Shown: positions 1-34,123 of the stretch, piece after piece
Position numbering within the stretch: position 1 is the first letter of the stretch
How the letters are laid out: each line of letters opens with the position of its first letter
DNA from: Lysobacterales bacterium 63-13
Lineage (GTDB): Bacteria > Pseudomonadota > Gammaproteobacteria > Xanthomonadales > Rhodanobacteraceae
Direction of reading: 5' to 3'
NCBI GenBank assembly: GCA_001899855.1
Contig: MKWR01000006.1
Location: 273,764 to 307,886, forward strand
DNA length: 34,123 nt
Program-made: the position numbers and the translations under genes
The notes under the pieces: model-generated
What the model was told of the DNA's origin: nothing
Database searches by the model: none
What the model saw: the letters and a program-made list of their open reading frames with translations, nothing else

Positions 1-1160
1 GTCGCGGCATGCGGGCGCGTGTAGCGTCCGAAGCGCTTGAGCAGCCTGATCAGGTCCTTGTGCGATATCGCCTTGGCGTAGCGCCCGCCCTCGCCGCGCA
101 TGTCGCGCGCTGCAACCATGGCATTGACGATGGCCTCCTCGGTCGCCTGCACGGTGGCTTCGAACACGCCATCAAGATCATCGTTGCCGACAAAACTGGC
201 CTGGCCGAGGCTGCCAGCCTGGAATGGATGGGCATTCGCGGTCGAAAAGGCAAGGAAGATGTCGCCCGAACCGTTACCCGCGTAGCTGCCCATGCGCGCC
301 AGCCCCATGCCGGCGCGTCGGGCGACGCGCTTGAGCTGGTGCGGCAACAGCGGCGCGTCGGTGGCGATGACGACAATGATCGAGCCGGTCTCGCCACCGA
401 GGCCCGCGTCGGTGTAGACACGGTCGTTGCGCAGGTATTGACCGACCGGCACGCCGGCGATGCGCAGCGGGTCGCGCACGCCGTAATTGGCCTGCACGAG
501 GGCACCGACCAGATAGCCCGTTCCATGCACGAGGATGTGCCGCGATGCTGTGCCGATGCCGCATTTGAATTCATGGCAGATCATGCCGGTGCCGCCACCG
601 ACATTGCCCTCCGCAATCGGGCCGCCGCGGGCATCGGCAAGCGCCCTGTCCACATCTGCGGGCGTCACATGGAAACCGTTGATGTCGTTCAGATGACCAT
701 CCCAGGTTTCCGCCACCACCGGCAACGACCACCAATAGCCCGAGGCATCGGCACCGCCGGCGTGCACACGTTGCGCGATCACCGCATCGCGGACGACGCC
801 GACGCTGTGCGTATTGGTCAACATGACCGGGCCTTCAAGCTGGCCGGATTCGTCGATCCAGGCAGTGCCGGTCATTTCGCCATTGCCGTTCAGGGCAAAC
901 CAGCCGGCGAAGACCGGTGTATCCGCACTGTCCTTGCCGCGCGGCAGGATCGCGGTCACCCCGGTGCGCACCTTGTGCGCGTCCGCGAGATCCTCGATCA
1001 AGGTCACCTGGCCAACCGTGATCCCGGCAACATCGGTGAGCGCGTTGAGCGGTCCGGGTGTGCCCTCAAACGGAATGCCGAGATCGCGCGCGCGCGGTTC
1101 GGCCGCTGACGACAACGCGCAAAACGAGTACAACACCGCAATCCAGGCGAGACGACGCAT
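1..1160 (-). CDS. P1 family (S58, DmpA-like) peptidase with signal peptide, 3' end outside window
   Basis: Self-processing N-terminal-nucleophile peptidase of the DmpA/BapA type, whose members cleave N-terminal residues from small peptides or amides. The first ~20 residues (MRRLAWIAVLYSFCALSSAA) look like a Sec signal peptide, so the protein is probably periplasmic or secreted. Mature family landmarks follow in order: NTHSVGVVRDA, EGNVGGGTGMICHEFK, GIGTASR, then GETGSIIVVIATDAPLLPHQ. The Gly-Ser pair at residues 259-260 fits the autocleavage site and nucleophile Ser of the family. Only the C-terminal tail is missing; the frame is open through base 1. The start ATG is the only one placed before the signal peptide. 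It is divergent from the Rieske gene with 58 bp between them. Its substrate cannot be told from sequence. Confidence 0.88.
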   Translation of the reverse strand, partial: MRRLAWIAVLYSFCALSSAAEPRARDLGIPFEGTPGPLNALTDVAGITVGQVTLIEDLADAHKVRTGVTAILPRGKDSADTPVFAGWFALNGNGEMTGTAWIDESGQLEGPVMLTNTHSVGVVRDAVIAQRVHAGGADASGYWWSLPVVAETWDGHLNDINGFHVTPADVDRALADARGGPIAEGNVGGGTGMICHEFKCGIGTASRHILVHGTGYLVGALVQANYGVRDPLRIAGVPVGQYLRNDRVYTDAGLGGETGSIIVVIATDAPLLPHQLKRVARRAGMGLARMGSYAGNGSGDIFLAFSTANAHPFQAGSLGQASFVGNDDLDGVFEATVQATEEAIVNAMVAARDMRGEGGRYAKAISHKDLIRLLKRFGRYTRPHAA

Positions 1161-1218
1161 CGACGTTCCCCGTTAACTCGAATCCTGCACGCATCCTACA
1201 ACCTGACGAGCGCCAGCC

Positions 1219-2352
1219 ATGCACATCCATCCACCCGCAGAAGCACTTGATCGCGCGCATGCGTTGCCGGCGCACTTCTATGTCGACAGCGCCATGGCCG
1301 ACATCGAGCACGACTGCGTGTTTGCGCGCAGCTGGCAACTGGTCACGCACGCCGGCCAGCTTGCCGAGTCCGGTGACCATGTGGTCGAGGCGATCGGCAA
1401 GATGCCGGTGCTGATCGTGCGCGGAGACGATGGCGTGCTGCGGGCGTTTGCCAACGTCTGCCGCCACCGCGCCGGGCCGCTGGCGCTGTGCAACGGCAAG
1501 GGCGCCAGGGCCCTGCACTGCAAATACCACGGCTGGACCTATGCCCTCGATGGCCAGCTGCGCAGCGCGCCGGAAATGCAGGGTGCAAGGGATTTCAATG
1601 TCGGCGACATCCGCCTGCCGGCCCTGCGCGTGCACGAGTGGCAGGGCCTGGTCTTCGTTGCCATCAGCGCCGAGACTCCCGCGTTCGACGAGGTGTATGC
1701 AGGCATCATCGAGCGCATCGCCCCCATCGACCTTTCGGCAATGCGCTTCGAGCGCCGCGAAACCTACGACATTGCCTGCAACTGGAAGGTCTATGTCGAC
1801 AACTTCCTCGAAGGCTACCACCTGCCGCACGTGCATCCGGGTCTTTCCAAGGTGCTCGACTATCGCGCCTACGACACCGAGCTGTTTGCCTGGCAGAGCC
1901 TGCAATCCTCGCCGCTGCGCGACGGCGGCGAAATCTACGGCGAAGGCGAGGCGTTCTACTACCAGATCTACCCGAACATCATGCTCAACATCATGCCGGG
2001 TCGCCTGCAGACCAATCGCATCCTGCCGCTGGGCGTGGAGCGTTGCCGCGTCGAGTTTGATTTCTATTACGCACAGGATGACAAGGCGCAGTCGCGCATT
2101 GCCCGCGACGCCGAGTTCAGTGATGAGGTGCAAATGGAAGATGTATTGATCTGCGAAGCGGTGCAACGCGGCCTCGCCTCGGGCAGTTACGAGGGCGGAC
2201 GCCTGTGCCCTAAACGCGAGAGCGGCGTCTGGCATTTCCACAACCTGCTGCGCGCCGCGTATGCATGTGCCGCGGATGGATCGGATCCAGCCGCCAAGTC
2301 CATCAGCGTCTCGACACCTGCGCTGCAACCCAGCCTTGGCGGTCGTAGATGA
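1219..2352 (+). CDS. Rieske [2Fe-2S] ring-hydroxylating-type oxygenase, alpha subunit
   Basis: Iron-sulfur/mononuclear-iron oxygenase of 377 residues, the usual size for the single-component alpha-subunit family that includes choline/glycine-betaine/carnitine-type monooxygenases and aromatic dioxygenases. The Rieske cluster ligands are visible as C81-x-H83 and C101-x2-H104 (CKYHGW). The catalytic domain has the 2-His-1-Asp iron site: H201 and H206 in EGYHLPHVHP, and probably D308 in QMEDVLICEAVQ. No reductase or ferredoxin gene lies beside it, so the electron donor must be encoded elsewhere. The substrate is unknown; the fit to quaternary-amine monooxygenases is only a suggestion from the motif spacing. 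Its last 50 bp overlap the 3' end of the convergent PIG-L gene. Confidence 0.85.
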   Translation: MHIHPPAEALDRAHALPAHFYVDSAMADIEHDCVFARSWQLVTHAGQLAESGDHVVEAIGKMPVLIVRGDDGVLRAFANVCRHRAGPLALCNGKGARALHCKYHGWTYALDGQLRSAPEMQGARDFNVGDIRLPALRVHEWQGLVFVAISAETPAFDEVYAGIIERIAPIDLSAMRFERRETYDIACNWKVYVDNFLEGYHLPHVHPGLSKVLDYRAYDTELFAWQSLQSSPLRDGGEIYGEGEAFYYQIYPNIMLNIMPGRLQTNRILPLGVERCRVEFDFYYAQDDKAQSRIARDAEFSDEVQMEDVLICEAVQRGLASGSYEGGRLCPKRESGVWHFHNLLRAAYACAADGSDPAAKSISVSTPALQPSLGGRR

Positions 2353-3322
2353 CGACGCGCGCACCCAGCCTTTCAATCTTGGCGTACACCCGGCCAATGG
2401 CATGCCGGCCCGACACCGCAAGCAAAAGCGTGTCCGTCGATGCCTGCATGCGCAGGTCCAGCGCTCGCTGGCCGAAGCCCAGTTGCACTTCCACGATTGC
2501 CGAGCCGTTGGGCAGGCGCACGCTGGTTCGCAAAAGCTGGCCATCGATTTCGACAATCAGGTACAAAGCCTGTGCATGCAGGCGCAGGCGTCGACGCGAC
2601 CAAGGCATCTGCCATGCAAGGTGATCGGCAAGGATTCTTGCCAGCACCGGTGCGGGCGATGGCTGGAAGCGCTCGACGCGCTGGCAGAGCCGGTGCATGC
2701 GTTTGCTGCTCAGCACCAGTTGACTCGCATGCGCCTGCAAGGCGTGTTGCTTGAGTCGTGCCTGCTCCGTGCTGATTGCCACGACAAGGGCATCTTCGGC
2801 CGGAGTGGGTCCGTGCACGACAAAACCCAATCGCGCACAGGCAGCCTGTGGCGATCTCGCCAGTGCGAGCTCAAGCATCACCCGCAAGGCACTGTGATCC
2901 GGATGCCGATCTTCGAGTGAGGGCGCGACGATCAGGTCTGGTGCGAAATCGGCAATTTCCGCGGCAAGTTGATCCTCGCCCAGCGCATCACGCATGAGGC
3001 TGGCGGTCAGGCCCTGGTCAGGCCAGCCATAGTGGCGGACGTCGGTGGCAGCAACGCCGAGCCTGGCCAACGCTTCGGCAGCTTCGTTGCGTCGGCGCGC
3101 ACCCCAACGAGCACGCGCTGTGGCATTGATCCGCCAGCGCTTTTCCAGCCAGCGTTGCGGCCATGGATTGTTGTCGCCATCGGTGACGATGACGATGCGC
3201 AGCGATGCCCCGGCGGCCAAGGCGACCTGGATCAGCCCGCCGGTCGCCAGTGTCTCGTCGTCCGGATGCGGGACGAGAACCAGCAGGCGCGTGTTGTTGT
3301 GCAGATCCAGACCTTGTGTCAT
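2303..3322 (-). CDS. PIG-L family deacetylase with a C-terminal extension
   Basis: Zinc-dependent de-N-acetylase of the PIG-L/LmbE fold (N-acetylglucosaminyl or related amide substrates). The metal motif VPHPDDETLATGG lies near residues 19-31 and the second motif, HPDH, about 120 residues later, both intact. The chosen ATG gives 339 residues; longer starts at 3346 and 3361 are possible but add a Cys/Arg-rich stretch and no better ribosome site. After the ~220-residue catalytic domain there is an extra ~120 residues, predicted from its alternating hydrophobics to be beta-rich, that I cannot assign. It is the last gene of the arg-pro run, 71 bp after proA, and could be cotranscribed. The 3' end overlaps the Rieske gene on the other strand. 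Confidence 0.82.
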   Translation of the reverse strand: MTQGLDLHNNTRLLVLVPHPDDETLATGGLIQVALAAGASLRIVIVTDGDNNPWPQRWLEKRWRINATARARWGARRRNEAAEALARLGVAATDVRHYGWPDQGLTASLMRDALGEDQLAAEIADFAPDLIVAPSLEDRHPDHSALRVMLELALARSPQAACARLGFVVHGPTPAEDALVVAISTEQARLKQHALQAHASQLVLSSKRMHRLCQRVERFQPSPAPVLARILADHLAWQMPWSRRRLRLHAQALYLIVEIDGQLLRTSVRLPNGSAIVEVQLGFGQRALDLRMQASTDTLLLAVSGRHAIGRVYAKIERLGARVVIYDRQGWVAAQVSRR

Positions 3323-3393
3323 TGAAAACCAGCGGCAGCCGCGCATGCCATGCGCCGGCACAGACTAGCGCAAATGGCACTCGCGACGTCGCA

Positions 3394-4677
3394 TCAACCT
3401 GGTGGATCAACCGGCGCGACAACATTCCCGTGGCGGACCTGGCCCTGGCCATGCAGCACGTAACGCTCGATCGTCAACGCTTCGATGCCCATCGGCCCAT
3501 AGGCATGCAGGCGCGTGGTCGAGATGCCTATCTCCGCGCCAAGGCCCAGTTCGCCACCATCACTGAAGCGCGATGAAGCATTGACCATGACCACCGCCGA
3601 ACGCAGGGCGGAAACGAACCTGCGGGCGGCGTCGGCATCGGCGGTCGCGATGACCTCGGTGTGATCGGAGCCGTATTCACGGATATGCGCAATTGCCGCA
3701 TCGAGGTCACCGACAATGCGCACGGCGATGATCAGATCGAGAAACTCGGCAGCAAAATCCGCAGCGCTGGCCGCCTCGATGCCCGGCAACAGTTTTCGCG
3801 TCTCCTCACAGCCGCGCACTGCAACCTTGTGCCGTGCCAGCGCCGCTGCCGCGCGCGGCAGGAAGGATGCGGCGACACCGCGGTGCACGAGCAAGGTTTC
3901 CAGCGCATTGCAGGCACTCGGCCGGCTGACCTTGCCATCGATCAACAGATCCAGCGCGAGATCGAGATCCGCCGCCTGATCGACATACAGGTGGCAGACG
4001 CCCTTGTAGTGCTTGATCACCGGCACGCGGGCATGCTCGGCGACAAAGCGGATCAGGCCTTCGCCACCGCGCGGAATGGCGAGATCGACGATGTCGGCGA
4101 GCTGCAGCAACTCGATCATGGTTTCACGGCCGAGATCCTCGACCAGGGTCACCGCGGCAACGGGCAAATCCGCTTCAGCCAGGACTTGCCGGAGCAATCC
4201 GGCCAGCGCACGGTTGCTGTGGATGGCCTCGGAACCGCCACGCAGGATCACGCCATTGCCGGCTTTCAGGCACAGGGCAGCGGCGTCGACGGTGACGTTC
4301 GGGCGCGCCTCGTAGATCATCGCGATGACGCCGAGCGGCACGCGCACGCGCTCGACGACAACGCCGTTCGGGAGCGTCTCGCGCCGGGTCACCTGACCAA
4401 CCGGATCCGCCAGCTCGGCCACTTCGCGCAGGCTGTGCGCAATGCCCGCAATGCGCCCGCCATCCAGACGCAGGCGATCGAGCATGGCCGCGGCAAGACC
4501 GCGATGTGCGGCCTGGGCCATGTCGAGTTCGTTGGCGGCGAGGATCAACGCCGCCTCCGCTTCGATGCGCGCGGCCATCGCCATCAGCAGGTCGCGCTTG
4601 CCTGCGTCGGAAAGACCGGCAATCGCCAGCGCCGCATCGCGGCAAGCCAGGGCTGCGTTGCGCATCGTGCTGGTCAT
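3394..4677 (-). CDS. proA: Glutamate-5-semialdehyde dehydrogenase (gamma-glutamyl phosphate reductase)
   Basis: Second step of proline synthesis: NADPH-dependent reduction of gamma-glutamyl phosphate to glutamate-5-semialdehyde in the cytoplasm. At 427 residues it has the family length and is full of ProA landmarks: [20 protein letters not shown] (about 113-132), the NAD(P)-binding IPRGGEGLI, the catalytic Cys256 in [15 protein letters not shown], and the C-terminal [19 protein letters not shown] and [13 protein letters not shown]. The start lies 4 bp after the proB stop, so the two are almost certainly cotranslated; the products are thought to channel a labile phosphate intermediate between them. 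Confidence 0.97.
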
Positions 4678-4681
4678 CGGT

Positions 4682-5842
4682 TCAGGCCATCACCAGGTCG
4701 TCGCGGTGGACGACGTTGCCGCCGTAGTTGTAGCCGAGCACGGCATCGATGTCGCGCGAATGGCGGCCGGCGATGCGGCGGATGTCGCTGGCCGAGTACT
4801 GGCTCAATCCGCGCGCGATGCGGCGATCGCCCGCAGCCTCGCGCAGGATGATCCCGACCATGTCGCCGCGCGCGAAGTCGCCAGAAGCAGCGACCACGCC
4901 GCCGGGCAACAACGACGCGCCTTTTGCAGCCAGGGCCGTTGCCGCGCCGGCGTCGATGATGATCGCCCCGCTCGCCATCGGCACCTGCTGCAGCCAGTGC
5001 TTGCGCGCCGCCAGACGACTCTGCCCGGCGCGCAGGCGCGTGCCGCGAAAGCGCCCGTGCCCAAGCAGGCGTATCGTGTCGGCATCACGTCCGTTGAAGA
5101 GGATCGTGTCGATTCCGGCGCCGGCCGCGCGCGCTGCCGCTTGCAGCTTGGTACGCATGCCGCCGGTACCACTCGCACTGCCGGCATCACCACCCATCGC
5201 CAGCGATTCCGCGCTGATGCCGAGCAGTTCGTTGACTGGTCGTGCACCGGCATCGACGCGTGGATTGGCCGTGTACAAGCCATCGATGTCGGTGGCGATG
5301 AGGAGCACGTCGGCATCGACCAGGGCGGCGACAATCGCCGCCAGATTGTCGTTGTCACCGAGTTTCAATTCATCGACGGAAACCGTGTCGTTCTCGTTGA
5401 TGACCGGCAAGGTGCCAAGCCGCAGCAATTCCATCAAGGTCGCCCGCGCATTGAGATAACGCCGGCGATTGCGCAGGTCATCATGGGTCAGCAGGACCTG
5501 GGCAACCGGTCGATCGAAGAAACGCTGCCACAGCGCGACCATCTGCGCCTGGCCGAGCGCGGCAAGCGCCTGGCGTGCCGCCATCGCCGCGCCCGCGGCA
5601 GGTTGCCGCGCAACCAGCGCGCGACCGGCGGCAACTGCGCCGGAGGAAACGAGCACCACCTCACGCCCGTCGGCGATGCTCGCGGCAACGAACTGCGCGA
5701 GTGCCAGGGCATGGCGTGAACTCAAGCCCGCCCCTTCCTCGGCAAGCAGGCTGCTGCCGACCTTGAGCACGGCGCGTCGCCAGGGCGGCAAATCCTGCTC
5801 GATGAATGCACTGCTTGCAGCAGACAGATCCACCGCGCTCAT
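4682..5842 (-). CDS. proB: Glutamate 5-kinase
   Basis: First step of proline synthesis, ATP-dependent phosphorylation of glutamate. Two domains are visible in 386 residues. The first is an amino-acid kinase domain with [10 protein letters not shown] near residue 24, [29 protein letters not shown] and [13 protein letters not shown]. The second is a C-terminal PUA domain (roughly from residue 280, including [13 protein letters not shown] and the final [15 protein letters not shown]). The open frame runs on upstream into argH, but the Met followed by SAVDLSAAS is the sensible start: it lies 43 bp after the argH stop, and the kinase motif follows 24 residues later. Proline feedback inhibition is typical of the family but cannot be read here. 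Confidence 0.95.
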
Positions 5843-5885
5843 CGGCAGCCACCGGGTTGCGATCCGGCATCGCCATGGCGCGTGT

Positions 5886-7178
5886 TCACGACAACCCCGC
5901 AAGGCGAGCGCGCAAGGCACCGAGGCGCAGGTCGGCAGCGGACCCGGGCGACACGCGCGCGGCCAGGCTCGCTTCCGGGGTTCGCCCCTCGCCTGCCGCG
6001 TTGGCCGCCTCGGCAGCCGCGCGGTAGGCATCGCGGAACGGAACGCCGGCAATCGCCGCCTCGATGGCGACATCGGTGGCATACATCGCAGGTTCGATGG
6101 CGGCACGCATCCGTGGCGCATCCCATTCCATCTTCGCCAACAGGTCCGGCAGCAGGGCCAGTGCATCGAGGCCGCGATGGAAACCATGGAAGATCGCACC
6201 CTTGCTGCCCTGCAAGTCGCGCTGGTAGCCGCTGGGCAGCGACAGCAGTTGCTCGATCTCGGTACGTGCCGCGGCGACGCTGGCATAACTTGCGCGCATC
6301 AACTCGATGACATCCGGATTGCGCTTGTTCGGCATGATCGAACTGCCGGTCGTGTACGGCGCGGGAAGACGCACGAATGCAAACTCGGCGGTGGTGAACA
6401 AGGACAGATCCCAGGCCAGGCGGCGCAGGTCGAGTACCGCCGCGCCCAGCGCATCCAGCGCCGCCAACTCGAACTTGCCGCGCGAGAGCTGTGCGTAGAT
6501 TGGACTGACCTGCATGCGCGCGAAACCGAGCTTGCGCGTCGTGTACTCACGATCCAGCGGCAGGTTGACGCCATAGCCTGCGGCTGTGCCAAGCGGATTG
6601 GCATCGATCAGGGCCAGCGCCTGGCGTGCGCGCCATGCGTTGTCGATGAAGGCTTCGGCAAACGCCGCAAACCACATGGCCGTGGATGAGACGACGGCGC
6701 GCTGCAGGTGCGTGTAGCCAGGCATCGGCAAGACATCATGCTCGGCGCGATAAATGCAGATGTTCGCAACGGCGGCGCAAATGGAAGACAGTTCTAGCAG
6801 TTTCGCTTTGAGCCAGAGCCGGCTGGCGACCAGCACCTGGTCATTGCGACTGCGCCCGCTGTGCACCTTGCGTCCGGCATCGCCAAGCCGCTCGATCAGG
6901 CGCGCCTCGATTGCCGAATGGCCATCCTCGAAGCGATCATCGAGGACGAAGGCAGCGCTGCGGAAATCCGCACCGAGCTGCTCGAGCTCACGAACCAGGT
7001 CCGCCGATTCCTGCGCAGTGACGATGCCTATACGGGCGAGACCCTCGACATGCGCCTTGCTCGCCTCGATGTCGAAGAGGAAGAACTCGCGGTCGAGGAC
7101 GACGTCATCACCAGCGAGGAAGCGCATGATGCGCTGATCGATTTCGACTCCTGGTTTCTGCCAGAGCAAATCACTCAT
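5886..7178 (-). CDS. argH: Argininosuccinate lyase
   Basis: Last step of arginine synthesis: splits argininosuccinate into arginine and fumarate. It belongs to the fumarase/aspartase superfamily, with the three conserved regions present: HSGRSRNDQ at 106-114, GYTHLQRAV in the middle, and the signature loop [12 protein letters not shown] that carries the catalytic Ser. At 430 residues it is about 30 shorter than the E. coli enzyme, with a short C-terminus (ends RARLAGLS), a length I recall for Xanthomonas ArgH too. Its ATG overlaps the argC stop in the arrangement ATGA, indicating translational coupling. Confidence 0.96.
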
Positions 7179-8149
7179 GCCGCTGTCTCCGCCGGGGCCT
7201 TCGGTTTCGGAATTCCGTGCAGCTCGTCGTAGCCAAGGGCGAGATTGAGGTTTTGCAGCGCTTGCGTCGCCGCACCCTTGAGCAGGTTGTCGAGCGTGGC
7301 GACGACGACAACCCGCTTGCCACCGGGAGCCACTGCAAAACCGCCAATCTCGGCATGCTGGCGGCCGGCAATCCGGCTGACCCAGGGCGCGTCGTCGACA
7401 ATGCCGACCAAGGCTTCATCGGCATAGTACTGGCGATAGCGCGCGATGATCTCCTCGCGCTGCATCGGTTGCTGCAACCACAGGTTGACCGTCATCGTGA
7501 TGCCGCGGAAATGCGGCGCGACATGCGGCATGAATTCGACGGGGATGCCAAGCTGGCGCAACACTTCACGCTCATGCACATGGCCGACGAGCGAGTACGG
7601 CATCAGGTTGTCGCGCAGTTTCTGCACGTCGTTCTTGTCCGATGGCGTCGTTCCGGCGCCGGAGTAACCGGAAACGCCAAAGCATTGCGGCGGCCCGGCC
7701 AGCACATCGGCCAAGGGCGAAATCGTCAGTTGCATGGCCGTCGCGTAGCAACCCGGGTTGCTGATCCTGCGTTGCCCGGCGTAGCGCGCACGGGTCAGCT
7801 CAGGCAAGCCGTAGTACCAGGACTCGTCAAAACGATGATCGGCGGAAAGATCGATGATGATGGTTTCCGGCGCACGCGCATCGAGCGCCTGCACGAACGG
7901 CGCGGCCTTGCCGTTCGGCAGGGCGAGGACGACGGCATCGACCGATCGTGCGGCAACCGCATCCGCATCGAGCGACTCGTAGCGAAGATCCCCGCTGTAG
8001 CCCTCGACATGATCGGCAACGCGCTGGCCCTGCAACTCGCGCGAGGAGACAAAGGCCAGCTCCAGGCCATCGTGCGCGGCAAGCAGGCGAATCAACTCGG
8101 CCCCGGTATGCCCGCGCGCACCGACAATGCCGATGGTCCGCGCCTTCAT
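7175..8149 (-). CDS. argC: N-acetyl-gamma-glutamyl-phosphate reductase
   Basis: Third step of arginine synthesis, NADPH reduction of N-acetylglutamyl phosphate to the semialdehyde. The 324-residue product starts with the nucleotide-binding stretch [19 protein letters not shown], has the catalytic Cys134 in [25 protein letters not shown], a probable catalytic His in [11 protein letters not shown], and ends with the [19 protein letters not shown] motif that contacts the cofactor. The open frame extends 42 codons upstream, but the Met of [10 protein letters not shown] begins exactly at the argA/B fusion stop (ATGA overlap) and just before the Rossmann fold, so it is chosen. Confidence 0.96.
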
Positions 8150-9483
8150 GCCGCGCACTCCGCGCGCGCGAGCAGGGTTGGCTGGCGCGTCCGGCAATGT
8201 TCCACGCATTGCTCGATGGCCGCGAATCCTTCGATTCCATACCAGAACACTTTCCACTGTTCCATCTTGATGCACCCATCAGACTCGGCATAGTAAAACG
8301 GATTGACCGGATTGCCATGGCGCGAACGCCAGAACATGCGCGGATTCGCCTCGCGCATGACCTGCCAGACCGCACGGCCGAGGCCTTCGCCCTGGGCATC
8401 GTCGAGCACGGCGAACTTGTCGAGATAGGTGAAGCCGCCTACTTCGAGCAGGATCAAGGCAGCACGATAGTTTTCACTGACATAGGCGCGGAACAAGGGC
8501 GTGCGCGCGAAATAGTCATCGACCAGGGGGCGCGCGAAACTCGATTCGATCAGCCCGCGCAGGCGCGGCAGGTCCAGCTCATCCCATGAATTCACGGCGA
8601 GCACCTTTTCGCCACGCCGGATCAGCGTTCCGGAGCCCTTGTGCGTGAACAGCTCCTTGGCCAGCTCGGAGGGCTGGGTGATCGACACCGACGAGGTCAG
8701 CGGCAGGTGATCGAGCAGGCTCTTGATCTGCTCGATCTTCACGCGCATGCCCGAGTGCAGCCAGGGTTGCGCGACGAGATGCTCGTATTCGGTCGACAGG
8801 TTGATCGAATCGATGACGCGGCCATCCGCATCGAGCAGGCCGCCGGTTCCGGTGAGGAAGATGATCTTGTACGGCTGCAGGACCTGCACGAGTTCATTGG
8901 CGGCGAAGTCCGCGTTGATGTTGAGGATCTGTCCGCCGGTGGTTTCACCCATGCTGGCAATGACCGGTATCGAGCCGGCATGCAGGCTGGCTTCGATGGG
9001 CGCGAGATTGACCCGGTTCACCTGGCCGACGAGGCCGAGCAGGTCACGATCGAGATAGTCGGCCTCGAACACGCCCGCCGTGATCGAGGTGGCGCGGGTA
9101 TCGGCTTCCTGCAGCGCCTCGACCAGCTTGAGGTTCTGCGCCTGGAACACCCGCCGCACGATCGCCAGCGCAGCCGGCGAGGTCACGCGCAAGCCGTTTA
9201 CCGTGGACTTCTCGATGCCGGCAGCGGCAAGTTCCTCGTCCAGTTGCGGGCCGGCACCGTGCACGACGATCGGCGTCAGGCCGACTTGCTGCAGGAACGC
9301 CAGCGACGAAGTCAGCGCGTCGAGATCGTCGCGCAGCACGGCACCGCCGACCTTGACCACGGCGAAACGTTTCGCGTCGATCTGCGAGAAGCGCTTGAGA
9401 TACTGCGAGATCTCCTTGGCGCTGGCCATGCTCGAGAGCAGGCGCACGATGGTCTGGCGTGTTTGCCGGGTTGCGCTATTCAT
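8146..9483 (-). CDS. argB: Bifunctional N-acetylglutamate synthase/kinase (ArgA/ArgB fusion)
   Basis: Fused enzyme of the Xanthomonas NAGS/K type. It would perform both acetyl-CoA-dependent acetylation of glutamate and phosphorylation of acetylglutamate. Residues ~40-290 are an amino-acid kinase domain ([61 protein letters not shown]). Residues ~295-445 are a GNAT acyltransferase domain like that of vertebrate NAGS ([43 protein letters not shown]). The chosen ATG gives 445 residues, close to the characterised X. campestris enzyme, and overlaps the argE' stop by 8 bp; a start nine codons upstream is less likely. Arginine inhibition is established for the family. No argJ is present in the window, which fits use of a dedicated synthase. 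Confidence 0.94.
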
Positions 9484-10567
9484 GGATGATCCTGCACACC
9501 GAGTCCGCATAGGTTTTCAATTGATCCAGCCCGACCCACTCATCGGCCGCGTGGGCCTGGGCGATGTCGCCGGGGCCGTAGACCAGGGCGACATGACCGG
9601 CCTGCGAAAACAGCGAAGCCTCGGTCCAGAAATCAACGGCGTTGCCAATGGGCAGATCCAGCGCATCGGCGCAATCGCGTGCGACAAGCCGTCGTGATTC
9701 GGCATCGGCGATGCTGCCGGCCGGCAAGCTCGGGCCGCGAAAGGTTTCCGTGAATTCGGCGGCTTGCGGGTCGGCGAATTCGCGGAAAGTCTGCAACAGG
9801 CGATCGACGTCGGTCGAAGGCAACGGCCGCAATCCAAAACGCAGTTCAGCCGCCGGCGCGATCATGTTGGCCTTGATGCCGCCGTCGACGCGGCCGATGT
9901 TGAAACGCAGTCCGGTCAGGCCGCCGAAGCGTTCGTGCGCGAGGGCATCGACATGCGCAAGCGCCCGGTTGCCCCAGCGGATTGCCTGATGCACGGCGCT
10001 GTCGGCGCTGGATTGCTGCGCCGATGCATGACCGGCGGTACCGGCAAAACGCATCAACACCGAGCTGATGCCGCGATGGGCAAGCACGGCTTGCGCATGC
10101 GTGGGCTCGGCCACCAGCACGGCGTCGTAGGGCAAGCGACGCGCAAGAAAGGCGGCAATGCAGCGTGGATCATTGGCTTCCTCGTCCGAGGTGAACAGGA
10201 AGGCGGCATCGCCCTGCGTGGCGTTTGCCGCAGCCACCAGCGCGGCCACGGCACCCTTGATGTCGCAGGCACCGAGGCCGATCGCGCGGCCCTCGCCGAC
10301 GCGCAAGGCAAAAGGATCCGCCGACCAGTGCGGCGAATCGGGGACCGTATCGAGATGCACGTTGAAAAGGATTTTCGGCTTGCCGCGCGTGGCAAACAAA
10401 CTGACCGCACCGGCACCATGATCGGAAATTCCGATCTCGAAACCGGGCAGGTTTCTGCGCAGGTAGTCGAAGATGCCACCGCTGTCGATCACGCGCGGCG
10501 GATTGCGCGTATCGAAGGCAACCAGGGCGCGCAGATGATCGAGCGTGGCGGTCAGCAGCTCGCTCAC
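9476..10567 (-). CDS. argE: N-acetyl-L-citrulline deacetylase (ArgE'), M20 family
   Basis: M20 metallohydrolase of 363 residues. Metal and catalytic residues are in place: H71 and D73 in [10 protein letters not shown]102 in GACDIKG, the E129-E130 pair in TSDEEAND, E in [10 protein letters not shown] and a late His before AADEWVGL. Its position next to an acetylornithine (not ornithine) transcarbamylase means the physiological substrate is most likely acetylcitrulline, as shown for Xanthomonas, rather than acetylornithine. Annotation pipelines may call it acetylornithine deacetylase. The start is a GTG that overlaps the argG stop (GTGA), preceded by a purine-rich GGGGGAACGG site; no ATG fits as well. 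Confidence 0.92.
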
Positions 10568-11820
10568 CCGCCGTTCCCCCGATTCACTTCGGCCCACAAG
10601 GTCGAACTCATGCCATAGAGGCGAATGAACCCTTCGGCTTCGGCGACGCCCCAATCGGCGGATTGCGCATAGGTTGCGCCCTTGGCGTTGAGGATATGCG
10701 GCGAGGCGATCGCTACCGCATGCACGCTGCCGCCACGCGTTTCCAGCGTGACCTCGCCATTGACGCAGCGCTGGCTTGATTCGAGGAACGCTTCGAGATC
10801 GGCCTTCAATGGATCATGGAAGAATCCTTCGTAGACCAGCTCGACCCATTGCTTCGCCACGGCTGGCTTGAAGCGGTTCTGTGCCTTCGACAAAACGGTT
10901 TCCTCGAGCGCACGGTGCGCCGCGAGCAAGGCGATCAGGCCGGGCGCTTCGTAGATGATGCGGCCCTTGAGACCAATCGTGGTATCGCCGGTGTAGATGC
11001 CGCGACCGACACCGTAGGCGGCAAGGAGCCGATTGAGCCTGGCCAGCAGCACGTGACCGGGCAGGTGTTCGCCATCCAGCGTCACCGCTTCGCCATGCTT
11101 GAAGCCAAGAGTCACGGTCAACGCACTGGTTGGCCATTCGTCGCGCGGTGCACACCAGCCGCGCGCGCCTTCGCCGGGCGCCTCCCAGCGATCGATTTCA
11201 CCGCCCGACATGGTCAGGCCGAGCAGATTCTCGTTGATCGTGTAGGCCTTCTGTTTGGCACGGACAGCGAATCCGCGCTCCTCCAGATAGCGCTGTTCGT
11301 ATGCGCGGACCTCTTTGTGTTCTTTCTGGATCTCGCGAATCGGCGCGATGATCTCGTAGTCGCCCAGCGCTTTCACGGACAAGTCAAAGCGCACCTGGTC
11401 ATTGCCCATGCCGGTGCAGCCATGCGCAATGCATCGCGTGCCGAGCTCCTGTGCACGTTTGAGCGCGGCCTCGACAATCAGGTAGCGATCCGAGACGAGC
11501 AGCGGGTATTGCCCCTGGTAACCCTCACCGGCCTGCACGAATGGCTTGACGAAGCCGCTCCAGATCGCCGGCCCACCATCAACCGTCACATGACTGGCCG
11601 CACCAAGCTCGACGGCACGCGCTTCGATAAACGCGCGTTCCTCGTCATCGACGCCCCCGGTATCGGCAAACACCGTATGCACGGCATAGCCACGATCCTG
11701 CAGCCAGGGAATGCAGAAACTGGTATCGAGTCCACCGGAGAAGGCAAGGACAACGTCTTTGCCTTCTCCGGCGGCGGGATTCGGGATTCGGGTTTCGGGA
11801 TTCGAAGAAGCTAAAGACAT
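10564..11820 (-). CDS. argG: Argininosuccinate synthase with repeat-derived N-terminal extension
   Basis: ATP-dependent ligation of citrulline and aspartate. The PP-loop [10 protein letters not shown] (about residues 26-35), [28 protein letters not shown] and [13 protein letters not shown] are all present in this 418-residue protein. Family members usually reach the PP-loop within about 10 residues of the start; here about 20 residues precede it and read [11 protein letters not shown]. This stretch is encoded by one arm of the genomic dyad repeat (11776-11805), so the repeat has become coding sequence. The ATG is supported by AGGA seven bases upstream. An upstream Met at 11880 is open in frame but has no such site. 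It follows argF' by 78 bp. Confidence 0.95.
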
Positions 11821-11907
11821 GAGGCAATCCTGGTTGTTTTCGACACGAACGAGCGAAGCGATGAATCCGCTGTTGAACAATCCCTAATCTCCAGTCCCCT
11901 ATCCCGA
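11776..11907. repeat. Dyad repeat element, arg-operon copy
   Basis: Two arms of the repeat family also found in the ribosomal superoperon. Read along the arg transcript, the first arm (11907 to 11878) contains the family core CTGGAGATTAGGGATTG. The second arm (11805 to 11776) is three tandem copies of a CGAATCCCG-like unit. The arms are separated by about 70 bp that hold the argG ribosome site and first codons. The first arm contains the argF' stop codon and the second lies inside argG, so the element straddles two coding ends. Confidence 0.8.
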
Positions 11908-12912
11908 CTGCGCTGCAAGCGCGGCCATGATCGCTTTCTGCACATGCAGGCGATTCTCGGCTTCGTCGATGGCAATGCACGAGGCTGAATCCATCACCGC
12001 ATCGGTGGCCTTGACGTTGCGCCGCAGTGGCAGGCAGTGACTGAACAGCCCCTTGTTGGTCAGGGCCATCTTGGCTTCGTCGACAATGAAATGCCGATGC
12101 GCATCGCGCATGGGCTTTTCCTGATCCCAGCGGCCAAAGTACGGCAGCGCGCCCCAGCTCTTGGCGTAGACGACATCGGCGTCGCGATAGGCGCTTTCCA
12201 TGTCGTGACTCACCGTCAGGCTGCCGCCGTTTTCGGCGACGTTGCGGCGGGCGAACCCCATGTAGCGCGGATCGAGCAGGTATTCCTCGTTCGGACACAG
12301 CAAGGTCACGTCCATGCCATAGCGCGTGGCAATCTGCAGGGCGGAATTGGCCACGGCCGTGTTCAGCGGCTTCGGGTGATAGGCCCAGGTCAGCACGTAC
12401 TTTCGCCGCCGCAGGTCGGCACCGAGATGCTGCTGCAAGGCCATGATGTGGGCCAACTCCTGGCAAGGATGGGTGATCGTTTCCATGTTGATGACCGGAA
12501 CCGGCGAATACTTTGCAAACGCCTGGATCACGCGATCTTCGCGATCAACCGACCAGTCCTGGAATTTCGGGAACGCGCGCACGCCGATCAGGTCGACATA
12601 GCGACCGAGCACCCGCGCAACCTCGGCAACATGTTCCTCGGTTTCACCATCCATCACCGTGCCGATCTCGAACTCGATCGGCCAGGCGTCCTTGCCCGGC
12701 GCCAGCACGATGGCCTTGCCGCCGAGTTGATGTGCGCCCAACTCGAAACTCGTGCGCGTGCGCATCGAGGGATTGAAGAACAGCAAGGCAATCGACTTGC
12801 CGTGCAGGTCATTGCCCAGCCTGGATTGCTGGAACTCGCGTGCCTTGTCGAGCAGCGCGTCAAGCTCGCGGCGGCTCCAGTCCTGCGTATTCAAGAAGTG
12901 TCTGCTGTTCAC
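11899..12912 (-). CDS. argF': N-acetylornithine carbamoyltransferase (ArgF')
   Basis: Transfers the carbamoyl group to N-acetylornithine, making acetylcitrulline. The protein is 337 residues and starts at GTG with AGGGGA upstream. Carbamoyl-phosphate site residues SMRTRT are at 49-54, followed by HPCQELAH and HCLPLRRNVKATDA. The Lys in NVKATDA corresponds to the carboxylated Lys of the X. campestris enzyme. Glu92 in DGETEEH is the residue reported to select acetyl- over succinyl-ornithine. The sequence matches my memory of Xanthomonas AOTCase nearly throughout (NTQDWSRRELDALL, WPIEF, AKSWGALPYFG). The open frame extends upstream through tandem repeats, but that part is not conserved. The last codons and stop fall in a dyad repeat. 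Confidence 0.95.
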   Translation of the reverse strand: MNSRHFLNTQDWSRRELDALLDKAREFQQSRLGNDLHGKSIALLFFNPSMRTRTSFELGAHQLGGKAIVLAPGKDAWPIEFEIGTVMDGETEEHVAEVARVLGRYVDLIGVRAFPKFQDWSVDREDRVIQAFAKYSPVPVINMETITHPCQELAHIMALQQHLGADLRRRKYVLTWAYHPKPLNTAVANSALQIATRYGMDVTLLCPNEEYLLDPRYMGFARRNVAENGGSLTVSHDMESAYRDADVVYAKSWGALPYFGRWDQEKPMRDAHRHFIVDEAKMALTNKGLFSHCLPLRRNVKATDAVMDSASCIAIDEAENRLHVQKAIMAALAAQSG

Positions 12913-12981
12913 GGTGTCCCCTGTGGATTTGCCTGCAACCTTTCCTGCGCTCATGCAGCACCATCCATGGCGCGCCTGCGT

Positions 12982-13117
12982 GCTCCTGCATTGCAGGCAT
13001 GCTTGCCATCCATGGCGATCGCCGGCAACCGCTCCTGCGTTGCCGGCATACTTGCCATCCGTGGCAATCGCCGGCAACTGCTCCTGCGTTGCCGGCATAC
13101 TTGCCATCCGTGGCAAT
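12982..13117. repeat. 49-bp tandem repeat in the argF' leader
   Basis: Two full units (12982-13030, 13031-13079) and a partial third (13080-13117), head to tail, with a degenerate remnant just before (about 12935-12981). Units two and three are nearly identical and unit one more diverged. On the transcript strand each unit has two inverted repeats: TGCCACGGATGGCA, and GCCGGCAAC/GTTGCCGGC around the 9-nt loop GCAGGAGCA. A 49-bp period is not a multiple of three and changes frame each unit, so it is not a conserved protein repeat, although several frames stay open. It lies 70 bp upstream of the argF' GTG and would form a run of hairpins in the leader RNA. Confidence 0.88.
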
Positions 13118-13144
13118 AAAAAACCCGGCACGTAGGCCGGGTTT
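13117..13144 (-). terminator. Intrinsic terminator upstream of argF'
   Basis: Perfect 9-bp stem AAACCCGGC/GCCGGGTTT with a 6-nt loop, followed on the minus strand by a run of T residues. It lies 200 bp after the glycine-zipper gene and 205 bp before argF'. It probably ends the glycine-zipper transcript, but it could also act as an attenuator if the arg operon promoter lies above it. Confidence 0.85.
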
Positions 13145-13169
13145 GGGTCGAAAAACATTGCTGCACGAC

Positions 13170-13274
13170 TTACCCGGCCGAATTGAAGTCCATCGGTCGA
13201 CGCGCACGCGAAGTCATGCCAGCCGCCATGCGGGCACTGGTGAGGATTTCGGCGCTGGCGGGGTGCTGGGTCAT
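13170..13274 (-). CDS. Possible short ORF / leader peptide before the terminator
   Basis: Open frame of 34 codons (ATG ... TAA) between the glycine-zipper stop and the terminator; shorter starts at 13229 and 13217 are also in frame. The last part reads [15 protein letters not shown] and contains Arg codons close together, 25 bp before the terminator hairpin. No convincing ribosome site is visible for any of the three Mets and I recognise no protein family. It is listed because it sits where an arginine-responsive leader peptide would, but it may be plain intergenic sequence. Confidence 0.15.
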
Positions 13275-13344
13275 CAGGGCTTCGACGTTACCGGTATTTG
13301 TGCCGCGGCGCAACAAGCCGCGGACAGGTTCCCGGTTTGGACAT

Positions 13345-13899
13345 CTATTCCGCGGGGCTCACGCTGATGCGCACGCGCATGCGTTCGCCGGGATCGTAAT
13401 CGAGCTGCGACATGTAGACATCGCCACGATAGCGATACTGCACGTCGTACCCGACGATGCGTCGTTCGCTGTAGCGTTCGCTGACTGTGTAGCAGCGGGT
13501 CTCGCTGTCGGTGTAATAGCGATCATCGCGGCGGGCCTGGTCGTTGCCGATGGCACCGCCAATCAAGGCACCGGCCACGGTCGCAGCCTTGCGCCCATCA
13601 CCCTTGCCGACCTGATTGCCCAGCGCACCACCGACTATCGCGCCAATGATCGTACCCGCGCCGTTGTTGCCGCGCGTGTCGTAGCGACGATCGACATTGG
13701 CTTCGTGACATTCCTCGCGTGGTCGGCTGTCGACGACCGTGTCATAGACCGGATCCACCCGCAGTACGTCAGCCCAGGCCAGGCGCGTATTGTCGACCGC
13801 GCGGTCGTCCTCATAACCGCGATCCTGCGCGTAGGCAGGCAGGGCCATGCTGGCGAATACCATTGCTGCCGCGGCAGCGTTCAGAAACTTGTTGGCCAT
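13345..13899 (-). CDS. Glycine-zipper 2TM domain protein (17 kDa surface antigen-like)
   Basis: Envelope protein of 184 residues. A clear signal peptide (residues 1-24, ending MALPAYA before QDRG) lacks a lipobox Cys, so it is not a lipoprotein by this start. Residues ~81-119 are a two-helix glycine zipper: [19 protein letters not shown] then [16 protein letters not shown]. Tyr/Arg-rich beta-like segments flank it ([17 protein letters not shown]). The family is associated with the outer membrane in proteobacteria, with poorly defined function. The ATG has GGAG about 11 bases upstream; a start 28 codons earlier lacks signal-peptide logic. It is transcribed divergently from cysS across 234 bp. 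Confidence 0.85.
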
Positions 13900-14091
13900 C
13901 ACACACGCTCCAGATCGGGGTTTGTGATCGTCCGTCGCAGGCCTGCATTGGGCCTTCTTTTCGATTCGCATCAGCTTCGACACGACGCACGGACGCCACG
14001 ATGTGACGAAAATTACAGCACAGGCTTACTGAATGCCGACCTAAGAATTGTGCCGCTGCAGGCGACGGAAAGCCGCACCATCACGGACTGC

Positions 14092-14097
14092 TATCAT
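14092..14097 (+). promoter_or_regulatory. Candidate extended -10 element for cysS
   Basis: TGCTATCAT reads as an extended -10 (TGnTATCAT) 36 bp before the cysS ATG. No good -35 lies 16-18 bp upstream, which an extended -10 can tolerate. The call is by eye; the rest of the 234-bp divergent region shows nothing I can name. Confidence 0.35.
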
Positions 14098-14133
14098 CTG
14101 CGGCCGCTTCCGTCGTTCAGATTCACCGAAACC

Positions 14134-15537
14134 ATGAAACTGCGCCTTTACAACACCTTGAGCCGACGCACCGAGGACTTCGTGCCACTGGATCCAGCGC
14201 GGATCACGATGTATGTGTGCGGCCCCACCGTCTACAACTACATTCATGTCGGCAATGCGCGCCCTGCCGTTGTTTTCGGCCTGCTCGCCCGCTTGTTGCG
14301 GCGCAATTGCGGAACCCTCGTCTACGCTCGCAACATCACCGATGTCGATGACAAGATCAACGCCGCCGCACGCGAGGCCGGCACACCCATCGCCACGATC
14401 ACCGAACGCTACGCGCAGGCCTATCACGATGACCTCGCCCGCCTTGGCGTCGACCCGCCCGATCTGGTGCCGCATGCGACCGCGCACATCGCCGAGATCA
14501 TCGCCATGTGCGAAACGCTGATTGCCAGCGGCCATGCCTATGCGGCCGAGGGCCATGTCCTCTTCAACGTCGACAGCTTTGCCGATTACGGCAAGCTTTC
14601 CGGCCGCTCCACCGAGGACATGATTGCCGGGGCGCGGGTCGAGGTTGCACCGTACAAGAAGAATCCCGCTGATTTCGTCCTGTGGAAGCCGTCCACGGAT
14701 GACCTGCCGGGCTGGGCAAGTCCGTGGGGCCGCGGCCGCCCGGGCTGGCATATCGAATGCTCGGCGATGGCCGCCGCGCACCTTGGCGAAACCATCGACA
14801 TCCACGCCGGCGGCAACGACCTGATGTTTCCGCATCATGAGAACGAAGTCGCGCAAAGCACCTGCGCGCACGACGGCAAGATCTTCGCCCGCTACTGGCT
14901 GCACAACGGCATGCTGACCTTTGGCGGCAGGAAGATGTCGAAATCGCTCGGCAATGTCATGGTCCTGCACGAGTTGCTGGAGAAATATCCAGCCGAAGTG
15001 CTGCGTTTCCTGCTGCTTCGCGCCCACTACCGGCAGCCACTGGACTGGTCGGACAGCACCTTGGCCCAGGCTCGATCGACGCTCGATGGCTGGTACGGCG
15101 TGCTCCGTGATCGCGCCGACGTCGAAGTCGCCGCGGCCGAGGAGACGGTGCCGGAGGCGTTTGAAGCAGCATTGTGCGATGACATCAATACACCCGCGGC
15201 ATTCGCCATACTCGCGGGACTGGCCGACGCTGCGCGCCAGGCCAGCAACGCGGCGGACCGGCATCGCAGCAAGGCCGCCCTGCTCGGTGCCGCGCATCTG
15301 GTCGGCCTGCTGCATGAGGATGCGGAAGCCTGGTTCAAGCAAACCGAATCCGGCGCGGCCATCGACGCGGCCTGGGTGCAGGGATTGCTGGACGCGCGCC
15401 AGGCAGCACGAGCAGCCAGGGATTTTGCCCGCGCCGACCAGATCCGCAAGGAATTGGCGGAGCACAACGTGGCCATCGAAGACAGTGCCGATGGCGTGCG
15501 CTGGAAAGTGGCTTCCACAAGCGAATCCTCAAGTTGA
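14134..15537 (+). CDS. cysS: Cysteinyl-tRNA synthetase
   Basis: Class Ia aminoacyl-tRNA synthetase charging tRNA-Cys, a monomeric cytoplasmic enzyme. The 467-residue length is normal. Zinc ligand Cys29 is in [13 protein letters not shown], the HIGH-type motif is HVGN at 38-41, the second zinc region reads [14 protein letters not shown] and [11 protein letters not shown], and KMSKS is at 267-271. The C-terminal tRNA-binding helices ([14 protein letters not shown]) are intact. The open frame continues about 950 bp upstream through the glycine-zipper gene, but [12 protein letters not shown] is the family N-terminus and sets the start. Confidence 0.97.
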
Positions 15538-15610
15538 GCGCAGCATGCGCGTCACCAGATCCACTGCGCCTTGACTGGAATCCGCGGCAAATGCCCACAG
15601 GTAGGATGGC

Positions 15611-16066
15611 ATGAACGACAACCGTGACCTGCCTGCGCAAGCGGGATCCGAAACGAGCGCGGAACTCGCCCAGCAGGCAATTGCCGAGGAATTCGGTTTC
15701 TTCAGCGACTGGACCGAGCGCTACCAGTACCTGATCGACCTGGGCCGCAAGCTGCCGGAATTCCCGGACGATGCAAGGAACGATGCCAACAAGGTGCATG
15801 GCTGCCAATCCCAGGTCTGGCTGGTCGCCAGCGGCAACATCGACAAGCTGGTATTCCACGCGATCAGCGATTCGTCCATTGTCTCGGGCCTGATTGCCCT
15901 GCTCCTGCGCGTCTATTCGGGCCGCTCCGCCGAGGAAATCCTGCACACCGAACCGCGCTTCATTGACGCCATCGGCCTGGCCCGGCACCTGTCGCCAACG
16001 CGCTCCAACGGACTTGCGGCCATGCTGGCGACGATCAAGCAGCATGCGGCGAGCGCGACGGCATAG
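15611..16066 (+). CDS. sufE: SufE family cysteine desulfuration protein
   Basis: Sulfur acceptor that takes persulfide from a cysteine desulfurase (SufS-type) during Fe-S cluster assembly. The 151-residue protein has the family core WTERYQYLIDLGRKLPEFP, the active Cys65 in KVHGCQSQVWL, and the SGLIALLLRVYSGRS and RSNGLAAMLATIK helices. No suf cluster accompanies it, so this is a stand-alone copy. The start is supported by AGGA a few bases upstream. It lies 73 bp after cysS on the same strand; whether it shares its promoter is not clear. Confidence 0.93.
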   Translation: MNDNRDLPAQAGSETSAELAQQAIAEEFGFFSDWTERYQYLIDLGRKLPEFPDDARNDANKVHGCQSQVWLVASGNIDKLVFHAISDSSIVSGLIALLLRVYSGRSAEEILHTEPRFIDAIGLARHLSPTRSNGLAAMLATIKQHAASATA

Positions 16067-16174
16067 ATCCGGGCCATCCACACGGCAGCCGGCGTCACTG
16101 AACTGCCATCGCCATGCAACACGGCGTGAACAATCCTGCCCCAGCATGCTGCGCACGGAATGCGGGAGTTCGAC

Positions 16175-17314
16175 ATGCGCATCGCGATCGTCACCGAGAC
16201 ATGGCCACCTGAGGTCAATGGCGTTGCCCTGACCGTGCAGTCGCTGGCGCACGGCTTGCACCGCAATGGCCACGTCGTCGAAGTGATCCGCCCGGGTCAG
16301 TCCAGTGACCGCAGCGAACCCGCAACAGCGGCATTTGCAGAACTCCTGGTCCGCAGCATGGCATTGCCGCGCTATCCCGGCCTGCGTCTTGGCATGCCTT
16401 CGCTTTCACGTCTGCTTCGGCATTGGCGAAGCAAGCGGCCACAGGCCTTGTATGTCGCGACTGAGGGTCCACTCGGCCATGGCGCGCTCACCGCGGCGAA
16501 GCGACTTGGCATTCCCGCCTGCACCGGATTCCATACCCGTTTCGACGACTTCATCGCCGCCTATGGGTTTCCCTGGCTGACGCCGCTGGTATTTGCAGGC
16601 ATGCGCCGCTTCCACAACCGCGCACAGGCAACGCTGGTTCCCACTGGGGAATTGGCGGACTTTCTGCGCCAGCAGGGATTCTCCAACGTCAGCCTGCTTC
16701 GCCGCGCGGTTGACACGGAGCTCTTTCATCCCCGCCAGCGCAGCGAGTCCCTGCGCAAGGATTGGGGCATCGGTGCACGGGACATCGCCGTCATCCACGT
16801 CGGCAGGCTCGCCAGGGAAAAGAATCTCGATCTTGCCGTGCACGCCTTCCGCCAGATCCAGCACGATCACCCAAGCGCGCGCCTCGTCATTGTCGGCGAT
16901 GGTCCGGAACGCGCACGGATTGCACTGGCAAATCCCGACATCGTGTTTGCCGGGATGCGCCATGGCGATGACTTGTCATGCCACTACGCCAGTGGTGACC
17001 TGTTCCTGTTTCCAAGCACAAGCGAAACGTTCGGGAATGTCACCCTCGAGGCGATGGCCTGTGGCTTGCCGGTGATCGCCTTCGACTATGGTGCCGCCCG
17101 CGAGCATATCGTCGATGGCGAATGTGGAATGGGCATTCCAATCGGCGACGAGGCAGCATTCGTCAGCGCGGCCCGACAGCTTGCATCCGCTCCGTCCAAC
17201 CGCGCGCGCATGGGTCGGGCGGCGCGAGCCGCCGTTTCCGGTCTGAGTCCGGATTCCGTGAACCTTCACTTCTCGGAACTGCTGCAGTCCCTGGTCATGG
17301 AGGCCGCCGCATGA
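16175..17314 (+). CDS. GT4 family glycosyltransferase (alpha-mannosyl/glucosyl-transferase type)
   Basis: GT-B fold retaining glycosyltransferase, 379 residues. The N-terminal acceptor domain opens with IAIVTETWPPEVNGVALTV. The C-terminal donor domain has HVGRLAREKNLDLAVHAF, IVGDGPE and the E-x7-E motif in STSETFGNVTLEAMACG. This N-terminal signature is common in enzymes that glycosylate lipids (phosphatidylinositol, diacylglycerol). There are no membrane segments, so it is probably a peripheral membrane enzyme. The ATG after GGGAG is preferred to one five codons upstream. It overlaps the next gene, a PAP2 phosphatase, by ATGA, suggesting a joint role in membrane glycolipid synthesis; donor and acceptor are unproven. 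Confidence 0.88.
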   Translation: MRIAIVTETWPPEVNGVALTVQSLAHGLHRNGHVVEVIRPGQSSDRSEPATAAFAELLVRSMALPRYPGLRLGMPSLSRLLRHWRSKRPQALYVATEGPLGHGALTAAKRLGIPACTGFHTRFDDFIAAYGFPWLTPLVFAGMRRFHNRAQATLVPTGELADFLRQQGFSNVSLLRRAVDTELFHPRQRSESLRKDWGIGARDIAVIHVGRLAREKNLDLAVHAFRQIQHDHPSARLVIVGDGPERARIALANPDIVFAGMRHGDDLSCHYASGDLFLFPSTSETFGNVTLEAMACGLPVIAFDYGAAREHIVDGECGMGIPIGDEAAFVSAARQLASAPSNRARMGRAARAAVSGLSPDSVNLHFSELLQSLVMEAAA

Positions 17315-17850
17315 AACCGACTCCGGCCTGGCGCAACTTCGAATGGCTGAGCGGCGAGTGGCGGCTGTGCCTGGCATGCAACCGCTGGGTTGGCGATCGC
17401 GCCATCGTCAACCTGTTCCGCGTCATCAGCCGGCTTGGCGACGGCGTGGTCTGGTACGCGCTGATGCTTGGCATCGCCCTCTTCGGCGGCGCATCTGGTG
17501 GTCCGGCGGCCCTGCACATGGCGGTGACCGGAGTCATTGCAGCCACCCTGTACCGGCTGCTGAAACGCTGGACGCGCAGGCCACGCCCATTTCGCCGTCA
17601 TGCGCAGATTGTCGCCCATATTGCACCACTGGATGAGTTCAGTTTTCCATCAGGACATACGCTGCATGCGGTCAACTTCAGCCTGGTTGCGTCAGCCTGG
17701 TATCCGCAACTGATCGTCGTGCTGGCTCCCTTGACTGCACTGATCGCACTTTCGCGCGTCGTACTCGGCCTGCACTATCCGAGCGATGTCGTGGTCGCGG
17801 TATTGATCGGCTTCGCCCTGGCCGAGAGTTCCTGCCTGCTGGTGTTCTGA
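17311..17850 (+). CDS. PAP2 family membrane phosphatase
   Basis: Integral membrane phosphatase of 179 residues acting on lipid phosphates such as phosphatidate, undecaprenyl pyrophosphate or similar. The three catalytic motifs are complete: K85-x6-R92-P93 (KRWTRRPRP), PSGH at 113-116, and SR-x5-H-x3-D at 148-159 (SRVVLGLHYPSD). About five hydrophobic segments surround them. The ATG overlaps the glycosyltransferase stop; a much longer open frame upstream is only the glycosyltransferase region read out of frame. Coupling to a GT4 enzyme fits a role in making diacylglycerol for glycolipids, but this is inference. Confidence 0.9.
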   Translation: MKPTPAWRNFEWLSGEWRLCLACNRWVGDRAIVNLFRVISRLGDGVVWYALMLGIALFGGASGGPAALHMAVTGVIAATLYRLLKRWTRRPRPFRRHAQIVAHIAPLDEFSFPSGHTLHAVNFSLVASAWYPQLIVVLAPLTALIALSRVVLGLHYPSDVVVAVLIGFALAESSCLLVF

Positions 17851-17868
17851 CCCGGCAGGCGCAGGCGA

Positions 17869-17920
17869 AAACCCGCTGTCAGCGAAGCGCCAAAACCTGC
17901 ACTTGCACTCCAGCGGGTTT
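17869..17920. terminator. Possible bidirectional terminator between convergent genes
   Basis: Inverted repeat AAACCCGCTG/CAGCGGGTTT separated by 32 nt, in the 80-bp gap between the PAP2 gene and the convergent DAHP synthase gene. The stem is perfect over 10 bp but the loop is long and no clear T run follows on either strand. Confidence 0.35.
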
Positions 17921-17930
17921 CCGGGTGGAT

Positions 17931-19325
17931 CTATGCATTGCCGGTTGCGGAACCGACATCACCGCGCTTGCGCACGATGAGCATGGCCAGTTCCAGGGAT
18001 TGCTCGTAGTTCAGGCGCGGATCGACTGATGACTTGTACGCCCGCGAAAGGTCGGTCTCGGTCAGGTCACGGGCACCACCCATGCATTCGGTGACGTTTT
18101 CTCCGGTCAGTTCAAGATGCACGCCACCAAGGCGCGTGCCGGCAGCTGCATGGATATCGAAAGCCTGGTCGAGCTCATCGCGGATATTCTCGAATCGCCG
18201 GGTCTTCACGCCATTGCCAACCGATTCGGTATTGCCGTGCATCGGATCGCAGCACCAGAGTACCTTCCGACCCGCCGATTTCACCGCCTTCAGCAATGGC
18301 GGCAGCGACTTGGCGACGTGCTTCGCCCCCATGCGATGGATCAGGGTCAGGCGACCGGGTTCGTTGTCTGCATCGAGCACATCGATCAGACGCAGCAACT
18401 GGTCGGGCTGGGTCGATACGCCGACCTTGACGCCGATGGGATTGCGAATGCCACGGCAGTATTCGACATGGGCCCCATCAATATCGGCCGTGCGCATGCC
18501 GATCCACGGGAAATGCGTGGACAGGTTGAACCAGCCCCAGTGACGAGGAACCTGACGGGTCATCGCCTCCTCGTAATGCAGCAGCAGGGCTTCGTGGGAA
18601 GTATGGAAATCAACACGCTGGAATTCAGCCACCGAACTGCCAACCAGCGTTTCCATGAAGCGCAGGGAATTGCCGATCGATTCGACCATCTGTCGGTATT
18701 CGCTTTGCAGTGGTGAATGCTCGACCCAGGCCAGGTCCCAGTATTCGGGGTGATGCAGGTCGGCAAAACCACCGTCGATCAGCGCGCGCACAAAATTCAT
18801 CGTCATTGCCGAATGAGCGTGCGCACGGATCAAGCGCCCGGGGTCGGCTCGCCGCGATGCCGCATCGAATGCCGGCGCGTTGACTATGTCGCCGCGGTAG
18901 CACGGCAAGGTCACCCCATTGCGGACTTCGGTGTCGGCCGAACGTGGCTTGGCATACTGCCCGGCGAAGCGGCCGACACGGACAATCGGCAACTTGAGCC
19001 CATGCGTCAGCACCAGGCTCATCTGCAGAATGACCTTGAGGCGATTGGAAATCAGCGGCGAACTGCAGTCATCGAAGCTTTCGGCGCAATCGCCGCCCTG
19101 CAACAGGAAACGCCGGCCTTCGGCGGCGTCGGCAAGCAGTCCGCGCAGGGCGAGGATTTCCCAGGAGGTGACCAGCGGCGGCAAGTGCCCAAGCCGGTTC
19201 AAGGCGACTGCAAGCTCGGCGGCGTCGTCATATTTCGGTTGCTGGACAGCCGGTTTTTGCCGCCACGACGTCGCCGACCAATTCTCCGGGTCCCGAACCG
19301 GAACAATATTGCGCTCGCGTTTCAT
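17931..19325 (-). CDS. 3-deoxy-7-phosphoheptulonate synthase, class II
   Basis: First enzyme of the shikimate pathway, condensing phosphoenolpyruvate and erythrose 4-phosphate. It is the plant/mycobacterial class II type, not the AroF/G/H class I type. Landmarks: NWSATSWRQKPAVQQPKYDD at the N-terminus, Cys80 in QGGDCAESFDD (metal ligand), GRFAGQYAKPRS, FNLSTHFPWIG, IHRMGAKHV, CCDPMHGNTE, HLELTGENVTEC and SVDPRLNYEQSLELA, which supply the remaining His, Glu and Asp ligands. The ATG before KRERNIVPV has GAGG seven bases upstream and gives 464 residues; a double Met 12 codons earlier has no ribosome site. dsbB lies 60 bp upstream on the same strand. Confidence 0.95.
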   Translation of the reverse strand: MKRERNIVPVRDPENWSATSWRQKPAVQQPKYDDAAELAVALNRLGHLPPLVTSWEILALRGLLADAAEGRRFLLQGGDCAESFDDCSSPLISNRLKVILQMSLVLTHGLKLPIVRVGRFAGQYAKPRSADTEVRNGVTLPCYRGDIVNAPAFDAASRRADPGRLIRAHAHSAMTMNFVRALIDGGFADLHHPEYWDLAWVEHSPLQSEYRQMVESIGNSLRFMETLVGSSVAEFQRVDFHTSHEALLLHYEEAMTRQVPRHWGWFNLSTHFPWIGMRTADIDGAHVEYCRGIRNPIGVKVGVSTQPDQLLRLIDVLDADNEPGRLTLIHRMGAKHVAKSLPPLLKAVKSAGRKVLWCCDPMHGNTESVGNGVKTRRFENIRDELDQAFDIHAAAGTRLGGVHLELTGENVTECMGGARDLTETDLSRAYKSSVDPRLNYEQSLELAMLIVRKRGDVGSATGNA

Positions 19326-19385
19326 CGAAAGCCTCGTTTGCTGCACTGCGGCATCCATCATGCCACAGGCAAACCACGAGCGAAA

Positions 19386-19877
19386 TCAGGCCCGACGGAG
19401 GCCCGCCCACAGCGATGCGGCAAACAGCACGACAAAGCACAGGAAGACCCAAGCGGGCATCGACTGGCCAAGAAACGTCCAGTCAATCACACCGCAATCC
19501 TGGTCACGGATGAAAATCGTCTTCAGGAATTGCAGGGCGCCGTAGTTGTCCAGTGCGTATTCAAACGAGGGAGCACAACCTTCGAGCTGCTCCGGCGGCA
19601 GGTGCTGCAGGTAGACATGCCGCCCGGCAATGTAGGCACCACCGACCGCCATCAGCGCAGCCAGCAGACCATATACGCGCGCGCCGATCCTGCCCGGGCC
19701 ATGCAAGGCGGCTATCAGCGCAACCAGGCCAACCGCACAGACGAACACGCGCTGCACCATGCACAACATGCACGGCTCGTAATGCAGGACGTACTGGGCA
19801 AAGAACGCATAGCCCATCAGCAGCACGCAGGCGCAGGCAATCAGGAGGAAGATCTTGCGCGAGGAGAGATTGAACAT
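19386..19877 (-). CDS. dsbB: Disulfide bond formation protein B
   Basis: Inner-membrane quinone reductase that reoxidises DsbA in the periplasm. The 163-residue protein has four hydrophobic segments (about 8-30, 41-60, 67-84, 142-159) and the two essential Cys pairs: CMLC at 36-39 in the first periplasmic loop, and C101 with C128 in the second (EGCAPS, RDQDCGV). Arg43 (MVQR) is in the quinone-site position. The start has GGAG about ten bases upstream; the longer open frame passes back into the rplQ terminator region and is not coding. Confidence 0.94.
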   Translation of the reverse strand: MFNLSSRKIFLLIACACVLLMGYAFFAQYVLHYEPCMLCMVQRVFVCAVGLVALIAALHGPGRIGARVYGLLAALMAVGGAYIAGRHVYLQHLPPEQLEGCAPSFEYALDNYGALQFLKTIFIRDQDCGVIDWTFLGQSMPAWVFLCFVVLFAASLWAGLRRA

Positions 19878-19902
19878 GCTTGGAACTCCGCTGGCAGGCT
19901 TG

Positions 19903-19930
19903 AAGGTAGCAGACTCAGACCCGGCGGAAA
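19903..19930 (-). promoter_or_regulatory. Candidate dsbB promoter
   Basis: On the minus strand TTTCCG and TACCTT are separated by 16 bp, with TACCTT about 25 bp before the dsbB ATG. A promoter is expected here because the rplQ terminator closes the ribosomal operon just upstream. Both boxes are weak matches. Confidence 0.25.
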
Positions 19931-20013
19931 CATTCCGGTTCCCTGCCCGGCGCCTGCATCCGGCCAGCCAGGCAGGCACCCTTGCCGAACGTGAGGGGAG
20001 ATACAGTCTGCTG

Positions 20014-20046
20014 AAAACGAAAAGGCCCCGTCGAAACGGGGCCTTC
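20014..20046 (-). terminator. Intrinsic terminator of the ribosomal superoperon
   Basis: Perfect stem AAGGCCCCG/CGGGGCCTT with a short loop, followed on the minus strand by TTTCGTTTTC. It lies about 25 bp after the rplQ stop and closes the alpha operon. Confidence 0.92.
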
Positions 20047-20068
20047 GATTTGTTGCGCCGGGCAGGAA

Positions 20069-20452
20069 TCAATCCTCGGCGGCGACAGCGTTCTGCGGGC
20101 GATCGAGCAGCTCGACGTAGGCCATCGGCGCATTGTCGCCGACACGGTACCCGCATTTGAGGATGCGCAGATAGCCACCCTTGCGTTCGCGAAAGCGTGG
20201 ACCAAGCTCGACGAACAACTTGCCGACCGCCTGCTTGTCGCGCAGGCGTGCAAACGCCAGGCGGCGATTGGCGACGCCATCGCTCTTGGCCAGGGTGATC
20301 AGCGGCTCGGCGACGCGACGCAGCTCCTTGGCCTTCGGCAAGGTGGTGCGAATCAGCTCGTGCTTGAACAAGGAGGCGGCCATGTTCTTGAACATCGCTT
20401 CGCGATGGCTGCTCGTGCGATTGAGTTTGCGTCCGGATTTTTGGTGGCGCAT
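20069..20452 (-). CDS. rplQ: 50S ribosomal protein L17
   Basis: Large-subunit protein near the exit tunnel; last gene of the alpha operon. The product is 127 residues. The start [20 protein letters not shown] is diagnostic, followed by the conserved [24 protein letters not shown]. The C-terminus ([15 protein letters not shown]) has the usual acidic tail. It is separated from rpoA by 178 bp containing a dyad repeat, where most relatives have a few tens of bases. The nearest purine-rich site is a weak GCGAGAA before the ATG. Confidence 0.98.
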
Positions 20453-20527
20453 GGTGAAATTCTCGCTATCTGTTGTTATGAAAAGCCGGCACCTGTGTCC
20501 GACTCCCCGCGGTTACCCGCTTATTAT

Positions 20528-20623
20528 TTCGGGATTCGGGATTCGTGATTGGAGGTTCGGAAAAGCGTGACCTCGCGAGGTTGTTGCTATTTCGAATCCC
20601 GAATCCCTGATCTCCAATCCCGG
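20528..20623. repeat. Dyad repeat element between rpoA and rplQ
   Basis: Along the transcript, the first arm begins 7 nt after the rpoA stop as CCGGGATTGGAGATCAGGG, followed by tandem ATTCGGG units. The second arm carries CCTCCAATCACGAATCCCG. Between them lies a 12-bp perfect palindrome ACCTCGCGAGGT (20570-20581). The arms can pair over CGAATCCCGAATCCC. It fills most of the intergenic gap inside an operon that is normally compact. Confidence 0.85.
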
Positions 20624-20630
20624 TGTCAAA

Positions 20631-21626
20631 TCAACCCAACTGCATGCCGTGCGAGATGCCCGGCGGTGGCCAGGAATCAAGCTTCATGCCGAGTGAAAGG
20701 CCGCGCTGTCCGAGCACATCCTTGATTTCAGTCAGCGATTTCTTGCCGAGATTCGGCGTCTTCAGCAGTTCAACCTCGGTCTTCTGCACGAGATCGCCGA
20801 TGTAGTAGATGCTTTCCGCCTTGAGACAGTTGGCCGAGCGCACGGTCAGTTCAAGATCGTCGATCGGACGCAGCAACACAGGGTCGACACCGCTCTTGTC
20901 CGCCTTCGCATCCGCACTCTCGCGGCGAGTGAAGTCGCCAAAAATCGAAATCTGGTCCTGCAGGATCTCCGCGGCCTTGCGCACGGCTTCCTCGGCGTCG
21001 ATCGCACCATTGGTGTCGATCTCGAGGACGAGCTTGTCGAGGTCGGTACGCTGTTCCAGACGCGCGCTGTCGACCTGATAGGCGACGCGACGCACCGGGC
21101 AGAACGAAGCATCGAGTTGCAGGCGACCGATCGGGCGTGCTTCCTCGTCCGGCAGTCGACGCGAAACCGCCGGCTGGTAGCCAACGCCGCGGGCGACCTT
21201 CAAACGCATGTTGAGGGCGACATCCTTGGTCAGGTGACAGATCACGTGCTCGGGATTGACGATCTCGACCGAGTGGTCGACGGTGATGTCACCGGCAGTG
21301 ACCACGCCCTTGCCCTTCTTGCTCAGGGTCAATGTGGTCTCGTCATGCCCGTGCATGCGGATGGCCACGTCCTTGATGTTGAGCAGGACTTCAATGACGT
21401 CCTCCTGCAAACCTTCAAGCGTGGTGTACTCATGCAAGACGTTGTCGATTTCGACCTCGGTGATGGCGCAGCCGGGGATCGAGGACAAGAGGACGCGACG
21501 CAGAGCGTTGCCGAGCGTGTGGCCGAAACCGCGTTCCAGAGGCTCGACCACGACCTTGGCGTGATTGAGACCGGTACGCTCGACTTGAATGCCGCGGGGA
21601 CGCAGCACATTGGTGGATCCTGCCAT
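20631..21626 (-). CDS. rpoA: DNA-directed RNA polymerase subunit alpha
   Basis: RNA polymerase assembly platform, 331 residues. The N-terminal domain (about 1-235) has [28 protein letters not shown] (motif positions ~28-55) and the [17 protein letters not shown] region. The C-terminal domain (about 250-325) has [22 protein letters not shown] and the [16 protein letters not shown] helix-hairpin-helix that binds UP elements and activators. A family-typical linker joins them. It follows rpsD by 28 bp and precedes a dyad repeat. Confidence 0.98.
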
Positions 21627-21654
21627 GAACAGGGACTCCGAAAGTTGCGGTGGA

Positions 21655-22281
21655 TTACTTCGAGTAAAGCTCGATGATCAGGCTCTCGTTGATGTCCGAG
21701 GGCAGATCCGAACGCTCAGGCAGCGACTTGAAAATGCCGCTGAACTTCTTGGCGTCGACCTCGACCCAGGTGGGAACCAGATCCATCTCCTGGGAGACGG
21801 TGACCGATTCCTGCACGCGCAATTGACTGCGTGCGTTCTCGGTGAGCGATATCTCGTCGCCCGGCCGTACCTGGTAGGACGGCAGGTTGACGCGCTTGCC
21901 ATTCACCGAAACCGCGCGGTGGGCGACAAGCTGGCGAGCCTGGGCGCGGGTGACCGCAAAACCCATGCGATAGACGACGTTGTCAAGACGCGCTTCCAGT
22001 TGGCGAAGCAGGTTCTCACCGGCATTGCCCTTCTGAGTCGACGCCTTGACGTAATACTTGTGGAACTGGCGCTCAAGCAGGCCATAGATGCGCTTGACCT
22101 TCTGCTTCTCGCGCAACTGTACGCCGTAGTCGGACAGGCGACCCTTGCGGGCAGCGCCATGTTGTCCAGGCTTCTGTTCCAGCTTGCACTTCGAATCGAT
22201 CGCGCGTGCCGGGCTCTTGAGGCTGAGATCAGCGCCTTCGCGCCGGGCCAGCTTGCAGGTGGGTCCGATATAACGAGCCAT
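21655..22281 (-). CDS. rpsD: 30S ribosomal protein S4
   Basis: Small-subunit assembly initiator and, in many gammaproteobacteria, translational repressor of the alpha operon. The protein is 208 residues beginning [16 protein letters not shown]. The S4 RNA-binding domain is near residues 95-160 ([36 protein letters not shown]). Only C9 and C31 remain at the N-terminus, so it is a zinc-free form. The open frame runs 14 codons further upstream but conservation starts at MARYIGP. Confidence 0.98.
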
Positions 22282-22292
22282 TTCGGTATCCT

Positions 22293-22682
22293 TTAGACGC
22301 GACGCTTCTTCGGCGGACGGCACCCGTTGTGCGGGATAGGCGTCACGTCGATGATGTTGGTAACCTTGAAACCGACGTTGTTCAGCGAACGAACGGCAGA
22401 TTCGCGACCCGGGCCGGGGCCCTTGATACGCACTTCAATTGTCTTGACGCCATATTCGGCGGCAACACGTGCAGCCTTCTCGGCGGCAACCTGTGCGGCG
22501 AACGGCGTGGACTTGCGTGAACCACGGAAACCGGCCCCGCCAGCAGTAGCCCAGGAGAGGGCATTGCCTTGGCGATCGGTGATCGTGACCACGGTGTTGT
22601 TGAAAGACGCCTGCACATGGCAGATTGCGTCAGTCACAACGCGCTTGATCTTTTTCTTCGGCTTGGCGACCGGCTTGTTCAT
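22293..22682 (-). CDS. rpsK: 30S ribosomal protein S11
   Basis: Platform protein contacting the 690 loop of 16S rRNA near the E site. The product is 129 residues, with [39 protein letters not shown] and the C-terminal [17 protein letters not shown], all strongly conserved. A Lys-rich N-terminus (KPKKKIKR) is typical. It sits 18 bp after rpsM and 11 bp before rpsD. Confidence 0.98.
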
Positions 22683-22700
22683 GATTCGTTTCCGGGCAGA

Positions 22701-23057
22701 TTATTTTCTGATCGCACGACGCGGACCCTTGCGGGTACGGGCATTCGTACGCGTGCGCTGACCGCGCATCGGCAGGCCACGGCGATGACGCAAGCCGCGA
22801 TAGCAACCGAGATCGATCAAACGCTTGATCGCAATACCGACTTCCCGGCGCAGATCGCCTTCGACCGTGTACTTCGCAACTTCGTGACGGATCTTCTCGA
22901 CTTCCGCCTCGGTGAGATCCTTGATCCTGGTCGACGGCGCGACACCCGCGTCCAGACAGACCTTTCTCGACCGTGAACGGCCGATTCCAAAAATGCTTTG
23001 CAGACCGATCACAGTATGTTTCTGGACCGGAAGGTTGACACCCGCAATGCGCGCCAT
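22701..23057 (-). CDS. rpsM: 30S ribosomal protein S13
   Basis: Head protein of the small subunit making the B1 bridges to L5 and contacting P-site tRNA. The 118 residues open with [20 protein letters not shown] and include the helix-two-turn-helix region and [30 protein letters not shown] at the C-terminal half. It is the first gene of the alpha operon. The ATG has GGAG about ten bases upstream. rpmJ, often found just before it, is missing. Confidence 0.98.
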
Positions 23058-23100
23058 GTTTGCATGTCTCCGAAAGAACTAAATGCGCAGTGAACTTCGT

Positions 23101-23106
23101 ATTCTA
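23101..23106 (-). promoter_or_regulatory. Candidate internal -10 for the alpha operon (rpsM)
   Basis: TAGAAT on the minus strand, 43 bp before the rpsM ATG, one mismatch from the TATAAT consensus. The matching -35 position is poor and overlaps the perfect stem-loop at 23113-23138. An internal promoter at the head of the alpha operon is plausible in this 131-bp gap. Confidence 0.35.
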
Positions 23107-23112
23107 TCTGTT

Positions 23113-23138
23113 ATCAAGGGAAACTGGAACCCCTTGAT
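23113..23138 (-). promoter_or_regulatory. Perfect stem-loop between secY and rpsM
   Basis: ATCAAGGG and CCCTTGAT form a perfect 8-bp stem around a 10-nt loop, with no T run after it, so it is not a standard terminator. It sits in the leader of the alpha operon genes. It could be a protein-binding operator, an RNA structure for S4 feedback, or an RNA processing site. Function is inferred from position only. Confidence 0.4.
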
Positions 23139-23188
23139 GCCTGCCCCAATCCCTGCGGGAACTGGTGGCAGCAGCCCTTGCCGGCCTC

Positions 23189-24502
23189 TCAGCGACCCTT
23201 GAGGTTCGCCTTCTTGAGCAGGCTTTCATATTGGTGCGAGACCAGGTGGGCCTGGATCTGCGCGGTGAAATCCATGACAACCACGACCACGATGAGCAGC
23301 GATGTGCCACCAAAATAGAACGGTACATGCCAGGCATTGCGCAGCAGGTCCGGCACCAGACACACAGCAACCAGATAAACCGCACCAATTGCAGTGAGGC
23401 GGGTCATCACGCCGTCGATATAGTCTGCGGTCGCCTTCCCAGGCCGCAGGCCCGGAATCAAGGCGCCCGAGCGCTTCAGGTTGTCCGCGGTTTCCTGCGA
23501 ATTGAAGACCAGCGCGGTATAGAAAAAAGCGAAGATCACGATCATCAAGCCGTAGATGACCATGTGCAGCGGCTCGCCCGGGCCCAACGCCGAAGTCAGT
23601 TGTTGCAGCCAGCGGACCTCGTTCGAACTGCTGAACCATGCCGCTGCAGTCGCCGGGAACATGATCAGGCTGGACGCGAAGATCGGCGGAATGACGCCGG
23701 ACATGTTTATCTTCAGCGGCAGGTGCGAGCTCTGGTTCATGTATGCACGACCCGCACCACCCTGCTTGCGGGCGTAGTTGACCGTGATGCGGCGCTGGCC
23801 ACGCTCCATGAAGACGACAAACGCGGTCACGGCGAGGACCGCGACAAGCACCATCATCAGCTTGAGCCAGGTCAGTTCACCGCTGCTGGCCATGCCCAGG
23901 GTATGCACCACCGCAGTCGGCAAGCCGGCGACGATGCCGCCGAAAATGATCAGCGAAATGCCGTTGCCGATGCCGCGCTCGGTAATCTGTTCACCCAGCC
24001 ACATCAGGAACAAGGTACCCGCGGTCAGGCCGACAACCGTACCGAACACGAAACTCGGGCCTGGCGCGTAAACGACACCGGCCTGCGTCTGCAGCATGGT
24101 CGCCACACCGAACGACTGGAACGCCGACAATCCAACCGTGCCCCAACGCGTGTACATGGTCAGCTTGCGCCGCCCCGACTCACCTTCCTTCTTCAACGCC
24201 GCCCAGGCTGGAATGACCGAGCTGAACATCTGCACGACGATGGAGGCGGAGATGTACGGGATCACGCCGAGGGCGAACAAGGAGAAACGGCTGAGCGCAC
24301 CACCCGAGAACATGTTGAACATGTCGATCAGGCCACCGCTGTTGGATACCAGACGAGCCATCGCCTCGGGATTCACTCCGGGAACCGGGATGAAAGAGCC
24401 CAAACGGAAGACGACGAGCGCACCGACCACAAACAGCAAGCGCTGCTTGAGCTCGGTCAGCTTGCCGAGCGATGCCAAACCGCTGGATTTCGGGGCTGCC
24501 AC
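23189..24502 (-). CDS. secY: Protein translocase subunit SecY
   Basis: Central channel of the Sec translocon, 437 residues with ten predicted membrane helices. Landmarks: [23 protein letters not shown] at the first helix, [40 protein letters not shown], and the cytoplasmic loop [17 protein letters not shown], followed by [19 protein letters not shown]. The start is GTG (GTGGCAGCC), two bases after the rplO stop, so translation is coupled. No ATG lies close enough to replace it. A gap of 131 bp follows before rpsM. Confidence 0.98.
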
Positions 24503-24504
24503 GG

Positions 24505-24939
24505 TTACTCGATGCTCCCGCCAGCCGCTTCGATCGCAGCGCGAGCGCCGGCCGTGACTGCGACGCCACGAACCTTGATGGCGCGGGTCAGTTCACCCTT
24601 CTTCACGATCTTCGCCCGCTCGGCGCGGGTCTCGATCAGGCCAGCAGCCTTGAGTGCGTCAAAATCGATGACATCGAGACCAAGTCCATCCAGCCTGTAG
24701 AGGAGGACTTCGCTGATTTCAATTGCCTTCCTGGAACGAAAACCGACCTTCGGCAAACGGCGCTGCAAAGGCATCTGACCGCCTTCAAATCCCGCCTTGA
24801 CCTTGCCCTTGCCGGAACGTGCAAACTGGCCTTTGTGACCACGACCGCAGGTCTTGCCAAGGCCGGATCCGATACCGCGGCCAACGCGAACGCCTTCTTT
24901 GCGCGCGCCGACTGCTGGCTTGAGTGTATTGAGACGCAT
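24505..24939 (-). CDS. rplO: 50S ribosomal protein L15
   Basis: Late-assembly large-subunit protein, 144 residues. [22 protein letters not shown] and the glycine-rich [20 protein letters not shown] are characteristic, followed by [17 protein letters not shown]. The open frame reaches 13 codons further upstream into the intergenic region, but conservation sets the start here. It is coupled to secY with a 2-bp gap. Confidence 0.98.
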
Positions 24940-24967
24940 GGAATCGACTCCTGATTCTGGATGACGC

Positions 24968-25165
24968 TTAGGCGTCATTCTCGACGCTGACGAGGTAGCT
25001 GACCTGATTGATCAGACCACGAACCGACGGCGAGTCTTTCAATTCACGCACATCGTTGATCTTGCGCAGGCCCAGGGCCTTGACGCTCAAACGATGACGA
25101 CCCTGGCAGCTGTTCGGGCTCTTGACCAGGCGCACGCGCACGGTCTTGGGATTTGAATTAGCCAT
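24968..25165 (-). CDS. rpmD: 50S ribosomal protein L30
   Basis: Small large-subunit protein of 65 residues with the family core [28 protein letters not shown] (residues ~8-35) and [17 protein letters not shown]. The ATG lies upstream of the rpsE stop, an 8-bp overlap, which points to coupled translation. It is slightly longer than the E. coli protein at both ends. Confidence 0.97.
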
Positions 25166-25667
25166 TGCCGAGTACCTCTTCAATCGTCTTGCCGCGCTTG
25201 GACGCGATGCCCTGCGGCGTTGCCATGGCCTGCAGGCCGTTGATCGTCGCACGCACCAGGTTGATCGGATTGCGCGAACCGACGGCCTTGGCGAGAACGT
25301 TCTTCACACCGACCACTTCAAGCACGGCGCGCATGGCACCGCCGGCGATCACGCCGGTACCTTCGGAAGCCGGCTGCATGTAGACACGCGCCGCACCGTG
25401 GTTGGCCTTGACGGCGTGCCACAAGGTGCCTTCCTTCAGATCCACGCGCACCATGTTCTTGCGCGCGCGTTCCATTGCCTTCTGGATGGCGATCGGCACT
25501 TCACGCGCCTTGCCGTATCCAAAACCAACCCGGCCCTCGCCGTCACCGACGACGGTCAGGGCGGTAAAACTCATCTGGCGACCACCCTTGACGGTTTTCG
25601 CCACCCGGTTCACCGCGATCAGCTTCTCAAGGAGGCCGTCGCTCGGCTCACGATCATTGCTGGACAT
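25158..25667 (-). CDS. rpsE: 30S ribosomal protein S5
   Basis: Fidelity protein at the mRNA entry channel, 169 residues. The N-terminal double-stranded RNA-binding domain includes [29 protein letters not shown]. The C-terminal domain has [25 protein letters not shown] and [16 protein letters not shown]. The ATG is preceded by AGGTGA. A 172-bp gap with a dyad repeat separates it from the upstream gene rplR. Confidence 0.98.
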
Positions 25668-25747
25668 TTTTCACCTGTGTGCCGGTCACTGGGGATCCGG
25701 ACTTTTGCTTGCGACTTGAGTCGCTTGGAGTTGTGATGGACCAATGG

Positions 25748-25836
25748 GCGGGATTCGATGGCGGGTATTCCGGATTCGCAAGAGCAAAAAACCGCCTTGT
25801 GTTTCCGGATCCCGAATGCCGAATCCCAAATCCCGG
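25748..25836. repeat. Dyad repeat element between rplR and rpsE
   Basis: Along the transcript it starts 3 nt after the rplR stop as CCGGGATTTGGGATTCGG and ends with GCCATCGAATCCCGCC. It is the most diverged copy: the GGAGA core seen in the other four is absent and the arms contain substitutions (GGGATCCGG, GAATACCCG). The loop holds a T6 run (GGCGGTTTTTTGC), so some terminator activity is conceivable, though genes downstream are essential. Confidence 0.8.
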
Positions 25837-25839
25837 CTG

Positions 25840-26193
25840 TTAAAACTTCAAACCCGCTTCGCGCGCGGCATCGGCGAGGACCTTGATGCGACCGTGGTAG
25901 CGGAAGCCCGAGCGATCGAAAGCGACACTTTCGATGCCGACCTTCAGCGCACGCTCGGCAATGGCCTTGCCAACCGCTGCGGCGGCGTCCTTGTTCTTGG
26001 TGCCCTTGAGGCCTTCGGCAACCGCCTTCTGCACGGTCGACGCCGTGGCCAGCACCTTGTCACCCGATGCGCTGAAGACCTGCGCATACAGATGCTGACC
26101 GGTGCGATGCACACTCAGGCGCGGCACACCCAGCGAACGGATATGCATGCGTGTCGATTTGGCGCGGCGAAGTCTTGCGATGTTCTTTTCCAC
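25840..26193 (-). CDS. rplR: 50S ribosomal protein L18
   Basis: 5S rRNA-binding protein of the central protuberance, 117 residues. The sequence has the usual basic start [19 protein letters not shown], then [16 protein letters not shown] and the C-terminal [26 protein letters not shown] split over residues ~92-117. The start codon is GTG, with GGAG seven bases upstream; no in-frame ATG fits. It follows rplF by 27 bp. Confidence 0.98.
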
Positions 26194-26220
26194 TGTCTTT
26201 CTCCGGGAAGCTGAAGTGCC

Positions 26221-26748
26221 TTAGGCCTTCTTGGCTTCCTTCAAGGTGATCTTCTCGCCTGCATAACGCACACCCTTGCCCTTGTAGGGTTCCGGTGGAC
26301 GGAATGCGCGGATCTTCGCGGCGGCCTCGCCGACAACCTGCTTGTCCGTACCCTTGATCAGGATCTCGGTCTGGGTCGGCACTTCAAGCGTGATTCCTTC
26401 CGGGGCCTTGAAAAGGACCGGATGCGAGAAGCCGAGGGTCAGATTCAGATCCTTGCCGGCCAGGGCGGCACGGTAGCCGACGCCAACCAGCTCGAGCTTG
26501 CGCTGATAGCCGTCGCTGACGCCGACAACCATGTTGTTGATCAGCGCCCGGGCGGTACCGGCCATCTTGATGTCGCCCGCGGTCTTGCCGCTCAACAACA
26601 CCTGACCGCCTTCGAGCTTGGCGATGACGCCAGGCGGGGTGGCCAGCTTCAACGAGCCCTTCGGGCCCTTCACCGTGATCGCTTCTGCAGATACCTGCAC
26701 ATCGACGCCTTTCGGCAGCACTACGGGTTTCTTGGCAACGCGTGACAT
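26221..26748 (-). CDS. rplF: 50S ribosomal protein L6
   Basis: Large-subunit protein near the sarcin-ricin loop, 175 residues, with two similar alpha-beta domains. Recognised by [19 protein letters not shown], the KGPKGSLKL segment, [23 protein letters not shown] (about 89-111) and the C-terminal [17 protein letters not shown]. It lies 11 bp after rpsH. Confidence 0.98.
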
Positions 26749-26759
26749 GTTCTCTCTCC

Positions 26760-27155
26760 TTAGGCCACGATGCCGATGACTTCACCACCAAGACCCTTGG
26801 TACGGGCTTGAGCGTCGGTCATGATTCCGGACGATGTGGAGACGATGGAAATTCCGAGGCCGTTGAGCACCTTCGGCAGCTCGTTCTTGCCGCGATAGAC
26901 GCGAAGACCGGAACGGCTGACGCGCTCGATGCGCGCGATGACCGGCTTGCCTTCGTAGTACTTCAGCGCGATCTCGAGAACGGGCTTGCCTTCGCTGGCC
27001 TGCACCAGGAACTCGGACACATAGCCCTCGTCCTTGAGCAGCGTGGCGATGGCAAGTTTCACCCGCGACGACGGCATGCGCACTGCGCGCTTGCCGGTAG
27101 CCTGGGCGTTGCGGATACGTGTGAACATATCCGCGATGGGATCAGTCATGCTCAT
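26760..27155 (-). CDS. rpsH: 30S ribosomal protein S8
   Basis: Central-domain 16S rRNA-binding protein that in E. coli also represses the spc operon through an rplE site. The 131 residues start [18 protein letters not shown] and end with the invariant [26 protein letters not shown] region. It is separated from the upstream gene rpsN by 167 bp holding a dyad repeat, a break in a part of the operon that is usually tight. Confidence 0.98.
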
Positions 27156-27198
27156 GTTTCAAACATCCTTTGAGGCATCGATATCCGAATCGGTGAAG

Positions 27199-27319
27199 AT
27201 CCGAGATTTGTGAATCGGGATTCGGGATTCGCAGGAGAGGGTTAGCGCAACTTTCGCTTTTGGCGAATCCCGACTCCCGGTTTTCAGCAGCCGAACGGCT
27301 GGTAATCTCCAATCCCGGG
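27199..27319. repeat. Dyad repeat element between rpsN and rpsH
   Basis: Along the transcript it starts 3 nt after the rpsN stop as CCCGGGATTGGAGATTACC. An inner palindrome CAGCCGTTCGGCTG comes next, then CGGGAGTCGGGATTCG. The second arm is CGAATCCCGAATCCCG, continuing to CAAATCTCGGATC, which mirrors GGAGATT in the first arm. This is the longest ribosomal copy, about 120 bp. Confidence 0.85.
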
Positions 27320-27322
27320 TGT

Positions 27323-27628
27323 TTACCAACTCGCCTTGCGCAGACCCGGCACGTCGCCACGCATGGTGGCCTCGCGGAGTTTCATGCGGCCAAGGCCGAA
27401 CTTTTCATACACGCTGCGCGAGCGACCAGTCAGTGCACAACGACTGCGCTGACGGGCAGGACTCGAATCACGTGGCAACTTCTGCAGCCTGGTGGCAGCC
27501 TCGAGTTTCTCCTCGTAGGAAGCCTTCGGGCTGCTGACGATCTTCTTGAGCTGATCGCGCTTTGCTGCGTGTTTCTTGACGAGCTTCGTGCGCTTGTTCT
27601 CGCGCATGATCATTGAAGTCTTGGCCAT
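27323..27628 (-). CDS. rpsN: 30S ribosomal protein S14 (zinc-free form)
   Basis: Small-subunit head protein, 101 residues, the length of the type without a zinc ribbon: the CxxC...CxxC motifs are absent and only one Cys (SRCALTGR) remains. Recognised by [34 protein letters not shown], and the C-terminal [20 protein letters not shown]. It follows rplE by 24 bp. Confidence 0.98.
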
Positions 27629-27652
27629 TGCCGGTATTCCTGCGTCGCTGTA

Positions 27653-28195
27653 TTAGTTGCGGAACGGAAAACCAAAGGCTTCAAGCAACGCCTTCGCTTC
27701 TTCGTCGGTACGCGCAGTCGTGGTGACCGCGATATCCATGCCGCGCAATGCGTCAATCTGGTCGAAATCGATCTCCGGAAAGATGATCTGTTCCTTGACG
27801 CCCATGTTGTAGTTGCCGCGTCCGTCGAACGAACGACCGGAAATGCCGCGGAAGTCGCGCACGCGCGGCAGCGAGACGTTGACCAGGCGATCGACAAACT
27901 CGAACATCTGCGCACGGCGCAAGGTGACCTTGCAGCCGATCGGCCAGTTGTCACGGATCTTGAAGGTCGCGATGGACTTCTTCGACAGCGTGATGATCGG
28001 CTTCTGTCCGCCAATCTTGGTCATGTCGGCCACGGCGTTCTCGAGAATCTTCTTGTTGCCGACCGCCTCACCCACGCCCATGTTGAGCGTGACCTTGGAC
28101 AGGCGCGGCACCTGCATCGGATTCTTGTAGCCGAAACGCTCGGTCAGCTTCGGAACGATCGTTTCTTTGTAGATGGTTTCAAGACGCGTTGTCAT
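27653..28195 (-). CDS. rplE: 50S ribosomal protein L5
   Basis: Binds 5S rRNA and forms the B1b bridge with S13. The protein is 180 residues, with [73 protein letters not shown] and the [16 protein letters not shown] end. The open frame goes on upstream through rplX in another reading frame, but homology and position (10 bp after rplX) set this start. Confidence 0.98.
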
Positions 28196-28205
28196 TGCGG
28201 CGGCC

Positions 28206-28520
28206 TCAGACGTCGACAACTTCGCCAGACGGGCGGAAAACGCGAACCTTGCGACCGTCTTCAAGAGTCTTGAAGCCGACGCGTGCGCCCTTGCCCGTTG
28301 CGGAGTTGAACAACTGTACGTTAGAAATGTCGATCGAAGCCTCGCGCTCGATGATTCCACCAGGCTGATTGGCCTGCGGATTCGGCTTCGTGTGACGCTT
28401 GACCAGATTGACGTTCTGCACGAACACGTGGTCACCGACCACGCGTGAGACTTCGCCCTTCTGACCCTTGTTCTTGCCGGCGATCACGATGACCTGATCA
28501 CCCTTGCGAATACGGTTCAT
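28206..28520 (-). CDS. rplX: 50S ribosomal protein L24
   Basis: Early assembly initiator of the large subunit, 104 residues, with a KOW motif near the N-terminus ([28 protein letters not shown]) and [20 protein letters not shown]. It follows rplN by 14 bp and precedes rplE by 10 bp, first of the spc-operon pair rplN-rplX arrangement. Confidence 0.98.
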
Positions 28521-28534
28521 GTCGTCTATCCCGT

Positions 28535-28903
28535 TTACAGCACTTCTGGAGCGAGCGAGACGATCTTCATGAACTTCTCGCCGCGCAGCTCGCGCGTCAC
28601 CGGCCCGAAAATACGGGTCCCGATCGGCTCGAGCTTGTTGTTGAGGAGGACTGCCGCATTGCCGTCGAAACGGATCAGCGAACCGTCGGCGCGACGAACT
28701 CCCTTGCGGGTACGCACGACAACGGCGTCGTAAACCTCACCCTTCTTGACCTTGCCGCGCGGAATCGCTTCGCGCACGGATACCTTGATGACGTCGCCGA
28801 TCTGCGCGTAGCGGCGCTTCGAACCACCGAGCACCTTGATACACATCAGTTCGCGAGCGCCGCTGTTGTCCGCTGCGGCCAGCGTGGTCTGCATCTGGAT
28901 CAT
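28535..28903 (-). CDS. rplN: 50S ribosomal protein L14
   Basis: Large-subunit protein at the interface with the small subunit, 122 residues. [40 protein letters not shown], and the C-terminal [20 protein letters not shown] are fully conserved. In E. coli it opens the spc operon; here 28 bp from rpsQ leave no room for a separate promoter that I can see. Confidence 0.98.
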
Positions 28904-28931
28904 GTTACTTGCTCCTTACGTCCCGGACCGT

Positions 28932-29195
28932 TTACTGCGCGGCCCGCGCGACGATTTCGACCACGCGCCAGTTCTTCGTCTTCGACAACGGTCGTGTCTC
29001 GGAAATGCGCACGACGTCGCCTTCCTGACATGAGCCATCGGCGTCGTGGGCGTGCACCTTCGTCGAACGGCGGATGATCTTGCCGTACAACGGATGCTGA
29101 ACCTGGCGTTCCAGCAGGACGGTGACCGTCTTCTGCATCTTGTTGCTGACCACACGCCCTTCAAGCGTGCGCGCATTCTTCTCTGTTTCGCTCAT
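28932..29195 (-). CDS. rpsQ: 30S ribosomal protein S17
   Basis: Primary 16S rRNA-binding OB-fold protein, 87 residues. Landmarks: [40 protein letters not shown], the [20 protein letters not shown] segment and VVEIV near the end. The start MSETEKNAR is slightly variable in the family. It is 12 bp after rpmC and 28 bp before rplN. Confidence 0.98.
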
Positions 29196-29207
29196 CGCAG
29201 GTCGTCC

Positions 29208-29396
29208 TTACTTCTTGCTGCCAAGGACGAATTTGACCTGCGCGATCTCGCGCCGGACACGTCCGAACTGGTGGGTTTGGGTAAGCTGACCGGAGCCCTT
29301 CTGCATGCGCAGGTTGAACTGCTCACGACGAAGCTCGCCGAGATGCTCGTTCAGCTCCTTCTCCGATTTCTGGCGAAGATCTTTGAGTTCCATCAC
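29208..29396 (-). CDS. rpmC: 50S ribosomal protein L29
   Basis: Exit-tunnel protein close to the signal-recognition-particle and trigger-factor docking site. It is 62 residues, two helices, with [18 protein letters not shown] (after an initial M), [20 protein letters not shown] and [13 protein letters not shown]. The ATG overlaps the rplP stop (ATGA), which couples translation. Confidence 0.98.
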
Positions 29397-29806
29397 AGCA
29401 CCGTTCTTGTTACAAACTGGGTCTGAACCGAGAGCTTTGCAGCGGCCAGGCGGAACGCCTCGCGTGCAGTGGTCTCGTCAACACCCTCGATTTCATAAAG
29501 CATCCGGCCCGGTTGAATCGGAGCCACCCAGAATTCCACACTACCCTTGCCGTTACCCATACGAACCTCGATGGGCTTCTTGCTGATCGGCTTGTCCGGG
29601 AACACGCGGATCCACAACTTGCCACCGCGCTTCACGAAGCGCGTGATGCAGCGGCGAGCGGCTTCAATCTGACGCGCCGTCAACTGGCCGTGCGTCGTTG
29701 CCTTGAGACCAAACGAGCCGAAGCTCACCTTGGTGGCCACATACGACAGACCCGGATTACGGCCCTTTTGCACCTTGCGGTACTTGGTTCGCTTCGGTTG
29801 CAACAT
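29393..29806 (-). CDS. rplP: 50S ribosomal protein L16
   Basis: Late-assembly protein next to the A site. The product is 137 residues: [40 protein letters not shown], the region RKGGKLWIR-like ([20 protein letters not shown]) and [20 protein letters not shown] with [10 protein letters not shown] following. The Arg in the KGSV/PIQPGRM part corresponds to the residue hydroxylated in E. coli. It follows rpsC by 11 bp. Confidence 0.98.
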
Positions 29807-29817
29807 GATTCAGTTCC

Positions 29818-30519
29818 TTACTTCGCCGAAGACCGACGAGGCGCGCGCTCTTCGCTGGCCTCGGTCTTCGCTTCTTGCGTGGCAGCATGCAGGTCAAAGA
29901 TCTCGCCCTTGTAGATCCAGACCTTGACTCCGATGATGCCGTAGGTGGTTTGCGCTTCTGCCAGGCCGTAGTCGATGTCCGCACGCAGTGTATGCAGCGG
30001 CACGCGACCTTCGCGAGCCCACTCCGAACGGGCGATTTCCGCGCCATTCAAGCGTCCGCCGACATTGACCTTGATGCCCAGTGCGCCGAGGCGCATCGCA
30101 TTCTGCACCGAGCGCTTCATTGCGCGACGGAACATGATGCGGCGCTCAAGCTGCTGGGCAATCGATTCGGCGACAAGCTGCGCATCGAGCTCGGGCTTGC
30201 GCACTTCGGTCACGTTGATGTGGGCCGGAACTCCCATCACCGCGGAGACTTCCTTGCGCAGCTTCTCGATATCCTCACCCTTCTTGCCGATGACCACACC
30301 CGGACGTGCCGTGTGGATCGTCACCCGCGCCGTCTTGGCCGGACGCTCGATCGTGATCTTGGAGATGCCGGCCTGGGCAAGCTTCTTCTTCAGCAGCTCG
30401 CGCACCTTGAGATCGGCAGCCAGATAGCCGGCGAAGTCGCGCTTGTTGGCGAACCACTTGGAATTCCAGTCCTTGGAAACACCAAGGCGAAAACCAATCG
30501 GATTGACTTTATGACCCAT
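29818..30519 (-). CDS. rpsC: 30S ribosomal protein S3
   Basis: mRNA entry-channel protein with helicase activity, 233 residues. The N-terminal KH domain carries [20 protein letters not shown]; the C-terminal domain includes [39 protein letters not shown] and [19 protein letters not shown] charged Lys/Glu/Arg-rich tail closes the protein. It lies 12 bp after rplV. Confidence 0.98.
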
Positions 30520-30531
30520 CGTTTGCGTCCT

Positions 30532-30861
30532 TTACTCGCCCACGACCACGGTGATGTGGCTGGTGCGCTTGGTAATACGGTTTCCACGGCCTTTGGCGCG
30601 TGCATGCATACGCTTCAGTGACGGGCCCTCGTCGACAAAGATCTTCGAGACCAGCAACTCGTCGACATCGGCGCCGAGGTTGTTCTCGGCATTGGCGACA
30701 GCCGACAGCAGAACCTTCTTGACCAGGTGTGCAGCCTTCTTGTCGCTGAAGGCGAGCAGGTTGGTGGCACTTCCAACCGGCATGCCACGCACCTGATCGG
30801 CGACGAGGCGTACCTTCTGGGCGGAGATGCGCGCACTGCGCAGTATAGCTTTGGCTTCCAC
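30532..30861 (-). CDS. rplV: 50S ribosomal protein L22
   Basis: Lines the nascent-peptide tunnel; its hairpin tip is the known site for macrolide and arrest-peptide contacts. The 109 residues have [40 protein letters not shown], and the tip region [20 protein letters not shown], all normal. The start is GTG (GTGGAAGCC) with AAGGAG eight bases upstream; no ATG is available near it. Confidence 0.98.
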
Positions 30862-30873
30862 GACGCTATCTCC

Positions 30874-31158
30874 TTACTTCTTCTTGTCGGCGGTTTTCTT
30901 GTCGCCGGAGTGACCCTTGAACGTGCGGGTCACGGCGAACTCGCCGAGCTTGTGACCGACCATGTTCTCGTTCACCAGAACCGGCACATGTTGGCGGCCA
31001 TTGTGGATGGCCAGGGTCAGGCCGACCATTTCCGGCGAAACCATGGAACGGCGCGACCAGGTCTTGATCGGGCGCTTGTTGCTGCCTGCCGACACCGCCT
31101 CGACCTTCTTCAGAAGGTGGTGGTCGATGAACGGGCCTTTCTTCAATGAACGAGCCAT
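30874..31158 (-). CDS. rpsS: 30S ribosomal protein S19
   Basis: Head protein forming a complex with S13, 94 residues. [50 protein letters not shown]-type segment [20 protein letters not shown], and [17 protein letters not shown] are conserved. It sits 8 bp after rplB and 12 bp before rplV. Confidence 0.98.
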
Positions 31159-31166
31159 GATCTATC

Positions 31167-31994
31167 TCAACCTCTGCGATCGCGCACGATGAACTTGTCG
31201 GTGCGCTTGTTCTTGCGCGTCTTGTAACCCTTGGTCGGCATGCCCCACGGCGACACCGGATGCGGATTACCCTGGCCAGCCTTGGCTTCACCACCACCGT
31301 GCGGGTGATCAACCGGGTTCATGGCCGCACCGCGAACGGTCGGACGAATGCCACGCCAGCGGCTGGCGCCAGCCTTGCCGAGCTTCTCGAGGCTATGCTC
31401 GGAATTGCCGACCTCGCCGATCGTCGCACGACACTCGGCAGGCACCTTGCGCATCTCGCCGGACCGCAAACGCAGGGTCGCATGACCTTGCTCGCGGGCG
31501 ACCAGTTGCGCCGATGCACCGGCCGCACGCGCAATCTGCGCGCCCTTGCCAGGCTTCATCTCGATGCAATGAACCGTCGAACCAATCGGAATATTGCGCA
31601 GCGGCAACGAATTGCCGATCTTGATCGGTGCCTCGCGACCGGCCATGAGCTGGTCGTCGACCTTTGCACCCTTCGGCGCAATGATGTAACGACGCTCACC
31701 GTCTGCGTACAGCAGCAAGGCGATATGCGAAGTGCGATTCGGATCGTACTCCAGGCGCTCGATGCGGCAGGCAATGCCTTCCTTGTCGCGCTTGAAGTCA
31801 ATGATGCGGTAGTGCTGCTTGGATCCGCCGCCCTTGTGACGCGTGGTGATGCGACCGTAATGGTTGCGTCCACCCGTCTTGTTCTGCGATTCCGTCAACG
31901 GCGCATACGGTGCGCCCTTGTGCAGGCCAGGCGTCGAAACGCGGACTGCGGAACGACGACCTGCGGATGTGGGCTTGAGTGTAATCAGTGCCAT
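31167..31994 (-). CDS. rplB: 50S ribosomal protein L2
   Basis: Core large-subunit protein needed for subunit association and peptidyl transfer, 275 residues. It begins [19 protein letters not shown] and has [20 protein letters not shown], a central RNA-binding part, and the C-terminal [20 protein letters not shown] with the conserved His important for activity. It ends with a basic [19 protein letters not shown] tail. It lies 12 bp after rplW. Confidence 0.98.
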
Positions 31995-32006
31995 GGATAA
32001 TTCACC

Positions 32007-32297
32007 TTAGGCCTTGGCCATCACGTCGATGGATTGACCTTCACCAAGACGTACATAGGCCTTGCGCTTGTTGCCGCGAGTGCCGTTTCTTTGACGGAAA
32101 GCCTTGGTCTTACCCTTGAGGTTGACCATATTCACCGCCTCGACCTGCACGCTGAACAATTGCTCGACCGCCTCTTTGACATCGGCCTTGGTCGCGCCCT
32201 GCGCAACCTCGAACACATACTGGTTGGTTTCCTGCAGGCGCGCCGTCTTTTCGGAGATCAGCGGAGCGCGCAGCACGTTGTAGAGATTCTCATTCAT
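32007..32297 (-). CDS. rplW: 50S ribosomal protein L23
   Basis: Exit-tunnel protein that docks trigger factor and SRP, 96 residues: [40 protein letters not shown], and [20 protein letters not shown]. The start ATG overlaps the rplD stop (ATGA), and the longer open frame upstream is rplD read out of frame. Confidence 0.98.
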
Positions 32298-32896
32298 GCC
32301 AGCCACTCCTCGATCTTCTTGATCGAATCGACAGTCATCACCACGTGATCCGCGCCAACCAGACTGACCGGGTCGATCGCAGCTGCGTCCACCACATGCA
32401 CATACGGGATATTGCGGGCAGCCAGGAACAAGGCTTCCGGGGCATTCTCGGCAACCAGGACGCAACGCCCCGTCACGCCCAGCTCGGCGAGCTTGGCGAC
32501 CAGCGACTGCGTCTTCGGCGTGTCGATGCCGAACCCGTCAACGAGGCGCAGGCGATCGGTGCGATTGAGTTCGGAAAGAATCGAAACGAGCGCGCCACGG
32601 AACATCTTGCGATTGACCTTCTGCGCAAAACTGCGCGGCTTGGCCGCGAAGGTCACGCCACCACCGATGAAGATCGGCGCCTTGAGCGCACCATGACGTG
32701 CACCACCGCCCTTCTGGTTCTTCGACTTCTTGGTGGTACCGCTCACTTCGGAGCGGGTCAGCTGGGCCTTGGTGCCGGAGCGACCGGCATTGCGGTAGGC
32801 AACGACCACCTGGTGCACCAGATCCTGGCGAAATTCCTTGCCGAAAACGGCATCGGAAACGCTGACGGGCTTGGAGCCTATGACATTGATTTCCAT
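32294..32896 (-). CDS. rplD: 50S ribosomal protein L4
   Basis: Large-subunit protein lining the tunnel; in E. coli it also represses the S10 operon. The protein is 200 residues with [20 protein letters not shown], the extended loop [20 protein letters not shown] and [20 protein letters not shown]. The chosen ATG has AAGGAG seven bases upstream; a GTG codon directly before it is in frame but badly spaced. rplD follows rplC by 11 bp. Confidence 0.97.
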
Positions 32897-32907
32897 CACT
32901 TCGCTCC

Positions 32908-33549
32908 TTATGCCTTGACCGCGGGACGGATGATCAGGTTGCCGCCTTTGGCACCCGGCACCGAACCCTTGATCGCGATCAAATGGCGTTCGCTGTCGAT
33001 CTTGACCACTTCAAGGTTCATTGCCGAACGGCGCACGGCACCCATGTGGCCGGACATCTTCTTGCCCGGGAACACGCGCCCCGGCGTCTGCCGCTGGCCA
33101 ATCGAGCCCGGTGCACGATGCGACAAGGAGTTGCCGTGCGTCGCGTCGCCCATCTTGAAATTGTGACGCTTGATGGTGCCCTGGAATCCCTTGCCCTTGG
33201 TGATGCCGGCAACGTCCACGATCTGCCCGACCGTGAAAATGTCGTCAGCCTTGACCTCACCACCGACGTTGAACTTCGCCAGTTCGTCTGCTTCCAGACG
33301 GAACTCCCAAAGTCCGCGACCCGCCTCGACCTTGGCCTTGGCGTAGTGACCCGCAAGCGGCTTGTTGACAAGCGCCGCGCGCTTGCTTCCAGCCGTTACC
33401 TGGATCGCGTTGTAACCATCCACTTCCGTGGTCTTCACCTGGGTCACGCGATTCGGTGTCGCTTCAATCAGCGTCACCGGAATCGAGCGGCCGTCTTCCG
33501 TGAAGATCCGGCTCATGCCGCATTTGCGGCCTACCAATCCGATACTCAT
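32908..33549 (-). CDS. rplC: 50S ribosomal protein L3
   Basis: Early assembly protein reaching towards the peptidyl-transferase centre, 213 residues. Landmarks: [40 protein letters not shown], and [20 protein letters not shown]; the Gln in GQRQTPG corresponds to the residue methylated by PrmB in E. coli. It lies 22 bp after rpsJ. Confidence 0.98.
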
Positions 33550-33571
33550 CGTCGTGTCCTATCTGCCGCTA

Positions 33572-33883
33572 TCAGTAGAGCTTGATCTGGACGTCCACAC
33601 CGGCCGCCAGGTCCAGCTTCATCAGGGCATCCACGGTCTTGTCGTTGGGATCGACAATATCCAGCACCCGCTTGTGAATGCGCGTCTCGTATTGATCCCG
33701 CGCATCCTTGTCTGCATGAGGCGACACCAGGATGGTGTAGCGCTCGATCTTGGTTGGCAGCGGAATCGGGCCACGCACCTGCGCACCCGTGCGCTTCGCC
33801 GTTTCCACGATCTCGCTGGCCGAACGATCGATCAGGCGATGATCGAAAGCCTTGAGCCTGATACGAATCTTCTGGTCTGCCAT
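33572..33883 (-). CDS. rpsJ: 30S ribosomal protein S10
   Basis: Small-subunit protein and NusE partner in transcription antitermination. The product is 103 residues: [40 protein letters not shown] and [20 protein letters not shown]. An upstream in-frame start 12 codons earlier is not conserved. It follows tuf by 150 bp that include a dyad repeat, in the place where E. coli keeps the S10 leader. Confidence 0.98.
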
Positions 33884-33944
33884 TTCCGCTGTTTCCTGGT
33901 TGGGGCAAGGGGCGCGCACACCCCTGGCCGCTCATTGTTTTGCC

Positions 33945-34027
33945 TGGGAATGGGGAGTTGAGAATCGGGAATGGTCAAAGCCGTGTTTCGCTTTGCCGAT
34001 TCCCTATTCCCTGTTCTCCATTCCCGG
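33945..34027. repeat. Dyad repeat element between tuf and rpsJ
   Basis: Along the transcript it starts 7 nt after the tuf stop as CCGGGAATGGAGAACAGGG and goes on with AATAGGGAATCGG. The apex is CAAAGC/GCTTTG around an 8-nt loop, and the second arm ends CCATTCCCGATTCTCAACTC and CCCATTCCC. It is the most regular hairpin of the family, about 83 bp, with units of GGGAATCGG rather than GGGATTCGG. Confidence 0.88.
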
Positions 34028-34034
34028 CTTTTGC

Positions 34035-34123
34035 TTACTTGATGATCTTCGCCACCACGCCGGCGCCGACCGTGCGACCGCCTTCGCGAATCGCGAAGCG
34101 CAGGCCCTCGTCCATCGCGATCG
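34035..34123 (-). CDS. tuf: Elongation factor Tu, C-terminal end (partial)
   Basis: Only the last 29 codons lie in the window: AMDEGLRFAIREGGRTVGAG then VVAKIIK and a TAA stop. This is the invariant end of the third beta-barrel of EF-Tu, the GTPase delivering aminoacyl-tRNA. Position just before rpsJ is the common str-S10 arrangement. The rest of the gene is outside. Confidence 0.96.
   Translation of the reverse strand, partial: IAMDEGLRFAIREGGRTVGAGVVAKIIK

Follow-up and report, generated by a model that had tools for sequence, protein, structure and literature searches.

In the genome of Lysobacterales bacterium 63-13, the ribosomal superoperon carries at four of its junctions a heptamer palindrome that starts directly behind the stop codon of the upstream gene. 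The first-pass annotation of the stretch analysed here (34,123 nucleotides of contig MKWR01000006.1; hereafter, the window) offered two readings: a mobile element that prefers gene ends, or selection for an RNA hairpin that protects or separates cistrons. What, then, places these repeats behind stop codons, and does the same hold elsewhere in the genome?

All four copies were confirmed from the sequence where they had been annotated, on the minus strand and 3–7 nt after the upstream stops (Table 1). Behind a post-stop spacer each opens with (C)CCGGGA and has the architecture GCC(GGGAWTN)~4, apex, loop and reverse complement; in the rpsN/rpsH copy a short hairpin is nested within the 5' arm. 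The copy-bearing gaps are indeed long, 151–178 nt versus −8 to 28 nt at 22 of the 23 copy-free junctions among the 26 between rpsJ and rplQ (three carry a copy); the secY/rpsM junction is long (131 nt) yet has no copy. A further copy lies in what the annotation takes to be the arg operon: the TAG stop (11901–11899) of the ORF at 11899–13158 falls within its first heptad (CGGGATAGGGG), and it folds no better than shuffles.

Table 1. Repeat copies and conserved stretches in the window, with gap lengths and RNA folding z-scores of the copies.
Feature	Position	Strand	Distance from upstream stop	Gap (nt)	Folding z	Basis
Heptamer palindrome rpoA/rplQ	20530..20623	−	7 nt 3' of rpoA stop	178	−2.90	sequence, fold z
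Heptamer palindrome rplR/rpsE	25747..25836	−	3 nt 3' of rplR stop	172	−3.27	sequence, fold z
Heptamer palindrome rpsN/rpsH	27201..27319	−	3 nt 3' of rpsN stop	167	−4.62	sequence, fold z
Heptamer palindrome tuf/rpsJ	33944..34027	−	7 nt 3' of tuf stop	151	−7.26	sequence, fold z
Copy presumably in arg operon	11773..11906	−			+0.34	sequence
Conserved structured leader before rpsE	25668..25734	−				18-species alignment
Conserved CGGATATCGATGC stretch before rpsH	27156..27187	−				by eye; present whether the site is filled or empty
Conserved AAGCGGGTAACCGCGGG stretch before rplQ	20453..20522	−				by eye

The repeat is abundant. In the window, GGGATTCGGGA with at most two mismatches has 31 matches against 11.8 expected, a number reached in 0 of 100 shuffles. 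Genome-wide, with overlapping matches scored separately, exact GGGATTCGGGATTCG has 54 matches (reversed control, 0) and a longer pattern with at most two mismatches has 169 (control, 0). We found 55 palindromes in 1.21 of the 3.75 Mb of this genome, an overall occupancy that is raised by the choice of some stretches for containing matches. The arms are tandem GGGANTN heptamers of at least two units, as in the repeats defined by Rehm et al. Counting arms of at least three units in 828 kb, the mode is four units (11 of 19 5' arms, 11 of 19 3' arms, 13 of 25 single arms); some heptad arrays are longer than the usual arms. The element edge is a GCC before the first GGG (G at 76, C at 66 and C at 70 of 110 ends; exact GCC at 40), beyond which no clear flank consensus was seen at the 110 ends, except the stop triplets themselves.

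Two features singled out by the annotation do not characterize the family. The GGAGA core is present in three of the four superoperon copies and in only 11 of 110 arms of the sampled genome; with one occurrence on the stop side and five on the start side of 29 tandem cases, we rejected it as a family feature. That one arm always comes first is automatic, because a palindrome whose 5' arm is the G-rich one looks identical from either strand: the 828 kb hold 19 G-first and 0 C-first pairs, that is, inverted convergent pairs.

Stop phasing is not confined to the ribosomal superoperon. The annotation had called for a genome-wide plot of distances to stops, and in the third of the genome that was sampled these are non-random. 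In 33 tandem cases (29 from this genome and four from the relative G003, where two of six palindromes lie in genes and were dropped), the median distance from stop to first heptad is 6 nt: 24 start at 0–13 nt, six overlap the gene end and three lie beyond 13 nt. Placement within tandem gaps departs from uniform (Kolmogorov–Smirnov p=1.5e-7 in 29 of the 33 cases, the four whose slack does not exceed 10 nt being left out). In 13 convergent gaps both ends are near stops, with a median of 5.5 nt; 19 of the 26 distances are within 0–13 nt, three overlap and four are beyond 13 nt. In three tandem copies the repeat itself provides the upstream ORF with its TAG stop. Of the 55 palindromes, 45 are intergenic, nine share more than 25 nt with predicted genes and one is at a contig edge; the distance counts exclude these last ten, the three copies in divergent gaps, and single arms (15 here, four in G003). 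Genes in the genome sample were called by a custom script, whose stops agree with the window's own calls for 27 of 27 ribosomal-operon genes, to which the check was limited; two starts differ, those of rplC and rplW (rplW by one codon, the script call being right).

In sister genomes, the empty-site comparison proposed by the annotation yielded near-empty gaps at rpsN/rpsH and at three of four convergent sites, the four having been picked for both ends being near stops. The gap at site 8 is 112 nt here and 10, 34 and 34 nt in G005, G007 and G002; at site 50 it is 125 nt versus 12 (G003) and 11 (G004); at site 33 it is 137 nt versus 20 (G007) and 17 (G002), with a heptad-free gap of 160 nt in G005. 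Site 34 gave no gap, its two neighbours never being together in any relative. The units therefore behave as discrete insertions. No target-site duplication was seen by eye, but the sister flanks are too diverged. In the superoperon, heptads occupy the same place in six of ten genus members at rplR/rpsE and in seven of ten at rpsN/rpsH, the window counted in both; the rpsN/rpsH gap is near-empty (42, 38 and 44 nt) in G001, G008 and G010, with no heptads in G001 and G008. The rpoA/rplQ palindrome is also found in G002, and the eight remaining genus members compared have 223–367 nt of unlike sequence. At tuf/rpsJ, compared in the genus members other than G001, G005 and G006, where the junction is unreadable, heptads occur in G002, G003, G004 and G007 and unlike sequence in G008 (284 nt) and G009 (325 nt). 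Because the relatives' spacers are longer at rpoA/rplQ and tuf/rpsJ, the event at these two junctions was either a replacement or an insertion accompanied by a deletion. The annotation had named relatives with the same spacing and unrelated sequence as an outcome that would count against it; such relatives exist at the superoperon junctions, and spacing alone is therefore no evidence for the repeat.

The copies also favour short gaps between convergent genes. Slack in occupied convergent gaps has a median of 12 nt, against 77 nt in repeat-free convergent gaps (p=2e-5), and in none of 5000 length-biased draws, for tandem and convergent gaps both, was the median as low as observed. Occupancy falls from 9 of 38 convergent gaps of up to 25 nt to 4 of 32 at 26–60 nt and 0 of 79 above 60 nt (Fisher p=2e-5, shortest versus longest class).

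Taken with the defined ends, the empty sites and the phasing, this supports the mobile-element reading of the annotation. On balance we think it probable that the palindromes form a high-copy family of discrete mobile units that insert and persist directly behind stop codons, above all where convergent genes lie only about 10–60 nt apart. The superoperon copies, with about four GGGAWTN heptads per arm, would be members of this family. One reason for their persistence there may be that often only the few bases following a stop are free of coding, leader and ribosome-binding signals; another may be that the hairpin can act as a 3' end or as an insulator between units lacking one. More doubtful, though possible, is a stronger form in which integration would be directed to gene 3' ends, typically 1–3 nt past the stop (to the outer GCC), with near-unique loops, a fit to convergent gaps of 10–20 nt and, in the superoperon, displacement of promoter- or hairpin-bearing spacers and a tying together of transcription units.

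Must the integration machinery itself aim at gene 3' ends, through the stop region or converging transcription, with selection in a minor role? Such aim would explain the tight phasing, the filling here of convergent gaps that measure 10–20 nt in sisters, and the emptiness of long convergent gaps despite far more sequence in them. We nevertheless consider it rather unlikely, given flanks with no clear motif past the GCC other than stop triplets, the nine copies overlapping predicted genes, the three in divergent gaps, and the lack of an enzyme among the two families tested. No Y1_Tnp match (E<=0.001) was obtained in G005, G015, G022 and G026 despite 46, 17, 51 and 61 heptamer matches, and G001, G006 and G008 have Y1_Tnp matches yet 0, 0 and 1 heptamer matches; the genome of the window has one Y1_Tnp match. 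Presence of the Y1 (RAYT) transposase thus does not follow heptamer number, and we rejected it as mobiliser, as we did reverse transcriptase, which has no match at E<=1e-8 in six heptamer-bearing genomes (G002–G005, G007 and G009).

Could tolerance alone suffice, a selfish repeat inserting at random and surviving outside coding and leader sequence? Consistent with this, slack in tandem gaps is not significantly reduced (median 34 versus 47.5 nt in repeat-free gaps, p=0.24), divergent gaps (three copies, 133 empty) are not occupied significantly less than stop-bearing gaps (Fisher p=0.26), and the copies leave conserved leaders intact. The superoperon copies fall between the upstream stop and stretches that are conserved 5' of rpsH, rpsE, rplQ and rpsJ. 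The rpsE leader, downstream of the rplR/rpsE palindrome, is intact and shows changes on both sides in four of nine pairs of the 18-species alignment; an Rfam scan of the window at gathering thresholds gave no match. Tolerance predicts more copies in long gaps, however, where convergent gaps have none and no draw matches the data, and it does not predict the non-uniform placement in tandem gaps; the simple model is disfavoured by the shortage in long convergent gaps, and we hold it improbable.

The second reading of the annotation, selection for a hairpin, fares unevenly. Its indirect support comes from repeat-free relatives, in which the start of the same junctions is often well folded (z<−2): in the first 60 nt at tuf 19/24, rpsN 16/33, rplR 9/18 and rpoA 22/32, in the middle 60 nt 9/24, 10/33, 6/18 and 3/32, and in the last 60 nt 1/24, 3/33, 3/18 and 2/32. 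At secY/rpsM, copy-free in the window, the corresponding values are 8/24, 10/24 and 2/24. These figures are for gaps of at least 130 nt after a redundancy filter (first 60 nt less than 60% alike), and the repeat-free class may include gaps with decayed heptads; the wider locus set has at least four genomes present twice (L053/L129, L016/L130, L025/L131 and L058/L133), and tuf/rpsJ is readable in 41 loci only. The superoperon copies fill a slot often occupied in relatives by an unrelated post-stop hairpin. Generic post-stop hairpins were rejected as the cause of the tight phasing: at repeat-free flanks of our own sample their starts are spread broadly over 0–25 nt without a peak, and in G006 they are no commoner than in shuffles (108 versus 104).

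The arms lend the reading no support. Arms exchanged between copies of one heptad type match as well as true partners do (partners versus exchanged: AAT 19.61 versus 19.59, ATT 19.35 versus 18.90, of 27; permutation P 0.25), and selection on base pairing is therefore unsupported. Separator bases do agree a little more often than expected (74 versus 57 of 165). Loops are unrelated among nearly all copies, with one clearly related pair among loops longer than 40 nt, and the idea that shared loops would betray copying was dropped. Unrelated loops are odd for a copy-and-paste element. Elsewhere in the genome, the loop of site 33, a copy that sisters lack, has no counterpart (the best other match is 30 nt long, E 0.011). 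When the 42 of 55 loops that were long enough were searched against the rest of our sample, loop 44 matched other dispersed repeats; weaker matches were obtained for loops 0, 12, 27, 33 and 49, some owed to extra heptads inside the loops. Between species, identity is 0.61–0.76 for arms and 0.44–0.55 for loops, reliable for loops only since the script split some copies badly (e.g. the window's rplR copy).

Those E. coli REPs that lie at most 15 nt from a stop, on which Liang, Rudd and Deutscher have reportedly worked and whose sequence is unrelated to the heptamer palindromes, suggest by analogy a control function: a hairpin this close might stall terminating ribosomes and lower expression of the upstream gene. 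Ribosomal-protein and elongation-factor genes are highly expressed, and it is these that the four superoperon copies follow, two of them at sites widely kept in the genus; we give such control little chance. In the part of PMC12306157 used here, stop-proximal REPs are likewise palindromic extragenic repeats directly behind stops, and 30 of our 33 tandem copies, which start no more than 13 nt past the stop or overlap the gene end, fall inside its 15-nt limit, but only 446 of 4,072 E. coli REPs do. Non-mobile slippage of heptamers at hairpin-prone gene ends, perhaps for G-quadruplexes, would suit tandem heptads with a four-unit mode, some overlong arrays, and the quadruplex formation measured for such oligonucleotides (PMC4692102, in the part used here), but is very improbable, as unrelated loci share the apex (near CG..AAAGC) and the outer GCC, and both arms and ends appear together where sisters are near-empty.

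How does the family of mobile palindromes compare with known repeats? Foldback elements and MITEs have inverted arms, defined ends and no coding capacity, and foldback arms consist of short tandem units. The heptamer palindromes resemble them in their defined terminal inverted repeats and near-empty sites, and differ in having no shared interior and no partner transposase found (Y1 family tested). The relevant part of Rehm et al. 2015 (PMC4692102) describes GGGNATC (GGGAATC) heptamers in Xanthomonas, mostly intergenic and with a four-unit mode, which also form inverted pairs in convergent orientation, 70 in one genome and 75 in another. By that account they are placed on the coding strand no more than 50 bp from stops, the mean distance to the 5' neighbour being 28 nt, and their loci are stable and in general show no link to mobile elements. 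Our repeats share the heptamer, the four-unit mode, the mostly intergenic location, the inverted pairs and the stop proximity. As far as that part of the paper goes, they differ in their host, another family of the order, in their presence in the ribosomal superoperon, and in having defined ends, near-empty sister sites and a preference for minimal convergent gaps. The annotation's remark that stop phasing is not described thus does not hold for stop proximity, given the Xanthomonas heptamers and the E. coli REPs in the parts of PMC4692102 and PMC12306157 cited; our literature search found no paper on heptamer copies inside ribosomal-protein operons. GTAG/CGTC-tagged REPs with RAYT transposases, according to the portion of PMC3733652 considered, have dispersed palindromes near gene ends that may supply an upstream TAG stop, as three tandem copies and the arg copy do here. 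Unlike those REPs, the heptamer palindromes have GTAG near seven and CGTC near none of 110 ends and show no dependence on Y1 transposases. New relative to earlier work are the empty sites, the defined ends, the minimal convergent gap preference and the unshared loops.

A descriptive stop-proximal heptamer repeat thereby becomes a testable mobile element with near-empty sister sites. The set of insertions can be used to ask whether post-stop hairpins alter translation, transcript ends or operon structure, ribosomal-protein operons among them. If integration does aim at gene ends, a bacterial element would here be following an unusual rule of target choice.

The four inverted repeats described in the first-pass annotation behind the stops of rpoA, rplR, rpsN and tuf are present. 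Aligned in register they follow a single layout: GCC, roughly four GGGAWTN heptads, CG, an apex close to AAAGC and, after the loop, the reverse complement. Each of the four folds better than its shuffles do on average, with shuffles folding as well as the copy in 0/200 cases for rpoA, rpsN and tuf and in 3/200 for rplR; RNA folding of the arg copy, the fifth copy in the window, was no better than that of shuffled sequence. Across 110 palindrome ends the outer edge is GCC (G in 76, C in 66, C in 70), with no clear consensus outside it. The heptad type, AAT or ATT, is equal in both arms of 48 of the 55 copies and may change at one site from species to species; beyond heptad type the arms of one copy do not match each other, which disfavours a pairing role for them. 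Nearly every copy has an unrelated loop, and at three junctions loop identity between species is near random (0.44-0.50 vs 0.42-0.43 for shuffled loops); in one pair, the window and the same-genus genome G002, the rpoA/rplQ loops are related (0.55 vs 0.39 shuffled). For one copy missing from sister species, no second copy of its loop was found in the window's own genome. The rpsN/rpsH copy bears, within its 5' arm, a short hairpin with core CCAGCCGTTCGGCTG, which also sits at a different heptad in the same-genus genome G003 (L121); the core occurs three times in our 1.21 Mb sample of the window's genome, this copy counted, and twice in the G003 sample.

The palindrome family is real and widespread in the genome (3.75 Mb, 36 contigs): 54 exact heptad pairs were found in the whole of it, and none for the reversed control. 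The 1.21 Mb sample (1061 predicted genes) holds 55 palindromes and 15 single arms, numbers that give no estimate of copy density because some stretches were picked for holding matches. Nine genomes of the same genus share 80-88% identity with the window across 8-11 kb of the operon. Since Dokdonella fugitiva (L082, 79.9%, level with G006) lies within this range and Dokdonella sp. L079 (78.5%) slightly under it, the host probably belongs to Dokdonella or very near it, judging by sequence identity. Within the genus, 400 kb of G006 contain no palindromes and 400 kb of G003 contain six.

Placement right after stop codons, first noticed at the superoperon copies, extends across the sampled part of the genome. 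In tandem gaps, between same-direction genes (n=33, four of them from G003), the first heptad lies a median of 6 nt past the stop (24 at 0-13 nt, 6 overlapping, 3 farther); the start-side distance is looser (median 24), and 26 of 29 tandem copies in the window's genome are nearer the stop than the start. In convergent gaps, between two facing stops (n=13), both palindrome ends are near stops, 19 of the 26 distances being 0-13 nt. The TAG stop is furnished by the palindrome's own AATAGGG in three tandem cases, and by GGATAGGGG in the arg copy. Of 69 stop triplets, in any frame, close to the palindrome ends, 41 stand 1-3 nt ahead of the outer GCC.

Sister species carry near-empty sites. At three of the four tight convergent sites examined, sisters have only a short gap between the same gene pair: 10-34 nt at site 8 (G005, G007, G002), 11-12 nt at site 50 (G004, G003) and 17-20 nt at site 33 (G002, G007), with heptads present in G002 at site 50. 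Two distant relatives have gaps of 4-7 nt; the others have 57-1240 nt, heptads being absent as far as printed. At rpsN/rpsH, heptads occur in 7 of 10 genomes of the genus; of the other three, two show short gaps of 42 and 38 nt and the third carries different hairpins. Convergent copies leave a median of 12 nt of their gap free, far less than the 77 nt that convergent gaps ordinarily measure (p=2e-5); in tandem gaps there is no significant decrease (34 vs 47.5, p=0.24). Length-biased draws reached values as low as those observed in 0/5000 cases, for tandem and for convergent alike. Convergent gaps of <=25 nt are occupied in 9/38 cases, vs 0/79 above 60 nt. The palindromes are thus discrete insertion units, phased on stops and preferring short gaps for convergent pairs. 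At site 8, the gap of G008 (L246) contains a different repeat array (452 nt), which suggests that this slot accepts unrelated repeats as well.

The superoperon junctions are long in nearly all of 80 named relatives and heptad-like units, scored by a loose criterion, occur in few, so the spacing is wider spread than the repeat. Because post-stop bases often fold well in relatives devoid of heptads and the downstream portion of the gaps is conserved, the post-stop bases look, within the superoperon, like a free slot that several kinds of filler, the palindrome among them, can occupy.

Superoperon junctions in relatives; good folds are unusually good folds per 60-nt segment in non-redundant relatives without heptads
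Junction	Gap >60 nt	Of these, heptad-like units	Good fold, first 60 nt	Middle	Last
tuf			19/24	9/24	1/24
rpsN/rpsH	76/79	10	16/33	10/33	3/33
rplR/rpsE	80/80	16	9/18	6/18	3/18
rpoA/rplQ	71/77	6	22/32	3/32	2/32
secY/rpsM	58/58	4	8/24	10/24	2/24

The rpsE leader is possibly an undescribed ribosomal-protein leader. Across 18 species (the window and 17 relatives) it forms two helices, picked by eye on the same alignment that was scored, with both-side changes in 4/9 pairs; in the second, 85% of cells are paired. Further pair types are no more numerous than in shuffles (413/500 reach their count), and the window has no Rfam match at gathering thresholds. By eye, conserved stretches ahead of rplQ and rpsH are kept in filled and empty sites. 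At tuf/rpsJ, the repeat-free G008 and G009 (L126, L127) have, by eye, a longer spacer with a promoter-like TTGACG..TATTACACT, absent from heptad-bearing relatives, whose S10 genes may therefore rely on upstream transcription.

Features of the window
Feature	Position	Remark
arg copy	11773-11906	minus strand
Direct repeat, 49 bp	12982-13128	three head-to-tail copies, 100, 88 and 69% of reference copy
Stretch ahead of rplQ	20453-20522	AAGCGGGTAACCGCGGG...
rpsE leader	25668-25734	
Stretch ahead of rpsH	27156-27187	CGGATATCGATGC
Nested hairpin	about 27280-27303	
tuf/rpsJ	33884-34034	

The proposal of a mobile element with a preference for gene ends gains from the discrete units, their phasing and the short convergent gaps; as to the mover, the presence of Y1 transposases or of reverse transcriptases, the two enzyme families compared, does not track that of the palindromes. 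Copies would persist because that position is free and a hairpin in it is useful or harmless.

The family belongs to a described kind. The first-pass annotation believed stop-codon phasing inside essential operons undescribed; stop proximity as such is reported for the heptamer family in Xanthomonas by Rehm et al. 2015 (PMC4692102). Other papers report 446 of 4,072 REPs of E. coli at most 15 nt from a stop (PMC12306157, which also cites stalling work), treat GTAG and CGTC REPs (PMC3733652), and describe a Xanthomonas regulator pair that needs a motif, TCCCGAATCCCGA, similar to our heptad, to bind upstream of flhB (PMC4199771). Among the open-licence papers listed, judged by title and abstract opening, none dealt with copies inside ribosomal-protein operons or with empty sites of the family. 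New here is evidence that the palindromes insert, and that the convergent gaps they choose behind stops are minimal ones.
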